Shown in pieces: positions 1 to 64,000 of a DNA stretch of 64,000 bases. The notes below the pieces were generated by a model. The model saw nothing but the letters and a program-made list of their open reading frames with translations, had not been told where the DNA came from and did no database searches. The stretch lies in the NCBI RefSeq assembly GCF_007995055.1, contig NZ_VOQQ01000001.1, positions 2,835,001 through 2,899,000 on the forward strand, read 5' to 3'. Each line of letters begins with the position of its first letter. Positions within the stretch are counted from its first letter, which is position 1. The stretch is from Sphingosinicella ginsenosidimutans. GTDB lineage: Bacteria > Pseudomonadota > Alphaproteobacteria > Sphingomonadales > Sphingomonadaceae. A program made the translations under genes and the position numbers.

Positions 1-1
1 C

Positions 2-769
2 GGATGCCGGGGCGTATCGCTCTCGGAAGCGAAAGCCGACGAGCTGGTCCGAAGCGAGCTGGCAGCGCTGCGGGTGGACGACGGGGACGTAGGGGACTTG
101 CGCGACCTGCTTGCCGAGAAGATCGCGGAGGAGGATGCAGGACTCGCTGCGAAGGCAGGCGAGATCGACCGTGATCTTGGCCTTTTAGCTCAGCGTCTCG
201 ACCGCCTCACCGATGCGGTCTTGGACGGCACGATCGACAAGCAGACATACGAGGAGAGGAAAGCGGCACTCCTCGCTCTGCGATTGACCCTTATGGAGCG
301 CCAAAGCGGCGGCAACTCGACATATTGGCGATCCATTGCAGAAAGGTTCGAACTCGGTTTGACGGCTCTACAAGGCTACGAAATCGGCTTGGACGACGAA
401 AAACGCGATGTTCTCAAATCCGTGGGTTCGAACTTGATAGTGGACCTAAAAAAGCCCGTGTTTCCTATGTTTTCTCCGTTCGCGGAGATACGCGAATGGT
501 CAATTTCGGCTTACGGTGCACCGTCTCGGGCCGCAGCTCGAAAACCGATCCGTGACAGGAAGCGCACCCGATTGCGCAAGCTCCTCACCACCCTTGCGGG
601 ATTGGAGGGCGTGACTCAGACTGGCGGGGATGAATCCCACCAACGACCCGGCAGGGCGCATTGTCGATCGCTACTGCCCAGACCTTACCCCCGAAGAACG
701 AGAAAAGGCCCGCGAGCGTCTGCACAATTTCGCCGGCACCCTCATACGCATCGCCAAGCGACAGGCTGA
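2..769 (+). CDS. Large serine recombinase, C-terminal part (5' end outside window)
   Basis: The frame is open from the window edge. The visible part begins with a residue pattern GCRGVSLSEAKADELV that fits the end of the recombinase zinc-ribbon domain, followed by a long Glu/Arg/Leu-rich helix like the coiled coil of large serine recombinases, with the family-typical phrase IDKQTYEERKAAL. Catalytic and zinc-binding N-terminal parts lie outside. The 25-bp repeat at 532-556 sits inside the coding sequence and encodes AARKPIRD. Downstream of it the C-terminal tail appears replaced by cassette-borne sequence, and the frame runs to 769, overlapping the next gene by 140 bp. Recombinase identity is by pattern recognition only. 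Confidence 0.7.
   Translation, partial: GCRGVSLSEAKADELVRSELAALRVDDGDVGDLRDLLAEKIAEEDAGLAAKAGEIDRDLGLLAQRLDRLTDAVLDGTIDKQTYEERKAALLALRLTLMERQSGGNSTYWRSIAERFELGLTALQGYEIGLDDEKRDVLKSVGSNLIVDLKKPVFPMFSPFAEIREWSISAYGAPSRAAARKPIRDRKRTRLRKLLTTLAGLEGVTQTGGDESHQRPGRAHCRSLLPRPYPRRTRKGPRASAQFRRHPHTHRQATG
532..556 (+). repeat. 25-bp direct repeat, copy 1 (candidate attachment site)
   Basis: Contains AGCTCGAAAACCGATCCG and is identical over 25 bp to 3117-3141 and 6221-6245. The similarity extends more weakly upstream (GTGCACCGTC...). It lies in the recombinase coding frame with GCA at 533-535 in phase. It forms the left boundary of cassette 1. Confidence 0.9.
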
Positions 770-1066
770 GTACGAAGGGCGCCTTCTTCGGGAACCGGAG
801 GGCTTTGCACCCGAGGGCAATTTCACCTGCCGGTACTGTCCGGCACGCGCCACCTGGTTCGGTCGGTGGGATATGACCTGTTCCCGCTGTTTCGAGGCGT
901 TCCGGACCGGCTTCTATCCCGCCTTCGTGGCAAAGCACCCCGGCAGCTACTTCCGGCGACGCGAGCTTGAAGCGGACCTTCGCCTCACGCCCCGGCAGCT
1001 CGATCGGTTGATCGAGCGGGGCGAGCTGGTTGCCCGGCATGACATCTTCTTGCGGAAGGAGAATCC
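532..1066 (+). repeat. Duplicated 535-bp cassette head, copy 1
   Basis: Near-identical to 3117-3651 with colinear alignment; similarity stops just after GAGAATCC at 1066. The duplicated block contains the 25-bp repeat, the recombinase-frame tail and nearly all of the zinc-ribbon/HTH gene. Confidence 0.9.
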
Positions 1067-1118
1067 GCAGCTAACCGTGACTAAACTATCTGGACATACC
1101 CAAACGCTAGGCTGCTAA
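630..1118 (+). CDS. Small zinc-ribbon/HTH protein of cassette 1
   Basis: This 162-residue protein has two CxxC pairs about 15 residues apart (CRYC ... CSRC, near residues 69-90), a probable zinc ribbon. Near residues 120-145 is a helix pair LTPRQLDRLIERGELV resembling the helix-turn-helix of MerR or excisionase-like proteins. A second, slightly diverged copy lies at 3215-3694; the two differ at only about nine positions over the first 145 residues and then end differently. The 3' end overlaps the convergent ATPase gene. Its place directly behind the repeat in both cassettes suggests a role tied to the cassette, such as directionality factor or regulator. That role is inference; no named family was recognised. 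Confidence 0.75.
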   Translation: MNPTNDPAGRIVDRYCPDLTPEEREKARERLHNFAGTLIRIAKRQAEYEGRLLREPEGFAPEGNFTCRYCPARATWFGRWDMTCSRCFEAFRTGFYPAFVAKHPGSYFRRRELEADLRLTPRQLDRLIERGELVARHDIFLRKENPQLTVTKLSGHTQTLGC

Positions 1119-2882
1119 CAAACGTTCAAAAACCGGGTCAAGACGTGTCGTGATGTTCTCATCGCGAGCAACGCGTCGGGCGACATCAATGCACATCGGA
1201 TTGTATGCGATACCGGCCGGAGCAGCGTGCTGTTGATAAAATAGCCTTAAGATATCCTTGCCCCTGAACTGATCCAGTTCCGTGCCGCTGGCAATGATTC
1301 TATCAACGACGCCCGTCACTTCATCGACAAGGTCACCGAGTTCTGGGTCAGCCGGTAACATTGCTTCAACAACCGCACGTTTCTCATCTCGGCTAGCTTT
1401 CAGGGCGTTCACGGTCGCGCCGCTTAGACGGATCATGACCGGCTTGATCTTACGCCTAAGCCGAAGGATTATCTCCTTCTCGCGGAGCGTACTGGCGATC
1501 CTACGCAGCTCCCGTTCAACCGCTTCCGGGTTGGCAAATGTTTCGACTCCCTGCTCGGCGAGGTAGGTATGCAAACTGATGGGACTAAGTAGGAGATTCT
1601 CGATCATGCAAACGGGGAGTTGCTCAACCCCTTCGATCTCATCGGATTGATCTGCATCAATGAGACCCCGAACTCGGATACGAAACGTGTTCTCCGGCAA
1701 ATGCTCGCGAAGACGTTGGACCGTGAGAATCACATTTCCTTTTCCTGTCGTAGGGACAAGAGTCACTGCTGACGCGCGAGGATAGAGTATTTCAAGTAGA
1801 CGGGCGTCGGTAGGCGTTTCGGGGTCGGCGTCTCGCTCGCCTTCGATACATACAATCACCCGGCCCGTCGTCAGGAAGTAAGCGCTGCCAGCGAGCTGCT
1901 TCAATGCTTCGAGGCGCTCCGCATTGTTTGCGATGAGTTTGAGCTGGCTTGCGGTCGGATTACCCGGATCGGGTTCGGCCAAAACAAAAAGCTCGGTGTC
2001 GAATGCTTGATCTAGGATGGTCGGCGAATGCGTTGTGATAATGAACTGTGTACGACTCTCGTCGCTCACGCGTCGCATATACGTCAGAATCTTTGCCTGG
2101 AGGTCGGGATGCAGGTGTTGTTCCGGTTCGTCTATTAGGATGACCCGATCGGCACTCGCTTCCGGCTCGGGCGCCGCAGTTCCCTTAAAAGCTTCAAGGC
2201 TGCGTAGACCAGCTTCCAGCTGTTCCTCGAGGAGGGGCAGGAACAATACGATCACGGCCTTTTCGCCGGAGCTGAGATCGTCGATATCTACCTCATGCGA
2301 GGACGCCGCATCCCTGCGTTCCCAGACGCAGCGTATGTCATCCTCATTCGTAAAGTCGATGCGGGCGAACTTAAGGTGAGGCAGGATGAACTCGGTAAGG
2401 GTGCGCAGCGATGTATAGACGTCTGGGATACTCCCTGCATCGATTGCACCGTTAGATTCACGAAGACGATCTAGCGTGCCCGCCAAGATAGCTTGTCTGC
2501 GATTTTCGATTTTCCCGAGGATGTGTTTGATGGTGCTCCCAGCTTCGTCGACATTGCTGGGAGTACGCGCCGGGTTAAAAAAATTCAGTCCCTCGAAACC
2601 GCTAACATCACCCGAACTGAGAATATCGCGAAGCCATCGAGCAGGACCGCCAAGCCAGCGCCGCTGCACCTGTGTGCTCCTCATTACTCGGTGCGGTCCT
2701 TGATACAGAAACCGAGTATCGGGATCGCTGATACGCTCCCCTCGGCCCTGATTGATCGCGTAGAGCAAAGTCGATTTGCCTACACCATTCGGCCCGGCGA
2801 TGACCATAATGCGCGGAACGTGGGCACATTCCGCCAGGCGAATGGACTTCTGATTTTCTATTTTGAAGCGCTGGAGAGCCAT
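1107..2882 (-). CDS. OLD-like AAA ATPase with DUF4435/TOPRIM-like C-terminal region
   Basis: A 591-residue protein. It shows Walker A GPNGVGKST (about 30-38), ABC-type signature LSSGEK (about 203-208), Walker B VILIDEPEQHLHP (about 247-259) and switch histidine TTHSP (about 284-288). The C-terminal half begins CIEGERDADPETPTD near residue 346 and has a later GLIDAD, a TOPRIM/DUF4435-like acidic pattern. The family resembles the overcoming-lysogenization-defect type nucleases found in antiphage loci. The gene stands alone on the minus strand, convergent with the zinc-ribbon gene. Start at 2882 places MALQRFKIENQKSI at the usual distance from Walker A. A defence role is inferred from family and context. 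Confidence 0.85.
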   Translation of the reverse strand: MALQRFKIENQKSIRLAECAHVPRIMVIAGPNGVGKSTLLYAINQGRGERISDPDTRFLYQGPHRVMRSTQVQRRWLGGPARWLRDILSSGDVSGFEGLNFFNPARTPSNVDEAGSTIKHILGKIENRRQAILAGTLDRLRESNGAIDAGSIPDVYTSLRTLTEFILPHLKFARIDFTNEDDIRCVWERRDAASSHEVDIDDLSSGEKAVIVLFLPLLEEQLEAGLRSLEAFKGTAAPEPEASADRVILIDEPEQHLHPDLQAKILTYMRRVSDESRTQFIITTHSPTILDQAFDTELFVLAEPDPGNPTASQLKLIANNAERLEALKQLAGSAYFLTTGRVIVCIEGERDADPETPTDARLLEILYPRASAVTLVPTTGKGNVILTVQRLREHLPENTFRIRVRGLIDADQSDEIEGVEQLPVCMIENLLLSPISLHTYLAEQGVETFANPEAVERELRRIASTLREKEIILRLRRKIKPVMIRLSGATVNALKASRDEKRAVVEAMLPADPELGDLVDEVTGVVDRIIASGTELDQFRGKDILRLFYQQHAAPAGIAYNPMCIDVARRVARDENITTRLDPVFERLLAA

Positions 2883-3116
2883 GCGCCAAGCATACCGACG
2901 TCAGCCAGCCTGACAAGTAAATGTCTACCAAAACAGCCTCAGGGAGCGGCGGATTTTTCACGGTTCGATACACTAAATCACGGCGTATTTGCTAAACCAG
3001 GTTCGAATCTCTCGTACGGTGTCCCGACCCCAGTTTTCAAAAGCGCCGTAGCACGGCCTATTTACGCGTCCGTTGGATTTATACGCCTCACGAATATGCA
3101 GTGCACCGTCTTGGAC
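2883..3116. other. Non-coding end of cassette 1
   Basis: No convincing gene. The stretch from about 3050 resembles the sequence left of the other repeat copies: CGGCCTATTT also occurs left of copy 3 and GTGCACCGTC left of copy 1. The peptide read in the repeat phase (SAPSWTAARKPIRD) resembles the recombinase end at copy 1 (GAPSRAAARKPIRD), so this may be a decayed recombinase 3' end. Confidence 0.5.
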
Positions 3117-3141
3117 CGCAGCTCGAAAACCGATCCGTGAC
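3117..3141 (+). repeat. 25-bp direct repeat, copy 2 (candidate attachment site)
   Basis: Identical over 25 bp to copies 1 and 3. It forms the right end of cassette 1 and the left end of cassette 2. The reading phase again gives AARKPIRD. Confidence 0.9.
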
Positions 3142-3651
3142 AGGAAGCGCACCCGATTGCGCAAGCTCCTCACCACCCTTGCGGGATTGGAGGGCGTGAC
3201 TCAGACTGGCGGGGATGAATCCCACCAACGACCCGGCAGGGCGCATTGTCGATCGCTACTGCCCAGACCTGACCCCCGACGAACGAGAAAAAGCGCGCGA
3301 GCGCCTGCACAATTTCGCCGGCACCCTCATACGCATCGCCAAGCGGCAGGCTGAGTATGAAGAGCGCCTTCTTCGAGAGCCGGAGGGCTTTGCACCCGAG
3401 GGCAATTTCACCTGCCGGTATTGTCCAGCCGGCGCCACCTGGTTCAACCAGTGGGATATGACTTGTTCCCGCTGTTTCGAGGCGTTCCGGACCGGCTTTT
3501 ATCCCGCCTTCGTAGCAAAGCACCCCGGCAGCTATTTCCGACGGCAGCAGCTTGAAGTGGACCTTCGCCTCACGCCCCGGCAGCTCGATCGGTTGATCGA
3601 GCGGGGCGAGCTGGTTGCCCGGCACGACATCTTCTTGCGGAGGGAGAATCC
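3117..3651 (+). repeat. Duplicated 535-bp cassette head, copy 2
   Basis: Colinear near-identical copy of 532-1066. It also preserves the recombinase-frame tail, which stays open from 3073 to 3354 although the recombinase body is absent here. Confidence 0.9.
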
Positions 3652-3694
3652 CCACCTACACCGCGAGTCCAACGGATCAGGAGTCCCGATTTAG
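3215..3694 (+). CDS. Small zinc-ribbon/HTH protein of cassette 2
   Basis: A 159-residue near-duplicate of the protein at 630-1118. Both CxxC pairs (CRYC, CSRC) and the helix pair LTPRQLDRLIERGELV are conserved. Substitutions cluster between the two cysteine pairs (GATWFNQW against RATWFGRW). The last 15 or so residues differ because the duplicated block ends just before the stop codon. It overlaps the end of the convergent ATPase gene by 4 bp, a tighter copy of the arrangement in cassette 1. Conservation of the gene in both cassettes while cargo changes argues that it serves the cassette itself. Function unknown. Confidence 0.75.
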   Translation: MNPTNDPAGRIVDRYCPDLTPDEREKARERLHNFAGTLIRIAKRQAEYEERLLREPEGFAPEGNFTCRYCPAGATWFNQWDMTCSRCFEAFRTGFYPAFVAKHPGSYFRRQQLEVDLRLTPRQLDRLIERGELVARHDIFLRRENPHLHRESNGSGVPI

Positions 3695-6015
3695 AGGGGA
3701 GTCGCCCCATCGAGGATCGCATAGTGACCGGGAGCGATGGCCTCCATCATCTCGAATAGTTCGCCCAGCACCTTCTGCGTCTCCGGGACGAGCGCCGGGT
3801 CGAAGCCCGCTCCGGTGATGTGCGACTGGTCGTTAGTGAACTTGTAGATAGCGTCCAGTTTCCGTGCGTCATGGCCGGCGGCCTTTAACTCTTCCATCTT
3901 TTTGTACGGCTTCGCCCCGCTTGGCACCTGGAACATCAGGAAGGTGTCCCAGACCTTCCTAGCGATATTTGGAACCGGATACGCCTGCATGATCGACCCG
4001 TCCTGGGCCGCCCGCATTTCCTTCAAACGCTTGAAGAGATAGTGATACTCGCTCTCATATTCGAGCAGCTCCTTGTCCATTACTTCGATGGTCGCATGGC
4101 GCGCCCCGTCGCGGACGTGGTTCTTAATCATGTAGAACCCAGTGCCGCCACGATCGGCGCTCTTCCGCCAATTCAGGAGCAGCTTGAGAAAGTCGAAATT
4201 GTGGGTGAGGACGAAGACCTGCCCGCAGTCCAAGACGGCGTTCTTGAGGAAGCTGAACGCCTGATAGAGAGAAGTCGAATCGAGGCTGGAGATCGGATCG
4301 TCGATGACGACGATTCCCGTCTGCTTAGGAAATTGCCCGTCATTCAAGTGGACCACGAAATAGACGAAGGCGAGCGCCGTCTTTTCGCCCTCGCTCACGT
4401 ACCGGGCGGGAATCCCTCCGCGCATGATCTTGTAGCCGACCACCACTTCGGTGGGCGTGCCATCCTCCCCCTCCACTTCCTCAACCAACGGCTCGAACCG
4501 CAATTCGTCGCGACCAAGGAAGGTACGTAGCCCATCATTGATATGGCCGCACGCGGCGTGGGCAGAGGACACCTTTTGCCTGGCGGCAGCAATCCGCTTG
4601 CGCAGTGCGGTGATCTCCTCCTCGCGCCGCTTAAGGTCCTCCTCTAGCGCGGCAATGGCTTGATTCCGTTCCTGAACCTCGGAAAAAATCGTGCTCAGAT
4701 AGTGCGCCTTGATCGCAGAGATGGATTGGCCCTGAAGCTTCGCGAACTCCCGAGATTTCACGTTGTGAGTGGAAATAAGCGCGTTCGCCGCCGAGATCGC
4801 ATTGGCAAGCGTATCCGTATCGAGCCGGACCTGAAGGGGAGTCGACACGGTGGTTTGCGATTTTTTGGCCTGGAGAGCCTGCCCTAACACGGTGATCTGA
4901 GTCTCAAGGGCGGCCTTTGCCGTCTCGAAATCCCTCGCCTTTGCCGAATAGGTATTTTGCAGCTCGCCATAGAGCCTCGCCGCGTCGGGTACTGCGCACG
5001 CTCGCACAGCGATCAATGCGCTGCGTAGCCGTACCAGAACGTCCTCAATATCGGCCTTGAGCTTGCGGTCGGCATCGTTGAAATGTCTCGCGAGCTGAGC
5101 CAGACGTTCGACAGGTATGGCGTTCCCACAGAACTCGCAAGCGCCTGAACCGAGCCGGTTGTGCAGATGGAAGCCCGTCTCCACCCACTCCGAAATCTCC
5201 GGATTTGCAGCGAGCTGGCTGACAACCTCGGTCTCCACGGTGGTCGCACAGAGGGTTTCCGCGAGCGTGGCGCATCCCTGAGCCGTCTGCAAAGCATCCA
5301 CCTGCTCGGTCTCTCCCATCGCTGGAACTAAGACCTCAGGGATTTCCGGCAGCAGGTCCTGCTTGAGTGCAAGCACGTGAGCTGCCATCTCTTCCTCGGG
5401 GAGGATGGTTGCCTCCTTCAAGGCTGCGAAATCGGTTTTCGCCTGGGGGCTCCGGTATGTGCGCGACGCGGCGCCGGTACTTGCGAGCGCGGCCCCGATG
5501 GTGCGGGCTATGTCGGTAAACGCCGTGTCGTTCTCTTTCTCCTTGCGGCGCTTCTTCTGGCGATAGCCCTCCAACTCCCTCAGCTTCCCGATCGCCTCGG
5601 GATTGGACGGATCGCCATTGAGTTCCTGTTCGTCCTGCTGAATCTGCGCGACCAGCTCCTTGTTCTCCTCGCCGAGCAAGAGCGAAATGGAATTCGCCGA
5701 GGATTCGAGCACGCGAACATTCTTTTGGATGTAGTCCTGATTGAAAACCCGGATCGGCGTCGGGAAAGCGTCCCCCGGCCCGAACTTCGCGCCGTTAGAA
5801 TCCTCGATTTCATAGGACAGGTCTGGAAGCGTAGCCGCGGACAACTCGTCAAAGAGCCGGGTCAGGGTCGTCTTGCCGCACCCATTCCAGCCGTAGATGA
5901 GATTGAACCTCCGGAATCCTGCAACGCCCGCCTTCCACGTGAAGTCGGCGAACACGAGCCCCAAACTCTGGATGCGATCTATTCTTGAAATCACGCGCTT
6001 ATTACACCGCACCAC
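3691..6015 (-). CDS. AAA_13-type ATPase with zinc-hook-like CxxC (RloC/PrrC-like organisation)
   Basis: A 774-residue protein with Walker A GWNGCGKTT (about 42-50), charged coiled-coil segments on both sides of a CEFC motif (about 293-296), signature SEGEKTA (about 541-547), Walker B GIVVIDDPISSLD (about 567-579) and LTHNF (about 603-607). The central CxxC between coiled coils recalls the zinc hook of Rad50 and RloC. Behind the ATPase core is an alpha-helical region with FTNDQSHI near residue 720, reminiscent of the C-terminal region of AAA_13 proteins; whether it is an active HEPN/anticodon nuclease cannot be decided. It is the sole cargo of cassette 2. An antiphage role is inferred from family. 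Confidence 0.8.
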   Translation of the reverse strand: MVRCNKRVISRIDRIQSLGLVFADFTWKAGVAGFRRFNLIYGWNGCGKTTLTRLFDELSAATLPDLSYEIEDSNGAKFGPGDAFPTPIRVFNQDYIQKNVRVLESSANSISLLLGEENKELVAQIQQDEQELNGDPSNPEAIGKLRELEGYRQKKRRKEKENDTAFTDIARTIGAALASTGAASRTYRSPQAKTDFAALKEATILPEEEMAAHVLALKQDLLPEIPEVLVPAMGETEQVDALQTAQGCATLAETLCATTVETEVVSQLAANPEISEWVETGFHLHNRLGSGACEFCGNAIPVERLAQLARHFNDADRKLKADIEDVLVRLRSALIAVRACAVPDAARLYGELQNTYSAKARDFETAKAALETQITVLGQALQAKKSQTTVSTPLQVRLDTDTLANAISAANALISTHNVKSREFAKLQGQSISAIKAHYLSTIFSEVQERNQAIAALEEDLKRREEEITALRKRIAAARQKVSSAHAACGHINDGLRTFLGRDELRFEPLVEEVEGEDGTPTEVVVGYKIMRGGIPARYVSEGEKTALAFVYFVVHLNDGQFPKQTGIVVIDDPISSLDSTSLYQAFSFLKNAVLDCGQVFVLTHNFDFLKLLLNWRKSADRGGTGFYMIKNHVRDGARHATIEVMDKELLEYESEYHYLFKRLKEMRAAQDGSIMQAYPVPNIARKVWDTFLMFQVPSGAKPYKKMEELKAAGHDARKLDAIYKFTNDQSHITGAGFDPALVPETQKVLGELFEMMEAIAPGHYAILDGATPL

Positions 6016-6188
6016 GGCGCCGACGGCAACTGAGTTCCGATCCCCGTATCATCACGAGACACACGGCCAGATCATGGCTTAATGTCGAGCGAAGTTCGAA
6101 CTTTCGGTGCGGTCTATCGACACCCGGGACCTTTCGTGGCGTGACGGTGTTGTATGGCGGCCTATTTGCTTTGAATCACCGGTTATGC

Positions 6189-6374
6189 GCCTGGCGTATA
6201 TCTGGTGCCCCGCATCAGGGCGCAGCTCGAAAACCGATCCGTGACGAATCTCGCAATTTGATTGCTCGTTTGCTCGACACTCTTGACCAAGCTCGCACCT
6301 ATAACGACGCGCCGGATGAGCAAGGCGGCGGGCCAATCTCTTGTGCATACTTCGGCCAGCATGCCACTCCATAG
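6189..6374 (+). pseudogene. Detached C-terminal tail of a serine recombinase
   Basis: Read in the same phase as copy 1, this segment gives AWRISGAPHQGAARKPIRD followed by a helical tail ESRNLIARLLDTL and a stop at 6372-6374. The pattern GxPH...R...LLD resembles the usual last residues of alphaproteobacterial large serine recombinases. It is read as the original recombinase end, pushed about 5.7 kb away by the two cassettes. The open frame continues upstream to 5985 but no start or body of a recombinase is present. The assignment is inference. Confidence 0.55.
6221..6245 (+). repeat. 25-bp direct repeat, copy 3 (candidate attachment site)
   Basis: Identical over 25 bp to copies 1 and 2; similarity ends exactly after GTGAC, where the next bases are GAATCTC instead of AGGAAGC. 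It marks the right end of cassette 2. Confidence 0.9.
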
Positions 6375-6817
6375 GCTGATTCTGCCGCCCGTATCACGGC
6401 ATCGGGATTGTTATTCGATAGCAAACGCTCGACATCGTTCTCCATAAGGGGAGCCATCGCTCTCGCCGTCAAAAGCCCTCTACCCATCGCGAGTGCAGCG
6501 CTCCTGACCGAGGGGATGCCTGTGATCGCTACCTGCCACGGCAGAACGAGCGCAGCGGCCATGTTCTCCACAATTGCGGCAAGAGCCACAGATGCGGATG
6601 CGCGGCCGTTCACGACGATCGCAATCGCGCTAACGTTCATCGCTTTTAACAATCGGATAGCTGCGCGGCTCTGATCACGAGGAAACGGAAGCTCGAGAAG
6701 GGTCGCACTCGTAAGCGATAAGCAAACGCATAGCGCGCGTTCATTCGCGACGACGCCGACCCCGCGCACATTAACGGGACGCGCAAGATCTAAATCAAAT
6801 CCTGAATGCTCTTTCAT
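6299..6817 (-). CDS. Hypothetical protein, 172 residues
   Basis: Not recognised. The sequence is Ala/Val/Leu-rich with alternating hydrophobic strands (VSAIAIVVNGRAS, ALVLPWQVAITG), suggesting an alpha/beta fold, and has no signal peptide or clear membrane segment. The start at 6817 is preceded by AAAGGGAG on the coding strand. The 3' end overlaps the detached recombinase tail on the other strand. It is the first gene to the right of repeat copy 3 and points towards it. Confidence 0.55.
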   Translation of the reverse strand: MKEHSGFDLDLARPVNVRGVGVVANERALCVCLSLTSATLLELPFPRDQSRAAIRLLKAMNVSAIAIVVNGRASASVALAAIVENMAAALVLPWQVAITGIPSVRSAALAMGRGLLTARAMAPLMENDVERLLSNNNPDAVIRAAESAYGVACWPKYAQEIGPPPCSSGASL

Positions 6818-7190
6818 ATCACTCCCTTTCGATAACGGGAGCGATGCCGGACGTGGCGACCAGCCTTATTCAGCTCGCGCGCACCCCTTCGCGTCTGGAC
6901 ACTGTTCAGACGCGGCGCGTTGACCCTGTGGCTATGGGTGCTAAACTAGAGACCGTGGACACGCTAGCCTTCGCCTCCTACTCGGTGGACCAAGAAGGCG
7001 TGTTCATCACGTATGGCCGTTACTCCGGCTGTGCCGGGTCGCCGCCCATCTCCAGTGGTGCGGCGACCCAATCACTTGATTCGACGCCTTGCGCGATTGT
7101 AGCTTAACGGAAATAGCAAATGAAGAGGAAAAGGGGCGTAAGCAGCCCCGAGCGGCAATGATGCCACTAAAATTCGCTCTAAACGAATGA

Positions 7191-7217
7191 CGCGCCGGCT
7201 TCGCCAGCGCGTTTTCT
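7191..7217 (+). terminator. Terminator-like hairpin
   Basis: CGCGCCGGC and GCCAGCGCG pair with one mismatch around a TTC loop, followed by TTTTCT. No gene was assigned upstream within 80 bp. Confidence 0.6.
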
Positions 7218-7495
7218 ATATGTGTCGCGCCCTACGCCTCTCCGCGCGGACACGCAACCGGAATTCGAGATTTCACTTTCCTGCCTTAAATCGACGCCGA
7301 TGGTTTCCCCTGGGATATGCAATGCTCCTTAGCTGAATCCCACCAAGCACTAACCTGAAAGCGTAAGCAAAGGTCCGACATCCGCCGCAGCGATCTTAAC
7401 CCTCTCCGGTATCGGCAGGTATAAAGAGACCAGCCTGGACGGTTCGTATCAAGCGGCGCGCACGGTCAGAATCGACGCACGCGAAAACCCAAACT

Positions 7496-7527
7496 GGGCG
7501 GCTTCGAAAGGAGCCGCCCTTTCCTTT
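7496..7527 (+). terminator. Terminator-like hairpin
   Basis: A perfect 8-bp stem GGGCGGCT/AGCCGCCC with an 8-nt loop, followed by TTTCCTTT. It is an orphan, with no recognised transcript upstream. Confidence 0.65.
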
Positions 7528-7629
7528 GAATAACCAAGTGACCTTGCACTACGCAGTGTTACCGCCAATAAGACGCGGATGGGGGATCATCGGCAACAGA
7601 GGTGGCAGTCTAACGCCCTTGAGGGAGCC

Positions 7630-7758
7630 ATGCTGATCCGCGAAGCTACTCAATTGTTGTCCTATCAGTCGTGCTCGTGCGCGTGGCACGGCGCGCAATG
7701 TCGCCAAATGTTCGACGCCTGGATCGATGGCAATACTTGCCGGATGCCGCGCCCGTGA
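7630..7758 (+). CDS. Possible 42-residue Cys-rich small protein
   Basis: ATG at 7630 follows GAGGGAG closely. The peptide has four cysteines, with CSC and two more downstream, and tryptophans. Homologues are unknown and it may be fortuitous. It lies about 90 bp upstream of the glycosyltransferase-like gene on the same strand. Confidence 0.25.
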   Translation: MLIREATQLLSYQSCSCAWHGAQCRQMFDAWIDGNTCRMPRP

Positions 7759-7850
7759 TCAGGACAGTTTCCTCCTGCGACGCCGCGCTGCGCTTTGCAG
7801 CAAAGCCCAGAGGCGTGTTAGCATTGCATCCCCAAAAGCGTCCGTAAGGG

Positions 7851-8828
7851 ATGACCGGAGCGCTCGTCCAAGATCATTTTCGGCTCTCCGAGGGACTGGC
7901 CGCCATCGCATCACCGGTACGCGAGTTGCCCGCGAGGAGGCGGAGTGGGCCGACAATAGCTTATCTTTGCACGGATGGGTGCGGTGACCTGCGTGACCGA
8001 TTGCGACAACTGAGCTACCGATTTGATCAGGTTTACGTGCTGACAACGCAACGGATCGACCTTGAAAGGTGGCCAAATATTGCGGAGCTTGGATGGAAGG
8101 CTCACCGCGGACATGATCTCTTTCAAGGGTTGGCGACCACCAGTCTCGCCGTAGGTGCCGGGGTCGATCCGCAGTGGAATCTGCCCTGCAAGCGTTCGAT
8201 CGCTCTACTGCATGCAAGAACGCACGGATTCCGGATCGCCCTCTTGGTCGATGACGATGTCTGGCCGATATCTTGTGCCGACGTCGAGCTATTCGCACGG
8301 GTTGAGAACGGCATTCTCGGCAGGCCGCCAACCTCCGCGGCCGATCTAAGCGTCATCGAAGCTTGGTGCGGGCTTCGTGATCCGCACTGCTTCCCGAATG
8401 GAAATTATCTGTTTTTCGACGGAACGGCCGCGCTTGGCTTCTTCCCGAAGGTCTACAATGACGACTGGCTGTTCGTGACCAGCAGCGTCGCTGCGCAGCC
8501 GGCGACGCTGCCCTTCGGCGCGCTTCGGCACGGTGCTCGGCCGATCGATCCGCTCGAACGGGTTGCGCAGCAGGAATTTGGCGAAACGCTCGTCAAGGGT
8601 CTTTGCGATCCGGGCGCCCTTCCGCTCGATCAGGCATTCTGGCGCCGCATCTACGAGCTTCGCAGCAGGTTCCTTGAGAACCTCGCTCAACGGCAGATTT
8701 CGCTGACGCGGGGAAGAATCGTTGCCGAGGCGCTTCGAGCGCTATCCCGCTTCACGCCGGATGATCTGCTATTATGGTGTGATGCATTTCGACGGGACCT
8801 GGAGTGTTGGACCCAAGATGGGAAATGA
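7851..8828 (+). CDS. Glycosyltransferase-like protein, first gene of a four-gene operon
   Basis: A 325-residue protein. The N-terminal half alternates strands and helices (GPTIAYLCTDGCGDL, FDQVYVLTT), followed by ALLVDDDVWP near residue 130, a typical DxD nucleotide-sugar/metal motif, and a later NDDWLFVTSS near residue 205, as in GT-A glycosyltransferases. There is no membrane segment. The AAGGG directly before ATG is very close, so the true start may be slightly downstream. The stop overlaps the next gene by 11 bp, indicating translational coupling. Sugar donor and acceptor are unknown. Confidence 0.6.
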   Translation: MTGALVQDHFRLSEGLAAIASPVRELPARRRSGPTIAYLCTDGCGDLRDRLRQLSYRFDQVYVLTTQRIDLERWPNIAELGWKAHRGHDLFQGLATTSLAVGAGVDPQWNLPCKRSIALLHARTHGFRIALLVDDDVWPISCADVELFARVENGILGRPPTSAADLSVIEAWCGLRDPHCFPNGNYLFFDGTAALGFFPKVYNDDWLFVTSSVAAQPATLPFGALRHGARPIDPLERVAQQEFGETLVKGLCDPGALPLDQAFWRRIYELRSRFLENLAQRQISLTRGRIVAEALRALSRFTPDDLLLWCDAFRRDLECWTQDGK

Positions 8829-9657
8829 GGACGTGAAGCAGATAAAGACGCAAAAGGTGCATTTTTCGGTGCGCAAAGCGACGATCAAGGCGAGTGTGAC
8901 CAAGCCGAAGACGGTGATCGGCGGGGTTGTCCTGTTGCACGGCCTTTGCGTCGATCGCGACGAGTTCGATGGATTCTATCTCGATCTGGCCGAAGCTCTT
9001 GCGCGCGCCGGCCTTGTTTCGGTCCGCTTCGATTTCGCGGGACACGGCGTCCGACGAAAGGAATGGCGGGAATTTTCCATCGTGCAGCAATATGTCGAGA
9101 CGTGCGCCGCCATCGCATGGCTTGCCGAAACCTATGAACTCCAGCCAGCACGCGTTCGGCTCGTCGGAACGAGCTTCGGCGCGCCCCCGGCAATATTCTC
9201 AGCCTACAAAAGGGCCGACCTTGTCGACCGGATCGCGCTCATCTCACCTGTCCTGGACTATCAGGCGACATTCATAGACCCGATCTGCTCTTGGGGTAGG
9301 GAAAATTTCGGACCCGAGGCCTTGGCGAAGGCTTCTGACACGGGCGGACTAGTCATCGACGGCAAGCATCATCTGCCGACGCGCCTCTTCGACGAAATGG
9401 AGCTGATCGATCCGCTGGACCGGCTTTCGATGGTTCGGGCCAAGACGCTCATCATCCATGGTTCTACGGACTCGATGGTCCCGGTGGGCCCAGCGCGAGA
9501 GGCCGCCAAGAATAAAGGCGTCAAACTGATGGAGGAGCGGCAAATGGATCACGGCCCTTTCCATGTGGACGATGCTGATGGGGATTCGCCGGCCTCAGTC
9601 GCGCTTCGCGACAAGGTCATCGGCAGCGTGACCTCGCATTTGGCCGAGGGCCTGTAG
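8818..9657 (+). CDS. Alpha/beta hydrolase, second gene of the operon
   Basis: Start chosen at ATG 8818 (MGNEDVKQIK), overlapping the previous stop; the frame is open further upstream but only as a shadow of the glycosyltransferase gene. The 279-residue product has an oxyanion-region LLHGLCVDRDEF, the nucleophile elbow GTSFG near residue 123, a DPLDRL...KTLIIHGSTDSMVP acid region and a C-terminal DHGPFH histidine, so a complete Ser-Asp-His triad is visible. It resembles serine aminopeptidase/lysophospholipase-type hydrolases. Substrate unknown. It sits between a glycosyltransferase-like and an acyltransferase-like gene. Confidence 0.75.
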   Translation: MGNEDVKQIKTQKVHFSVRKATIKASVTKPKTVIGGVVLLHGLCVDRDEFDGFYLDLAEALARAGLVSVRFDFAGHGVRRKEWREFSIVQQYVETCAAIAWLAETYELQPARVRLVGTSFGAPPAIFSAYKRADLVDRIALISPVLDYQATFIDPICSWGRENFGPEALAKASDTGGLVIDGKHHLPTRLFDEMELIDPLDRLSMVRAKTLIIHGSTDSMVPVGPAREAAKNKGVKLMEERQMDHGPFHVDDADGDSPASVALRDKVIGSVTSHLAEGL

Positions 9658-9679
9658 GCTGGGAGCACAGGGCGGCGGC

Positions 9680-10225
9680 ATGTCAGGCGATGGACGTCCA
9701 CCCATGAGGCTACGACCGCTCCTCGACGGTCGAGCCCAGGACGCGGGTGTACCGCCGCGGATTGGAAGCGACGTCTGGGTGGGTGATCAGGTGCTGATCG
9801 GAGGTGGAACGGCGATCGGGGACGGCGCCATCCTCGATCACCACGTGATCCTAGAAAGCGACGTCCTGTTCGGCCGGCGCTCCCTCGCCTGTTACCGGGC
9901 GCAAATTTGTGCCGGATCGATTGTCGGAGAGAGATGCGTCATCGGCGGGTTCATTGGCGAACGATCCACAATCGGCGACAACTGCCGAGTCTTCGGCGCC
10001 CTGGTCCATCGCCATCCGCGCCACTGGGGTGGCTGGGACGACGATAACGAAATGGCGGACGGGCCCACGCTCGAAGCCGGCGTCTTTGTCGCGTTCGGCG
10101 CGGTCCTCGTTGGAAAAATCACGATTGGCGTCAACGCCTATGTTGGCGCGAATGCGGTGGTGACGCAGGACGTGCCACCGGGCAACACCATCGGCCCCGC
10201 GCAAGTCTGGGGCTGCCGGCGATGA
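9680..10225 (+). CDS. Left-handed beta-helix (hexapeptide-repeat) transferase-like protein
   Basis: 181 residues dominated by imperfect hexapeptide repeats (VWVGDQ, VLIGGG, TAIGDG, AILDHH, SIVGER, CVIGGF, STIGDN, then ITIGVN, AYVGAN, AVVTQD) as in acetyl- and acyltransferases of the LbH family. A loop after GALVHRHPRHW carries histidines that could serve as the catalytic base. It lies 22 bp behind the hydrolase gene and its end overlaps the next start by 4 bp (ATGA). Acceptor unknown. Together with the glycosyltransferase-like gene it suggests modification of a sugar-containing molecule. Confidence 0.8.
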   Translation: MSGDGRPPMRLRPLLDGRAQDAGVPPRIGSDVWVGDQVLIGGGTAIGDGAILDHHVILESDVLFGRRSLACYRAQICAGSIVGERCVIGGFIGERSTIGDNCRVFGALVHRHPRHWGGWDDDNEMADGPTLEAGVFVAFGAVLVGKITIGVNAYVGANAVVTQDVPPGNTIGPAQVWGCRR

Positions 10226-11163
10226 ATCTGTCGCTCAACGGATGGCTGACAGCGATGGACCCCGCCGTCACCGCAATCGGCGTGATCTTGGGTGTGGGCG
10301 CCATCCTCAATTCGGTCGTTCAGGGCATCCGGGCTGCGCCGCGGTATGTCAGATATCGGCTGGCGCGTCGCTTCTTCCGGTTCCGCAATGGGCAGCGTAT
10401 TCTGATCGTCTGCTCCGAGCTCGACAACGCGGAACAACGCCAATGGGTGGAACCGAACGAATTCATCTACATGCTCAAATATGGCGACTTGGACGCGTTG
10501 TTCGGCCTCGTCTCGCTAATCCGGGAGATCTATCCGCGCTGTCGCCTGGAAATCCTGAGCTCCAATGAAGCGCTTTCTAAGTCGGTCGATCTCGAGTGCG
10601 ACCTGATCCTCATCGGCGGTCCGGATTATAACAAGGTGTGCGAGCGCGTAATGGCGGAAGCGGATGCCTATGCCCAATATGTCGAGATACCGTGCGACGA
10701 TACCGACCCTTCGATCGCGCTGTGCACGAAAGATACCGGCATCTGGAAGGGCACGGACGTCAAAGAAGATTACGGTTATCTCGAAGTCGTGGAGAATCCC
10801 TTTGCCAAGGGACAACGCGTCTTCTTCTTTGGCGGATGTCACACGATCGGCGTGACAGGTGCGACGAAGATGTTTCAGCTCAAAAATGAACTCGGCGGCG
10901 GACTGACTAAGCGTGCACGAGAGAATATCAGGAAACTCATCCGCTTTTACAGATTCAGAGCAAGGATGCTGGTAATTTTTAGGGTAACGCTTCTCGGTGC
11001 GACCGTCCCAGAACCTAACCTGTCGACCGCGCAGTTTTTCGGCCCTCCTCGAAAATTCCTCGGTGTTGGGATCGAGGGCTTGGCTGCGCTCTGGCACAGG
11101 CTGGGCAGAACACCTGGCCCAACAATCGAAGCCGGCCTTGAAGACCCTAATCTTGCGTCTTAA
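10222..11163 (+). CDS. Membrane-anchored protein of unknown family, last gene of the operon
   Basis: 313 residues. An N-terminal hydrophobic segment (about residues 14-34, AVTAIGVILGVGAILNSVV) is followed by a basic stretch and a cytoplasmic alpha/beta domain containing RILIVCSELDN, DLILIGGPDYN (about 133) and FFFGGCHTIGVTGA (about 208-221). The two glycine-rich turns resemble a nucleotide- or sugar-nucleotide-binding Rossmann-like fold, but no named family was recognised. The start overlaps the acyltransferase stop. A terminator follows at 11227. Confidence 0.6.
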   Translation: MNLSLNGWLTAMDPAVTAIGVILGVGAILNSVVQGIRAAPRYVRYRLARRFFRFRNGQRILIVCSELDNAEQRQWVEPNEFIYMLKYGDLDALFGLVSLIREIYPRCRLEILSSNEALSKSVDLECDLILIGGPDYNKVCERVMAEADAYAQYVEIPCDDTDPSIALCTKDTGIWKGTDVKEDYGYLEVVENPFAKGQRVFFFGGCHTIGVTGATKMFQLKNELGGGLTKRARENIRKLIRFYRFRARMLVIFRVTLLGATVPEPNLSTAQFFGPPRKFLGVGIEGLAALWHRLGRTPGPTIEAGLEDPNLAS

Positions 11164-11226
11164 ACCTCAAGCGCCCTTCAGCAGACCTCAGACTAGCATT
11201 TTGAGCCTATTCGCCGAGATAGGTGG

Positions 11227-11258
11227 GCAGGCGGCAGGACTAATCGCCGCCTGCTTTG
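11227..11258 (+). terminator. Terminator of the four-gene operon
   Basis: A perfect 9-bp stem GCAGGCGGC/GCCGCCTGC with a 10-nt loop followed by TTT and an AT-rich run, 64 bp behind the last stop codon. Confidence 0.75.
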
Positions 11259-11350
11259 CATTATTTGTGGTCACCTCAGGCCAGAATCACCGGAATAATT
11301 GATAATACTCCAACATGGAGAAGAAGACGTCCTCCTGATTGCTTTTGACT

Positions 11351-11381
11351 CCAATATCTCGGTGATATAACGCGATATTGG
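11351..11381 (+). promoter_or_regulatory. Inverted repeat upstream of the 124-residue protein gene
   Basis: CCAATATC and GATATTGG form an 8-bp perfect inverted repeat with a 15-nt AT-rich spacer, ending 8 bp before the ATG at 11390. It is a candidate operator; the binding protein is unknown. Confidence 0.5.
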
Positions 11382-11389
11382 GGGTGCCA

Positions 11390-11767
11390 ATGAAACTCCT
11401 ACTTCGCCGCAACCAACGATCCGGCCTTCTCGGGAAGGTCGCCTTCCAGCTCGACGTTCGCGCCGATCTTTCCGACGAGGAGCAGAGGAACATCACCCGA
11501 TATCGCCTCGGCGACACCATGCTGTATGAGAGCCACGAGATGCTCGATCGGGGGAGCGGTCTCCTCGGTTTGGCCTCCCGGCTGGCATACAAGGCGGTGA
11601 CGCTCACCGTGAGCGTCAACGACCTGGCCGGTGGCAAGCGCATCGAGTGCAAGGATATCGTCGAGATGCTGGCGATCGAGGAGCACGTGACCGAAGCCGC
11701 CCGCACGTTCGCGCAGGTGCTCCATGCCGCCGCCCATTTCGGCGGCGAGGAGGTCGTCGAGATATAG
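11390..11767 (+). CDS. Hypothetical protein preceding a VirD4/HerA-like ATPase
   Basis: ATG 11390 (MKLLLRRNQRSGLLGKV) has GGGGG about 6 bp upstream; a GTG further upstream (11378) would add four residues. The 125-residue product has beta-rich N-terminal and helical C-terminal halves and no signal or membrane segment. Not recognised. It precedes the large ATPase gene by about 60 bp on the same strand and likely forms a unit with it. Confidence 0.55.
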   Translation: MKLLLRRNQRSGLLGKVAFQLDVRADLSDEEQRNITRYRLGDTMLYESHEMLDRGSGLLGLASRLAYKAVTLTVSVNDLAGGKRIECKDIVEMLAIEEHVTEAARTFAQVLHAAAHFGGEEVVEI

Positions 11768-11826
11768 GGCTCTGGGGGAACTCGAACCTTAGCAACTGGC
11801 TTTCCGGCAGCGCCCGCGGCCGGGAG

Positions 11827-14424
11827 ATGCGCGATATGCGCCGCGCGTGGGACCAGACCGAGGGCGCGTGGCGCGCCTCGCCCTTCCATGACGAGCGCTA
11901 CGCCTTCGAGGTCGCCAAGGCCGTCATGCGCGAAGTCGGGGAACGCTGCGAGCGGCAGCCGGCGTGGTGCATCATGGTCGAAATCGCCATGACGGCCGCC
12001 GCCTTCCTCGACCTTGAGGACGTGGAGCCGTTCGCGCTCGACTGGCCGGCCATCGAGGGGGATGCGTCGGTCGCCGTGGCTGCCCGCCAGATGATGGCCC
12101 GCCGCAGGCGGTGGGCCTTCGAGTATGACCAGATGCTCGGCATCGTGCGCCGGCAGCTCGTGGATGCCTTCCTCATGCTCATCCGCGCGATGCCGGAGAG
12201 TTGCTTCGACACGGACGACGAGGGAGCGTTCACCGTGCCGCTCGTGAGCCTTCTTGACCGGCCGGCGGAGGTCGTCGAGCGGCTCATGGTGTTCCTGTAC
12301 GACAACGGCGCCCTTCAACACGAACTCTTCCACTATGCCCGCGAGCGGCTCGCCACGAACTTGCTCGTCGCCTCGGGCCTCCCGCCGAGCGCCAACCCCC
12401 GCGAGCACGCCGACCGGCTGGTGATGCCCACCCGCAAGAAAAGCGCCACGCCCACGGAGCTTGCCGATCTCTATCTCGCCGGAACGCCGTTTGCGGACTT
12501 GCTCGCCCTTCCCGTTCCGTTCCATATCCCGGCCAGCGCCCGCTTCGAGCATTGCCACATCGTAGGCGGCACGGGCCACGGCAAGACCCAGCTCATGCAG
12601 CGCATGATCCACGCCGATCTCGTCGCGGCTCGGAACGACGGCCGTTCCGTCGTCGTGATCGACAGCCAGGGCGACCTCATCAACAAGCTGGTCCGGCTCG
12701 ACCTGTTCGCTCCCGACGAGCGGGGATCGCTCGCCGATCGCCTCGTTCTCATTGACCCCTCGGACGTTGAGTATCCGGCGTCGCTCAACCTCTTTGACGC
12801 GCCCCTGTCGCGCACGGCCGCATACGGCCCGGCCGACCGGGAGCGGGTCCTGAACGGCGTCGTGGAGCTGTATGAGAGCTTTTTCGGGGCGCTGTTGGGC
12901 GCGGAGCTGACGCAGAAGCAGGGCGTCATTTTCCGGTACCTGGCCCGCCTCATGCTCGCCATTCCCGGCGCCACCATCGGCACGCTCATGCAGCTCATGG
13001 AGGACGGCCGGGCGTACCGGTCGCAGATGGAAAGCTTGCCGGGATCGGCCCGCCGCTTCTTCGAGACGGAGTTCTTCCACCCCTCCTTTGCCGCCACCAA
13101 GAAGCAGATTCTGAAACGCCTGTGGGGCGTCCTCTCGACCCCGGCCTTCGAGCGCATGTTCGCGCAGCGGCACAACAAGCTCGACCTCTTCACGGCCACC
13201 AACGACGGCAAGATCATCCTCATCAACACCGCCAAGGACCTCCTCAAGACCGAGGGGAGCGCGCTCTTCGGCCGCTTCTTCGTCTCCATGCTCGCGCAGG
13301 CCGCGCTTGAGCGCTCCACCATCCCAGAGAGCAGGCGCACGCCCACCTTCGTGTACGTGGACGAGGCGCAGGAGTATTTCGACGACACCGTGGAGACGAT
13401 CCTTTCGCAGGGAAGGAAATACGGCGTCGGGATCACGCTGGCCCACCAGTCGCTCGACCAGCTCTCCCCGCGCCTCAAGGCCGCCTTCCTCTCCAATACG
13501 AGCCTCAAATGCGCGGGCGGCGTCTCCGCGAAAGACGCGCGGGCGCTTTCAAGCGAGCTGCACACGACGCCCGAGTTCATCGAAGGGATGCGACGGCGAA
13601 GCGACCGGACGGAGTTCGCCGTCTGGCTCAAGAATCGGACGCCCGAGGCCCTCAACCTCACCGTTCCTTTGGGCTTCCTCGAGCGCCAACCGACGCTCTC
13701 CGAGGAAGCGTATGACGAGCTGATCGAGCGCAACCGCGAGCGGTATTGCGGCCGCATGGAGGACATGGTGGAGGAGTTGCCGCCGGCCGCCGCCATGCTC
13801 GCGATCGAATCGCGCGAGCCATCACCCGCCGCGCCGGAGATCCCCGCCGACAGGGAGGCCGAACGGCCCCCTCCCCTCGCGCGCCCGTCGCCCGCATCCT
13901 CGCCCTCCCGCAAGCTTGGCAAGGGCGGCCCCAAGCACCGCTATCTCCAATCGCTGGTCAAGGAGCTGGGCGAGCAGCAGGGCTTCCGCGCCACCATCGA
14001 AGCGCCGCTGCCTGGCGGCGGGCAGATCGACGTGCTTTTGGAGCAGGGCGAGACGGCCGTGCCGGTGGAAATCTCCGTGACCACGCCCGCCGAGTACGAG
14101 TGCGGCAATATCCGCAAATGCCTGGCGGCGGGCTTCCCACGCGTCGCGTTCGTCCTCGCCAAATCCAAGGCCACCCACGGCCGCTTTCAGTCCGCCCTCC
14201 TCGCCGGCCTTACGCCCGAGGAGCAGGCGCGCGTCGCCATTCTCGCGCCCGAGGACATTCCCGACTATATCGCCGCGCTCTCGCCCGCTCCTGCGCCCTC
14301 CGAATCCGTGGTGAAGGGATGGAAGGTGCGCGTGTCGCGCACGTCCGTGTCGCCCGAGGACGCCAAGGAGCGCCGGGACCGGCTGGCGAAGATCGTGGCG
14401 CGATCGCTCTCGCGCGGAGATTGA
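11827..14424 (+). CDS. VirD4/HerA-like ATPase with restriction-endonuclease-like C-terminal domain
   Basis: 865 residues from ATG 11827; a second ATG three codons on has better spacing from GGGAG. Walker A GGTGHGKTQ lies near 246-254, Walker B TFVYVDEAQEY near 506-516, and between and after them are the DSQGDLINKLV and LAHQSLDQLSP signatures of TraG/TraD/VirD4-like coupling ATPases. No N-terminal membrane segments are present, unlike true coupling proteins. A Pro-rich linker (about 660-700) leads to a domain with GGGQIDVLLEQ...VPVEIS (about 728-750), the D-(x)n-ExS/K arrangement of PD-(D/E)XK nucleases with Ser in place of the usual Lys. A DNA-translocating role is inferred; no relaxase or mating genes are nearby. 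Confidence 0.8.
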   Translation: MRDMRRAWDQTEGAWRASPFHDERYAFEVAKAVMREVGERCERQPAWCIMVEIAMTAAAFLDLEDVEPFALDWPAIEGDASVAVAARQMMARRRRWAFEYDQMLGIVRRQLVDAFLMLIRAMPESCFDTDDEGAFTVPLVSLLDRPAEVVERLMVFLYDNGALQHELFHYARERLATNLLVASGLPPSANPREHADRLVMPTRKKSATPTELADLYLAGTPFADLLALPVPFHIPASARFEHCHIVGGTGHGKTQLMQRMIHADLVAARNDGRSVVVIDSQGDLINKLVRLDLFAPDERGSLADRLVLIDPSDVEYPASLNLFDAPLSRTAAYGPADRERVLNGVVELYESFFGALLGAELTQKQGVIFRYLARLMLAIPGATIGTLMQLMEDGRAYRSQMESLPGSARRFFETEFFHPSFAATKKQILKRLWGVLSTPAFERMFAQRHNKLDLFTATNDGKIILINTAKDLLKTEGSALFGRFFVSMLAQAALERSTIPESRRTPTFVYVDEAQEYFDDTVETILSQGRKYGVGITLAHQSLDQLSPRLKAAFLSNTSLKCAGGVSAKDARALSSELHTTPEFIEGMRRRSDRTEFAVWLKNRTPEALNLTVPLGFLERQPTLSEEAYDELIERNRERYCGRMEDMVEELPPAAAMLAIESREPSPAAPEIPADREAERPPPLARPSPASSPSRKLGKGGPKHRYLQSLVKELGEQQGFRATIEAPLPGGGQIDVLLEQGETAVPVEISVTTPAEYECGNIRKCLAAGFPRVAFVLAKSKATHGRFQSALLAGLTPEEQARVAILAPEDIPDYIAALSPAPAPSESVVKGWKVRVSRTSVSPEDAKERRDRLAKIVARSLSRGD

Positions 14425-14425
14425 C

Positions 14426-14527
14426 GTGCGCGGACGAAAGACCCCGCTCCTGCTTCGGCTAGAGTTCATCATCGTGCTAGCGCTGGTACTTGCCGCGCTG
14501 GCCTCGGGCCTGCTGTCCCGGCTCTAG
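14426..14527 (+). CDS. Possible 33-residue membrane miniprotein
   Basis: A GTG start one base after the ATPase stop codon encodes a basic N-terminus (VRGRKTPLLLRL) and one hydrophobic helix (FIIVLALVLAALASGLL). The position directly after the ATPase gene and the clean single-helix profile support it; the length is too short for certainty. Confidence 0.35.
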   Translation: MRGRKTPLLLRLEFIIVLALVLAALASGLLSRL

Positions 14528-14532
14528 AGAGG

Positions 14533-14883
14533 TTAGGCTTCCTGCACGGTCAAATCCGCGCCGCACCGTGAGCAGATTCGTTCGGGCACTACGCGGTGCC
14601 GGAGTGTAATCCACCCGACCAATGTATTACGCGGGCCGAACACCTCCGTTATGAAGGCGGATTTGTCGCATTGCGTGCATCGCACCGCCAGATTGGCGAC
14701 GCTATGGACAATGGCCGGAACGACAAGGGCCAGTACGAGGCGGTATCGTTGATGAGGAAAGAAAAAGGCTGCGATGCCAAGCCCAAGCGCGATCGTGAGG
14801 GTGACATAGCTGAAACGCCAGCCGAGTTGGTAGGTCGTCACCGGCCGGCTGCGCTTGTTGTATTGACGAGGGACGGCGGACAC
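14533..14883 (-). CDS. Membrane protein with C-terminal zinc ribbon
   Basis: 116 residues: two hydrophobic helices (about 25-42 and 48-65), then two CxxC pairs (CTQC near 70, CSRC near 105). The only ATG lies at 14883, giving a 46-bp overlap with the upstream gene of the same strand, so it is the last gene of the export operon or coupled to it. Function unknown. Confidence 0.6.
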   Translation of the reverse strand: MSAVPRQYNKRSRPVTTYQLGWRFSYVTLTIALGLGIAAFFFPHQRYRLVLALVVPAIVHSVANLAVRCTQCDKSAFITEVFGPRNTLVGWITLRHRVVPERICSRCGADLTVQEA

Positions 14884-15695
14884 GTTCCAAGAGCGGGAAG
14901 CGGCCTCGACCTTGCCGCGTTGAAAGCAGAACCGTTGGGATCATAGGCCGGCCGATACTGTGGGCGAAAGCCAAGCCGGCCGAGCGTTGTGGGTAGCTCT
15001 TCTGCCTGCGGCCACCACCCCTCGACATTGCGGATACCAAAGGCCGCCAGTTGCTCGCGGGTTGGAATGAAGCCGGTATATCGCCAAGCAATCATATATC
15101 TGCGTGGGTCATTAGGCGGTCGCCGCTCGTCCTCTGCCACGCAAATTGGCTGCGTCAGCTTCGCCGCCACATCCAAGATTCCAATGTCGGCGCCGACGCT
15201 GCGGTAGAAGGATGCGGCCGCACCATACTGCCTCGCAAAGGCATCGGCGGCACCGTTTCTGCCCGATTGACGAAGTAAGTGCACCATCAGCGACGGGCTG
15301 AGATGATAGGCCACAATCGAACCCGGCAGGATTGTCTTGTGGCGGCCTGCGACGAATACATAAATGGCGCACGCCGAGACGCACATTCGATCCACCGCAA
15401 CATCGAGTCCTCGGTCTCGAATCGCTTCACCGACCGTGAGGGCGTCCGGGCCTTCACCTCCAGGGCTTGTGATTACCAGTCGGCTTACGTTGCGATGGGG
15501 ATCACGCACCGTCTCTGCCAATTCGCGCGCGCCCTCGCCCTGCAAGAGTCCGCGATATATCACGGCATCGCCCGCCATTCGCAGCTCGAAGCTGTTGGGC
15601 GCCGCCGTCTCACGCGCGCAGCCGGGCATACACGAGAGAAATGCCAGTGGTAGCGCCAAGGTGCCAAGCAAAATCTTCATTATCGCGAATTCCAA
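14838..15695 (-). CDS. Exported ClpP/crotonase-like lipoprotein (COG3904-like)
   Basis: 285 residues. MKILLGTLALPLAFLSCMPGC gives a signal peptide with a possible lipobox; the ATG five codons downstream of 15695 is an equally good start. ITSPGGEGPDA (about 75) and CVSACAIYVFVAG (about 104-116), with GSIVAYH after it, match the oxyanion loop, Ser nucleophile and His of ClpP-like periplasmic proteins. The gene lies 42 bp behind the double-glycine-leader gene. A role in processing or degrading the exported protein is inference. Confidence 0.7.
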   Translation of the reverse strand: MEFAIMKILLGTLALPLAFLSCMPGCARETAAPNSFELRMAGDAVIYRGLLQGEGARELAETVRDPHRNVSRLVITSPGGEGPDALTVGEAIRDRGLDVAVDRMCVSACAIYVFVAGRHKTILPGSIVAYHLSPSLMVHLLRQSGRNGAADAFARQYGAAASFYRSVGADIGILDVAAKLTQPICVAEDERRPPNDPRRYMIAWRYTGFIPTREQLAAFGIRNVEGWWPQAEELPTTLGRLGFRPQYRPAYDPNGSAFNAARSRPLPALGTCPPSLVNTTSAAGR

Positions 15696-15737
15696 GGAAG
15701 GTGGCTGCGGCAGGTTCTACCACAGCCACCTACATAT

Positions 15738-16328
15738 CTAATTCAGGGGCTCATCGACCTCATGGCCGCCGCCGCCAGGGGGATCATACGGGCTGCCCGC
15801 CATACGATAAAGACCATCCGACACTGATTCGAAGGCATTTTGGAAACCGGCGCTGATATCACTGAAACTCATGCCGTAGGTGGCTTGCCCGCCGGGCGTG
15901 CCGACTACCCAGGCTGTACTGGAAATCGATCCATCAGGGTTAAGGCTTACTCCCATGCCCGGCTGACCGGTAACTGACGCCGACAAACCGGAGAGATAGG
16001 CGTCGACGTTGTCGGAATAGCCGAGAGTGATGTCCACAGGAGTCGCCCCTCCGCCAACTCCGGCATAGACATAAAGATCACCCGCGCCGTAGCAGGCACC
16101 GATTGCAAGTAGGTCGGAATAGCCCAGACACGCAAAGACGTTGTCTATATTGAAGTCAGACGGTGCATTCACGTGAAGACTCATGAAATTACCATTGTCG
16201 TCGTAAGTCTCCGTGATGCTCGCGCCATCTCTATCTGTATAAGAATACGTGAAATTGCCACCCGCGACGAGCGCGACCTCATGCGGTTCAAGCTCCCGCA
16301 ATACTGACATGGTGCTTTGCATGTTCAT
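15738..16328 (-). CDS. Double-glycine-leader exported protein (bacteriocin-like precursor)
   Basis: 196 residues. The N-terminus MSVLRELEPHEVALVAGG is a classical double-glycine leader: hydrophobic positions are spaced before GG and cleavage is expected after residue 24. The remaining about 172 residues are rich in Gly, Ser, Asp and Tyr, with a CLGYSDLLAIGAC segment holding the only two cysteines and a Gly/Pro-rich end. AAGGAGA precedes the start. The next gene upstream on the same strand encodes a C39 peptidase-ABC transporter, the enzyme class that cleaves such leaders. The mature part is long for a bacteriocin, so it could equally be a secreted effector. Activity unknown. Confidence 0.75.
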   Translation of the reverse strand: MNMQSTMSVLRELEPHEVALVAGGNFTYSYTDRDGASITETYDDNGNFMSLHVNAPSDFNIDNVFACLGYSDLLAIGACYGAGDLYVYAGVGGGATPVDITLGYSDNVDAYLSGLSASVTGQPGMGVSLNPDGSISSTAWVVGTPGGQATYGMSFSDISAGFQNAFESVSDGLYRMAGSPYDPPGGGGHEVDEPLN

Positions 16329-16348
16329 TTCCGCTTCTCCTTAGCGCC

Positions 16349-18535
16349 CTACGAACGAGCGGCGGGTGCAGGCGCCGACGCACCTTCCGCTATCTGTGCT
16401 GCGTGGCTGGCCGGCCGCTGGACCGGAACGAGACCTCCGCCCGCTACCGCGAACACGCGGTCGCATTGCGAAATGGGTCCTGGCCGATGCGCGCTGATAA
16501 TTCGGGTGATCGGAAGCGCCTTGAGCGCCATCATCACCACCGCCTCGGAGGCTGGATCGAGATGCGCGGTGCCCTCGTCGATGAACAGGACGGAGGGGTC
16601 GGGATAGAGGGCGCGGGCGAGCAGGATGCGTTGCTTCTGGCCGCCGGAAAGCGCGCTCCCCATGTCGCCCACCAGCGTGTCGTAGCGCATGGGCATCGCC
16701 TCGATCTCGTCATGGATGCCCGCAAGCCGCGCGGCCTCGACGACGCGCGCCATGCCGATCTCGGGATCGAAAAAGGCGATGTTCTCGGCGAGGCTGCCGG
16801 CGAACAGCGCGTCGTCCTGGCTCACCGAGCCGATCTGCCGGCGCCAGTTGCGAAGGCCGAGGCCGGCGAGCGGCGTCCCGTCCACCAGCAGGGTGCCGCC
16901 GCTCGGCACGAACAGGCCCATCATGATCTTGAGGAGCGTGGTCTTGCCGCCGCCGGAGGGACCGACGAGCGCCACCATCTCGCCCGGCTCGACCTTCAGA
17001 TTGACGTTGCGCAGGACGTCAGGCTCGCCCGCGCCATAGCGGAAGCCGATCCCCCGCAGCTCGATCGCCCCGCGTATCCGGGCTGCGGTCTCCGACCGCG
17101 GCGTCTCTCCCTCCTCGGGCGGAGCGAGCGCGATATCCGCGATGCGCGAGAGGTGGACGCCGATGAGGTTGTATTGGATCGCCTGATCGACCAGCCGGGT
17201 CGCGGCGTCGAGGAATTGCTGCTTGTAGGCTTGGAAGGCAAAGATCATGCCCACCGTGAAATCGCCCGACATGGCAAGCCGGATCGCGAGATAGACGAAC
17301 AGGACGCGCTCAAGGGCGAGGATGAGCTGCCCGCCCGCGTCGAAACCGGCCGAGAAGCGGCTGAGGCTGATCTGAGCATTCACCGCGTCGGCCTTGAGTT
17401 GCTGCCAAGCCCGTTGACGGTTGCCCTCTTGGCCGAACGCCTTGATCGCGGCGATGCCCCGGATCGACTCAATGAAGGCGCTGCTCTCGCGCGCCGCAGT
17501 GGTGATCGTGCTGACGTTGCGGGTGCGCAGCGCGTGAATGAAGCCGACCTTGAGCGCCGCGAACAGCATCCAGGCGACCAGCGCCACGCCGCCGAGCAAG
17601 GGGGAATAGACGAACATCAGCCCGAGCGTGACGAACGCCATCGCGCCGTCGATCAGCGCCGATACGAGGCCCTGGCTGAGGATATTGGAGATGGGCGTCG
17701 TCGAATTGAAGCGGGAGATGATGTCGCCAACATGGCGTTTCTCGAACCACGGCAACGGCAGTCGCATCAAGTGGCGGAACAGATTGACGACGATCTGATA
17801 GCTGAGCGCATTGCCAAGACTGACGAGGATCAATGACCGCAGCCAACTCGTCAGCATATTGATCACCGCCAGCCCGCCGAAGCCGAGCGCGAGCATCAAC
17901 AGCAGGTCCTGGTCGGAGGCCGGGAACACCGTATCGACAGCGAGCTGAAGGTAAAACGGCGATGCCAACGCGATCAGCTGGAGCACGACCGAGAGCAGCA
18001 GCACGCTGCGTAGCGACGACCACAGCCCCGTTATCCGTGTCCAGAGCTGGCTTATCCGCAGGCGCGAACGCTCCACTCCGGGCTGGAAGCGTTCGGATGG
18101 CGTCAGCTCCAACACCACGCCCGTGAAATGCCGCGATAGCTCGGCCTCGTCGATCCGGCGCTCCCCGAGCGCCGGATCGTGAATCAGGAAGCGGCGTCCG
18201 CGCAGCGTGCGCGAGACGCCGACGAGAACGACGAAATGGTTGAGGTCCCAGTGCAGGACGGCCGGGAGCGGCACCTGCTCTAGATTCTCGATCTCGCCCC
18301 TAAGCGGCCGAGCGATGAAGCCGATCGCCTCGGCGGTCTGTATCAAGGCCTTGAGCGTCGCGCCCTTGAGCGAAAGGCTGAACCTGCGCCTCATCGCCGG
18401 CAGGTCGGTGTCGAGCCCGTGCCGCCCGGCGACCATAGCGAGGCAAGCGAGCCCGCACTCGGCCGCCTCGCTTTGATGGATCATCGGCGTGCGGCGGATG
18501 CTCGTCAGATTCAGAAGGTCAGCCGAGTCCAGCAT
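16349..18535 (-). CDS. Peptidase C39-containing ABC transporter
   Basis: 728 residues from ATG 18535, overlapping the Fic gene stop by 17 bp. The frame is open further upstream only as a shadow of the Fic gene. Residues about 18-150 are a C39 peptidase with catalytic Cys in SEAAECGLACLAM, His in HWDLNHFVVLVG and Asp in IHDPALG. Membrane helices follow from about 190 to 460. The nucleotide-binding domain has Walker A GPSGGGKTT, signature LSGGQKQR, Walker B VLFIDEGTAHLD and the H-loop ISAHR. It should cleave the leader of the adjacent precursor and export it across the inner membrane together with the HlyD protein. All catalytic residues are present. Confidence 0.92.
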   Translation of the reverse strand: MLDSADLLNLTSIRRTPMIHQSEAAECGLACLAMVAGRHGLDTDLPAMRRRFSLSLKGATLKALIQTAEAIGFIARPLRGEIENLEQVPLPAVLHWDLNHFVVLVGVSRTLRGRRFLIHDPALGERRIDEAELSRHFTGVVLELTPSERFQPGVERSRLRISQLWTRITGLWSSLRSVLLLSVVLQLIALASPFYLQLAVDTVFPASDQDLLLMLALGFGGLAVINMLTSWLRSLILVSLGNALSYQIVVNLFRHLMRLPLPWFEKRHVGDIISRFNSTTPISNILSQGLVSALIDGAMAFVTLGLMFVYSPLLGGVALVAWMLFAALKVGFIHALRTRNVSTITTAARESSAFIESIRGIAAIKAFGQEGNRQRAWQQLKADAVNAQISLSRFSAGFDAGGQLILALERVLFVYLAIRLAMSGDFTVGMIFAFQAYKQQFLDAATRLVDQAIQYNLIGVHLSRIADIALAPPEEGETPRSETAARIRGAIELRGIGFRYGAGEPDVLRNVNLKVEPGEMVALVGPSGGGKTTLLKIMMGLFVPSGGTLLVDGTPLAGLGLRNWRRQIGSVSQDDALFAGSLAENIAFFDPEIGMARVVEAARLAGIHDEIEAMPMRYDTLVGDMGSALSGGQKQRILLARALYPDPSVLFIDEGTAHLDPASEAVVMMALKALPITRIISAHRPGPISQCDRVFAVAGGGLVPVQRPASHAAQIAEGASAPAPAARS

Positions 18536-19448
18536 CCGCGTCCTGTGCCAATACCTGTTCGGCCGAGCTGATCCGCTGGAGGGTGGCCGAAAGCCGCGCG
18601 GCGTCACGAAAGAAAGCCTGAGGCCCGCCCCAATCACCGCCGTAGAGCGCGCGCCGGAGCTTGATGATGAAGCTGCCCCGCTGAAGGGCCGCGATGAGGT
18701 GAATCGGGACGAAATGCCGGGTGCCCGTCCCGGCCGCGAGGACGAGGTTGAACATGGTTCGCCCCGTCCGCCCGTTTCCGTCCGTGAAAGGATGGGCGTG
18801 CATGATCGCCCCGTAGGCCACCGTCGCGCAGAGCCCGGGATGGGTGGCGATGTGGTCGGCAAGGAAGCGATGAAGTCGTGCCACGAGCGGACGGCAGTGC
18901 CGGTGATGCGGGAACGCGATCTTGTCGCCGCCCGCATCGGACCGAATCATCATGCTGATCGGACTGGTGCGAAATCCGTTGGCGCCCTCGCCGAGCCGCG
19001 CGTGGACTCGCGCCAAGAGTTCGGCGAACTCGGTCTCACTGGTGCCGGCGAGCGGGGGCAACCGATTGACCATCCGCGCGTACGCCGCGAACTCCTCTCT
19101 CGTCTTTGGGAACAGCGTTCGGGGCTCGGGCGCATCGCGATCGTCGAAGAACGGCGCGAGTTCGTCGACAAGGCCGGGATAGTCGCGCGGGTCGGACAGC
19201 GCAGACGACAAGCGGTCGGCGAGTTGCTGCAATGACGCTGCCGAGCTGGCAAGGGCCTCGCTCGCGCTCAATTCCAACGCCTTGGCGCTCACGATGAGGG
19301 GTGAGAGCGGTGCGGTCGAAGGATAGGAGATCCACTCCGTCAACGAGACCGACCGATCGCGCGGCGCTTGAAAAACGCCCTGGGCGTCCGCGTTTACCGC
19401 GCGCTTCGCCTGCGGCGCGCGCCTGGCCGGCGGCCATCGGGCGCTCAC
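18519..19448 (-). CDS. Fic-domain protein within an ABC export operon
   Basis: 309 residues. The complete Fic core HPFTDGNGRTGR lies near residues 222-233, preceded by helices of the Fic fold. The catalytic His and the phosphate-binding GNGR loop are intact, so AMP transfer (or related nucleotide transfer) is plausible. No inhibitory S/TxxxE(G/N) motif was identified with confidence. The start overlaps the HlyD stop by 4 bp and its stop overlaps the transporter start, so it is translated from the same message as the exporter. The target is unknown; the precursor, the transporter or a host protein are possible. Confidence 0.88.
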   Translation of the reverse strand: MSARWPPARRAPQAKRAVNADAQGVFQAPRDRSVSLTEWISYPSTAPLSPLIVSAKALELSASEALASSAASLQQLADRLSSALSDPRDYPGLVDELAPFFDDRDAPEPRTLFPKTREEFAAYARMVNRLPPLAGTSETEFAELLARVHARLGEGANGFRTSPISMMIRSDAGGDKIAFPHHRHCRPLVARLHRFLADHIATHPGLCATVAYGAIMHAHPFTDGNGRTGRTMFNLVLAAGTGTRHFVPIHLIAALQRGSFIIKLRRALYGGDWGGPQAFFRDAARLSATLQRISSAEQVLAQDADAGLG

Positions 19449-20707
19449 CGGCTCCTCCGCATCACTGCGTTGAGCGGCTCGAGCAGCCAGTCGAGGAAGG
19501 AGCGGCGGTCGAGGATGATGTTGGCGGTCAGCGTCATGCCGGGCTGGAGCGGCTCGCGCCGGCCGAAGGCGTCGATACCCTGCGTCTCGGGCGTCACTTC
19601 GATCCGATAAACCGCCTCCTGAATGTCGAGCGGCGCGGCGAGCTGGCGCGGGTCGATCACGGTGCGCGATACCCGCGCGATCCGGCCTCCAAAGCTGCCG
19701 AAGCGCTGATACGGGAAGGCGTCGTAGAGAAGCCGCACCTCCTGGCCGGGCCTGACGAAGCCGATCGCGCGCGTCGGCGCGTAGATGTCGGCATGGAGCG
19801 TCGAGCCGTCGGGCACGATCTCCATCAACGGCACGCTTGTCTCGGCGGTGCGGCCGAGCGCGGTCTGAACCGCCGCGACCCGGCCCGAGATCGGCGCGAT
19901 GACTGCATAGGCCCGCTCGCCGCTGAGCTGGGCGCGTTGCTGAACGAGCGACTCGCCCGAACTGCGCGCGGTTGCCACTTCGCTTTCGGCATCCGCCGCC
20001 GCGCGCGCGATCTGCGCCGTCGCCTGCGCCTCCTCCGAGATCAGCGAATTGAGCTGCTGGTGAAGCTGCGCCAGCCCCTGCCGCGCGGAAAGGAAGGCTT
20101 GTCGCCGCTGCTCGATCTCGATCCGGCTGATAAAGCCGCTTTCCCGCAGCGACTGGACGCGTTCGAACAATTCGCCCGCCGAGGCGGCGGTCTGTTCCTG
20201 GAGCGCGATTTGCGCGGTGAGGTCGGCGCGCTGACGGCGTAGCCCGGCCACCGTGGCCGCGAGCCGCGCTCGCTCGCTGTCCGCCCGATGGCGCGCCGAC
20301 AGCTCCTGCTCCGTGGCCAGCGCCCGCTGCCCCTCGATCGCCGCGATGCTCACGGCAATGGCGCTGTCGCCGGCCTCGTCTTCCTGTTCGGTGCGGATCG
20401 TGGCGATGCGCTGGCCCTGTCGGACGTAATCGCCCTCGCGCACGGCGAGCGCCGTCACCTGGCCTGGCCGGATCGCGAAAATCTTGGCCGACGGGCGATC
20501 GGTGACGAGGATGCCGCGCGCCGTCTCCGTCCGCGCATAGCTGCCGAAGGCGAGCCAGAGAGAAACCGCGACGATCAACCCAAAAATCAGGAGCACGAGC
20601 GCGTGAGTGCGCACCGGCTGGGACAGGACAATTTCGCCCGCGATACGAGCTTGGCGCGCGTCAACGACTTCCGCTCGAAACAGTGAGTGTGGGGGCTGCG
20701 CATTCAT
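19445..20707 (-). CDS. HlyD-family periplasmic adaptor
   Basis: 420 residues with a short cytoplasmic N-terminus, one membrane helix (about 36-54, LVLLIFGLIVAVSLWLAF), a biotinyl-lipoyl-like half (VREGDYVRQGQRIATI), a long coiled coil (about 110-240) and the beta-barrel region with AGRVAAVQTALG-like and GQEVRLLYDAFPYQRFG segments typical of bacteriocin/RTX adaptors. It is the first gene of the export operon; the next gene overlaps by 4 bp. The outer membrane partner (TolC type) is not encoded nearby. Confidence 0.9.
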   Translation of the reverse strand: MNAQPPHSLFRAEVVDARQARIAGEIVLSQPVRTHALVLLIFGLIVAVSLWLAFGSYARTETARGILVTDRPSAKIFAIRPGQVTALAVREGDYVRQGQRIATIRTEQEDEAGDSAIAVSIAAIEGQRALATEQELSARHRADSERARLAATVAGLRRQRADLTAQIALQEQTAASAGELFERVQSLRESGFISRIEIEQRRQAFLSARQGLAQLHQQLNSLISEEAQATAQIARAAADAESEVATARSSGESLVQQRAQLSGERAYAVIAPISGRVAAVQTALGRTAETSVPLMEIVPDGSTLHADIYAPTRAIGFVRPGQEVRLLYDAFPYQRFGSFGGRIARVSRTVIDPRQLAAPLDIQEAVYRIEVTPETQGIDAFGRREPLQPGMTLTANIILDRRSFLDWLLEPLNAVMRRSR

Positions 20708-21089
20708 GGAAATCTCGACTCAACTCTGCTCGTTACCCGCGAGTCGAGCCAGATAATTGATTAGAAATGGGAATCTTTGAAGAAGAAATTATTTTTTGAT
20801 CCGCGACATGATAACCACTTTTCTATAGACTGTAGAGATTCTAGCCAAATTCATTAGCTGCTCTACTGGTACGGAAGTGACCGTCGTGCCGACGATTTAG
20901 CAATCATCTGCCGAGGAAGACAATCGGTGATGCGCGAGGGTCCTGCGTCTTATAGCCTGCTTGATGAGCTAAAGTTGCACCCCCGCTAGACCGAGGCCGG
21001 TTTTCCTCGATTCATCCAGCGCATCACCCGGTCCACCTTCGAGGGGCTACCCCCCGTGCCAAACCGAAAGCGGTCGGCACAATGGCTTC
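20708..21089. promoter_or_regulatory. AT-rich intergenic region between divergent hlyD-type and traG-type genes
   Basis: This 382-bp stretch is markedly AT-richer than its surroundings and must contain the promoters of the minus-strand export operon and the plus-strand ATPase gene. No strong -35/-10 pair was identified and no gene was found. Confidence 0.6.
20714..20748. promoter_or_regulatory. Inverted repeat in the 5' leader of the export operon
   Basis: CTCGACTC and GAGTCGAG form a perfect 8-bp inverted repeat with a 19-nt spacer, beginning 7 bp upstream of the hlyD-type start. It could be an operator or an RNA hairpin that affects translation of the first gene. Confidence 0.45.
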
Positions 21090-22283
21090 ATGCACACCCA
21101 CGAAGGCGCGATCTCGTATTTCGGCCGCGTCGCGTTCCGCAACCAGTCGCAGACCTTCGGCATCCGCCAAGCGGACCGGCTCGCCCATATATATGTGGTC
21201 GGTAGGACAGGAGTGGGGAAATCGACCCTGCTTGAACAGCTCGCGCGAGGGGACGCCGAGGCCGGCCGGGGCTTCGCCTTCCTCGATCCGCACGGCGACC
21301 TCGCGGAGCGGATATATGCCGGGCTCTCGCCGTTCACCCGCGAGCGAACGATTTACCTGAACACCCCCGATCCCGACCAACCGTACGGGTACAATCCGCT
21401 GCGCCGCGTGGCCGACGCCAAGATACCGCTGGCCGCCTCGGGGCTTTTGGAGACGTTCCGCAAGCTCTGGCCGAGCGCTTGGGGCGTGCGCATGGAGCAC
21501 GTCCTCCGCAACAGCCTCTATGCGCTGTTGGAACGCGACGGCTCAACGCTGCCGGACATCCTGCGCCTCTACAGCAACGATGCGTTCCGCAGGAGCGTCA
21601 CCACCCGGATCAAGAATCCCGTGGTGCGGGCCTTCTGGCGCGACGAGTTCGCCCACTACCATCCCCGCCAGCAAGCGGAAGCGGTCGCGCCCATCCAAAA
21701 CAAGCTCGGCGCGCTCCTGGCCGACCCGATGCTCTATCGCATCCTCGTTGCCCCTAAGACCGACCTGCACTTGCGCCGGCTCATGGACGCGGGCGGCATC
21801 CTCTTGGTCAACCTGTCGCGCGGGCAGATCGGCGAGGACAGCGCGCTCGTCCTCGGCAACCTCCTCGTCTCTACCGTGGGCCTCGCCGCGTTCAGCCGCG
21901 CCGACCAGCCCGAGCACGAGCGCCGCCCCTTCTTCCTCTATGTGGACGAGTTCCAGAGCTTCACGACGCTCTCGTTCGCCACGATGCTCGCCGAATTGCG
22001 CAGTCATGCCCTGGGGTTGGTGCTCGCGCACCAGTACCTTCATCAGCTGGAGCCGGACATTCTCCATGCCGTGCTCGGGAACGTCGGCACGCTCATATCC
22101 TTCCGGGTGGGCGCCGAGGACGCGCCGATCTTGGCCCGCGAGTTCTTTCCGACGTTCGACGTTCACGACCTCCTCAATCTCCCGAATTGGCGCTTCTATC
22201 TCAAGCTCATGATCGACGGCGCGCCCTCGCAGCCGTTCAGCGGGGAACTGGACAGTCGATCGGCTCGAAAAGCGATCGGCTAG
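21090..22283 (+). CDS. TraG/VirD4-like conjugative-transfer ATPase without membrane anchor
   Basis: 397 residues from ATG 21090. Walker A GRTGVGKST lies near 38-46, followed by DPHGDLAERIY. Walker B FFLYVDEFQSF is near 281-291 and LAHQYLHQLEPD near 315-326, the order expected for type IV coupling-type ATPases. There are no transmembrane segments and the protein is short. It is unrelated in detail to the larger ATPase at 11827-14424. It stands alone on the plus strand and ends overlapping the convergent exported-protein genes. Its role in DNA transfer is unproven because no relaxase accompanies it. Confidence 0.8.
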   Translation: MHTHEGAISYFGRVAFRNQSQTFGIRQADRLAHIYVVGRTGVGKSTLLEQLARGDAEAGRGFAFLDPHGDLAERIYAGLSPFTRERTIYLNTPDPDQPYGYNPLRRVADAKIPLAASGLLETFRKLWPSAWGVRMEHVLRNSLYALLERDGSTLPDILRLYSNDAFRRSVTTRIKNPVVRAFWRDEFAHYHPRQQAEAVAPIQNKLGALLADPMLYRILVAPKTDLHLRRLMDAGGILLVNLSRGQIGEDSALVLGNLLVSTVGLAAFSRADQPEHERRPFFLYVDEFQSFTTLSFATMLAELRSHALGLVLAHQYLHQLEPDILHAVLGNVGTLISFRVGAEDAPILAREFFPTFDVHDLLNLPNWRFYLKLMIDGAPSQPFSGELDSRSARKAIG

Positions 22284-22621
22284 TGGAACGAGTCGGCATG
22301 GCACGCGACATCGGCCGCTCGCACCCAGCCTCTCAATCGGCTCTGGTAGATGAAGTCCACGCGATACCAGATGCGTCGATTTCGATCATAGGCGGCGTCG
22401 CTGAGGACAAACTCGTTCCCTCGGGGAAGCCTTCCGACAACAGCGCCGTTCATTTCGCGTCGGAATACGGCGCCGTCCGGCGTCGCGACAGCGCAGGTAT
22501 ACCCGTATGAGGAGCCGTTAGCGGACCACCTAGCAAACTCGCGGGGCGTGACCTGATGCAGGGTCGCAGCCGCAGGCGCACCAGCCAACAACAAGCACGC
22601 GGCGGGTAGCAGCCGATCCAT
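22280..22621 (-). CDS. Small exported SH3-like protein
   Basis: 113 residues from ATG 22621 (MDRLLPAACLLLAGAPAAA, signal peptide). The mature part, with GAVVGRLPRGNEFVLSD and a closing RGWVRAADVAC, has the pattern of bacterial SH3 domains; three cysteines remain after cleavage. Its start overlaps the stop of the previous gene of the operon. SH3-like domains often bind peptidoglycan, which would fit a cell-wall protective set, but this is inference. Confidence 0.65.
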   Translation of the reverse strand: MDRLLPAACLLLAGAPAAATLHQVTPREFARWSANGSSYGYTCAVATPDGAVFRREMNGAVVGRLPRGNEFVLSDAAYDRNRRIWYRVDFIYQSRLRGWVRAADVACHADSFH

Positions 22622-23076
22622 TACCGCCCCGCACGCCGGATGTTGTACTGGAGCGCGGCGGAATATCGCATCCCGTGCGCGTCGATGATGTCGTCGATCT
22701 TCCAGCCGCGCTCGTTGACGAGGATAAGACGCACGCCCTGATTGCGCCCAAACCGGACGGTAGCAACCGTCGTTCCGCGCGCACCTGGCGCGGTAGCAAT
22801 GGATGCGATCCGAAAGCCGCCGGAGTCTTGGCATTGGCAAAGCCAGTCATAATCGAGATACCTGTCCGCGTCCCCCGATCGCGCGGCCTCGTACCGGCGC
22901 TGGAGCGCCGCCGTGCGGCTCGAAAGATATCGCTGCCATGTCCAGCCGGACATAGTGAGCTGGTCGTTGGCTTCGTTGGCATAGAGCATCCGCACGAATC
23001 GCTCGGCGGTTTGCGGCGCCGGCGCGGCGGCGGCGAGCAAAAGGCCGGCGACGACTGAAAGCAACGCTGCGCGCAT
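22621..23076 (-). CDS. Exported protein resembling the DUF3828 family
   Basis: 151 residues from the ATG at 23076 (MRAALLSVVAGLLLAAAAP, signal peptide). The mature region shows FVRMLYANEAND, a DYDWLCQCQD segment and a closing beta hairpin GWKIDDIID, the arrangement seen in DUF3828-type small periplasmic proteins. It is followed immediately by the SH3-like gene (overlapping stop/start) and lies 13 bp behind the lysozyme-inhibitor-like gene. Function unknown. Confidence 0.6.
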   Translation of the reverse strand: MRAALLSVVAGLLLAAAAPAPQTAERFVRMLYANEANDQLTMSGWTWQRYLSSRTAALQRRYEAARSGDADRYLDYDWLCQCQDSGGFRIASIATAPGARGTTVATVRFGRNQGVRLILVNERGWKIDDIIDAHGMRYSAALQYNIRRAGR

Positions 23077-23089
23077 CGGTGTCCCCCCA

Positions 23090-23527
23090 TTATTGCCCGA
23101 GCATGAGAATGGAGCGCAGCAGCGCCCGTTCATACGGGCTCGGGTTCCCGAAATATATCTCCCTCGACCTTCCGGCGCGATTGAAAAGCAGGCCACCGGC
23201 CGCGCGACGTCCGTCGAGCGCGATCAGGAACGCCCCGACGTTGGCGTAGCAATCATGGGGCTTGCAGACGGTGCCGAGCACATACGAGCGCCCGCCGCTT
23301 TGCACGATCCTCGGCTGCGACGAGTTTCCTTCAAGGCGATATATCCACCGCGTCCGCCGATATGACGGAGGAACGACCGATTGCCACGCCCGCGCCTCGC
23401 GCGGATGCCGGGCGAGCGCCAAGGACGGCGACGAGACCGCGCTCGTCCAATCGGCGGCCGGCTGCGCAAGAATGGGCGCCCCCAAAAGAACCAGCGGAAG
23501 GGCAAGGAAGCGAACCATTTGAACCAT
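23090..23527 (-). CDS. Ivy-type inhibitor of vertebrate lysozyme
   Basis: 145 residues with signal peptide MVRFLALPLVLLGAPILA (start ATG 23527, or 23518). GTVCKPHDCYANVGAFLIALDG (about 86-107) contains the CKPHDC loop that in Ivy proteins enters the lysozyme active site. The family protects peptidoglycan from C-type lysozymes in the periplasm. It lies in a row with four other small exported proteins. In an island carrying a bacteriocin-like export operon it could have a protective role against a muralytic product, which is speculative. Confidence 0.8.
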   Translation of the reverse strand: MVQMVRFLALPLVLLGAPILAQPAADWTSAVSSPSLALARHPREARAWQSVVPPSYRRTRWIYRLEGNSSQPRIVQSGGRSYVLGTVCKPHDCYANVGAFLIALDGRRAAGGLLFNRAGRSREIYFGNPSPYERALLRSILMLGQ

Positions 23528-23565
23528 TCGATACCCCCTCTGTTCGATTGACCTTCGCCAGCGCG

Positions 23566-24039
23566 TTAATTCGGCAATCGCGCCGCGCCAGGGCAGACGC
23601 CGAGCTTTAGGTCGCCTAGCGCGCTGTAGCGGCGATTGATGCCCGATATGACATGGACCTGTAGATTGAGCCGGCAGAGCTGCGCATTGGTGAGGCCCAG
23701 GGTATTGCGGAGGAACGCTTCCGCGCGGGATCGCGATCGTCCGAGCGGCTCCGCAAGGAGCGACACCAAGAAGTACGAACTGCTTGCTTGGTATTGGACG
23801 CCGAAGGAATCGTTCTCGTTCCCGAATACCGGGCCGGAGTGGACCAAATCGTAATAGGTGTCGCCAGGCGCGGAGAGCGGCTGCCTGCCGGACATAAAAT
23901 CGTTCACAACAATGCGGGAGCCGTCCCGGCCCACGATGCTGATATGCGCATGGCCGGTCGGAGCGGCTCGGGGAGCCGCTCCGAGCAGGGCCGGAAGTGC
24001 CGTTAGGATCGCGACGGCAAAGAGCTTCCACACGCTCAT
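23566..24039 (-). CDS. Exported protein of unknown family
   Basis: 157 residues from ATG 24039 (MSVWKLFAVAILTALPALLGAA, signal peptide). The mature part has an ISIVGRDGSRIVVNDFM start, a central YYDLVHSGPVFGN segment and a Cys pair near residues 129 and 152. Not recognised. It is the second gene of the exported-protein operon, with 11 bp to the lipoprotein gene upstream. Confidence 0.6.
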   Translation of the reverse strand: MSVWKLFAVAILTALPALLGAAPRAAPTGHAHISIVGRDGSRIVVNDFMSGRQPLSAPGDTYYDLVHSGPVFGNENDSFGVQYQASSSYFLVSLLAEPLGRSRSRAEAFLRNTLGLTNAQLCRLNLQVHVISGINRRYSALGDLKLGVCPGAARLPN

Positions 24040-24050
24040 ACTCGCGCCCT

Positions 24051-24371
24051 CTACGCTCTCACGCACGTTGCTGTGGTATGCCCCCTCGCCTCGCTGCACG
24101 AGTAGCGGCCGTCCGGCGTATCAGCGATCCATGACTGCGTGGTTTGCGTCCTCTGGACGTGAGAGATGCGGATCGCGGCTTGGTTCAGGTCCCCGCCGAT
24201 CGCCTGGGCCGAATGGAGTCGCATGTCCGTTCTCGAAATCAGGTGCCCCATCCACGCATTGCTGGCCGCCATTCCTCCGCCCGCCGCCAGCAGGCTCGGT
24301 GCCATCATCGCGGCAACGCACCCCGACAGCATCAGCGCCCCGCCGACAGCGGCAACCGCCTTCATAATCAT
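24051..24371 (-). CDS. Small lipoprotein, first gene of the exported-protein operon
   Basis: 106 residues with a clear lipobox (MLSGC, cysteine at about residue 18) and a hydrophobic Ala/Gly-rich stretch behind it. The rest is small and polar with a disulfide-capable CSEARGHTTATC end. It is transcribed divergently from the XRE regulator across a short region with inverted repeats, so the five exported-protein genes are probably under that regulator. Not recognised. Confidence 0.6.
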   Translation of the reverse strand: MIMKAVAAVGGALMLSGCVAAMMAPSLLAAGGGMAASNAWMGHLISRTDMRLHSAQAIGGDLNQAAIRISHVQRTQTTQSWIADTPDGRYSCSEARGHTTATCVRA

Positions 24372-24391
24372 GATCGTTCCTCCCCCGTAAA

Positions 24392-24456
24392 AAGGGAGAA
24401 ATCTCCTATTGTCGAAACATCGTCAATAGGGAGTTTTGCACTATTCCAAATCTCCC
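24392..24456. promoter_or_regulatory. Operator-like inverted repeats between lipoprotein and XRE genes
   Basis: CCTATTG (24405-24411) and CAATAGG (24424-24430) form an inverted repeat with a 12-nt spacer. GGGAGAAATCTCC just left of it is itself a palindrome and AAATCTCCC recurs at about 24448-24456. The cluster lies between two divergent starts, the usual position for autoregulation by an XRE repressor. Confidence 0.6.
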
Positions 24457-24474
24457 TGCGATTGGGCGGGTGGT

Positions 24475-24717
24475 ATGCCGCGCCCCCGCAAATCGGCTTT
24501 CGACGAGCCGTACATCCAGATCATCGACCGGCTGATTGCGCGGCGAAAAGCGCTCGGCATGACCCAGGTGGACCTGGGCGCCGCGTACGGCGAGGATCAG
24601 TCCTTCGTGAGCCGGGTCGAGCGACGGCAGCGCAAAATCGACGTGTGGGAGTTCGTCCGCTGGTGCCGCGTCCTCAACGTCGAGCCGAGGGAGGTTCTGG
24701 ACGGGATTGAGGAATAG
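24475..24717 (+). CDS. XRE-family helix-turn-helix regulator
   Basis: 80 residues from ATG 24475. The HTH is visible as LIARRKALGMTQVDLGAAYGEDQSFVSRVERRQRKID, with the Gln of TQ and the SFVSRVE recognition helix. It is divergent from the five-gene exported-protein operon. It probably binds the inverted repeats at 24392-24456 and represses both directions, as is common for this arrangement. Confidence 0.85.
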   Translation: MPRPRKSAFDEPYIQIIDRLIARRKALGMTQVDLGAAYGEDQSFVSRVERRQRKIDVWEFVRWCRVLNVEPREVLDGIEE

Positions 24718-24805
24718 CACTCGGCGATGAACCCCGGCCAGCGATTCTTCCTAGAGGTTTGCACTACGCCGATCCGGCTTCTATCCCCTCCATCAAGGGG
24801 GGATC

Positions 24806-25408
24806 GTGCGTTCGTCGGGCTTCGCCGTATTGACAGTGCTGATTCTTGCCGTCGTGCTCCTCATCGTCGGCAAGCACCTACGTCATCATGACAAGTCTCC
24901 CCAGATTGAAGCGACGCAACCGTCGCGCGCCGCTGCCTTGCTGCGCCAAGACAACATGCCGATACCTAATGCCTCGGTTGCGCCGGCAGCCGTCCGTGTC
25001 ATTGACGGCGATACCATCGCGATTGGCGATGAACATATTCGCCTCTTTGGAATTGACGCACCAGAGCGCGACCAGCCTTGCACCCTCAACGGGCAAGCGA
25101 TCGCCTGCGGCTATGAAGCGGGCCAAATACTGTCGCGTTTAATCGGGAGCGCACAGCCAAGTTGCATCGCGAGATCGACCGACCGATACGGGCGGACGGT
25201 GGCAGTCTGTTTAGTTAATGGTAAAGATTTAGGACGAGAAATGGTCGCAAGCGGTTGGGCTGTTGCGTTCGTCCGCTATTCGCAAGACTATGTGGCGGAT
25301 GAGGCGGCGGCGCGTTCAGCGCGCCGAGGTATGTGGCAAGGCGGGTTTGAACGTCCGGAAACGTGGCGGGCTGAGCACAGGCAACCGCGGGGCCATCGGG
25401 AGGGGTGA
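24806..25408 (+). CDS. Membrane-anchored thermonuclease-like (SNase) protein
   Basis: 200 residues from GTG 24806, preceded by AAGGGGGG. One N-terminal membrane helix (about 6-22) precedes the nuclease domain from about 62: VRVIDGDTI, HIRLFGIDAPE and DRYGRTVAVC carry the Asp, Arg, Glu and second Arg expected of staphylococcal-nuclease active sites. Family members cleave DNA and RNA with calcium. Orientation suggests the nuclease is periplasmic. It heads a compact four-gene operon whose other members are unknown proteins; the next start is two bases after its stop. Confidence 0.8.
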   Translation: MRSSGFAVLTVLILAVVLLIVGKHLRHHDKSPQIEATQPSRAAALLRQDNMPIPNASVAPAAVRVIDGDTIAIGDEHIRLFGIDAPERDQPCTLNGQAIACGYEAGQILSRLIGSAQPSCIARSTDRYGRTVAVCLVNGKDLGREMVASGWAVAFVRYSQDYVADEAAARSARRGMWQGGFERPETWRAEHRQPRGHREG

Positions 25409-25410
25409 AC

Positions 25411-25839
25411 ATGTCCGACGAAAATACCACGCCCAAACCGCTGGTGCCGACTTCGGTGCCACTTAGCCCAAGTACGAATCTTGATCTTTCGTGGCTGCCG
25501 GAGGCGCAACGTGCAGCGCTCCTTGCAGACTATACGCGCGGGATGCTCGACCTTTCTCAGAAGGCCCAAGAACTGCACGTCGATGTTGGTGCGCTCAAAT
25601 CGACGCTGGCGACGCTCACGGAGACGACCAAGCAGGTCGCAGACGCAGGCAACGCCGTCACCGTCAGCCACACGCAGACCAGCGCAATTGGTCGCACCGA
25701 AGTCATCATGGGCAATACAGACAATGCTCGAAGCGGCAAACTGTCGCGCTCCCAAACAGGCGAGCGCGATTGGACTCCGATCTATATTCTCGTCGGTATC
25801 GTCGCGCTGGTGCTGATTGCCGCTGCCTTCGCGAGGTGA
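25411..25839 (+). CDS. Tail-anchored hypothetical protein in the nuclease operon
   Basis: 142 residues from ATG 25411, with AGGGG just upstream. The middle is helical (LLADYTRGMLDLSQKAQELH, then a Thr/Lys-rich coiled-coil-like part) and the C-terminus is a single membrane helix (WTPIYILVGIVALVLIAAAF). Not recognised. It probably faces the cytoplasm. Confidence 0.65.
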   Translation: MSDENTTPKPLVPTSVPLSPSTNLDLSWLPEAQRAALLADYTRGMLDLSQKAQELHVDVGALKSTLATLTETTKQVADAGNAVTVSHTQTSAIGRTEVIMGNTDNARSGKLSRSQTGERDWTPIYILVGIVALVLIAAAFAR

Positions 25840-25842
25840 ACG

Positions 25843-26142
25843 ATGTTCCGCGCGACGGTCCATCTCGATGAACGCGCGAACGTGGCGGATGAGACTGAAT
25901 CGCTACGCGCGGGTGCGGAGCGTTCGGGCCTCGATCCCGCCGTCGCTAACGTGCTCTCAGCTAACTTTGCCGAGGTGCTGGTTTCGCTCGTTGAAAACGG
26001 CCGCAAGCTCAAGGCACAGGGCAGTCAGCTCGACGTTACGCGCAAATTCGAGGGTAAAAGCTATTCGGTGACGCTCAAGTTCGGCGCCGGTAGCCGGCCC
26101 CGCTTCTTTGCGCAGCTCTGGCGTTTCCTGCGCGGCCGCTGA
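25843..26142 (+). CDS. Small hypothetical protein in the nuclease operon
   Basis: 99 residues. Helical N-terminal half (GLDPAVANVLSANFAEVLVSLVENGRKL), then a short beta-like stretch KFEGKSYSVTLKFG and a basic end. No signal or membrane segment. It starts 4 bp after the previous stop and its stop overlaps the next start (TGATG), so it is tightly coupled. Not recognised. Confidence 0.65.
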   Translation: MFRATVHLDERANVADETESLRAGAERSGLDPAVANVLSANFAEVLVSLVENGRKLKAQGSQLDVTRKFEGKSYSVTLKFGAGSRPRFFAQLWRFLRGR

Positions 26143-26984
26143 TGGCGCGACGTACCTCCTCTCGCAGCTATGGTCGGTCATATTATGACAGCTCTCGGTC
26201 GATTGGACTGGAGCGGGCACTCGAACATATCGAAGCGGCAAGACGGCTGAGCGCGGAATTAGGGGGCACCGACAAGGACGTTAAAGCATATTTCTTCGCG
26301 CTGCCGCCCCGACAGATGGAATCACTCCTGGACGCCTACGGGCGGCGCTACGGTAGTTCAGCGCGCGACTATGCGACCGCCACGCTTCGTAAATGGCGCT
26401 CCGGCGAGGTGCAGATGAGCGGACTGGTCGCCGAACGCTTGTTCAACTTGCTTCCTCCGCGAATGCCGCTCACCGAAAAATACAAACTCACCGAGGGGCT
26501 TTGGGAGCATTTTGGGCCAACCTCCAAGAAGCGGCTACGGATAGGCGTGGATGCAGATGTGGGGGAAGCGGTTGAAGCGGTACGTGCTCATTTCGATACC
26601 GTCATACTGCATCACAAGATTCCCCCTCAACTGGAGCAGCGATTTAACTGGCTCGCTGCCGGCGACGTGGAGGTGAAGCAACAGCTTCTCAACTACCTGC
26701 GCGACCGCGAGCGCTCCTTGCTTAGTGAGGGAACGCGCATCCAGTTGCCCGTTATGATCGAACATATCAAAGCAGATGCGGCAAAACTGACCAGTCGCAT
26801 GTCGCAGACGCTCAAGATCGGCAAACACGAGTTGGAATTGCTCGTCGATGGCAACGCAAACGGCGTTCGACTCGAAGACTGGTCTCCGCTTGTTCAACCC
26901 CGCACAACAAGCTCGGGCACAGTGGGCTTCTGGATCGTGGTCGGGCTTATCGTGCTGTACCTCATATCGAAATATTCGCATTAA
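26142..26984 (+). CDS. Tail-anchored 280-residue protein, last gene of the nuclease operon
   Basis: The Ser/Arg/Tyr-rich N-terminus is followed by a helical domain with GGTDKDVKAYFFALPPRQMESLLDAYGRRYG and a middle region up to about 230. The C-terminus is one membrane helix (VGFWIVVGLIVLYLISKY). Not recognised. With the other three genes it makes an operon of one nuclease and two membrane-anchored partners inside the island; a defence or competition role is possible but unproven. Confidence 0.65.
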   Translation: MARRTSSRSYGRSYYDSSRSIGLERALEHIEAARRLSAELGGTDKDVKAYFFALPPRQMESLLDAYGRRYGSSARDYATATLRKWRSGEVQMSGLVAERLFNLLPPRMPLTEKYKLTEGLWEHFGPTSKKRLRIGVDADVGEAVEAVRAHFDTVILHHKIPPQLEQRFNWLAAGDVEVKQQLLNYLRDRERSLLSEGTRIQLPVMIEHIKADAAKLTSRMSQTLKIGKHELELLVDGNANGVRLEDWSPLVQPRTTSSGTVGFWIVVGLIVLYLISKYSH

Positions 26985-27028
26985 ACGAGGGGTACGTTCC
27001 GGCTTGGGCTATTGTCCACCGCGTATCC

Positions 27029-27457
27029 CTATGACGCTCCCTGCCCGGCCGCCCTGCCGAGAAACGTGCGCATTTTCATACCGCTCTGGCGCGCCGTCCC
27101 GCGCCGCGCCCGCTCCCAATTGGCGAACGTGGCTTCGTCAACGCGGGCAGCGCGGGCCGCCTGCTTGATGGACAGCCCTCGTCGCAGCCGCTCGGCGCGC
27201 ACCTCCTCGGCGGCAGTCGTGGGCGCTGCCCATGGCTCGCGCCCGAGGAAGCGGATGATGGCGGGATAGAAGGCGGGCGGCGGGAGGCAGCGGCCTTTCT
27301 CCCACTTGATGAGCGTGTCGACGCCCACGCCAAGGCGCTTCGCCACGTCCTTTTGGAGAAGGCCGAGGTCGCGGCGGCGGCGGCGAAGCTGCGCGGGCAA
27401 GTCGTCCCCGGCATCGCGCAACCGATCGGGCTTTCGCGCGCGCAGGGATGCCCGCAC
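27029..27457 (-). CDS. Double helix-turn-helix protein fused in frame to the comM fragment
   Basis: From a GTG at 27457, 142 residues contain two XRE-like HTH units: [25 protein letters not shown] (about 25-50) and [33 protein letters not shown] (about 95-125), separated by a Pro-rich linker with FLGREPW. Such double-HTH proteins occur as free-standing regulators or excisionase-like factors. Here the comM frame reads straight into it, so it may be expressed as a ComM chimera or from its own GTG. It is the outermost gene of the island. Confidence 0.65.
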
Positions 27458-27484
27458 GCCCGGCAGCAAGAAGGCAACGCGATC

Positions 27485-28522
27485 ACATGGATTCATCGCC
27501 GCGACGAGCTGCACCCGCGCCGGGAAGGTCACATGGGCATTGGCCCTGGCGACCTGGACGGTGCCGGTCTCGAGCGGCTGGCGAAGCGAATCGAGCGCGC
27601 CGCGCTGGAACTCCGGCAGTTCGTCGAGGAACAGGACGCCGAGATGCGCCAGGCTCGCCTCGCCCGGCCGCACCTTGAGCCCGCCACCGACCAGCGCGGG
27701 CATGGACGCGCTGTGATGGGGGGCCCGGAAAGGGCGGGTGCGGATCAGCCGCCCGTCCTTGAGCTCCCCCGCCACCGAGGCGATCATCGAGACTTCGAGC
27801 GCTTCCGACGGCGTCAGCTCGGGCAGGATCCCGGGGAGGCAAGCCGCGAGCAGCGACTTTCCTGCGCCCGGCGGCCCGATCATCAGGAGATTGTGCCCCC
27901 CGGCCGCCGCGATCTCGAGTGCGCGCTTGGCGGTTTCCTGGCCCTTGACCTGCCCCAGATCGAGCGTCCGGGTGGGCGGATCGGCCGTGCCGGGGCGCGG
28001 CGGCGTGAGTACCGCGGTGCCGCGCATATGATTGATGAGCGTGATGAGATCCGGTGCCGCGATCACCTCGACATCGCCGGCCCAGGCGGCTTCGCTCCCC
28101 TGGCTCTCCGGGCAGACCAGCCCGAGCCCGACCGAGGAGGCGTGGAGCGCCGCCAGCAGGACGCCCGGCGACGGGGCAATCCGGCCGTCCAGGGCAAGCT
28201 CCCCCACCGCGACATAACCGGCAAGCGTCTCCGCATCGATCGCCCCCATCGCCGCGAGCAGGCCGAGCGCGATCGGCAGGTCATAATGCGAGCCTTCCTT
28301 GGGCAGGTCGGCCGGTGACAGGTTGACCGTGATCCGCTTCGGCGGCAGCGACAGGCCGATCGCCGCCAGCGCCGCGTGAACGCGCTCGCGGCTCTCGCCG
28401 ACCGCCTTGTCCGGCAGGCCGACGATCAGGAATTTGGGCAGTCCGCCCGCAATCTGGACCTGAACTTCGACAGCGCGCGCCTCCAGACCCAGAAACGCCA
28501 CGGTGGCGACATGCGCAACCAT
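27485..28522 (-). pseudogene. comM: comM (yifB), 5' part, interrupted by the island
   Basis: From ATG 28522 ([20 protein letters not shown]) the frame matches the YifB/ComM Mg-chelatase-like AAA family: N-terminal Lon-like fold, Walker [19 protein letters not shown], Walker [12 protein letters not shown], and LVAAMNPC. The CG-rich continuation expected after NPC is absent and unrelated sequence follows from 27484 leftwards, removing the C-terminal AAA part. ComM helps branch migration in natural transformation. The gene is a known target of inserted elements in other bacteria. The missing 3' part is not in the window. Confidence 0.85.
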
Positions 28523-28682
28523 TTCAAAATCCCCCGCTCCCGACTTCGTTGTGGCAGCGGGGACTTGCAAAGTCGAGCCATGCGCGACGCCGTCACTTGT
28601 ATCGGCCACAGGATGACGGGCGAACGCCATTCAGCCTTCGCGATCCGATATGCGTATTGCGCCCTCGAGACGCCTCCCCCAC

Positions 28683-29027
28683 ATGGCGACCATGAGCGTG
28701 CGTGGATCATGGTCGCGGTGGACCGCTATTCCGCTGGTCAGGCAGTTGCTGTTCCTGCTCGGCTGCCTGCTGATGCTGGTCTCGCCGATCGTCGGCGCGA
28801 TCCCGGGTCCGGGCGGCATCTTCGTCTTCGCGGCGGGCCTCGGCCTCGCCCTCAAATATAGTGGCTGGGCGAAGCGGATGTATGTGCGGTTCAAGCGCAA
28901 GCATCCGCAGAAGGGACGCTGGGCCGACTGGGGGATGCGCCGCGCGAGCGCCCGCCGGCGCGAGGAGATCCGCAAGCGTCGCGAAGCGCCCCACGCGCCG
29001 ACGCGGATCGAAGCGGGAGGCGATTGA
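28683..29027 (+). CDS. Small inner-membrane protein with PGPG motif
   Basis: 114 residues from ATG 28683; a second ATG at 28692 is possible. A hydrophobic helix (LVRQLLFLLGCLLMLVSPIVG) is followed by IPGPGGIFVFAAGLGLAL, a second helix, and a very basic cytoplasmic tail. This pattern is that of a small conserved membrane protein family (PGPGW type). Role unknown. It is divergent from comM. Confidence 0.7.
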   Translation: MATMSVRGSWSRWTAIPLVRQLLFLLGCLLMLVSPIVGAIPGPGGIFVFAAGLGLALKYSGWAKRMYVRFKRKHPQKGRWADWGMRRASARRREEIRKRREAPHAPTRIEAGGD

Positions 29028-29064
29028 CTTTGCCGGAGGCTTTGCCTATCGCGCCCCGCAACGA

Positions 29065-29093
29065 GGCCGCCCCTGTGGCGGCCCTTTTCTTTC
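29065..29093 (+). terminator. Terminator before rpmH
   Basis: GGCCGCC and GGCGGCC form a perfect 7-bp stem with a 5-nt loop followed by CTTTTCTTT, between the PGPG protein gene and rpmH. Confidence 0.75.
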
Positions 29094-29117
29094 AGTTGAT
29101 TTTACGAGGAATGAGCG

Positions 29118-29252
29118 ATGAAGCGCACCTTCCAGCCGAGCAAGCTCGTGCGCAAGCGCCGGCACGGCTTCCGCGCCCGGATGGCGACCGTCGGGGGCCG
29201 CAAGGTCCTGGCCGCGCGCCGCGCCCGCGGTCGCGCCAAGCTGTCCGCCTGA
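29118..29252 (+). CDS. rpmH: Ribosomal protein bL34
   Basis: 44 residues starting [20 protein letters not shown], the invariant L34 sequence, ending GRAKLSA. GAGGA lies 7 bp upstream of ATG 29118. A second ATG at 29111 in another frame belongs to the long rnpA frame. It is the head of the rpmH-rnpA-yidD-yidC-engB cluster. Confidence 0.98.
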
Positions 29253-29590
29253 CCGAACGGGTCATCGGCAAGCTCACCCGCCGCGCGGACTATCTGGCCG
29301 CGAACGGCGGCAAGCGCACGCCGACGCCGGGCTTCATCCTGCTGGTCCGTCCCCGCAACGACGGCGACCAACGACCGCGGATCGGCATCACCGTCTCGAA
29401 GAAGGTCGGCGGCGCCGTCGTCCGCAACCGGATGAAGCGTCGCTTCCGCGAGCTGGCGCGGCTCATTCTTCCGGATGAAGGCCTGGCCGGCGCCGATCAC
29501 GTGCTGATCGGGCGCGCCGGCGGCATCGATCGGCCGTTTTCGCTGCTCGCCGACGATCTCCGCCGCGCGCTTGCGAAGCTCGCCCGATGA
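29249..29590 (+). CDS. rnpA: RNase P protein component, start codon unusual
   Basis: About 113 residues from [20 protein letters not shown], with the family motif [25 protein letters not shown]. RnpA binds the RNase P RNA and is needed for tRNA 5' maturation. No ATG, GTG or TTG lies in frame between rpmH and the conserved domain. The candidates are a CTG at 29249 that overlaps the rpmH stop (CTGA), or ATG 29111 upstream of rpmH, which would give a protein whose N-terminus is encoded through rpmH in another frame. The CTG is used here. The stop overlaps yidD. Confidence 0.9.
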
Positions 29591-29799
29591 TCGCACGGCT
29601 GCTGATCCAGGTGGCGCGGGCCTGGCAGCTTGGCCCTTCCCGGATCCTGCCGCCAAGCTGTCGCTACCAGCCAAGCTGCTCGGCCTATGCAATCGGCGCG
29701 CTTTCCCGCTATGGCGCGCTGCGCGGGGGCTGGCTCGCAATTCGGCGCATCCTGCGCTGCCACCCCTGGGGCGGTTCCGGCTATGACCCCGTGCCATGA
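29587..29799 (+). CDS. yidD: Membrane protein insertion efficiency factor YidD
   Basis: 70 residues with the family core [19 protein letters not shown] and [12 protein letters not shown]. It starts inside the rnpA stop (ATGA) and precedes yidC, the usual order. It assists YidC-dependent insertion at the inner membrane. Confidence 0.95.
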
Positions 29800-29823
29800 T
29801 CCGGCGGACAAGAAGGGATTGAA

Positions 29824-31539
29824 GTGAACGAGAACCGGAACATGATCCTCGCGGTCGTGCTGTCGGCGCTGGTGCTGATCGGCTGGGGCCTTGCCACCCA
29901 ATATTTCTTCCCCGCCGCCAATCCGCCCGCGACGAAGGTGGACCACGGCCGGCAGGTGGCGCTGCCGCAGCCGCACGCCGGCCCGGCCGCAACGAGCCCC
30001 GCCGCGGTCCGCGATCGCCGCATCGTGATCTCGGAAACGCCGCGCGTCGCGATCGAAACGCCGCGGCTTCGAGGCTCGATCAACCTCAAGGGCGCACGCA
30101 TCGACGATCTCGTGCTGACCACCGAGCGCCAGACGATCGACCCCAATTCCCCGCCGGTGCGGCTGTTCTCGCCGGGCGGCACACCCGACGCCTATTTCGC
30201 AAGCTTCGGCTGGACCGGCAGCGGCTTTGCCGCTCCCGGGCCGGACACCGTCTGGCGGGCGAGCGGCACCCGCCTCACCCCCTCCACGCCGGTGACGCTG
30301 AGCTGGGACAATGGCCGTGGCCAGCTCTTTCAGATCGTCTTCACGGTCGACGAGAATTATCTGTTCTCGGTGGAGCAGCGCGTGTCCAACGGCGGCACCG
30401 GCCCGATCGCCGCACAGCCGTTCAGCCTCGTCAACCGCGTCGGCGAATCGCACGATCCCACTGCCTGGACCAACCATGTCGGTCCGGTCGGCGTGTTCAG
30501 CGGCGTCGCCAATTACGACAATGATTTCAAGGATGTCCGGGAAGCCGGATCGGTCTCCTATCAAAGCCGTGGCGGATGGCTCGGCTTTTCCGACAAATAT
30601 TGGCTCGCTGCGCTCGTTCCCGATCAGTCCACGAACGTGACCGCGACGTTCCGGCACAATGGCCGCAGCGACGCCTATCAGGCCGACGTCGCGGCGCCCC
30701 AGACCGTGGTCCCGCCCGGCCAGGGCCTGAGAACGGAGACCCACCTGTTCGCCGGCGCGAAGGAGGTGCAGCTGCTCAGGGCCTATTCCACGTCGCTCGG
30801 GACGGCGCTGGAGCGCGCGATCGACTGGGGCTGGTTCCGCTGGTTCATGCTGCCGATCTTCTCGCTGCTGGTCTGGCTGTTCGACCATCTCGGCAATTTC
30901 GGCGTCGCGATCATCTGCCTGGTGGTGATCGTCCGCGCCCTGCTCTTCCCGATCGCGCAGCGCCAGTTCGCCTCGATGGCGAAAATGCGATCGGTGCAGC
31001 CGAAGATGAAGGCGCTGCAGGAGCGGCACAAGGACGACCGGATGAAGCTTCAGGAAGAGATGATGAAGCTTTACAAGGAGGAGAAGGTGAATCCGGCCGC
31101 CGGCTGCCTTCCGATCCTGCTCCAGATCCCGATCATGTACGCGCTCTACAAGACGCTCCTGATCTCCGTTGAGATGCGCCATAAGCCGTTCGTTCTGTGG
31201 ATCCGCGATCTGTCCGCGCCCGATCCGATGACGCCGGTCAACCTGTTCGGCTATCTGCCGTTCACGCCGCCGCATATCCTTGCGCTCGGCGTGCTGCCCA
31301 TCCTCGTCGGCGTCTCGATCTGGTTCCAGCAGAAGCTCGCGCCGACCGCCGCCGATCCGGTGCAGCAGCAGGTGATGGGCCTGATGCCCTGGGTGCTGAT
31401 GTTCATCATGGCGCCGTTCGCGGCGGGTCTGCAGCTCTACTGGCTTACCAACAACGCACTCTCGATCCTCCAGCAGCGCATCCTTTATGCCCGCCATCCG
31501 GAGCTCAAGGCGGCGATGACCACGCCGATCAAGAAGTGA
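29824..31539 (+). CDS. yidC: Membrane protein insertase YidC
   Basis: 571 residues from GTG 29824 with GAAGGGA upstream. The N-terminal anchor (MILAVVLSALVLIGWGLATQYFF) is followed by the large periplasmic domain of the Gram-negative type and five C-terminal helices from about 335, with the conserved NPAAGCLPILLQIPIMYALY stretch. It inserts and folds inner membrane proteins, alone or with Sec. Its stop overlaps the engB start (GTGA). Confidence 0.98.
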   Translation: MNENRNMILAVVLSALVLIGWGLATQYFFPAANPPATKVDHGRQVALPQPHAGPAATSPAAVRDRRIVISETPRVAIETPRLRGSINLKGARIDDLVLTTERQTIDPNSPPVRLFSPGGTPDAYFASFGWTGSGFAAPGPDTVWRASGTRLTPSTPVTLSWDNGRGQLFQIVFTVDENYLFSVEQRVSNGGTGPIAAQPFSLVNRVGESHDPTAWTNHVGPVGVFSGVANYDNDFKDVREAGSVSYQSRGGWLGFSDKYWLAALVPDQSTNVTATFRHNGRSDAYQADVAAPQTVVPPGQGLRTETHLFAGAKEVQLLRAYSTSLGTALERAIDWGWFRWFMLPIFSLLVWLFDHLGNFGVAIICLVVIVRALLFPIAQRQFASMAKMRSVQPKMKALQERHKDDRMKLQEEMMKLYKEEKVNPAAGCLPILLQIPIMYALYKTLLISVEMRHKPFVLWIRDLSAPDPMTPVNLFGYLPFTPPHILALGVLPILVGVSIWFQQKLAPTAADPVQQQVMGLMPWVLMFIMAPFAAGLQLYWLTNNALSILQQRILYARHPELKAAMTTPIKK

Positions 31540-32177
31540 GCGCGGCCGCCGACGATCTCGACACGCGGGCCCGGAAGCTTTTCTCCGGGCCGGTCTCGTT
31601 TCTGAAGTCGGCGCCGGAGCTCAAGTTCCTGCCCGATCCGCAGGTGCCGGAAATCGCCTTTGCCGGCCGCTCCAACGTCGGCAAGTCCTCGCTGCTCAAC
31701 CGGCTGACCAACCGCAACGGGCTCGCGCGCACCTCGAACACGCCGGGGCGCACGCAGGAGCTCAACATCTTCGACGTCGGCGATCCGGTGCGCCTCAGGC
31801 TCGTCGACATGCCCGGCTACGGCTTCGCCAAGGCCCCGCGCGAGCTCGCGAAGAAGTGGCGTTTCCTGGTCAACGATTATCTGCGCGGCCGCCAGGTCCT
31901 GATGCGCGCGCTCGTGCTGATCGATTCGCGCCACGGGATCAAGGACATCGACCGCGAGCTGATGAAGATGCTCGATGACGCCGCGGTCTCCTACGGCCTC
32001 GTCCTCACCAAGGCGGACAAGATCAAGGCGAGCGACCTCGCAGACGTCACCGAGCGAACGATGGCCGAAGCGCGGACCCGGCCCGCCGCCCATCCCGAAA
32101 TCGTCGTGACGTCGAGCGAGACCGGGCTCGGCATGGACCGGCTGCGGGCGGCGGTGCTAGAGGCCGCGCAGATCTGA
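31536..32177 (+). CDS. engB: Ribosome biogenesis GTP-binding protein EngB/YsxC
   Basis: 213 residues from GTG 31536. G1 GRSNVGKSS, G3 DMPGYG, G4 TKAD and G5 SSETG are in the TrmE-Era-like order. It is needed for large-subunit assembly. It is coupled to yidC by a 4-bp overlap. Confidence 0.95.
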   Translation: MSAAADDLDTRARKLFSGPVSFLKSAPELKFLPDPQVPEIAFAGRSNVGKSSLLNRLTNRNGLARTSNTPGRTQELNIFDVGDPVRLRLVDMPGYGFAKAPRELAKKWRFLVNDYLRGRQVLMRALVLIDSRHGIKDIDRELMKMLDDAAVSYGLVLTKADKIKASDLADVTERTMAEARTRPAAHPEIVVTSSETGLGMDRLRAAVLEAAQI

Positions 32178-32208
32178 CATCCTCGAACGACCGGCCGGGA
32201 GGGTCCGC

Positions 32209-32874
32209 TTGCTCAAGCTCATCATCGGCAACAAGGCCTATTCATCCTGGTCGCTGCGCGGCTGGCTCGCGGTGAAGCAATCGGGGCTCCCGTTCGAGGA
32301 GATCACCGTGCCGATGTTCGACGAAGCGTGGGACAAACGCACCCAGGGCGAAGAGTTCGCGCCGTCGGGCGGCAAGGTGCCGATCCTGTGGGACGACCAG
32401 GCGGTGATCTGGGACAGCCTCGCCATCGTCGACTGGCTCGCCGACAAGACGGATCGGGATCGCTACTGGCCCAAGGACGAGATCGCGCGCGGCATGGCCC
32501 GGTCGATGGCCGCCGAGATGCACTCGAGCTATCCCAATCTTCGCCGCGAGCTCGGCATGAACGTGCGAAAGCAGTTCCCGCAGCCTCAGCTCGCCGATCC
32601 GGTCCGCACGGAGATCGTCCGCATCCTTGAGCTATGGGCCCAGGCTCGCGCCCGGCACGGCAGCGGCGGCCCCTATCTCTTCGGCGATTTCGGCGCGGTC
32701 GACATCATGTTCGCCCCGGTCGTCACCCGCTTCGTCACCTATTCGATCCCGGTGCCGCGATTCGCGGCCGCCTATATGGAAACGATCCTCGATCATGCCT
32801 GGATGAAGGAATGGATTGAGGCGGCGCAGGAGGAGCCCTGGGTGATCGAGCATTACGAATCGCCGTCGGCCTAA
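32209..32874 (+). CDS. Glutathione S-transferase family protein
   Basis: 221 residues from TTG 32209 with GGGAGGG upstream. The thioredoxin-like N-terminal part (KAYSSWSLRGWLAVKQSGLPFEE, with the Ser of YSSWSLR as possible catalytic residue, then GKVPIL and DSLAIVDWLAD) is followed by the all-helical C-terminal domain. Substrate unknown. Confidence 0.85.
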   Translation: MLKLIIGNKAYSSWSLRGWLAVKQSGLPFEEITVPMFDEAWDKRTQGEEFAPSGGKVPILWDDQAVIWDSLAIVDWLADKTDRDRYWPKDEIARGMARSMAAEMHSSYPNLRRELGMNVRKQFPQPQLADPVRTEIVRILELWAQARARHGSGGPYLFGDFGAVDIMFAPVVTRFVTYSIPVPRFAAAYMETILDHAWMKEWIEAAQEEPWVIEHYESPSA

Positions 32875-32894
32875 GGCGCCGAAGCGCCGGCCGG

Positions 32895-33920
32895 CTAGCC
32901 GTCCGTGCGATAGCCGCTCTGCCGCTCGATCATCCAGCCGGGATATTCCGGCGGGAGCGCGCTCACCTTGTCGAGGCGGATCAGTTCGTCCTTGGTGAAC
33001 TCCACGTCGACCGCGGCGAGATTGTCCTTGAGCTGATCGATCCGCTTCGCCCCCAGGATGACGCTGGTCACGGGCTTCTGATGGAGCAGCCAGCCGAGCG
33101 CGAGCTGGGCAACGCTCGCCTTCTTCGCCTCGGCCATCTCGCGAAGCATGTCGATGATGTCATAGGCGCGGTCGCGGTCCACCGGCGGGAAATCGAAGCT
33201 GGCGCGGCGCCCCTCCCCTTCGCTCTCCTGCCCGCGATGATATTTGCCGGACAGCAGCCCGCCGGCGAGCGGGCTCCATACCATCAGCCCGATCCCTTCG
33301 GACGCCATCATCGGCACGATCTCGCGCTCGAGATCGCGGCCGGCGATCGTGTAATAGGATTGCAGCGAGACGGGCCGGACGAGGCCGCGCCGCTCGGCGA
33401 TCCCGACCGCCTTGGCGACCTGCCAGGCCGGCCAGTTCGACAGGCCATAATAGCGGATCAGACCCTGGCGCACGAGCATGTCGAGGGTCTCGACGGTCTC
33501 CTCGATCGGCGTGTCGTGGTCGACGCCGTGGATCTGATAGAGATCGACATGATCGAGCTGGAGCCGCTTCAGGCTGGCCTTCACCTGGTCCATGATATGG
33601 CCGCGCGAGGCGCCGGCCGCATTCGGCCCCTTGCCCATCCGACCCAGCACCTTGGTCGCGATCACGACCTCGCCGCGCGCGACTCCGAGGTTGCGAAGCG
33701 ACTGGCCGAGGATCTGCTCGGAAAGCCCGTCGGCATAGACGTTGGCCGTGTCGATGAAGTTGATCCCGGCGTCGAGCGCCGCCTTGACCAGCGCGTCGGC
33801 CTCGTCCTGCTGGAGCTGGCCGATCTTCTGCCACATCCCGCCGCCGCCGCCGAAGGTCATCGTGCCGAGGCAAAGCTCCGAAACATAAAGGCCGGACCGG
33901 CCGAGCAGCTTGTAGCGCAT
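32895..33920 (-). CDS. Aldo/keto reductase
   Basis: 341 residues from ATG 33920 with GGAGCC upstream. The barrel motifs LGTMTFGGGG, INFIDTANVYADG (catalytic Asp and Tyr), IATKVLG (Lys), LYQIHGVDHDTP (His) and the late NADPH-binding SVILGAKRIDQL are all present. It resembles the YajO/PdxI-like Kvbeta group. It converges with the GST gene. Substrate unknown. Confidence 0.92.
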   Translation of the reverse strand: MRYKLLGRSGLYVSELCLGTMTFGGGGGMWQKIGQLQQDEADALVKAALDAGINFIDTANVYADGLSEQILGQSLRNLGVARGEVVIATKVLGRMGKGPNAAGASRGHIMDQVKASLKRLQLDHVDLYQIHGVDHDTPIEETVETLDMLVRQGLIRYYGLSNWPAWQVAKAVGIAERRGLVRPVSLQSYYTIAGRDLEREIVPMMASEGIGLMVWSPLAGGLLSGKYHRGQESEGEGRRASFDFPPVDRDRAYDIIDMLREMAEAKKASVAQLALGWLLHQKPVTSVILGAKRIDQLKDNLAAVDVEFTKDELIRLDKVSALPPEYPGWMIERQSGYRTDG

Positions 33921-34000
33921 GGGAGGCTCCTGTGGATGATGGGAAGGTTGTGCGGGAGATGGTGCCTTGCACGGCTGCGTCAATCGCCTAGGCTTGATTC

Positions 34001-35011
34001 ATGACCGATCTCGACGATTTCATCGCCGGCCTGCCCAAGGCCGAGCTTCACATGCATATCGAGGGCAGCCTCGAGCCCGAGCTGATGTTCGCGCTCGCGA
34101 GACGCAACAAGATCGACATTCCGTTCGAGAGCGTCGAGGCGGTGCGGGCCGCCTACAGCTTCTCGAACCTGCAGGACTTTCTCGATATCTACTATCAGGG
34201 CGCGAACGTGCTTCGCGAGGCGGAGGATTTCCGCGATCTCGCCATCGCCTATTTCGATCGCGCCGAGGCCGACAATGTCGTCCACGCCGAAATCTTCTTC
34301 GATCCGCAGACCCACACCGCGCGCGGCATATCGTTCGCGACGGTGATGGAGGGGCTGCTCGCCGGCATGGGGGAAGCGAAGGAGCGCCATGGCATCAGCG
34401 CCACGCTGATCCTCTGCTTCCTTCGCCATCTCGACGAGGCCGATGCCTTCGCGACGCTGAAGGCGGCCGAACCCTGGCTGGACAGGATCGAAGCGGTCGG
34501 CCTCGACTCCTCGGAGCTTGGGCACCCGCCATCCAAGTTCGCGCGCGTCTTCGATGCCGCCGCCGCCTTCGGGCTGAAGCGCGTCGCCCATGCCGGCGAG
34601 GAAGGGCCGCCCGAATATGTCCGCGAGGCGCTCGACATCCTGAAGATCGACCGGCTCGATCACGGCAACCGCTCGCTCGAGGATCCCGAGCTGGTCGCGC
34701 GGCTCGCTAGCAGCGGAATGACGCTCACCGTCTGCCCGCTCTCCAACCTCAAGCTGTGCGTCGTCCCCGACATGGCCGATCACCCGATCGACTCGATGCT
34801 TCGGGCGGGCCTGCGTGCAACGATCAATTCGGACGATCCCGCCTATTTCGGCGGCTATGTGAACGACAATTATCGCGCCGCCGCCCGCGGACGCGGGCTG
34901 GGCCGCGAGGAGCTCGTCACCCTGGCCCGCAATTCCTTCCTCGGCTCGTTCCTCGACGAGGCGGAGATCGCCCGCCACCTCGCGCGGCTGGACGCCTACG
35001 CCGCCGGCTAG
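34001..35011 (+). CDS. Adenine deaminase of the adenosine-deaminase superfamily
   Basis: 336 residues. Metal and catalytic motifs are ELHMHIEGSLEP (about 16), HAGEEGPPEY (His and Glu, about 194), LDHGNRSLED (about 220) and NSDDPAYFGGYVNDNY (about 278). DSSELGHPPSKF and the GPP after the Glu are features of the adenine deaminase branch (Aah1-like) rather than adenosine deaminase. It converts adenine to hypoxanthine in purine salvage. It converges with ahpD, sharing 4 bp. Confidence 0.88.
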   Translation: MTDLDDFIAGLPKAELHMHIEGSLEPELMFALARRNKIDIPFESVEAVRAAYSFSNLQDFLDIYYQGANVLREAEDFRDLAIAYFDRAEADNVVHAEIFFDPQTHTARGISFATVMEGLLAGMGEAKERHGISATLILCFLRHLDEADAFATLKAAEPWLDRIEAVGLDSSELGHPPSKFARVFDAAAAFGLKRVAHAGEEGPPEYVREALDILKIDRLDHGNRSLEDPELVARLASSGMTLTVCPLSNLKLCVVPDMADHPIDSMLRAGLRATINSDDPAYFGGYVNDNYRAAARGRGLGREELVTLARNSFLGSFLDEAEIARHLARLDAYAAG

Positions 35012-35529
35012 AGCGTCGCGTGGACCGTCGCGACGGCGGTCATGATCGCGGCGACACGAGCGGCGCCCTGGATCGTCTCGGCCTTGATGCCGTGCTGGGT
35101 CAGCACCCGCTCGTGGCTGTCGATGCACATGCCGCAGCCGTTCTGGGCGCTCACCGCGAGGCTGAACAGCTCGAAGTCCGCCTTGTCGATCCCGGGATTG
35201 CCGATGCACTGCATCCGCAGCTTTGCCGGCAGCGTCTCGTAGACCGGATTGGTGGCGAGGTGGACGAAGCGGTAATAGACGTTGTTCATCGCCATGATCG
35301 CCGCCGCCGCCCGCGCCGCATTGGCATGGGCCTCGTCGATCTTGCCGGCCACTTCCGCCTCGGCCGCCTCGACGATCGGCTTGTAACCGGTGCCGTGGGC
35401 GCAGGCGAGGACGAGCCCCCATTTGCGATTCTCGTCGCCGAGAGTCTGGTCGGCGAGCAGCGAGGACATGTTGAGTCTGAGGTCCTTGGCGTAATCGGGC
35501 AAGGCGTCGGCAAAGGTCTTGAGGGACAT
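35008..35529 (-). CDS. ahpD: Alkylhydroperoxidase AhpD-family protein
   Basis: 173 residues from ATG 35529 with GGAGAGC upstream. The redox motif NGCGMCIDSHE (CxxC with the downstream His) is intact and preceded by MSLKTFADALPDYAKDLRLN as in AhpD. It reduces oxidised AhpC through lipoyl-linked electrons. It lies directly behind ahpC on the same strand. Confidence 0.93.
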   Translation of the reverse strand: MSLKTFADALPDYAKDLRLNMSSLLADQTLGDENRKWGLVLACAHGTGYKPIVEAAEAEVAGKIDEAHANAARAAAAIMAMNNVYYRFVHLATNPVYETLPAKLRMQCIGNPGIDKADFELFSLAVSAQNGCGMCIDSHERVLTQHGIKAETIQGAARVAAIMTAVATVHATL

Positions 35530-35609
35530 TGGAAGCTCTCCTGATCGCACCGCGAGCCTAGGCGCGGCTCCCGGCGGATTCCAGTCGCTGGAATATGGGT
35601 CAAAGAAAT

Positions 35610-35638
35610 GGGGCGCGGCGCCCGTGGTGCCGCGCCCC
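35610..35638 (-). terminator. Terminator between ahpC and ahpD
   Basis: A perfect 10-bp stem GGGGCGCGGC/GCCGCGCCCC with a 9-nt loop. Read on the minus strand it is followed by ATTTCTTTG. It lies downstream of ahpC, so ahpD may depend on readthrough or its own promoter. Confidence 0.7.
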
Positions 35639-35668
35639 AGCAAGAGGTCCGCGCCCTGTTCGGGGCGT

Positions 35669-35679
35669 GGGGGGGGGGG
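35669..35679. repeat. Run of eleven G
   Basis: A homopolymer tract one base downstream of the ahpC stop codon. It is prone to slippage but outside coding sequence. Confidence 0.9.
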
Positions 35680-35680
35680 C

Positions 35681-36223
35681 TTACGCCGCGGGGCGCAGGA
35701 CCTCCTGGCCAGTGGTCCAGTTGCACGGGCACAGCTCGTCGGTCTGCAGCGCGTCGAGCACGCGCAGCGTCTCCGCCGGGTTGCGGCCGACATTCAGGCC
35801 GTTCACCATCACATGCTGGATGATGTTGTCGGGATCGACGATGAAGGTCGCGCGGAAAGCGACGCCCTCTTCGGCATCGAGAATGCCGAGCGCGCTCGCG
35901 AGCTCCTTCTTGTTGTCTGCGATCCACGGGAAGTCCGCCTCGGCGAGCTGCGGGTCCGACCGGCGCCAGGCGAAATGGACGTGCGCCGTATCGGTCGAGG
36001 CGCCGATCAGCACCGCATCACGATCGGCGAAGTCGCCCTTGAGCTCGCCATAGCCGACGATCTCGGTCGGGCAGACGAAGGTGAAATCCTTGGGCCAGTA
36101 GAACAGGATCTTCCACTTGCCGCCGGTGTCAGCGAGGTCGATCGTCTCGCCCGCGGGGAGCGCCGAGGTTCCCTGCTGGACGGGAAGGGTCAATTCCGGA
36201 AGCTTGTCGCCGACGGTCAACAT
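35681..36223 (-). CDS. ahpC: Peroxiredoxin AhpC
   Basis: 180 residues from ATG 36223 with GAGGAG upstream. The peroxidatic Cys is in WPKDFTFVCPTEI and the resolving Cys in LCPCNW. It detoxifies hydrogen and organic peroxides. It is divergent from oxyR and followed by ahpD, forming a peroxide-response group. A run of G follows the stop codon. Confidence 0.95.
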   Translation of the reverse strand: MLTVGDKLPELTLPVQQGTSALPAGETIDLADTGGKWKILFYWPKDFTFVCPTEIVGYGELKGDFADRDAVLIGASTDTAHVHFAWRRSDPQLAEADFPWIADNKKELASALGILDAEEGVAFRATFIVDPDNIIQHVMVNGLNVGRNPAETLRVLDALQTDELCPCNWTTGQEVLRPAA

Positions 36224-36340
36224 GGTGTCGCATTCTCCTCTTTGTGCGTTGCGGCAAAAATGGTGCGCTGCACGTAGGAAGCTGGTTTTCATCGTGCAAA
36301 TGGATTAAATCATACGCATTGATCGATCGAGCCGATAACA

Positions 36341-37243
36341 ATGTCCGCGACCTATCTTCCCACGCTGAAGCAGCTCCAATATCTCGTCGCCCTCCGCACG
36401 GAGGGCCATTTCGGCCGCGCCGCCGACGCCTGTTTCGTCACCCAGTCGACGCTGTCTGCCGGCATCAAGGAGCTGGAGACCTTGATCGGCGTGACCCTGG
36501 TGGAGCGGACGCGACGCGTCGTGCGGTTCACGCCGCTCGGCATCCGCGTCGCCGAAAAGGCCCAGCGTATCCTTCGCGAAACGGAGGATCTGACCGATAT
36601 GGTCCGCGCCGCCGGCAAGCCGCTCGCGGGCGAGCTCAGGATGGGCGTGATCCCGACGATCGCACCCTTCCTTCTGCCTACCCTGCTGCCGCGGCTGCGC
36701 GAGCAATGGCCCGACCTCAGGCTCTATCTGCGCGAGGAGACGAGCCAGGCGGCCTGCGACGCGCTGCACCGCGGCAAGCTCGATTGCGTGCTGCTCGCGC
36801 TTCCCTATGCCTGCGGTGACGTGGAGGTTGCGGACCTGTTCGACGATGCCCTGCTCGTCGCCTTTCCGCCCGGACCGGCGGCCGAGCTTCCCGAATGCGT
36901 GCCGGCGACGGCGATCGACGAAGACAGCCTGCTGCTGCTCGAGGACGGCCACTGCCTGAAGGACCATGCCCTCTCCGCCTGCAACCGGCCCGAGCTTCGC
37001 GCCGAAGCCTCGATCCTCGGCACCTCGCTGCACACGCTCGTCCAGATGGTGGACAACGGCCTTGGCATCACGCTCATCCCGGAAATGGCGGTCGAGGCGG
37101 GCATCCTTGCCGGCACGCGCGTGGTCGCGCGCCGGCTCGACGCGGATCACCCGGTCCGCAAGATCGCGCTGGTGTGGCGCAAGGGCAGCCCGCGCGAGAA
37201 GGAGTTCCGGCTGCTCGCCGATGCGCTGAAGGCCGCGGCCTAG
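36341..37243 (+). CDS. oxyR: Peroxide-sensing LysR-family regulator OxyR
   Basis: 300 residues. N-terminal winged HTH with FGRAADACFVTQSTLSAGIKELE. The effector domain contains LEDGHCLKDHALSAC, whose two cysteines correspond to the redox pair of OxyR, and the downstream SLHTLVQMVDNGLGITLIPEMA. Divergent orientation to ahpC across 117 bp indicates direct control; an OxyR tetranucleotide array was not clearly identified there. Confidence 0.95.
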   Translation: MSATYLPTLKQLQYLVALRTEGHFGRAADACFVTQSTLSAGIKELETLIGVTLVERTRRVVRFTPLGIRVAEKAQRILRETEDLTDMVRAAGKPLAGELRMGVIPTIAPFLLPTLLPRLREQWPDLRLYLREETSQAACDALHRGKLDCVLLALPYACGDVEVADLFDDALLVAFPPGPAAELPECVPATAIDEDSLLLLEDGHCLKDHALSACNRPELRAEASILGTSLHTLVQMVDNGLGITLIPEMAVEAGILAGTRVVARRLDADHPVRKIALVWRKGSPREKEFRLLADALKAAA

Positions 37244-37277
37244 TTGCCGCCTTCCCGGGGTCGCGCCGCGCCGCGCC

Positions 37278-37841
37278 TCAATCCATATGCTTGAGGCCGA
37301 CCCGCAGATAATCCCAGCCGGTGATGAGCGTCAGCCCCGCGGCCAGCCACAGGCAACCGAGGCCGATCTGGTGGATCCACGGCCATTGCGTGAGTGCGCC
37401 GGCGAGGATGAGCGCGCCGAGCGCGACGATCTGGATCGTCGTCTTCCACTTCGCGAGCTGGCTGACCGGAACCGAGACGCGCAGCCCGGCGAGATATTCG
37501 CGCAGGCCCGACACCATGATCTCGCGCAGCAGGATCACCAGCGCGGGAATGATATGCACGCCGTGGATCACCGGCGGGCTGCTGTCGCGGGTCGACACGA
37601 GCATGAGGATCACCGCGGCGACCATGATCTTGTCGGCGATCGGATCGAGGAACTGGCCCAGGCGCGAGACCGTGCCGCGCGCGCGGGCCACATAGCCGTC
37701 GAAATAATCGGTGATCCCGACAAGGCAATAGAGCGCGAAGGTGACCGCATAGCCCGCCCAGCCCGGCTGCCAGAGCAGAAAGACCAGGATCGGGACCGCA
37801 AGGATCCGCGAAAGCGTGAGCAGGTTCGGAAGCGTGAGCAT
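37278..37841 (-). CDS. pgsA: CDP-diacylglycerol-glycerol-3-phosphate 3-phosphatidyltransferase
   Basis: 187 residues, four to five membrane helices. The CDP-alcohol phosphotransferase motif DYFDGYVARARGTVSRLGQF and the following LDPIADK hold all conserved acidic residues. It makes phosphatidylglycerophosphate. Start MLTLPNLLTLSRI is typical. It converges with oxyR. Confidence 0.95.
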   Translation of the reverse strand: MLTLPNLLTLSRILAVPILVFLLWQPGWAGYAVTFALYCLVGITDYFDGYVARARGTVSRLGQFLDPIADKIMVAAVILMLVSTRDSSPPVIHGVHIIPALVILLREIMVSGLREYLAGLRVSVPVSQLAKWKTTIQIVALGALILAGALTQWPWIHQIGLGCLWLAAGLTLITGWDYLRVGLKHMD

Positions 37842-38010
37842 TCGTCACAGCGCTTAGCGCCAAAGCCGGCGGATTGGGAGAGGCGGGGGTTGCACACAGC
37901 GCGTGCCACCCCCTATGACCGGTGACGGGGAGCGAAAGTTTGAGGATGTCTGGATACCGATCGCTGCCCGGGGGCCGGCTTTTGCCCGCGTGCGTGAACC
38001 AGGATCGGCG

Positions 38011-39348
38011 ATGACCGATTCGCTGCATCTCCTGCGAACCAGGCGCTTCCTGCCCCTCTTCGCGACCCAGCTTCTCGGCGCGTTCAACGACAATCTGTTC
38101 AAGAACGCGATGGTCCTGTTCGTCGTCTATCAGGTCTATAATGACGAACGATCGGAATTCTGGTTCAGCGCGCTGACCACCGCGATCTTCATTGTTCCCT
38201 TCTTCCTGCTTTCGGCTCTGTCCGGCCAGCTCGCCGACGCCCGCGACAAGGCGTGGATGATCCGGATCATCAAATTCTGCGAAATATTGATCATGATCGT
38301 CGGCGCAGCCGGTCTGCTCCTTGCCTGGCAGGGGATCGCGGTGGGTGCGTTGGCGATCCCGCTGATGCTCCTTGCCCTGTTCGCGATGGGCATCCATTCG
38401 ACCTTCTTCGGCCCGATCAAATATGCGATCCTTCCCCAGCATCTTCATTCGGACGAGGTGCTCGGCGGGACCGGGCTGGTCGAAGCCGGCACCTATGTGG
38501 CGATCCTTTTCGGGACGCTGCTCGCCGGCATCATCCCGGTCGAGGCCGCGGCGGCGCTCGTCATCGGGGTCGCGGCGATCGGCTACGCGACCGGGCGGCA
38601 GGTGCCCCCCGCCCCCGCGATCGAACAAGGGCACAAGATCGATCTCAACGTCGTTCGCTCGTCGATCCGGCTTGTCGCGGCGACGATGCATATCCGCCGG
38701 CTCTTCCTCGCGGTGGTGGCGATCAGCTTCTTCTGGACGATCGGCGCCGTCCTCTTCATCCAGTTCCCGCCGCTGGTGAAGAACGTGCTGACCGCCGACC
38801 GGCAGATCGCCAGCCTCTTCCTCGCCATCTTCTCGGTCGGCGTCGCCATCGGATCGGTGCTGGTGAACCGCCTTCTGAAGGGCGAGGTCTCCGCCCGCTA
38901 TTCGGCCCCGTCGGTGATCGGCATGGGGCTGTTCGTCGCTGCCTTCCACTTTGTCGCGGCGCACTGGCAGCCCGCGCCGGAGGGCACGCTCTACACGATC
39001 GGGGATTTCTTCAATCACCGCGGCGTCCTGCCGATGATCGGCGCCCTGCTCGGCATTTCGATCACCGGCGGCATGTTCGTCGTGCCGCTCTATGCCTTCC
39101 TCACCACGACCGTGCCGAAATCGCAGGCGGCGCGCACCGTCGCGGCCAACAATATCGTCAATTCGGGCGCGATGGTGGGCGGATCGATCCTCGCCGGCGG
39201 CCTGTCATTCCTGGGGGTCGACGCCGCGAACCAGCTGTTGCTCGCGGCCGCGATGTGCGTGATCTCGGCCTGGCTCGGCTGGCTGCTCCATCGGGCGTGC
39301 GACGATGGCCGGTGCGCGGACGAGGAAGGTCTGCCGCCGACCGTCTGA
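38011..39348 (+). CDS. MFS transporter, LplT-like
   Basis: 445 residues from ATG 38011; the frame is open upstream but without a membrane signal. About twelve membrane helices. The N-terminus FATQLLGAFNDNLFKNAMV and MGIHSTFFGPIKYAILPQHL are hallmarks of lysophospholipid transporters (LplT), often fused or adjacent to an acyltransferase, which is absent here. It probably flips lysophospholipid for re-acylation. Confidence 0.85.
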   Translation: MTDSLHLLRTRRFLPLFATQLLGAFNDNLFKNAMVLFVVYQVYNDERSEFWFSALTTAIFIVPFFLLSALSGQLADARDKAWMIRIIKFCEILIMIVGAAGLLLAWQGIAVGALAIPLMLLALFAMGIHSTFFGPIKYAILPQHLHSDEVLGGTGLVEAGTYVAILFGTLLAGIIPVEAAAALVIGVAAIGYATGRQVPPAPAIEQGHKIDLNVVRSSIRLVAATMHIRRLFLAVVAISFFWTIGAVLFIQFPPLVKNVLTADRQIASLFLAIFSVGVAIGSVLVNRLLKGEVSARYSAPSVIGMGLFVAAFHFVAAHWQPAPEGTLYTIGDFFNHRGVLPMIGALLGISITGGMFVVPLYAFLTTTVPKSQAARTVAANNIVNSGAMVGGSILAGGLSFLGVDAANQLLLAAAMCVISAWLGWLLHRACDDGRCADEEGLPPTV

Positions 39349-39363
39349 CGGCCGGCCCGCGGT

Positions 39364-39528
39364 TCAGCTCAGCAGCGTCCAGAAGAAGATCAGGCCCCCG
39401 ACCCAGCCGGTCAGGAACAGCCGCAGGTCTTCCTGCCAGCGGGGCGGCGCGGCCGGCGCGGTCGACCCGAACGCGGGCGAGGACGCCAGCGCAATTTGCC
39501 GCACCATTATCGGAGCGAGTCGACTCAT
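39364..39528 (-). CDS. Possible small membrane protein
   Basis: 54 residues from ATG 39528 ending in one hydrophobic helix (LFLTGWVGGLIFFWTLLS). Composition is protein-like and the frame lies in a 400-bp gap with no other gene; an ATG at 39564 would add 12 residues. Not recognised. Confidence 0.45.
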   Translation of the reverse strand: MSRLAPIMVRQIALASSPAFGSTAPAAPPRWQEDLRLFLTGWVGGLIFFWTLLS

Positions 39529-39751
39529 GGCATGGATTAACGATTGATTCACCATGAGGCGCAAGTCGCCTCATCGTCCGGCCCGTCCCGCTCAGGGACG
39601 GCTCCCCCCACCCCTCGCCCTCATCCAAAACGGATGAAATATCGTTCAAACTGAACACGATACATTCTTATCCATAAATCATAATTAACCGCTTCCCCAG
39701 AAAATAGCCATCGGTTTCACGAACTCGTGTCGACGAATTCTGGAGAGGCAG

Positions 39752-41590
39752 ATGACTATTCTAAAACATAATACGATCTTCTCCGGTCGGAGGTGGATGT
39801 ACGGTTGCGCTTTGCTTGCGATGTCGAATATTTTCGTCGCAGGTTCTGCACAGGCTCAGGCTTCGACGCCTGTCGTCAACGCCTGTTCGGGGCTGCGCCT
39901 GCCGCGCTCGGCGGTGACCGATATTCTCGGCCCCGTCGCGAACGGCATCGTCGCGCCGGTCGAGGACCGGGTGAACTCGATCCTCGGCATCGTCCAGATC
40001 ATCCCGATCGTCGGCCAGGCGTTGCCGCCGCTCGACACCAATGTCGCAGGCCTGCTCTCGAGTGCAGCGTCGGGTGCGCCGATCGGCCTCCAGGCCGTCG
40101 ATACGGACGGCAACACGGTCGATCCTTCCATGGGCTGCAACAGTCAGGCCGATTCGCTCAGTCTCACCGATGAAGGGGGCATCGCGATCGGCGGCAACCG
40201 GATCACCGGCCTCGGCGCCAATGGCGCTTCGGCGAACGCCGGCGAAATCAATTCCATCGCCTTCGGCAATGGCGCGACCACCGGCGGTGCCGCCACCGGC
40301 GCGGTCGCGATCGGCACGGGCGCCCAGGTGGATGCGGCCAACAGCGTCGCCATCGGCACGGGTTCCGTCGCCTCGCGCGGGCCGCAACTCGCTTATGCCG
40401 CCGTCGGCCTCCCCGATCCGCAGCTGTCGGCCGGCGAATTCTCGGTCGGCGCACTCGGCGCGGAGCGGCAGATCACCAATGTCGCGGCGGGCTCGGCACC
40501 GACCGACGCCGTGAACGTCGCCCAGCTTCAGGGCGTCGCCGACAATGTTTCGCAGCTTGGGGCGCGTGCGCTCCAGTATGACGGTCCCGCCCGCGACCGG
40601 GTCTCCCTCGCCGGCACCGGCGGGACCGTCATCGATAATGTCGCCGCCGGCCGGATCGCTGCGGATTCGCGCGAAGCGGTGAACGGCGCGCAGCTCGACG
40701 CGACCAACCAGACCGTCGCCGCGCTCGGCACGCAGGTGGCAAGCAACACCAATGCGATCGCCAATCTCACGACGCTGGTGAACAGCAACATGTCGAGCGG
40801 CGGCGGGAGCGTGGCGCCAGGCCCCGTCCGCTATGCCGATGCCGGAACGCCGACCATCGCCAATGACGGGACGGTGACGGACGAGGCGGTGCTGGCCGGC
40901 GCCAGTGGCGGACCGGTGGGTTTGCACAATGTCCGCGACGGCATCGTTGCGGCCGGCTCCACCGATGCGGTCAACGGCAACCAGCTTTTCGCCACCAACC
41001 AGGTCGTGGTTCAGAATGTCGCCGACATTGCCGCTCTCGACGCACGCGTCACCGACAACAGCACCGCCATCACCAATATCATGAACAATATCAGCGGCAG
41101 CACCGTCTCGCCGGTTCAATATTCTGATGCGGCGACGCCCACGACATCGAACGGCGGCACGGTCAGCGACGACGTGACCCTCGTTGGCGCCGGCGACGGC
41201 CCCGTCGGGCTGCACAATGTCGCGGCCGGTATGGCGGACACCGACGCCACCAATGTCGGCCAGGTCAATGCGGGCCTGCAGGCCGCGGTCAATCAGGCCC
41301 AGAGCTACACCGATCTCAGGATCGACGCGCTCGGGCAGGACTTGGTCACGCTTCGCCGCGACTCCTATGGCGGCATTGCCGGGGCGCTCGCCGCCGCGGC
41401 GCTGCCCCAGGCGGCCGACGCCGGGCGCGGCATGGTCGGCATGGGGATCGGCACGTTCGGCGGGCAGACCGCCTTCGCGCTCGGCCTGTCCGCCCGGACC
41501 CGCAGCGGCCGCGCCGTCGTCCGGGCCGGCGCCAGCGTCGACACCCGCGGCCGCGCCGGGGCCAATGCCGGGATCGGCCTGCAATTCTGA
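39752..41590 (+). CDS. Trimeric autotransporter (YadA-like) adhesin
   Basis: 612 residues, GGAGAGG upstream of ATG 39752. A long signal peptide (to about residue 36, GSAQAQA) precedes a passenger with repeated AIGTGA/SIAFGNGA head motifs (about 165-215) and several VNxxQL neck motifs (DAVNVAQLQ, EAVNGAQLD, DAVNGNQLF, DATNVGQV). Two similar repeat units of about 100 residues (PVRYADAGTPT / PVQYSDAATPT, each with a GPVGLHNV) follow. The C-terminal about 70 residues (SYGGIAGALAAAALPQ to AGIGLQF) form the YadA-type membrane anchor. It is a surface adhesin. Confidence 0.9.
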   Translation: MTILKHNTIFSGRRWMYGCALLAMSNIFVAGSAQAQASTPVVNACSGLRLPRSAVTDILGPVANGIVAPVEDRVNSILGIVQIIPIVGQALPPLDTNVAGLLSSAASGAPIGLQAVDTDGNTVDPSMGCNSQADSLSLTDEGGIAIGGNRITGLGANGASANAGEINSIAFGNGATTGGAATGAVAIGTGAQVDAANSVAIGTGSVASRGPQLAYAAVGLPDPQLSAGEFSVGALGAERQITNVAAGSAPTDAVNVAQLQGVADNVSQLGARALQYDGPARDRVSLAGTGGTVIDNVAAGRIAADSREAVNGAQLDATNQTVAALGTQVASNTNAIANLTTLVNSNMSSGGGSVAPGPVRYADAGTPTIANDGTVTDEAVLAGASGGPVGLHNVRDGIVAAGSTDAVNGNQLFATNQVVVQNVADIAALDARVTDNSTAITNIMNNISGSTVSPVQYSDAATPTTSNGGTVSDDVTLVGAGDGPVGLHNVAAGMADTDATNVGQVNAGLQAAVNQAQSYTDLRIDALGQDLVTLRRDSYGGIAGALAAAALPQAADAGRGMVGMGIGTFGGQTAFALGLSARTRSGRAVVRAGASVDTRGRAGANAGIGLQF

Positions 41591-41730
41591 TCTCAGCGAT
41601 ATCCGCCTTTGGCGAGGCGGAGGGCCGGGAGGGAGGCAACGCCCCCACACGAAAACTCCCTCCCGTCCCACATGCGCCATTGCCAGGTGCAAGGCCGGTC
41701 TGTCACACCGCAGCCGTCGACGTCATCGAA

Positions 41731-42360
41731 ATGCCATCCATGCCGGCTGCCCTTCCACCCTTCGATCCGGCTCTTGAGATCGTCCTTGCGGGCCAAGGCA
41801 TGTCGAAGGGTTTGCGGCAGACGTCGGGGCCCCAGATCGTGGTGCGGCCCAGCCTGCGGATCGGCGACGTCGTGATCGCCGGCTATCTCAAGAACGTCAC
41901 CCTCGCCGACGCCGATGGCGAGGCCGCGCTTTCGGTCGGCATGCAGCAGACCCTCGCGGGCTTCGATCTCTCCGCCACTGTGGCCGCCAGGGTGAACACC
42001 GGGGCGAGCGCGGCCCGGGATTCGCGCGCGCTGGAGACCGCGATGACCGTCGGGCGCGCGATCGGCCCGATCCGCGCCCGCTTCACCGCCTTGTGGAGCC
42101 CGGACGATCTCGGGCCGACCCGCAACTCGCTGTTGATCGAGGCGGGCGCGGCGCTTCATCTCCACGGCCCGCTCTCGATCGATGGCGCGATCGCCCGGCG
42201 CACCCGTGGCGGCGGGCCGGATTATGTTGCCTATAATGCCGGCCTCACGCTCTCCGTGGCCCGCAATCTCTCGGCCGAACTTCGCTGGTACGACACCGAT
42301 CGCGCGATCGACGCCACCTATCGCTCGCGGCTCGTGCTGGCCGGGCGCCTGCGCTTCTGA
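41731..42360 (+). CDS. TorF-family putative porin-like protein
   Basis: About 209 residues from ATG 41731; an upstream ATG at 41680 would extend it, and neither start is preceded by a good binding site. Alternating strands (EIVLAGQGMSKGLRQT, GDVVIAGYLKNV, and the closing AELRWYDTD...RLVLAGRLRF ending in Phe) are typical of an outer-membrane barrel of the TorF type. No signal peptide is visible, so the 5' end may be wrong or altered. It lies 140 bp behind the adhesin gene. Confidence 0.65.
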   Translation: MPSMPAALPPFDPALEIVLAGQGMSKGLRQTSGPQIVVRPSLRIGDVVIAGYLKNVTLADADGEAALSVGMQQTLAGFDLSATVAARVNTGASAARDSRALETAMTVGRAIGPIRARFTALWSPDDLGPTRNSLLIEAGAALHLHGPLSIDGAIARRTRGGGPDYVAYNAGLTLSVARNLSAELRWYDTDRAIDATYRSRLVLAGRLRF

Positions 42361-42368
42361 CGCGTCAC

Positions 42369-42410
42369 TTGACAAGATGGAAAGTGAAGCTACTTTCCGA
42401 CTCGGAAAGT
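42369..42410 (+). promoter_or_regulatory. Promoter with overlapping operator repeats
   Basis: TTGACA at 42369-42374 and TACTTT at 42391-42396 are 16 bp apart. GGAAAGT (42379-42385) and ACTTTCC (42392-42398) form a perfect inverted repeat across the -10 element and a third GGAAAGT follows at 42404-42410. The winged-helix regulator two genes downstream is the likely autoregulator. Confidence 0.7.
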
Positions 42411-42418
42411 GAGGAGCC

Positions 42419-42868
42419 ATGACCGAGACAGTCGACCCGCGCGAAGCCATCGAGATCGTCCACCGCGCCAGGGAACGGATCGCGGCGCGCAACCCCTCCC
42501 CCGCCTGGTACGCGCCGATCTACGGCCTGCTGTGCGGTGCGCTGGTCGCCGGCGGCGGATCGCCGCAGCCATGGGGCATGCTCGTCGTCGGTGGCTCGGT
42601 ACTCGGTTTGGGCCTGCTCTATCGAGCCTGGTCGGATCGCGCCGGGATTTCGCTGAACGGCTATCGCCCCGGCCGCACGCGCACGATCGCGATCTCCCTT
42701 GCCTTCCTGCTCGTCCTGTTCATGGTCGGCGGCCTCGCGCTCAGGACCGGTCTCGGATGGTGGTGGGCGCCGATCGCGTTCGGGCTCGTCACCGTCCCGA
42801 TCGCGGCGCTGGGCAGCAGCCTCTGGGACCGCGCCTGGCGCGCCGAGCTGACGGGTGGGGAACGATGA
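42419..42868 (+). CDS. Membrane protein paired with a winged-helix regulator
   Basis: 149 residues with four hydrophobic segments (about 35-50, 55-70, 90-108, 112-130) after a helical cytoplasmic start. GAGGAG precedes ATG 42419. The stop overlaps the regulator start (ATGA). Membrane protein plus small winged-helix pairs of this type are common in Sphingomonadales. Function unknown. Confidence 0.75.
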   Translation: MTETVDPREAIEIVHRARERIAARNPSPAWYAPIYGLLCGALVAGGGSPQPWGMLVVGGSVLGLGLLYRAWSDRAGISLNGYRPGRTRTIAISLAFLLVLFMVGGLALRTGLGWWWAPIAFGLVTVPIAALGSSLWDRAWRAELTGGER

Positions 42869-43170
42869 GCCTCGGCGGCTTCGACGAGCTGATCCATGCG
42901 CCGTTGCGGCTGCGCGTCTGCGCGATCCTGTCGGCGACCGACGAGGCCGAGTTCGCGCTCGTCCGCGACGAGACGGGGGTCAGCGAATCGGTCCTCTCAA
43001 AGCATGTGAAGCAGCTCGAAGAGGCCGGCTATGTGAAGGTCCGCAAGGCCGTGGCCGCCCAGCGCCAGCGCACCTGGCTCGCGCTCACCGCTGCCGGTCG
43101 CACGGCCTTTGCCGGCCATATGGCCGCGCTCGCCAGGCTCGCTGCGCAGGCCGGCGTGGCCGCCGAGTGA
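42865..43170 (+). CDS. Winged-helix transcriptional regulator (MarR/ArsR-like)
   Basis: 101 residues. LIHAPLRLRVCAILSATDEAEFALVRDETGVSESVLSKHVKQLEEAGYV and the basic wing KAVAAQRQRTWLALTAAG fit the single-domain winged-helix (HTH_34) family. It is co-transcribed with the membrane protein and overlaps the next gene. It likely binds the GGAAAGT repeats upstream of the operon. Confidence 0.85.
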   Translation: MSLGGFDELIHAPLRLRVCAILSATDEAEFALVRDETGVSESVLSKHVKQLEEAGYVKVRKAVAAQRQRTWLALTAAGRTAFAGHMAALARLAAQAGVAAE

Positions 43171-44327
43171 CACCCGCGACGCTGAGCCTCAAGGCCGCGC
43201 GGCGGATCGCACTCGCCGCGCAGGGATTCGGGTTGCCGCGGCGCGCGGTCACCAGTTGGGCGCCGCTCGGCCGGACGCTCGATCGGATCGCCCTGCATCA
43301 GATCGACAGCGTCAACGTTCTCGCCCGCGCGCATTATCTCCCCGCTTTCTCCCGGCTCGGCAGCTATGATCGCGGCCTGATCGACCGCGCCGCCTGGGGG
43401 CCGAAGCGCCAGCGCCGCCTGTTCGAATATTGGGCGCATGAGGCCTCGCTCCTCCCGCTGGATCTACACCCGCTGCTGCGCTGGCGGATGGCCCGCGCCG
43501 AGCGGGGGGAGATCGGCTGGGGGCATTTGCGCGTCTTCGCCGGCGAGAAGCGCGGCGCCGCCGAGGCGATCCTCGATCGCATCCGCGCGGAAGGCCCGCT
43601 CGCCGCCTCCGACTTCGAGCATGGCAAGAGCCGCAGCGGCTGGTGGGAATGGGGCGAGACCAAGCGGGCGCTGGAATGGCTCTTCTGGGCCGGGCGCATC
43701 ACCACCGCCACCCGGCGCGGCAGCTTCGAGCGCGTCTACGATCTTGCCGAGCGAGTGATCCCGCCAGCGATTCTCGATCTGCCGACGCCCGATCCGGCCG
43801 AGGCGCAGCGCCGGCTCATCGCCCGCGCCGCCCGCGCCCACGGCATCGCCACCGCGGCCGACCTGCGCGATTATTTCCGGTTGAAGCCCGACGAGGCGAA
43901 AGGCGCGATCGAGGCGCTGGTCGAGGCGGGCGAGCTGCTCCCCGCCCGGGTCGAGGGGTGGCGCCAGCCCGCCTTCCTCCATGCCGAAGCGCGCGCGCCG
44001 CGCCGGATCGACGGCCAGGCCCTGCTCGTCCCCTTCGATCCGCTGATCTGGGAGCGCGGGCGCACGGAGCGACTCTTCGGTTTCCATTATCGGATCGAGA
44101 TCTACGTCCCGGCCGACAAGCGCACCCACGGCTATTACGTGCTCCCCTTCCTGATGGACGGCGCGCTTGTCGCCCGCGTCGACCTCAAGGCCGACCGCCA
44201 GGCCGGGCGCCTGCTCGTCCGCAGCCTGCATCTCGAGCCGGGTGCGCCTGTCGACACGCGCGCGCGCCTTGGGGCCGAGCTGGCCGGGATGGCACGCTGG
44301 CTGGAGCTCGATCCGCCCGCCTTGTGA
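43167..44327 (+). CDS. YcaQ-like winged-helix DNA glycosylase family protein
   Basis: 386 residues from GTG 43167, overlapping the regulator stop. HQIDSVNVLARAHYLPAFSRLG near residue 40 carries the QxD motif of the YcaQ/AlkZ (HTH_42) family, followed by tandem winged-helix units and a beta-barrel region (PFDPLIWERGRTERLFGFHYRIEIYVP). Members excise bases in interstrand crosslinks. No stress-specific neighbours are seen. Confidence 0.85.
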   Translation: MTPATLSLKAARRIALAAQGFGLPRRAVTSWAPLGRTLDRIALHQIDSVNVLARAHYLPAFSRLGSYDRGLIDRAAWGPKRQRRLFEYWAHEASLLPLDLHPLLRWRMARAERGEIGWGHLRVFAGEKRGAAEAILDRIRAEGPLAASDFEHGKSRSGWWEWGETKRALEWLFWAGRITTATRRGSFERVYDLAERVIPPAILDLPTPDPAEAQRRLIARAARAHGIATAADLRDYFRLKPDEAKGAIEALVEAGELLPARVEGWRQPAFLHAEARAPRRIDGQALLVPFDPLIWERGRTERLFGFHYRIEIYVPADKRTHGYYVLPFLMDGALVARVDLKADRQAGRLLVRSLHLEPGAPVDTRARLGAELAGMARWLELDPPAL

Positions 44328-44371
44328 CATAAGCCGCGCGCCCCTCTTGGCGAGCGGCCTCACCAGTGCAA

Positions 44372-44385
44372 TGATAGCGCTAACA
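44372..44385. promoter_or_regulatory. LacI-type operator upstream of GH43
   Basis: TGATAGCGCTAACA is a near-perfect palindrome with the central GCGC and the TGxTAGCGCTAxCA pattern of LacI/GalR-family operators. It lies about 20 bp upstream of the GH43 translation start region. No LacI-family gene is in the window. Confidence 0.7.
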
Positions 44386-44405
44386 GCGCCGGGGAGGATG
44401 AACGT

Positions 44406-45464
44406 CTGATCGGAACGACTCAGCTTCGGCGCTTTGGTCGCGCGGCGATCCCGGCTTTGGCCTTTGCCGTCGCCGCCGGTTCCTCCGGCCAGCCCTCGGC
44501 CGGGCCCGCCCCGGGCTCAAACCCGATCATCCGTGATCGTTTCACTGCCGATCCCGCGCCGCTCGTCATCGGTGACCGGCTCTACCTCTATGTCGGCCAC
44601 GACGAGGCGGACGATGGCGAAATGTTCAATATGCGCGAATGGCTCGCTTATTCGACCACCGACATGCGCCACTGGACGGCGCACGGGGCGATCATGCGCG
44701 CCACCGATTTCCGCTGGGCGATCCGCGATGCCTGGGCTTCCCAGGTGATCGAGCGAAACGGCCGTTTCTGGTTCTATGCCGCGGTCGAGCATGACGCGAC
44801 CCATCCCGGCAAGGCGATCGGCGTCGCCGTTTCCGACAGCCCGACCGGGCCCTTCGTCGATGCGCGCGGATCGGCGCTGATCACCAACGAGATGACTCCC
44901 AGGGGCACCCACAGCTGGGAGGATATCGACCCCACCGTGCTCACCGACGTGGACGGCACGACGTGGATCGCGTGGGGCAACCGCAACTGCTACCTCGCCC
45001 GGCTCAAGCCCAACATGACCGAAATCGACGGGCCGATCATGGAGATCACGCCGCGGCATTTCGAGGAAGGCCCCTGGCTCTACCGCCGGGGCAGTCTTTA
45101 CTATCTCGTCTACGCCTCGCTCGACCGTTCGACGCAGCGCGACGAGCATGTCTCCTATGCGACCGCGCCGGCCATTACCGGCCCCTGGACCTATCGCGGC
45201 GAACTGACCGGATCGGCCCGCGACAGCTTCACCATCCATCCCGGAATCGCCGACTTTCGCGGGCGGACCTACCTCTTCCTGCACAATGCCGCGCTCACCA
45301 TCGGCAGCCAGCATGGCGCGCTCGGCCGGCGCTCGGTCACCGTCGAATATCTCGCCTTCAACCCCGACGGCACGATGCGGCCGGTCGTCCAGACCGATGC
45401 GGGCGTCACCGGCCGGCCGCATGCCACGGGCGACGCCGACACGCATCGAGGAGACATAAGATGA
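44406..45464 (+). CDS. Glycoside hydrolase family 43 protein, probably exported
   Basis: About 352 residues if translation starts at CTG 44406, which follows GGGGAGG by 8 bp and gives a signal peptide (TTQLRRFGRAAIPALAFAVAAG); TTG 44457 is the first conventional start and would remove most of it. The five-bladed propeller motifs are present: DPAPLVIGDRLYLYVGHDEA (base), IDPTVLTDVDGTTWIAWGN (pKa modulator Asp) and EGPWLYRRGSLYYLVYAS (acid Glu). Family members act on arabinosides and xylosides. The stop overlaps the esterase gene start (ATGA). Confidence 0.85.
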   Translation: MIGTTQLRRFGRAAIPALAFAVAAGSSGQPSAGPAPGSNPIIRDRFTADPAPLVIGDRLYLYVGHDEADDGEMFNMREWLAYSTTDMRHWTAHGAIMRATDFRWAIRDAWASQVIERNGRFWFYAAVEHDATHPGKAIGVAVSDSPTGPFVDARGSALITNEMTPRGTHSWEDIDPTVLTDVDGTTWIAWGNRNCYLARLKPNMTEIDGPIMEITPRHFEEGPWLYRRGSLYYLVYASLDRSTQRDEHVSYATAPAITGPWTYRGELTGSARDSFTIHPGIADFRGRTYLFLHNAALTIGSQHGALGRRSVTVEYLAFNPDGTMRPVVQTDAGVTGRPHATGDADTHRGDIR

Positions 45465-46390
45465 AACGAACAGCACTGCGCCTCGCGGCGCTGGCGACGC
45501 TCGGCTTGCTCGCGCTTGGCGGGCCGGCGCGGGCGCAGAACGATGCGATGACCCCGATCGACGCACCGGCGCAGCCTGGCGCGATCACGCTCGACACCGG
45601 TCCGCTCCCAGGGGCCAGCACCCCCGAAAGCTGGTATCGGCAATATGGCAGCGAATTCACACGCAACGTGACCGTCGCCACCCTGACGCCATTCCTCCCC
45701 GATCCCGCCCATGCCACAGGCACCGCGGTGATCGTCGCGCCAGGCGGGGGCTTTCGCACCCTGTCGATGTCGAATGAAGGGTGGGAGGTCGCGCGCGCGC
45801 TGGCCGCCCGCGGCATCGCCGCATTCGTCCTCAAATACCGCCTGAACCAGACGCCGCCCGACATGCCGGGATTCGAGCGGTCGATGCGCGAAATGTTCTC
45901 CGGCGCCGCCGGGCCGCCGCGGATGACCCCCGAATCCGCGATGGCGAACCTCGGCCCCCAGACCGCCGACGCCCGCGCCGCCTTCGCGCTCGTCCGCACC
46001 CGGGCGGCCGAATGGCATGTCGATCCTCGGCGGATCGGAATGATCGGCTTTTCCGCCGGCGCGATGCTGACGATGGCGACGACGCTGACCGTCGATGATG
46101 CCCGCCCGGCCTTCATCGGCTACATCTACGGGCCGCTGCTGCCGCTGACGGTGCCCGATGATGCGCCGCCGATGTTCGTCGCGCTCGCCTCGGACGACCC
46201 TTTGTTCGGCGAAAGCGGCTTCGATCTGGTCCGCAACTGGCGCGCCGCGCACCGGCCGGTCGAGTTCCACCTCTACGAACAAGGCGGCCACGGCTTCGGA
46301 ATGTACGACAAGGAGACGACCAGCACCGGCTGGTTCGATGCCTTCATGCGCTGGCTGACGATGCACCACTGGGCGCGGCCGGCCGGATGA
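45461..46390 (+). CDS. Exported alpha/beta hydrolase (acetylxylan-esterase-like)
   Basis: 309 residues from ATG 45461 with GAGGAGA upstream. Signal peptide MKRTALRLAALATLGLLALGGPARA. Oxyanion region VIVAPGGGFRTLSM, nucleophile GFSAGAM (about 192), acid ASDDPLF and His in QGGHGFG complete the triad. The BD-FAE/acetylesterase type fits deacetylation of the polysaccharide attacked by the GH43 enzyme encoded by the overlapping upstream gene. Confidence 0.85.
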   Translation: MKRTALRLAALATLGLLALGGPARAQNDAMTPIDAPAQPGAITLDTGPLPGASTPESWYRQYGSEFTRNVTVATLTPFLPDPAHATGTAVIVAPGGGFRTLSMSNEGWEVARALAARGIAAFVLKYRLNQTPPDMPGFERSMREMFSGAAGPPRMTPESAMANLGPQTADARAAFALVRTRAAEWHVDPRRIGMIGFSAGAMLTMATTLTVDDARPAFIGYIYGPLLPLTVPDDAPPMFVALASDDPLFGESGFDLVRNWRAAHRPVEFHLYEQGGHGFGMYDKETTSTGWFDAFMRWLTMHHWARPAG

Positions 46391-46456
46391 GCCGGGCGGC
46401 CAAAGCCTTGCTTCTACGGGCAGTCTCCGGCTTCAGCCGGTCCTGGAGAAACAGGT

Positions 46457-46532
46457 TGGTGGAGCCGAGGGGGATCGAACCCCTGACCTTCGCAATGCCA
46501 TTGCGACGCTCTCCCAGCTGAGCTACGGCCCC
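46457..46532 (-). tRNA. tRNA-Ala (GGC)
   Basis: 76 nt with encoded CCA. Acceptor GGGGCCG pairs with CGGCTCC (one G-U), D-arm GCTCAGCTGGGAGAGC, anticodon stem-loop TCGCAATGGCATTGCGA with GGC in positions 34-36, T-arm GGGGTTCGATCCCC. Confidence 0.95.
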
Positions 46533-46612
46533 GAACCCTTCGCGCGGCCTGGGCGACCGGCGGAATGTGGAGGGCGCCTTTACGCAAGGCGCCGCCCCGA
46601 CGCAAGCCTGAC

Positions 46613-46939
46613 TTAGCTTTCTTCCTCGTCGTCGCCGGCGCCCGGCACGCCGATATCGTCGTCGCCGCCGAGATCGACCTCGTCGTCCGGATTCTCCTCG
46701 GCTTCCTCGTCGACCTCGAGATCGAGATCGTCGGACGCGAGATCGCTATCCTCCTTCTCCACCTCGCGCTCCGGCTTCTGCTGCTCGAACGGCAGCGGCT
46801 GCTTGGATTTCAGCACCGGCTCGGGCTGCCAGGCCACATTGCAGTTGATGCAGTGGACCGGATCGTCCTTGCCGAGATCGTAGAAGCGGGTTCCGCATTT
46901 GGGGCAGGTCCGCTTGGTGCCCCACTCAGGCTTCACCAT
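46613..46939 (-). CDS. FYDLN-acid (TIGR02300) family protein
   Basis: 108 residues from ATG 46939. N-terminal zinc-ribbon-like MVKPEWGTKRTCPKCGTRFYDLGKDDP and CINC, then a very acidic tail (DDEVDLGGDDD). This small alphaproteobacterial family has no assigned function and typically stands upstream of and divergent from aroA, as here. Confidence 0.93.
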   Translation of the reverse strand: MVKPEWGTKRTCPKCGTRFYDLGKDDPVHCINCNVAWQPEPVLKSKQPLPFEQQKPEREVEKEDSDLASDDLDLEVDEEAEENPDDEVDLGGDDDIGVPGAGDDEEES

Positions 46940-47050
46940 GGGTGAAAAATCTCCGTAACGACGTGAAAAGGCAGGCGCGGCCACGAAGGCGATCGGCCCG
47001 ATCGGCGCGCGCCTTGCCACATGGGGTGCGCGCTGTCAAAAGCCAAGCGC

Positions 47051-48376
47051 ATGACGGCATCGGCGGCTCTTCGGCGGACCTTCGCGCCGCGCGGTTCACT
47101 GCGCGGGACAGTGCGCGTGCCCGGCGACAAGAGCATCTCGCATCGCGCGATCATGTTCTCAGCGCTCGCGGTCGGCGAAAGCCGGATCGAGGGCCTGTCG
47201 GACGGCGGCGACGTCGCCTCGACGGCGGCGGCAATGCGCGCAATGGGCGCTCGGATCGAGCGCGGGCCGGACGGCGCATGGACGGTCTCCGGCGCTGGCG
47301 TCGGCTCCCTCCTCCAGCCCGAAGCGGCGCTCGACATGGGCAATTCGGGCACCTCGACGCGCCTGCTCATGGGCCTCGTCGCCAGTCATCCGATCCGCGC
47401 GACCTTCGTCGGCGATGCCTCGCTGAGCCGCCGGCCGATGAATCGCGTGGCCGTGCCGCTCAGGCGGATCGGCGCGCGGATCGAGACGAGCGAGGGCGGA
47501 CGGCTGCCCGCCATCGTCGAGGGTATCGTCCCTGCCCTGCCGCAAAGCCACCGGATGGAGGTCGCTTCCGCCCAGGTCAAATCCGCGCTGCTGCTCGCCG
47601 GGCTCAACACCCCCGGCGTCACCGAGGTGATCGAGCCGGCGCCGACGCGCGACCATAGCGAGCGGATGCTGTCGCTGTTCGGCGCGGAGATCGAGCGCGA
47701 CGGTCCGGCGATCCGGATCCGCGGCGAGGCGGAACTCAGGCCGCAGCATGTGATCGTGCCCGGCGATCCTTCCGCCGCCGCCTTTCTCGCGGTCGCCGCC
47801 TCGATCGTCCCCGGATCGGACGTCACCATCGCCGATGTGGGCATCAACCCGCGCCGCACGGGCCTTTACGACGCGCTGAAGGCCATGGGCGCCGACATCG
47901 CTTTCGAAAATCCGCGCGAGCTTTCGGGCGAACCGGTCGCGGACCTGCGCGTGCGCCATGCGGCGCTGCGCGGCGTCGATCTTCCGCCCGAGGCCGCCGC
48001 CGACATGATCGACGAATTCCCGATCCTCTTCGTCGCCGCCGCCTTTGCCGAGGGGACCACGCGGACCACCGGCCTCGCGGAGCTTCGCGTCAAGGAATCG
48101 GACCGGCTCGCCGCGATGGCCGAGGGGCTGGCGGCGATCGGCGTGCGTGTCGAGGAGGGCGAGGACGGCCTCGTCGTCCATGGCAGCGGCGGCGAGCCCC
48201 TCTCCGGCGGCGGCGAGATTTCGGCTCGGCTCGATCATCGGATCGCGATGAGCTTCGCGATCGCCGGCCTCCATGCACGCAAGGCGATCGCGATCGACGA
48301 TATGAGCCCGGTCGAAACCAGCTTTCCGGCCTTCGAGGCGACGCTCGACTCGCTGCTCGAAAAGGCGGCGGCATGA
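47051..48376 (+). CDS. aroA: 5-enolpyruvylshikimate-3-phosphate synthase
   Basis: 441 residues from ATG 47051; an ATG ten codons upstream exists. PGDKSISHRAIMFSALAVG, LDMGNSGTSTRLLMGL, GDASLSRRPM and RVKESDRLAAM are the substrate-binding signatures. The Ala after GNSGTSTRLL-type loop and overall pattern fit the class II (glyphosate-tolerant type) enzymes of alphaproteobacteria. Sixth step of the shikimate pathway. Its stop overlaps cmk. Confidence 0.95.
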   Translation: MTASAALRRTFAPRGSLRGTVRVPGDKSISHRAIMFSALAVGESRIEGLSDGGDVASTAAAMRAMGARIERGPDGAWTVSGAGVGSLLQPEAALDMGNSGTSTRLLMGLVASHPIRATFVGDASLSRRPMNRVAVPLRRIGARIETSEGGRLPAIVEGIVPALPQSHRMEVASAQVKSALLLAGLNTPGVTEVIEPAPTRDHSERMLSLFGAEIERDGPAIRIRGEAELRPQHVIVPGDPSAAAFLAVAASIVPGSDVTIADVGINPRRTGLYDALKAMGADIAFENPRELSGEPVADLRVRHAALRGVDLPPEAAADMIDEFPILFVAAAFAEGTTRTTGLAELRVKESDRLAAMAEGLAAIGVRVEEGEDGLVVHGSGGEPLSGGGEISARLDHRIAMSFAIAGLHARKAIAIDDMSPVETSFPAFEATLDSLLEKAAA

Positions 48377-49002
48377 TCATCGCCGTCGATGGCCCCGCCG
48401 CCAGCGGCAAGGGCACGATCGCCCGCGCGCTCGCCCGGCATTTCGGCCTGCCGCATCTCGACACCGGCCTCCTCTACCGCGCCACCGCGCTCAATCTGCT
48501 CGAAATGGGCGGCGATCCCGATAGCGAGTTTGCCGCTGCGCGCGCGGCCCATATCGAACAGATCGACGCCGACGATCCGGAGCTGAGGAGCGAGGCGGTC
48601 GGCGGAGTCGCCTCGCGAATCTCGGCCTATCCGCTGGTCCGGGCGGCGTTGCTGGAGCGACAGACGCGCTTCGCCGCGCAGCCCGGCGGCGCCGTGCTGG
48701 ACGGGCGCGACATCGGCACCGTGATCGCGCCGCAGGCCGAAGCCAAGCTGTTCGTCACCGCCCGGCCCGAGGTGCGCGCCTCGCGCCGCCTCGCCGAGCT
48801 TCGGCGCGCAGGCCGCAACGTGCATCTCGCCGAGGTGCTCGCCGACATCCGCGCCCGCGACGCGCGCGACACCGGCCGGGGCGCGGCGCCGCTTCGCCAG
48901 GCCGAGGACGCTATCCTGCTCGACACGAGCGACATGGATGTGGAGCAGGCCATCGCCGCGGCGATTGCGGCGGTCGAGGCGCGGCTCGCTAGCGGAAGCT
49001 GA
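48373..49002 (+). CDS. cmk: Cytidylate kinase
   Basis: 209 residues. P-loop DGPAASGKGTIAR, LDTGLLYRATAL and LDGRDIGTVIAPQAEAKLFVTA are the CMP-kinase motifs. It starts within the aroA stop (ATGA). In many alphaproteobacteria rpsA follows directly; here three other genes separate them. Confidence 0.95.
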   Translation: MIIAVDGPAASGKGTIARALARHFGLPHLDTGLLYRATALNLLEMGGDPDSEFAAARAAHIEQIDADDPELRSEAVGGVASRISAYPLVRAALLERQTRFAAQPGGAVLDGRDIGTVIAPQAEAKLFVTARPEVRASRRLAELRRAGRNVHLAEVLADIRARDARDTGRGAAPLRQAEDAILLDTSDMDVEQAIAAAIAAVEARLASGS

Positions 49003-50131
49003 GGACGGCGGCGATCTCGCGCCGCTCGCGCTCGCTGAGCTCCGGCCGCCAGATGTCGAAGATCAGCACGATCCGGTCCTCGCCGCTGCCGTTCCAGGCC
49101 TCATGTTCGATCGTGTCGTCGAAGACCATCAGCTTGCCGACTTCCCACTGGCGGGTCTCGTTGCCGACGCGGAAATGGCAGTTCGGCGGCACGATCAGTG
49201 GCAGGTGGCAGGTCAGCCGTGCATTGAAGACGCCGGTATGCGGATTGATCCGCGCGCCGGGGCGCAGGAGCGAGAACATCACGGTCGGCCCGGCGCCGTC
49301 CACCCGCGGCAACGGCGCCGCCTGGACGGCCGCCCAGGTGCGCGGGCAGCGCGCGACGACATCCTCGGCGATCGCGCCATTCTCGCACAGGAACAGGGTG
49401 CTCCAGTCGACATTGTCGAGCAGCGGGTTCTCGTCGATCCGCGGCTCGTTCACCCCGCCCTGGATATAGGGCCGGAAGCCTGTGTCGCCCTTCGTACGAT
49501 AGGCGAGGATCTCCCGGCGGATGGCGTCGGTCGCCGCCTCGATCGCCCCCGCCCAGGCAAAGACCTCCCGCTCGTAGAACTGGATCTGCGGCAGCTCAGG
49601 AAAGAAATAGCCCGTCGGCTCCTGGAAATAGACCTGCTTGCGCCCGGCGGCGATATCGAGCGACTGCTGGAACCGCGCGCTCCGGTTGTTCGGGCCCAGT
49701 CCCTGCGCGGCAAGCGAAGCCTCCAGCCGCTCCGTATAACGTGCCTTGAACTGAGCGAGCGCCGCTTCAGCCCGGCGCAGGTCCTGGAGCGCGGGCGGGG
49801 GCTGCCCCTCCCCACCGATCATCACCGCGGCGCGATAATAGCCGGCCGCGGCACGTTCATCCCCGGCCGCCGCACGGCAATCGCCTTTCATCACCAGCCC
49901 ACGCACCGATCTCGGCTCGGCGGCGAGCAACCGGTCGAGCGCGGCTTCTTCAGCGGCGGCGTCGGATTGCGCGCGGCACGTCGTGGCCTGTAGCAGCCAG
50001 ACATGGGCATTGGCGAAATTGCTCGCGGCCAGCGTGTCGGCGGCTCTCCGTGCCTCGTCCAGCCGCCCAGCGCCCAAATCGGCGATGGCGCGGTGAAACA
50101 GCGATTGCGCGTCCTGTTGGGTCAGCGACAT
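48989..50131 (-). CDS. Aspartyl/asparaginyl beta-hydroxylase-domain protein with TPR-like N-terminus
   Basis: 380 residues from ATG 50131. Residues 1-120 have TPR-like helical pairs (ADLGAGRLDEARRAADTLAA, GDERAAAGYYRAAV). The C-terminal domain has NPHTGVFNARLTCHLPLIVP and DDTIEHEAWN, whose two His are iron ligands; a Gly replaces the usual acidic ligand, as in AspH. 2-oxoglutarate-dependent hydroxylation is expected; target unknown. It ends overlapping the convergent cmk gene. Confidence 0.85.
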   Translation of the reverse strand: MSLTQQDAQSLFHRAIADLGAGRLDEARRAADTLAASNFANAHVWLLQATTCRAQSDAAAEEAALDRLLAAEPRSVRGLVMKGDCRAAAGDERAAAGYYRAAVMIGGEGQPPPALQDLRRAEAALAQFKARYTERLEASLAAQGLGPNNRSARFQQSLDIAAGRKQVYFQEPTGYFFPELPQIQFYEREVFAWAGAIEAATDAIRREILAYRTKGDTGFRPYIQGGVNEPRIDENPLLDNVDWSTLFLCENGAIAEDVVARCPRTWAAVQAAPLPRVDGAGPTVMFSLLRPGARINPHTGVFNARLTCHLPLIVPPNCHFRVGNETRQWEVGKLMVFDDTIEHEAWNGSGEDRIVLIFDIWRPELSERERREIAAVLSFR

Positions 50132-50245
50132 CACCCGCTTGTAGGAAAGCCGGGCGAACGCCTCCAGCCATTTTCCATCGGAACCCCGCAGGTGGACGAC
50201 CGCCGGGCCGGTCGCTACGGAAGCCCGCAAAGTTCGAGCATATTC

Positions 50246-52000
50246 ATGACCCCGACCAAGTTCGCGTCGATCCTGCGCCATCAACGGCGTCGCCTGCGCT
50301 CCAGCGAGGTCGCGCTGATCGCGCTTGCGGTCGCGGTCGGGCTTGCGGCGGGGCTGCTGACCCTGATCCAGGGCGGTCTCGCCCATCTGGTGCAGCGGCT
50401 GCTCTACGGCGCCGCGATCGATCGGCTGAGCGCCGTGACCGCCGTCGATCCGCTGCGTCTCCTGGCCTTGCCGCTTGGCGGCCTCGTCCTTGCGGGGATC
50501 TCCTATGCGACGCGCGGCCGCCAGCGAGCGCCGATCGACGTCGTCGAGGCGAACGCGCTGCATGGCGGCGTCATCCCGGCCAGGGACAGTCTGGTCGTCT
50601 CCGCCCAGACCCTGGTTTCCAACGGCGCCGGCGCCTCCGTCGGCCTTGAGGCCGCCTATGCGCAGATGGGCGGCGGCGTCGCGTCGATCGCCGGCCAGTG
50701 GCTGAAGCTGCGCCGCAACGACCTTCGAACGCTCGTCGGCGCCGGCGCCGGGGCCGCCGTGGGTGCTGCGTTCAGCGCGCCCTTGACCGGCGCCTTCTAC
50801 GCGTTCGAGATCGTCATCGGCGCCTATACGCCGGCCGCGATCGCGCCAGTCGCCGCCGCCTGCATCGCCGCCGCGGTGATGATCCGCTCCGCCGGCGCCG
50901 CGCCCTATCTCATCGCTCTGCCGAGCGGCCATGCGATCGAGACCACCGACTATCTTTTCTACGCCGCGCTCGGCTTCGCCTGCGCGCTCGCGGCGATCAT
51001 CCTCATGCAGGCGATCACCGCGCTCGAAACCAATGTGCGACGGCTGCCGATCCCCGATCGGTGGCGTCCGGTGGCCGGCGGCATCCTGCTGATGCCCCTC
51101 GCGCTCCTTTCGCCGCAGACGCTCTCGGCCGGCCACGGCGCGCTCCATCTCGATCTTGCCGTGCCGCTGGGGCTGGGCACGCTTGCCGGCATCTTTTTCC
51201 TCAAGATCGCCGCCTCGGCCATCTCGCTCGGCTTCGGCTTTCGCGGCGGCATGTTCTTCGCCTCCCTCTTCCTCGGGTCGCTGGCGGGGCAAATGTTCGC
51301 GCTGATCCTCGCCGCTCTGCCCGGCGCGCCGCCGATCGATCCGGTAGACGCCGCGCTCGTCGGCATGGCGGCGATGGCGGTGGCCGTGGTCGGCGGTCCG
51401 ATGACGATGTCGATGCTGGTCCTCGAATCGACCCATGATTTCGCGCTGACCGCGGTCGCCATCGCGGCCGCGCTGTGCGCCAGCACCTTGGTGCGCGAGA
51501 CGTTCGGCTTCTCCTTCTCGACCTGGCGGCTCCACACGCGCGGCGAGACGATCCGCAGCGCGCGCGACATCGGCTGGATGCGCAGCCTGACGGCCGGACG
51601 GATGATGCGCCGGGAAACGCCGATGGTCGATGCCGACATCACGATCGCCGATTTCCGCCACCGCTTCCCGCTCGGATCGGCCGGCCGCATCATCCTCACC
51701 GACGGCTCCGGTCATTATGCCGGAATCGTGCCGACGCCCCTTGCCTTCGCCGCGTCCGCCGATCCTTCCGCGCCTGTCCGCACGCTCGCCATCCTCGCGG
51801 ATCAGACGCTGCGGCCGGACGAGGACGTGGCCGCGATCATGCGCCGGTTCGAGGATTTGAGCGCGGACGAGATGGTCGTCGTCGATCCCGAGGGCGCGGT
51901 GCTTGGCCTCGTCTCCGAGAAATATGTCCGCCGCCGCTATGCCGAGGAGCTCGAGAAGAGCCAGCGCGAGCTGTTCGGCGAGGCGCGGGAATCGAAATGA
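50246..52000 (+). CDS. ClC-type chloride channel/transporter with C-terminal CBS region
   Basis: 584 residues from ATG 50246. Multi-helix core with the anion-path loop VSNGAGASVGLEAAYAQMG (gating Glu retained in an atypical GLEAA context), ALVGAGAGAAVGAAFSAPLTGAFYAFE and GFGFRGGMFFAS. A CBS-like pair follows from about 460 to 570. The stop overlaps the next gene (ATGA). Confidence 0.88.
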   Translation: MTPTKFASILRHQRRRLRSSEVALIALAVAVGLAAGLLTLIQGGLAHLVQRLLYGAAIDRLSAVTAVDPLRLLALPLGGLVLAGISYATRGRQRAPIDVVEANALHGGVIPARDSLVVSAQTLVSNGAGASVGLEAAYAQMGGGVASIAGQWLKLRRNDLRTLVGAGAGAAVGAAFSAPLTGAFYAFEIVIGAYTPAAIAPVAAACIAAAVMIRSAGAAPYLIALPSGHAIETTDYLFYAALGFACALAAIILMQAITALETNVRRLPIPDRWRPVAGGILLMPLALLSPQTLSAGHGALHLDLAVPLGLGTLAGIFFLKIAASAISLGFGFRGGMFFASLFLGSLAGQMFALILAALPGAPPIDPVDAALVGMAAMAVAVVGGPMTMSMLVLESTHDFALTAVAIAAALCASTLVRETFGFSFSTWRLHTRGETIRSARDIGWMRSLTAGRMMRRETPMVDADITIADFRHRFPLGSAGRIILTDGSGHYAGIVPTPLAFAASADPSAPVRTLAILADQTLRPDEDVAAIMRRFEDLSADEMVVVDPEGAVLGLVSEKYVRRRYAEELEKSQRELFGEARESK

Positions 52001-53070
52001 CCGGCGGCACGACCCTGCGCGCATTCAGCATCGGCCTCGTCGCGATCGCGGTGGCGCTTGGCGCCGCGCTCGTCGGCGGCAATCTCTCGCCGCGGGTCGC
52101 CCGGGTCGAACAGAAGGTGGTCGCGCCGGCGGTGAACGCCGTGACCGCGCCGCGCGCGCCGCTCGCCGGGGGCGACATGGCGGACATGATCGCCGCCGCC
52201 TGCCCTGCCATCGTCGCGATCGACCGCGGGGCGTGGGGCCAGGACGGCGCGGCATCCGGCGGAGGCACCGCCGCTCCCCCGCCGCGCGCGACCGGCTTCA
52301 TCGTTTCGGCCGAAGGCTATATCCTTGCAAGCGGGCAGGCGGTGGCCGGAACGGCGCCGCTGCGCGTGCTGCTCGATGACGGGCGCAGCCTCGGCGCGCG
52401 ACGCGTCGCCGACGATCCTCTCTCCGGAGTCGCACTGCTCAAGGTCGATGGGTCGGGCTTTCCCGCGCTCGCCTTGGCCGAGTCCGCCCTGGCGCCCGTC
52501 GGCACCCAGGCCGTCGCGCTCGTAGCTCCGGAGGCCCATGGCTGCATCGCCGATCCGCTGATGGTGAGCGCAGATTTCGCCAGCGGCCGCCCCGGCCCGC
52601 GCGCCTTTGTCCAGCTGCGCCCAACCCCCGATCCCGCCTTCGCAGGCGCGCCGGCGCTGGATCGCAACGGGCAGGTCATCGGCATCGTGGGCCTCGGCGG
52701 CGCCGGCAGCGGCGCGGATCCCGCATTGCTGCTTCCCGCCGGAACGCTGAGCCGCGTCTACAGCGCTCTTCTGCGCAGCGACTCAGCCGCCGCCAATGAT
52801 TTCGGCTTCGTCGCCCAGGATCTTTCGCCCGCCCTGGCCGCGCGGATCGGCACCGATCGGCAGCAGGGCGCGATGATCGCGCTGATCGCCCCCGGCTCCG
52901 CCGCCGCGCGGGCCGGCCTGCTGGCGGGCGACGTGATCTTCACCGCCGGCGGCACGCCGGTCGCGAATGCGACCGAGCTTTCGCGCGCGCTCGACGGCGC
53001 CGGGGACGTCGTCACGCTCGATGTCATGCGCCGCGCCGATCGCATCAGCATTACCATGCGGAGCCGCTGA
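51997..53070 (+). CDS. HtrA/DegP-like PDZ protein, catalytic residues missing
   Basis: 357 residues with an N-terminal signal anchor. The trypsin-like fold is recognisable (TGFIVSAEGYILASGQAV, DDPLSGVALLKVDG, VIGIVGLGG) and a PDZ domain follows (GAMIALIAPGSAAARAGLLAGDVIFTAGG). The position of the catalytic His (normally in NNHVV) reads ASGQAV and the nucleophile loop (normally GNSGGP) reads FAGAPALD, so both His and Ser are lost. It is likely a non-proteolytic PDZ chaperone or regulator paired with the ClC protein. Confidence 0.8.
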   Translation: MTGGTTLRAFSIGLVAIAVALGAALVGGNLSPRVARVEQKVVAPAVNAVTAPRAPLAGGDMADMIAAACPAIVAIDRGAWGQDGAASGGGTAAPPPRATGFIVSAEGYILASGQAVAGTAPLRVLLDDGRSLGARRVADDPLSGVALLKVDGSGFPALALAESALAPVGTQAVALVAPEAHGCIADPLMVSADFASGRPGPRAFVQLRPTPDPAFAGAPALDRNGQVIGIVGLGGAGSGADPALLLPAGTLSRVYSALLRSDSAAANDFGFVAQDLSPALAARIGTDRQQGAMIALIAPGSAAARAGLLAGDVIFTAGGTPVANATELSRALDGAGDVVTLDVMRRADRISITMRSR

Positions 53071-53341
53071 TCCTCGCCCGCTTGCCCCGCCCGCGCGCAT
53101 CCACTATATGCGCCGCCGTCCGACGGGCAGGAAAGCGCTCGCGGCAGCCAGGATAAGCAGCGCGTTCGGGCGGGGCGATGGGCCGCGCCCCGGCGCGCTC
53201 TTTTGCCTTATCCGGCTGGCCCGGCTTTACGGTTCGAAGGACGCCCGGGCGGCATGGGGCCGCAAGGGCATGCTGGTTGAAAAGACCGGGGGAGACAACC
53301 CCCAGGCCGGCAAACGTCAAAACGAAGGAATATCCATCCTC

Positions 53342-55048
53342 ATGGCCACCACGGCAAACCCGACCCGCGACGATTTCGCGGCGCTCCTCAACGAATCGCT
53401 CGGCGGCGAGAACGAAAGCTTCGAAGGCCGCGTCGTCCAGGGCACCGTCACCGGTATTGAAAACGACATGGCCGTCATCGACGTCGGCCTCAAGAGCGAA
53501 GGCCGCGTGCCGCTGCGCGAGTTCGCGGCGCCGGGCCAGAAGCCGGAAATCTCCGTCGGCGATGTCGTCGAAGTCTATGTCGACCGCATCGAGAATGTGA
53601 ACGGCGAAGCGATGCTGAGCCGCGACCGCGCCCGTCGCGAGGCCGCCTGGGACAAGCTCGAGGGCGAATATAGCGCCGGCAACCGCGTCGAAGGCGTGAT
53701 CTTTGGCCGCGTCAAGGGCGGCTTCACCGTCGACCTCGGCGGCGCCGTCGCCTTCCTGCCCGGCAGCCAGGTCGACATCCGCCCGGTCCGCGACGTCACC
53801 CCGCTGATGGACCTCCCGCAGCCGTTCCAGATCCTCAAGATGGACCGCCGCCGTGGCAATATCGTCGTCTCGCGCCGCGCCATTCTCGAAGAGACGCGCG
53901 CCGAGCAGCGTTCCGGCCTCATCCAGAGCCTCGCCGAGGGCCAGGTGGTCGATGGCGTGGTCAAGAACATCACCGATTACGGCGCGTTCGTGGATCTCGG
54001 CGGCATCGACGGCCTGCTCCATGTCACCGACATCAGCTACAAGCGCGTCGGCCACCCGAGCGAGGTGCTGAACATCGGCGACACGGTGAAGGTGCAGATC
54101 ATCCGCATCAACCGCGACACGCAGCGCATCAGCCTCGGCATGAAGCAGCTCGAAAGCGATCCGTGGGAAGGCGCGGCCGCCAAATATCCGGTCGGCGGCG
54201 TGTTCAAGGGCCGCGTGACCAACATCACGGAATATGGCGCGTTCGTCGAGCTTGAGCCCGGCATCGAGGGCCTCGTCCATGTGTCCGAGATGAGCTGGAC
54301 CAAGAAGAACGTCCATCCGGGCAAGATCGTGTCGACCTCGCAGGAGGTGGACGTCGCGGTGCTTGAGGTGGATGAGGAAAAGCGGCGGATCAGCCTCGGC
54401 CTCAAGCAGGCCCAGGCGAATCCGTGGGGCGCCTTTGCCGAGCAGCATCCGGTCGGCACCGAAGTCGAGGGCGAGGTCAAGAACGCGACCGAGTTCGGCC
54501 TGTTCATCGGCCTGCCCGGCGACGTGGACGGCATGGTCCACATGTCCGACATCGCCTGGGGCGTTTCGGGCGAGGAAGCACTCAATCTCCACCGCAAGGG
54601 CGAGATGGTGAAGGCGGTCGTCCTCGACGTCGATGTCGAGAAGGAGCGCATCAGCCTCGGCATGAAGCAGCTTGAGCGCGGCGGCGTCGCCAAGGGCGGG
54701 TCCGCCGGCGCCGGCGGCCTGTCGAAGAACGACGTGGTCACCGTCACCGTGCTCGCCGTCACCGACGGCGGCCTCGACGTCCAGGTCGGCGAGGATGGGG
54801 CCACCGGCTTCATCAAGCGCGGCGACCTTGGTCGCGACCGCGACGAGCAGCGTCCGGAGCGCTTCCAGACCGGCCAGAAGCTGGACGCCATGGTGATCGG
54901 CTTCGATCGTTCGAAGAAGCCCAATTTCTCCGTGAAGGCGCTGCAGATCGCCGAGGAGAAGCAGGCTGTCGCACAGTACGGTTCGTCCGATTCGGGTGCG
55001 AGCCTGGGTGACATCCTCGGTGAAGCGCTGAAGCAGAAGCAGGGCTAA
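53342..55048 (+). CDS. rpsA: 30S ribosomal protein S1
   Basis: 568 residues with six S1 repeats; clear ones start at VVQGTVTGIENDMAVID, VEGVIFGRVKGGFTVD, VDGVVKNITDYGAFVD, FKGRVTNITEYGAFVE and VEGEVKNATEFGLFIG. It delivers mRNA to the small subunit. A 270-bp leader separates it from the upstream gene. It is followed by a strong terminator and ihfB. Confidence 0.98.
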   Translation: MATTANPTRDDFAALLNESLGGENESFEGRVVQGTVTGIENDMAVIDVGLKSEGRVPLREFAAPGQKPEISVGDVVEVYVDRIENVNGEAMLSRDRARREAAWDKLEGEYSAGNRVEGVIFGRVKGGFTVDLGGAVAFLPGSQVDIRPVRDVTPLMDLPQPFQILKMDRRRGNIVVSRRAILEETRAEQRSGLIQSLAEGQVVDGVVKNITDYGAFVDLGGIDGLLHVTDISYKRVGHPSEVLNIGDTVKVQIIRINRDTQRISLGMKQLESDPWEGAAAKYPVGGVFKGRVTNITEYGAFVELEPGIEGLVHVSEMSWTKKNVHPGKIVSTSQEVDVAVLEVDEEKRRISLGLKQAQANPWGAFAEQHPVGTEVEGEVKNATEFGLFIGLPGDVDGMVHMSDIAWGVSGEEALNLHRKGEMVKAVVLDVDVEKERISLGMKQLERGGVAKGGSAGAGGLSKNDVVTVTVLAVTDGGLDVQVGEDGATGFIKRGDLGRDRDEQRPERFQTGQKLDAMVIGFDRSKKPNFSVKALQIAEEKQAVAQYGSSDSGASLGDILGEALKQKQG

Positions 55049-55056
55049 CGTTACGG

Positions 55057-55093
55057 AAAAGCGGGCTTTCGTCTCACGAAAGCCCGCTTTTTT
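55057..55093 (+). terminator. Terminator of rpsA
   Basis: AAAAGCGGGCTTTCG pairs perfectly with CGAAAGCCCGCTTTT around TCTCA and ends in a T run; it begins 8 bp behind the stop codon. Confidence 0.95.
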
Positions 55094-55255
55094 CCTCCTG
55101 CCAGCCCTAGTCCGTTTGAATTGCACGGAAATTCGGCAACGGCATTGTTGCATTTTGCGGTTTTCAGTGCGACTGTCCGGGCGCACGGACGGCGAAGGGG
55201 CCGCCGGCGCCGGGCACGGGCCTGATCCGTGCGGTTTCGAACTGGGGGGCAGGTC

Positions 55256-55534
55256 GTGATCCGTTCAGAACTCGTCCAGAAGTTGTGCGAGGACCATCCG
55301 GACCTCACGCTCAAGGAAATCGAGCGCGTGGTCGGCGCCGTCTTCGACGCCATCATCGCGCAGCTCCAGAATGGCGGCCGCGTCGAACTGCGTGGCTTCG
55401 GCGCCTTCTCGACGCGCGGCCGCGATGCCCGCAAGGGACGCAACCCACGGACCGGCGAGCCGGTCGACGTCTCGGCGAAGCGAGTCCCCTATTTCAAGCC
55501 CGGCAAGGAAATGCGCGAGCGGCTGAACGTCTGA
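55256..55534 (+). CDS. ihfB: Integration host factor subunit beta
   Basis: 92 residues from GTG 55256 ([20 protein letters not shown]). The DNA-bending arm [29 protein letters not shown] with the conserved Pro and the C-terminal [12 protein letters not shown] match IHF-beta. Position directly after rpsA is the standard order. A purine-rich stretch precedes the start. Confidence 0.95.
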
Positions 55535-55588
55535 TCGGCCGGCCGCCGACATTGACGGCACGTCCTGGCCGCGTCAGGCGTGTCGCGT

Positions 55589-55675
55589 GCGGACGTGGCG
55601 GAACCGGTAGACGCTGGAGACTTAAAATCTTCTGCCCGTAAGGGCGTGCGGGTTCGAGTCCCGCCGTCCGCACCA
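55589..55675 (+). tRNA. tRNA-Leu (TAA)
   Basis: 87 nt with encoded CCA. Acceptor GCGGACG/CGTCCGC, anticodon loop CTTAAAA giving TAA, long variable arm TGCCCGTAAGGGCG, T-arm CGGGTTCGAGTCCCG. Confidence 0.95.
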
Positions 55676-55805
55676 TTCTCCGGCATTTGCCGGCCCGCCA
55701 CCACTTGGCAGCTTTCCCGTCCGCTCCGTCGCAATGGGGCATCCTTTCGCATCGCCGCGAGTTGGCGGCATTGGATGAGACTGTCCAAAGACGGAAGGAA
55801 ATCAA

Positions 55806-56066
55806 ATGGTTGCCAGAGCGATGCTCCTGTTCGCCGGTCTTTCCCTCGCGGTATCGCCGGCTCTCGCCCAGCCTTCCGCGCAGCCGCTGTCGCTCGCCAA
55901 TGCGCCGGCGGCGCGCGCGTCGGCGCGGACGCACCACGGCTCCGATTTGGCCGGCGGTTTCGCGCCGGCGATCCTGGCGCTCGCCATCATCGCTGGCGGC
56001 GTGCTGCTTGCCGCCGGCGTCTTCGGGGATGACGACAGGGATACCGGGCACCCGAGCAGCCCATAA
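55806..56066 (+). CDS. Small exported or membrane protein
   Basis: 86 residues with a signal peptide (MLLFAGLSLAVSPALAQ), a polar middle, one hydrophobic helix (FAPAILALAIIAGGVLLAAGVF) and an acidic tail. AAGGAAATCA precedes ATG 55806; ATG 55821 is an alternative. Not recognised. Confidence 0.6.
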   Translation: MVARAMLLFAGLSLAVSPALAQPSAQPLSLANAPAARASARTHHGSDLAGGFAPAILALAIIAGGVLLAAGVFGDDDRDTGHPSSP

Positions 56067-56089
56067 GGCGCGGCGCGAGGCGGACCCGG

Positions 56090-56446
56090 TCAGGCGGCGC
56101 TGAACGGCGTCCCGGCCTTTACCGCCGCCCATTCGCACCGCGCGAGGCTGATCGGATCGAGGAACATGCCGCCCATGCGCGCGCCGATCTGCCAGCGCAC
56201 CTGGGCATGGACGGAGCCGATTCCGGGCACATCGAGCGCGACATAGCTCCCGATGCGAACGCGTTCGTCGCATTCGGCCATGAAGCCGAAGGGCGAAAGG
56301 TTGCGGACCTGGACCTCGACCCTGAACAGATGGTGGGGAGAAAGCTGCGTGACCTCGTCGACAATATGTCGGCGGGCGCGGCGTGGCTTGAAGCCCGCCT
56401 CCTCCTCGTCCTCCTGCTCGGCCAGTCGCGGGGTATCCGGATCCAT
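56090..56446 (-). CDS. PilZ-domain protein
   Basis: 118 residues. An acidic start is followed by KPRRARRHIV, then VRNLSPFGFMAECDE (degenerate DxSxxG) and GGMFLDP. The arginine stretch and NLSPFG strand are the PilZ layout, though the first Asp of the c-di-GMP motif is replaced by Asn. c-di-GMP binding is therefore uncertain. Confidence 0.75.
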   Translation of the reverse strand: MDPDTPRLAEQEDEEEAGFKPRRARRHIVDEVTQLSPHHLFRVEVQVRNLSPFGFMAECDERVRIGSYVALDVPGIGSVHAQVRWQIGARMGGMFLDPISLARCEWAAVKAGTPFSAA

Positions 56447-56536
56447 GCCCCGGCTTAGCCGTCAAGACGTGAAGGAGGAGTAAAAGCCGCGCCCGCCGCG
56501 CTGTTCTTTCCAGGCCGCTCCGCTAGGATCGCCGCC

Positions 56537-58006
56537 ATGTTGGGACGGCGAATCCTGTGTGCGGCGTTGATTGCGGCGATCGCGCTGACCGGCGGATGTG
56601 GCGGGGCAGACCGCGGCCCGATCCGCATCAGCGCGATCGGCAGCCCGCCGCACCTCCTCAACCCGAACCTCCGGCCGCTCGATCCGCCCGCGGCGATGCT
56701 TGCCGAAGCGAGCGCGCAGGGCTTGGTCCGCTTCGATGCCGCCGGCGAGATCGAGCCGGCGCTGGCGCAGAGCTGGATCGTCTCCGACGACGGCCTTCGT
56801 TATACTTTCCGCCTGCGCCGGGCCACCTGGGTCGATGGCGGCGCACGGGTCACGGCCGCGCAGGTCGTCGCCCGGCTTAAGGCATCGCTGAGCCGGGCCA
56901 GTCGCAATCCGCTGAAGCCTGTCCTTGGCGCGATCGACGACATCGTCGCGATGACCGACGAGGTGCTTGAGATCAGCCTCAAGGGACCGCGCCCCAACTT
57001 CCTCCAGCTCCTCGCCCAGCCCGAAATGTCGGTGGCGCTCGGCGATCGGGGAACAGGACCCTATCGCGTCGTTGGGGACGATGCGGCGGGCGTCCGCCTC
57101 GCCATCCCGGCCGACGATGACCGCGACGACGAGGACGGGCCGGAAGCCGGCCCCCGCAGGGCGCCGGTGCAGCTGCGCGGCGAGAGCGCGGCGCAGGCGA
57201 TCGCGCGCTTCCGCGCGGGCCGCGCCGATCTGGTGACCGGCGGGACGATCGGAGACCTTCCTTTCGCGCGCACCGCCGATCTTCCATCGAACCGTCTCGT
57301 CCTCGATCCGGCCCAGGGGCTGCTCGCGCTCGCCTTCCTCAAGGCCGAAGGGCCGCTCGGCGATCCGGCCATACGCCGCGCGCTCGCCATGGCCGTCGAC
57401 CGCGATTCGATCGCCGCGGAAGCGCTGCTTGCCGGCTTTGCGGGCCGCGCCGCGCTGATCGGCCCCGGCATCGACGAGGTACCGACCCCGGCCCAGCCGG
57501 ACTGGGCGAGCCAGCCGATCGGCCAGCGGCGTCAGGCCGCCCGCACGGCGATCGCGGCGCTCCCCGCGCCCATGCGGTTGCGGGTCGCGATGCCCGGTGG
57601 GCCGGGTTATCGCCTGATTTTCGCCCATCTGCGCCGCGACTGGGCGGCCATCGGCGTCCAGGCGACCGTCGTCGCGCCCGGCGCCGATGCCGATCTCGCG
57701 CTGATCGACGCGGTGGCGCCAAGCATCGCCGCGCCTTGGTATCTGCGCCGCTTTTCCTGCGACGCGAGCGCAGTGTGCGAAGCCACCGCCGATGCCGCGC
57801 TCGCCGACGCGCGGGCCGCGCCCGATGCCGCCGCGCGCCAGATCGCGCTCGCCAAGGCCGATCAGATCCTGTCCGCAATCACCGCTTATATCGTCATCGG
57901 CGCCCCGCTGCGCTGGTCGCTGGTGGCGCCGCGATTGAACGGATTCAGGCCCAATCCGTTTGCCCGGCATCCGATCGACACGTTGATCGCCGCCGAAGGA
58001 CCCTGA
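56537..58006 (+). CDS. Peptide/solute-binding lipoprotein of the SBP_bac_5 family
   Basis: 489 residues. Lipobox LTGGCGG (cysteine about 21). The domain shows AEASAQGLVRFDAAGEIEPALAQSW and LRYTFRLRRATWVDGGARVTAAQVV, characteristic of DppA/OppA-like proteins, and a late RLRVAMPGGPGYRLIFAHLRRDW. No permease or ATPase genes are adjacent, so it is an orphan binding protein or has partners elsewhere. Confidence 0.85.
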   Translation: MLGRRILCAALIAAIALTGGCGGADRGPIRISAIGSPPHLLNPNLRPLDPPAAMLAEASAQGLVRFDAAGEIEPALAQSWIVSDDGLRYTFRLRRATWVDGGARVTAAQVVARLKASLSRASRNPLKPVLGAIDDIVAMTDEVLEISLKGPRPNFLQLLAQPEMSVALGDRGTGPYRVVGDDAAGVRLAIPADDDRDDEDGPEAGPRRAPVQLRGESAAQAIARFRAGRADLVTGGTIGDLPFARTADLPSNRLVLDPAQGLLALAFLKAEGPLGDPAIRRALAMAVDRDSIAAEALLAGFAGRAALIGPGIDEVPTPAQPDWASQPIGQRRQAARTAIAALPAPMRLRVAMPGGPGYRLIFAHLRRDWAAIGVQATVVAPGADADLALIDAVAPSIAAPWYLRRFSCDASAVCEATADAALADARAAPDAAARQIALAKADQILSAITAYIVIGAPLRWSLVAPRLNGFRPNPFARHPIDTLIAAEGP

Positions 58007-58011
58007 CGAAG

Positions 58012-58446
58012 ATGCCGAATCGCGTGGACATGGACGCGCTCGCGGCCCGCCTCGGCGCCGGTCGCGATCCAGCCTCGGTACGCCGGCGCATCGAGGCGAT
58101 GGAAGCGTTGCTGGAACGGGCCTTCGTCATCCCGGGCACGAACCGCCGCTTCGGCCTCGATGTCGCGCTCGATCTCATCCCGATCGTGGGCGATGTCGTC
58201 GCGGCTGCGATGGGGGCGTGGATCGTGTGGGAAGCGCGCAACCTGGGCATGCCGAAATGGCACCTGGCGCGAATGGGCGGCAATGTCGGGATCGATCTGC
58301 TGCTTGGCGCGATCCCCTGGGTCGGCGCCATTCCCGACTTCTTCTTCCGGTCGAACACGCGCAACCTCAGGATCGTGCGCAAATGGCTCGATCGCCATCA
58401 TCCCGAGACGGGGACGATCGAGGGGCAGGTGCTGGCGCGGCGCTAG
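58012..58446 (+). CDS. DUF4112-domain membrane protein
   Basis: 144 residues from ATG 58012. RFGLDVALDLIPIVGDVVAAAMGAW and a second LLLGAIPWVGAIPDFFFRSN are the paired IPxVGD-type helices of DUF4112. It starts 5 bp behind the binding-protein stop and converges with the RNase T2 gene. Function unknown. Confidence 0.85.
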   Translation: MPNRVDMDALAARLGAGRDPASVRRRIEAMEALLERAFVIPGTNRRFGLDVALDLIPIVGDVVAAAMGAWIVWEARNLGMPKWHLARMGGNVGIDLLLGAIPWVGAIPDFFFRSNTRNLRIVRKWLDRHHPETGTIEGQVLARR

Positions 58447-59162
58447 CGACCGCGCGGCAATGGCTGGATGCGGATTCGCCGCGTCGCCGATGCGCCGCCT
58501 TGGGCGACCGGGCAGGTGCGGTAGGCGAAGCGGGTGTCGAGGCACAGCCAGACTTCCTCGAGCCAGCCGCGGCGATTGACGTTGAGCCGGATCATGTCGG
58601 CGCTGAGCCCAGGATTGACCCGCGCGAAAGCGGTCGCGAACTGCCGCACGGTCAGGTCCCGCCGCGCGGCAAGCGCGTTCATGTCCGGGAAGCGAAGCCG
58701 GCCGTAAAGCCCTGTGGAGCGCGCGAAATAGGCGGCGGGGGCGATTCCCATGCAGGTGCCATGCTTGGCATATTCGTGCTGGAGGAGCTGCGCCGAGGGC
58801 GTCGCGCACAGATGCCGGCGGATCAGCGCCTCCGGAAGGATCGGCGCCGAGGCGCAATATTGCGGCCACTCCCGCCCCTCCCCGTCCGGCCACAGGCCGT
58901 GGAGGGTGAAGCCGAACCGGTTTCCGCGGCCGCAGGCGAAGTCGGAATCGATATTTTCGGAGCGATTGTGGCACGCTTCCGGCGCCCAGATCAGCGCCAG
59001 CGTGTAGCTGCCGATCGGCAGGAGGCGACGCGGCTCCTGCTGGCTCGGGCCTTCCGGGTGGGGCGCGGCGATGCGCGGCGGGACGCGGCACTGCAGTGCC
59101 TGCGCGGACAGCGCGGCGGGCGTGAGCAGGGCGAGAAGGACCGTTGCGAGGCGGCGGATCAT
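58443..59162 (-). CDS. Secreted ribonuclease T2 family protein
   Basis: 239 residues from ATG 59162 (next to ATG 59165), signal peptide MIRRLATVLLALLTPAALSA. The active-site segments RFGFTLHGLWPD (CAS I His) and HEYAKHGTC (CAS II Glu, Lys, His) are intact, and six cysteines allow disulfides. It cleaves RNA via 2',3'-cyclic phosphates in the periplasm or outside. It lies just downstream of nadC on the same strand. Confidence 0.92.
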   Translation of the reverse strand: MIRRLATVLLALLTPAALSAQALQCRVPPRIAAPHPEGPSQQEPRRLLPIGSYTLALIWAPEACHNRSENIDSDFACGRGNRFGFTLHGLWPDGEGREWPQYCASAPILPEALIRRHLCATPSAQLLQHEYAKHGTCMGIAPAAYFARSTGLYGRLRFPDMNALAARRDLTVRQFATAFARVNPGLSADMIRLNVNRRGWLEEVWLCLDTRFAYRTCPVAQGGASATRRIRIQPLPRGR

Positions 59163-59173
59163 CATGCCCTCTC

Positions 59174-60028
59174 TCATGCCGCTGTAAAATCGAGGCCGAT
59201 ATCGACGGCCGGCGCCGACTGGGTGATCCGACCGACCGAGACATAGGTGACGCCGGTCTCTGCGATGGCGCGGATCGTATCGAGATTGACGCCGCCGCTC
59301 GCTTCGGTCGGGGCGCGTCCGGCGACGATCCCGACCGCCTCGCGCAGCATCGGCGGCGCCATGTTGTCGAGCAGGATGTGGGTGGCGCCGGCCTGGAGCG
59401 CCGGCTCGATCTGGTCCAGCCGGTCGACCTCCACGATGATCCGGGCGATGCCGGCCGCGGCCGCCCGACGGGTCGCCTCCCCGACGCTTCCGGCGACGGC
59501 GACGTGATTGTCCTTGATCATCGCCGCGTCCCACAGGCCCATCCGGTGGTTCTGCGCGCCGCCCATGCGCGTCGCATATTTTTCAAGCAGGCGAAGGCCG
59601 GGGATCGTCTTGCGCGTGTCGAGCAGGATCGTCCCCGTGCCGGCGATCGCGTCGACATAGCGCCGCGTCAGCGTCGCGATGCCGGAGAGATGCTGGACCA
59701 CGTTGAGCGCCGATCGCTCGGCGGTCAGCAGCGCGCGGGCATCGCCGGAAAGCCGCATCAGGTCCGCGCCCGCGGGCGCCCGGCCGCCTTCGTCGATCAG
59801 GATCTCGATCCCGGCATCCGGGTCGAGCGCCCGGAAAATCGCCTCCGCGATCGGAAGCCCGGCGACGACGATCGCCTCGCGGCTATCCATCACCCCCACG
59901 AAACGCGCGTCGGCGGGGATGACGGCGGCGGAGCTGATATCGCCCCCCTCGCCCATATCCTCGGCAAGCGTCTCGGCGACGAAGCGGCCGAGATCGAAGC
60001 CCTCGAGCTGCCAGTGCTGCGCCGTCAT
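59174..60028 (-). CDS. nadC: Nicotinate-nucleotide pyrophosphorylase (carboxylating)
   Basis: 284 residues. GEGGDISSAAVIPADARF, TAERSALNVVQHLSGIAT, LDTRKTIPGLRLLEKYAT and GGAQNHRMGLWDAAMIKDNH are the quinolinate phosphoribosyltransferase motifs. It forms nicotinate mononucleotide in NAD biosynthesis. nadA lies 1.8 kb upstream on the same strand; nadB is not in the window. Confidence 0.96.
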   Translation of the reverse strand: MTAQHWQLEGFDLGRFVAETLAEDMGEGGDISSAAVIPADARFVGVMDSREAIVVAGLPIAEAIFRALDPDAGIEILIDEGGRAPAGADLMRLSGDARALLTAERSALNVVQHLSGIATLTRRYVDAIAGTGTILLDTRKTIPGLRLLEKYATRMGGAQNHRMGLWDAAMIKDNHVAVAGSVGEATRRAAAAGIARIIVEVDRLDQIEPALQAGATHILLDNMAPPMLREAVGIVAGRAPTEASGGVNLDTIRAIAETGVTYVSVGRITQSAPAVDIGLDFTAA

Positions 60029-60234
60029 AGTCTCTCCGTCCGTTGTCGGCGCCTTGGCACAAGTTCCGGGTCGGCGATAGCGGTCGATGCTCCGATCGGC
60101 CGCGCATGCGCCGCCGGCGACGGTTCGCGGTCACCAGGCCGCGGTCGAGCCGAGGCAAATGAGCGACAAGGACGTGGAACCCCGGCTGCCCACCGGCGGT
60201 TACCAGAGCGCCTCGGCAATCCAAAGGAGTGGGC

Positions 60235-60462
60235 ATGGACGCCGCTGACCGCAATTATTTCCTCGATCGGGTCGAAGAGGAGCTGACGCTCGCCAATCAG
60301 GCTACCCATTCGAACGTCGCGCGGGCGCATTATCATCTTGCCGCTTATTATCTGGACCGCGTCTATGGCGGACCGGCCAATGAAAACGATTGGCCGGAGC
60401 CGGCGATCGCTCAATCCGGGCCGAGCAGCCCCTTCAGCACATTGCCCTCGGTCGAAAGATAA
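60235..60462 (+). CDS. Small hypothetical protein overlapping the GH47 gene end
   Basis: 75 residues from ATG 60235 with AAAGGAG at good spacing. The sequence DAADRNYFLDRVEEELTLANQATHSNVARAHYHLAAYYLDRVYG is helical and matches a small conserved protein pattern in sphingomonads. The last third overlaps the convergent GH47 gene by about 50 bp. Function unknown. Confidence 0.65.
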   Translation: MDAADRNYFLDRVEEELTLANQATHSNVARAHYHLAAYYLDRVYGGPANENDWPEPAIAQSGPSSPFSTLPSVER

Positions 60463-61790
60463 TTGTCCCGGTAATCGAAGCGGGGACAGTCCGCGAACAT
60501 CAGATAATAATATTTCATCTGCTCCGACCACCAATAGCCGGGGCAGTGATCGGCCTGCCGCCTGGTCACGACATCGGCCATGTCGGTGTAGCCGAAGCGC
60601 GCCTTGTTCCACCGCTTCATCGCGAGATAGTGCGCCCGGCCGATGCGCCGCCATTCGTCCGACCGATCGAGCAGCCACAGGTTGAACGCGGCGTCGGCGA
60701 GTTCGGGGCGAAGCGAATTGGTGCGCGCCGTCGGCTGTCCGGTCGCATAATCATAGCCCTCGGGAAGAATGCCGAAGCGATCCTGAACCGCGGCCCAGGC
60801 GCGGGTATAAGCGGCGCCCTCAGCCGCCGCGCCGCCCTGGGCGAGGAGGCCGCCATAGAATGAGGCGAGCTCGTCCTGCTCGGTCGAAAGCCGCGCGCCC
60901 GTTTCGAAATCGACGTCCACGAACCAGAACGCACCTTTGTGCCGCACCGCCTGATGCGCCAGGATCGCCGCGGTCAGCGTGTCGTACATCGTCTTGCAGC
61001 CCGGATCGCCGAGCAGCTGCCAGCCATCCCAGCAATATTCGTAGAAGCTGTCGGACGGCGGCCCGATCGTCGCGCGGCGGCTGAGCCATTCCCCGGTGCG
61101 GGCGTCGATCTTGTCGGCGAGCAGCCCGATCCGCGACCGGCGATCGTACATCGCGCCGAGCGCATGATCGGCCGCCTCCCGATAGCGCGTGTCGCCGGTG
61201 AGGCGGCTCAGCGTGCCATATTCGGGGATATAGGTGCCGGTCTCGGCCGGGTTGGTCGCCGGGTCGCGCACCGCGCCCGTCTTCAGGTTCACATAGCGAT
61301 AGGGAATGCCGGTCGGCGTGTCGAAGGCCGGAAGCAGCCGATCGGCAAGATCGCGCGCCTTGGCGAGGAGCGCCGGATCGTTGCAGGCGAGGTGCGCCGA
61401 GAGCAGCCCGCCGACGAGCCGGATCGAGGTTTCGAAGACCGAAACCTCGCCGTCGACGTCGAAGTCGAGCGCGGCCTTCACCCAGCCGAGCGCGTCGGCG
61501 AACTCGGCATCGAGGCCCATCAGCCAGAGCGTGTCCATCGCCTCGATCAGGCTGAGGCCGAGATGATGATCGCGCAGTGGAAAGCTCCGCGATCCGCCGG
61601 AGACCGGCAGGAAATCGTCCTTGCCCCAGGCATGGTCGCGATAATTGGCCCAGGCCCAGCGCATCTCGGCCTTCACGTCCTCGCCGAGCGCGGTCCAATC
61701 GACCTCCGCCTCATCGACGCCGAGTGCCGGCGCGGCCGCCGCGAGGGCGGCGGACCCGATGAAGGCGCGGCGCGAAAGCCTCAGGTCCAT
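60411..61790 (-). CDS. Glycoside hydrolase family 47 (class I alpha-mannosidase-like) protein
   Basis: 459 residues from ATG 61790, overlapping the nadA stop by one base. N-terminal RLSRRAFIGSAALAAAAP is a Tat-type signal. The domain starts WAWANYRDHAWGKDDFLPVSG, followed by GLSLIEAMDTLWLMGLDAEF, VFETSIRLVGGLLSAHLA, GTYIPEYGTLSRLTGD, DSFYEYCWDGWQLLG and LSTEGNVLKGLLG, the (alpha/alpha)7 barrel order of GH47. GH47 enzymes are mainly eukaryotic N-glycan trimming mannosidases; bacterial members are few. Export suggests action on an external mannan or glycan. Confidence 0.85.
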   Translation of the reverse strand: MDLRLSRRAFIGSAALAAAAPALGVDEAEVDWTALGEDVKAEMRWAWANYRDHAWGKDDFLPVSGGSRSFPLRDHHLGLSLIEAMDTLWLMGLDAEFADALGWVKAALDFDVDGEVSVFETSIRLVGGLLSAHLACNDPALLAKARDLADRLLPAFDTPTGIPYRYVNLKTGAVRDPATNPAETGTYIPEYGTLSRLTGDTRYREAADHALGAMYDRRSRIGLLADKIDARTGEWLSRRATIGPPSDSFYEYCWDGWQLLGDPGCKTMYDTLTAAILAHQAVRHKGAFWFVDVDFETGARLSTEQDELASFYGGLLAQGGAAAEGAAYTRAWAAVQDRFGILPEGYDYATGQPTARTNSLRPELADAAFNLWLLDRSDEWRRIGRAHYLAMKRWNKARFGYTDMADVVTRRQADHCPGYWWSEQMKYYYLMFADCPRFDYRDNYLSTEGNVLKGLLGPD

Positions 61791-62791
61791 CAGTCGCCGC
61801 TGATCTGCGGCTTGCCGACGTCGCCCTTGCCGACCGTGTTGCCGGCCATCTCCAGCATCCGGTCGAGCGACCGCTTCGCCTTCAGGCGCAACTCCTCCTC
61901 GATCTCGATCCGCGGCTCGAGGTCGCGCAGCGCCACGTAGAGCTTCTCCAGCGTGTTGAGCGCCATATAGGGGCAGGCGTTGCAGTTGCAGTTGCCGTCC
62001 GCGCCTGGCGCGCCGATGAAGGTCTTGTGCGGCGCCGCCTTCTCCATCTGGTGGATGATGTGCGGCTCGGTCGCGACGATGAAGACGTCGCCCGGTGCCT
62101 CCAGCGCATATTTGAGGATGCCCGAGGTCGCGCCGACATAATCGGCATGGTCGAGGATATGGCCCGGACATTCCGGGTGGGCGAGCACCGGCGCGCCCGG
62201 ATATTGCGCCTTGAGCTTCAGCAATTCGGTCTCGCTGAAGGCTTCGTGGACGATGCAGGTGCCCGGCCACAGCAGCATCTCCCGGCCGAGGGTGCGCGAG
62301 AGATAGCCACCGAGATGCTTGTCGGGGCCGAAGATGATCTTCTGCTCCGGCGGGATCTGGCCCAGGATCGTCTCGGCGGACGAGGAGGTAACGATGATAT
62401 CGCTCAGCGCCTTCACCGCCGCCGAGCAGTTGATGTAGGTGAGCGCGATGTGATCCGGATGCTGCGCGCGGAACGCAGCGAACTGCTCGGGCGGGCAGCT
62501 GTCCTCCAGGCTGCATCCAGCGTTCATGTCGGGAAGGATGACGATCTTCTGCGGCGACAGGATCTTCGCCGTCTCAGCCATGAAGCGGACGCCGCAAAAG
62601 GCGATGACGTCGGCGTCGGTCGCCTGCGCCTTGCGTGACAGATCGAGGCTGTCGCCGACGAAATCGGCGAGGTCCTGGATTTCCGGCGCCTGGTAATAAT
62701 GGGCGAGGATCACGGCGTTGCGCTCGCGGCGGAGGCGATCGATCTCGGCGCGGACGTCGAGGCCCTGGAGAGTGGCGTTGGGGGCATTCAT
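61790..62791 (-). CDS. nadA: Quinolinate synthase
   Basis: 333 residues. [51 protein letters not shown] and [17 protein letters not shown] hold the three cysteines for the 4Fe-4S cluster and the substrate residues. It makes quinolinate for NAD synthesis. The DUF4230 gene upstream overlaps its start by 4 bp. Confidence 0.96.
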
Positions 62792-63486
62792 GATGCGTTG
62801 TTCCTTACCGCGTCCTCGATGCGAACGGGGCGATCGAGGAAGCTTGCGTCCTCCCGCCCCGCCGGGTCCACGAACCGCACCGCGACGCTGGCGTCAATCC
62901 CCGCCGAACGCAACGGAAGCGCGAAAGCGCGTGCCACGATCCGCATCGCCGCGTCCTGGGCCAGGTGCGTCGCAGTCCCTGCCCGCGCCTGGCGCATCAG
63001 TTCATCCTGGGCGCTCCGGCGATTGGCCTGATCGAGCGTCCGTCCCGAATCGGTGAGGGCCAGGAGAAGGCCGCCGTCCGAATATTCCCGGACATCGCCG
63101 AAATCGATCTGCGGCCCGTCGATTTCAAGTGGCGGCAGCGTCACCGTCAGTGTCGAGGTGGGCGCGTCCCAGGCCAGGTTCTGGCGGCGAAGACGCGACA
63201 GATCGACCGAATAGCGGGCGGTGCCGGGCAGGATCAGCGTCTTTTCCGCGGTCATCCCGAGCCGGCTTTCGCGCGCGCTGACGATCGCAGCGAAGCGCGC
63301 GCTGTAGGTTACGATCCGGCCCTGCTCGCGAACCGAAATCAGGACCCGGTTCGCGATCGCGCGCGGATCGTGCTCGGGTGCCGGGCCGCGATCGGCCCGC
63401 AGGGCAAGGCCGATCAGCAGCCCCGCCACCAGGGCCGCCAGCGCCGCGACCCAAGGCGCCCAGCGCTTCAGGCGCGAAGCGTCCAT
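62788..63486 (-). CDS. DUF4230-domain membrane-anchored protein
   Basis: 232 residues from ATG 63486. One N-terminal helix ([18 protein letters not shown]), then the periplasmic DUF4230 pattern ([50 protein letters not shown]). Function unknown. It is overlapped at both ends by nadA and the metallo-hydrolase gene, so it belongs to one transcription unit. Confidence 0.85.
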
Positions 63487-64000
63487 TCCTCGCCCTCCCG
63501 GCCGATCAGCCCGCGCCGCTCGAGATCGATCAGATGGGCAAGCACCGAGCGCCCGGCCGCCGGATGCAGCCGCGGATCGACCGCGCGGTACATCGTCTCG
63601 ACCATCGCCGGGATGCGCCCGATCCCCTGTCCGAGCCGTTCGAGGATCTGCTTCTCGCGCATTCGCCGATGGGTGATCAGCGCGCGGACATGGGCGCGCG
63701 GCTTTTCGACCGCTGGGCCGTGCGCCGGGAAATAGAGGCGATCGTCGCGTGCCAGCAGCCTGTCGAGGCTCGCCATATAATCGGCCATGTCGCCGTCCGG
63801 CGGCGCGATCACCGTCGTCGACCATCCCATCACATGGTCGCCGGTGAAGAGGATGTCGCCGAACGCGAAGCACAGATGGTTGGACGTATGTCCCGGCGTC
63901 GCGACGGCGGCGAGCCTCCAGCCCTCGCCTTCGAGGGTGTCGCCATCCTTGAGCACCCGGTCCGGCGCATAATCGAAATCGAAGGCGGCGTCCGCGCGCG
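63468..64000 (-). CDS. MBL-fold metallo-hydrolase, C-terminal part (5' end outside window)
   Basis: The frame is open to the window end. TPGHTSNHLCFAFGDILFTGDHVMGW (third His and bridging Asp) and YFPAHGP (last His) are metallo-beta-lactamase-fold motifs; a winged-helix-like C-terminal domain (MREKQILERLGQGIGRIPAMVETMY) follows as in LACTB2-type proteins. The HxHxDH motif lies outside the window. It overlaps the DUF4230 gene start by 19 bp. Confidence 0.88.
   Translation of the reverse strand, partial: RADAAFDFDYAPDRVLKDGDTLEGEGWRLAAVATPGHTSNHLCFAFGDILFTGDHVMGWSTTVIAPPDGDMADYMASLDRLLARDDRLYFPAHGPAVEKPRAHVRALITHRRMREKQILERLGQGIGRIPAMVETMYRAVDPRLHPAAGRSVLAHLIDLERRGLIGREGEEWTLRA

Follow-up and report, generated by a model that had tools for sequence, protein, structure and literature searches.

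The window studied here, a stretch of 64,000 nucleotides of Sphingosinicella ginsenosidimutans, opens inside the gene for a large serine recombinase (LSR) of 557 codons with the Pfam domains PF00239, PF07508 and PF13408. An ORF of 71 codons directly precedes this gene and overlaps it at ATGA, and an ATPase, an Xre regulator and a RuvC-like protein are encoded divergently from the pair. The locus is within an island of ~32 kb that splits comM. The N-terminal part of comM, fused to an HTH, is found at 27029-28630 of the window, and the C-terminal part (Mg_chelatase_C) forms an in-frame fusion with a second LSR (G000:C1:2829417-2831450, L004:12417-14450, minus strand). This comM-fused LSR is ~2.6 kb upstream of the recombinase under study and is one of three other LSR matches in the genome. 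The island also contains two ORFs for TraD/TrwB-like coupling proteins (window 11647-14424 and 21090-22283) and, at 16349-20707, a peptidase C39 ABC exporter with a HlyD-type protein, resembling bacteriocin export. The end of the recombinase gene and the DNA behind it are organised as follows.

2..769, plus strand: C-terminal part of the LSR (557 aa; start upstream at G000:C1:2834096; Resolvase, Recombinase, Zn_ribbon_recom), with a putatively cassette-encoded tail from ~516 on
516..556, plus strand: attI-like site within the recombinase gene, consisting of the crossover core GTG (516-518) and the conserved right half
516..3100, plus strand: cassette 1
516..1080, plus strand: constant head of cassette 1, comprising the tail frame of the recombinase and most of OrfA; identity to the cassette 2 head 93.6%
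630..1118, plus strand: OrfA of cassette 1, whose N-terminal part has a relative in the small ORF immediately before the recombinase gene
1107..2882, minus strand: cargo of cassette 1, an AAA_21/AAA_15 ATPase with AriAB (PARIS) as top PADLOC match (E 4.6e-43)
3041..3100, plus strand: 3' end of cassette 1, a left half-site
3101..3141, plus strand: second site, attC-like
3101..6204, plus strand: cassette 2
3124..3354, plus strand: spare recombinase tail frame, 77 codons including the stop
3215..3694, plus strand: OrfA of cassette 2
3691..6015, minus strand: cargo of cassette 2, an AAA_13 ATPase of the PADLOC candidate system PDC-S06 (E 3.9e-239)
6145..6204, plus strand: 3' end of cassette 2, a left half-site resembling the 3' end of cassette 1
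6205..6245, plus strand: third site
6228..6374, plus strand: tail frame right of the third site

The original prediction started from three identical direct repeats of 25 bp, and their positions (532-556, 3117-3141 and 6221-6245) and identity were borne out. The first copy is indeed inside the LSR coding sequence, and translation confirms that the three copies share one reading phase, giving ..AARKPIRD. The inner 23-mer matches the genome three times forward and never in reverse with up to 3 mismatches, and the reversed pattern used as a control has no match. The repeat does not occur mainly outside recombinase genes: one of the three genomic copies is in the recombinase gene and the other two bound the cassettes behind it. 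Neither the site nor the cassette head was found elsewhere in the S. ginsenosidimutans genome, and no tRNA gene was found near the window sites. The repeat proper starts 16 bp to the left of each 25-mer, at GTG (516, 3101 and 6205). Thus, the claim that the repeats bound cassettes stands, but the 25-mer itself is not the boundary, which falls at the GTG crossover. The shared head, first given as 535 bp, extends over 566 bp at 93.6% identity and holds the tail frame together with OrfA in another frame. The cargo ATPases were said to be unrelated, and they do belong to two different families. The frame at 6228-6374 weakly resembles recombinase tails among the matches listed and is possibly the tail that predates both insertions.

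A protein search returned 5139 relatives among 7999 scored candidates, and the best 120 of these 5139 were used. The A118 integrase (4kis/6dnw) is matched by the recombinase profile as far as position 457-458 of the profile, and therefore the tail is beyond the A118 integrase fold. When the first 60 of the best 120 relatives are aligned, conservation runs to GAPxRGAVRT and then stops, and the tails differ. A scan of genome contigs found 121 relatives, of which the best 80 gave 79 loci. The G522 and G1280 regions were treated as the same records as L039 and L044. The loci come from Pseudomonadota, Acidobacteriota, Verrucomicrobiota, Patescibacteria and others. One relative was found in viral contigs and one in plasmids (E <= 1e-60). 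The neighbourhood recurs in these 79 loci, with a RuvC-like protein in 60, an Xre regulator in 62 and the common ATPase in 44, mostly upstream and on the opposite strand. A small ORF upstream of the recombinase, with 0-100 bp between its end and the start of the recombinase, is found in 64. The model of the RuvC-like protein has a pLDDT of 90.7, and RuvC resolvases make up its top 12 matches in the PDB. A PDB search with the profile of the neighbour ATPase gave no convincing match.

Extra copies of the site were sought in 78 loci, the window locus among them, out of the 80 formed by these 79 and the window locus. The query for each locus was the 36 bp that surround the end site of its own recombinase, and a copy was counted at 23 or more matches of 36. 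On the same strand there are 36 copies downstream (695 kb) and none upstream (771 kb); the minus strand has 4, and the reversed-sequence control has 6 (78 loci). The 36 include a 23/36 match 54,184 bp away in the window genome, which was rejected as a real site and taken as chance, as well as L065 (51 bp away), L077 (282 bp away) and L061 with its twin L063. A downstream copy is present in 24 of 78 loci, with three each in L040, L061, L064 and L088, and the remaining 54 have no second site at this threshold. Among 11 further loci, two have arrays (L133, 34/36; L136, 32/36), and matches of 22/36 in L138 and L140 were left uncounted. L168 and L169 have no convincing array. A general site matrix with a cut-off of 16, kept out of these counts, gave 34 downstream and 7 upstream matches. 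It was observed that the 3' ends of the L065 and L142 recombinase genes have internal site copies 51 and 60 bp apart, possibly minimal cassettes or the result of slippage.

The hosts of the arrays are Pseudomonadota (Alphaproteobacteria, Nitrosomonas, Nitrotoga), Acidobacteriota and Verrucomicrobiota. At least 6 changes are needed to explain how the 22 rows with arrays are distributed on the recombinase tree, against a mean of 8.8 after shuffling, and 8 of 500 shuffles were as low; 47 rows of the tree were in neither group. Array loci are therefore somewhat clustered without forming a single clade.

The one-sided distribution of the copies bears on which enzyme moves the cassettes. It is conceivable that the cassettes are real but moved by another recombinase, such as the LSR inserted in comM, and that the site is merely hosted by the LSR gene; the close position of that LSR and the three other LSR matches in the genome would suit this explanation. 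However, the site sequence is specific to each locus and equals the end of the local recombinase, and extra copies on the same strand are absent upstream in all 78 loci. Such an arrangement is thus very unlikely, and the LSR of the cassette locus is the probable catalyst.

Where the sites exchange can be read from the alignment of the recombinase site with its downstream copies in a set of 20 loci, from which L063 (same as L061), L065, L077 and L072 (23/36) were left out. With positions given relative to the codon of R482, mean identity to the left of -23 is 0.02-0.53 and mostly ~0.25 (0.51 at -24), whereas it is 0.82-1.00, with an average of ~0.90, between -23 (where the G of GTG lies) and +5. 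This step is not an artefact of selection, because the interval by which sites were chosen started further left, at -26. The consensus of 78 recombinase ends from GTG rightward is GTGgcCCgtATCGgGaCanAcCTCGAACTt. The DNA from GTG rightward is best read as the head of each cassette. Since similarity begins sharply at GTG, GxPxRxxxR and the tail would be encoded by the cassette. The well-kept motif GxPxRxxxRT at the C-terminus of the recombinases, GAPxRxxxRKPIRD in the window, is thus apparently cassette-encoded, and each insertion would give the recombinase a new C-terminus.

An empty and a filled form of one locus are available for comparison. L081 and L082 have one site each and L088 has four. 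Since L081 equals L082 over 16 kb, the two were counted as one observation, and this is the only such set, all of it from MAGs. L082 and L088 are 99.87% identical from -7052 to +43, and -24..4111 of L082 corresponds to 5867..10002 of L088 at 99.93%. Between these segments L088 has an insertion of 5,891 bp that holds three cassettes and is exact to within 7 bp. The fourth tail of L088 is the tail of the L082 recombinase. The comparison places the switch between -24 and -18, independently of the 20-locus alignment. The more distant flanks are 96-98% identical. The upstream break in the match was rejected as a boundary because it coincides with a stretch of N. Related genomes thus do differ in cassette content exactly at the site, and the difference may be explained by gain or loss, in either direction. 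No empty-site genome for the window locus was found among 396 genomes of the order. An LSR match at E <= 1e-60 is present in 7 of these, counting the window genome, and OrfA in the window genome alone. No recombinase closer than 77% was found among relatives of L100 (match in 2 of 125 genomes, query included), and none closer than 72% among relatives of L087 (match in 7 of 390, query included).

These boundaries also bear on whether site-specific recombination is needed at all. Arrays might arise by tandem duplication and homologous recombination between repeats. Indeed, a two-cassette block of ~5 kb occurs twice, exactly, in L061 (+0..+10018), by duplication or as an assembly product, and heads are often nearly identical within an array. 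However, the cargo between the repeats is unrelated, the GTG boundary is sharp over 20 loci, and the L088 insertion is exact to within a few base pairs. We regard this explanation as the least probable of those considered, and site-specific insertion at GTG remains the preferred one.

The units between the sites are 0.5-5.5 kb long with one to five ORFs of at least 60 aa, and constant heads and 3' ends surround unrelated cargo. L100 unit 2 and L103 unit 1, from Nitrosomonas and Nitrotoga, have heads and 3' ends in common around different cargo (131 bp, 76%), and unit 1 of L061 and unit 1 of L073, on two contigs of one MAG, have 355 bp in common at 86%. In six arrays (two with near-identical ends), the 3' ends of cassettes are alike among themselves over 60 bp (0.54-0.64) but unlike the recombinase (0.22-0.30). 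Hairpins resembling terminators were seen by eye ~45-65 bp before the site in cassette 3' ends of L088 and L049.

Cargo ORFs are found on both strands. A set of 52 ORFs of at least 110 aa was scanned, and 7 of 10 chosen large ORFs have a PADLOC match at 1e-25 or better: PDC-S06, two GajA, two GajB, PDC-M49A and SoFic. Both L100 unit 2 and L103 unit 1 encode Gabija, with the GajA ATPase-TOPRIM beside the GajB helicase, although the best PADLOC models differ. Among the families listed, ThsB_TIR, PemK, NYN and a transposase have single matches and NUDIX is found in two. When 20 cargo ORFs were checked one by one, 12 matched no Pfam family at 1e-4. The cargo therefore appears rich in genes that look like defence genes, perhaps with others, and it may defend its hosts against phages. 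The claim that the cassettes carry defence genes thus gains from the strong PADLOC matches and is weakened by the 12 ORFs outside any Pfam family.

The content of the units can also be set against SCC-like accretion. SCC elements accrete at one site, and by analogy the units might be relics of complete LSR-borne elements that lost their recombinases, so that no true cassettes exist. Complex SCC elements are mentioned in PMC6222049. One unit would fit such a history, as the Gabija cassette of L103 also encodes a further serine recombinase, a relative of the platform enzyme (L103:11654-12676), the only one of the 52 unit ORFs that matches Resolvase/Recombinase. However, the 3' ends of the units do not resemble recombinase coding sequence in the six arrays, and the units are small, with few ORFs and constant ends around unrelated cargo. 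Accreted relics are thus unlikely, if less so than either of the other two alternatives, and the units are better taken as cassettes.

The prediction further held that each insertion replaces the C-terminal tail of the recombinase. In support, an in-frame tail of 17-64 codons follows 27 of 27 downstream copies (L061 copies 2-3, L063, L065, L072, L077 and the window were left out of this set); 26 end at a stop and that of L053 at the contig end. The other two frames run for 2-63 and 1-102 codons. In 20 gap-free pairs, six of which are from L064 and not all of which are independent, differences at codon positions 1, 2 and 3 number 145, 104 and 191 of 617, and the tail frame has a pN/pS of 0.50, against 0.71 and 1.25 for the others. 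By a protein-guided alignment, which favours low values, pN/pS is 0.21-0.80 in 19 of 19 loci, all below 1. For downstream copies alone the tail frame is no lower than frame +1 (0.70 vs 0.55), and the three tails of the window have no codon-position bias (0.40/0.40/0.39, ungapped). A tail is presumably required in the working recombinase. AAGTCCC-like heptamers are repeated after the tail stop in L061, L063, L073 and L088.

OrfA, which shares the head with the tail frame in the window, consists of the small upstream ORF and an additional part; a CxxC...CxxC segment and a possible HTH were seen by eye after its N-terminal part. The copy in cassette 2 has a sub-threshold match to AbiEi_4 (E 0.015). 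OrfA has no match in the protein database, and relatives were found only by an iterated profile in the loci, with some of the matches in or just behind units of L085, L087, L088 and L112. The recombinase tail fits a by-eye pattern for the out-of-frame OrfA of the window in 10 of the 120 listed relatives, its own included. As a guess, OrfA and the small ORF may be directionality or accessory factors.

A further group of relatives targets tRNA genes. In 10 of the 79 loci (L055, L057, L062, L067, L074, L078, L098, L102, L104 and L114) the 3' end of the recombinase gene runs antisense into a complete tRNA gene, so that its last codons are on the opposite strand of the tRNA. Eight are from records named Patescibacteria, Zambryskibacteria, Doudnabacteria and Liptonbacteria, of which we take the last three to be Patescibacteria, and two are from unclassified MAGs. 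No second site was found in these 10 loci. On the tRNA side of the junction, GTG is found among the first 6 bases in 8 of 10 loci, with TCGAAC or a similar motif behind it by eye. The LSR family and the GTG junction are the same as in the array members, but here the right half is the intact 3' end of the tRNA, whereas in array members it is borne by the cassette. The distance between TCGAA and GTG is 16 bp in 7 of the 8 tRNA loci (14 in L102) against 22 bp in 9 of the 10 array sites printed. In the A118/LI integrases, the zinc-domain motif is shifted by 5 bp between attB and attP (PMC3783163), and the 6-bp difference between tRNA and cassette right halves may recall this shift. By comparison of sequences, left halves derive either from the recombinase gene or from a cassette end, and most right halves differ by 6 bp between tRNA and cassette loci; these features might or might not reflect distinct attP- and attB-type sites with a common 2-bp crossover core.

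With the anatomy, the sharp boundary, the spread over several phyla, the empty and filled forms and the in-frame tails observed, the locus is in all probability a platform for gene-cassette capture, run by an LSR that has its attachment site in the 3' end of its own gene. In this model every site would consist of two halves around the GTG core. The right half would open each cassette and encode GxPxRxxxR and a short tail with its stop codon, and the left half would come from the coding sequence of the recombinase (attI-like) or from the 3' end of a cassette (attC-like). A cassette, probably as a circle, would join its cassette-left/cassette-right site to the recombinase-left/recombinase-right site at the gene end, giving an insertion with one site of each kind. 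Because both site types would be recreated on insertion, capture could be repeated, and because the recombinase DNA ends at the core, capture would hand the enzyme the tail of the incoming cassette. The idea that the recombinase uses the end of its own gene as the landing site and collects genes there is thus upheld by the same-strand copies, found only downstream, and by the empty and filled sites of L081, L082 and L088.

The comparison with integron-like or SCC-like systems made in the prediction stands in part. Integrons, with the tyrosine integrase IntI, attI and attC cassettes, are the model for modular gene capture with folded attC sites. As in an integron, cassettes with unrelated cargo line up at a site beside a fixed recombinase, the site would be recreated on insertion, and the cargo includes defence genes. 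Unlike in an integron, only serine recombinase domains are present without tyrosine IntI, the attI-like site is inside the recombinase gene, and the cassettes re-encode the C-terminus of the recombinase; cargo lies in both orientations, whereas integron cassette genes mostly have one. In SCC, the end of the target gene is resupplied by the incoming DNA. An LSR, insertion in the 3' region of a gene and direct repeats of ~50 bp are shared with SCC/ECC (CcrAB at rlmH; PMC6222049). However, the target is the recombinase gene itself instead of rlmH, the units lack a recombinase except for the single match in L103, whereas ccr is inside SCC elements, and small cassettes with constant ends and the RuvC-like/Xre/ATPase neighbourhood are not SCC features. 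Thus, the system acts like an integron and like SCC yet is neither, as it lacks defining features of each. Among the open-access papers listed, covered by titles and the beginnings of abstracts, with subscription papers and bioRxiv outside this range, no serine-recombinase cassette arrays and no attachment site in a recombinase's own gene appear.

A bolder version, which we put forward tentatively and at somewhat less than even chances, is that this serine-based system is as general as integrons, with an integrase gene that is always unfinished and is completed by each cassette. Swapping of tails would then couple the last capture to the activity, site choice or direction of the enzyme, and tRNA-targeting LSR elements would be the ancestors of the system, their tRNA half-site having been replaced by a cassette-borne one. 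What a replaceable C-terminus does to an LSR is a question raised by these loci, and many orthogonal att sites usable as tools are predicted. If true, a serine-recombinase counterpart would be a second, unrelated solution to integron-type capture, and it would help to explain how environmental bacteria stock and shuffle small defence systems.
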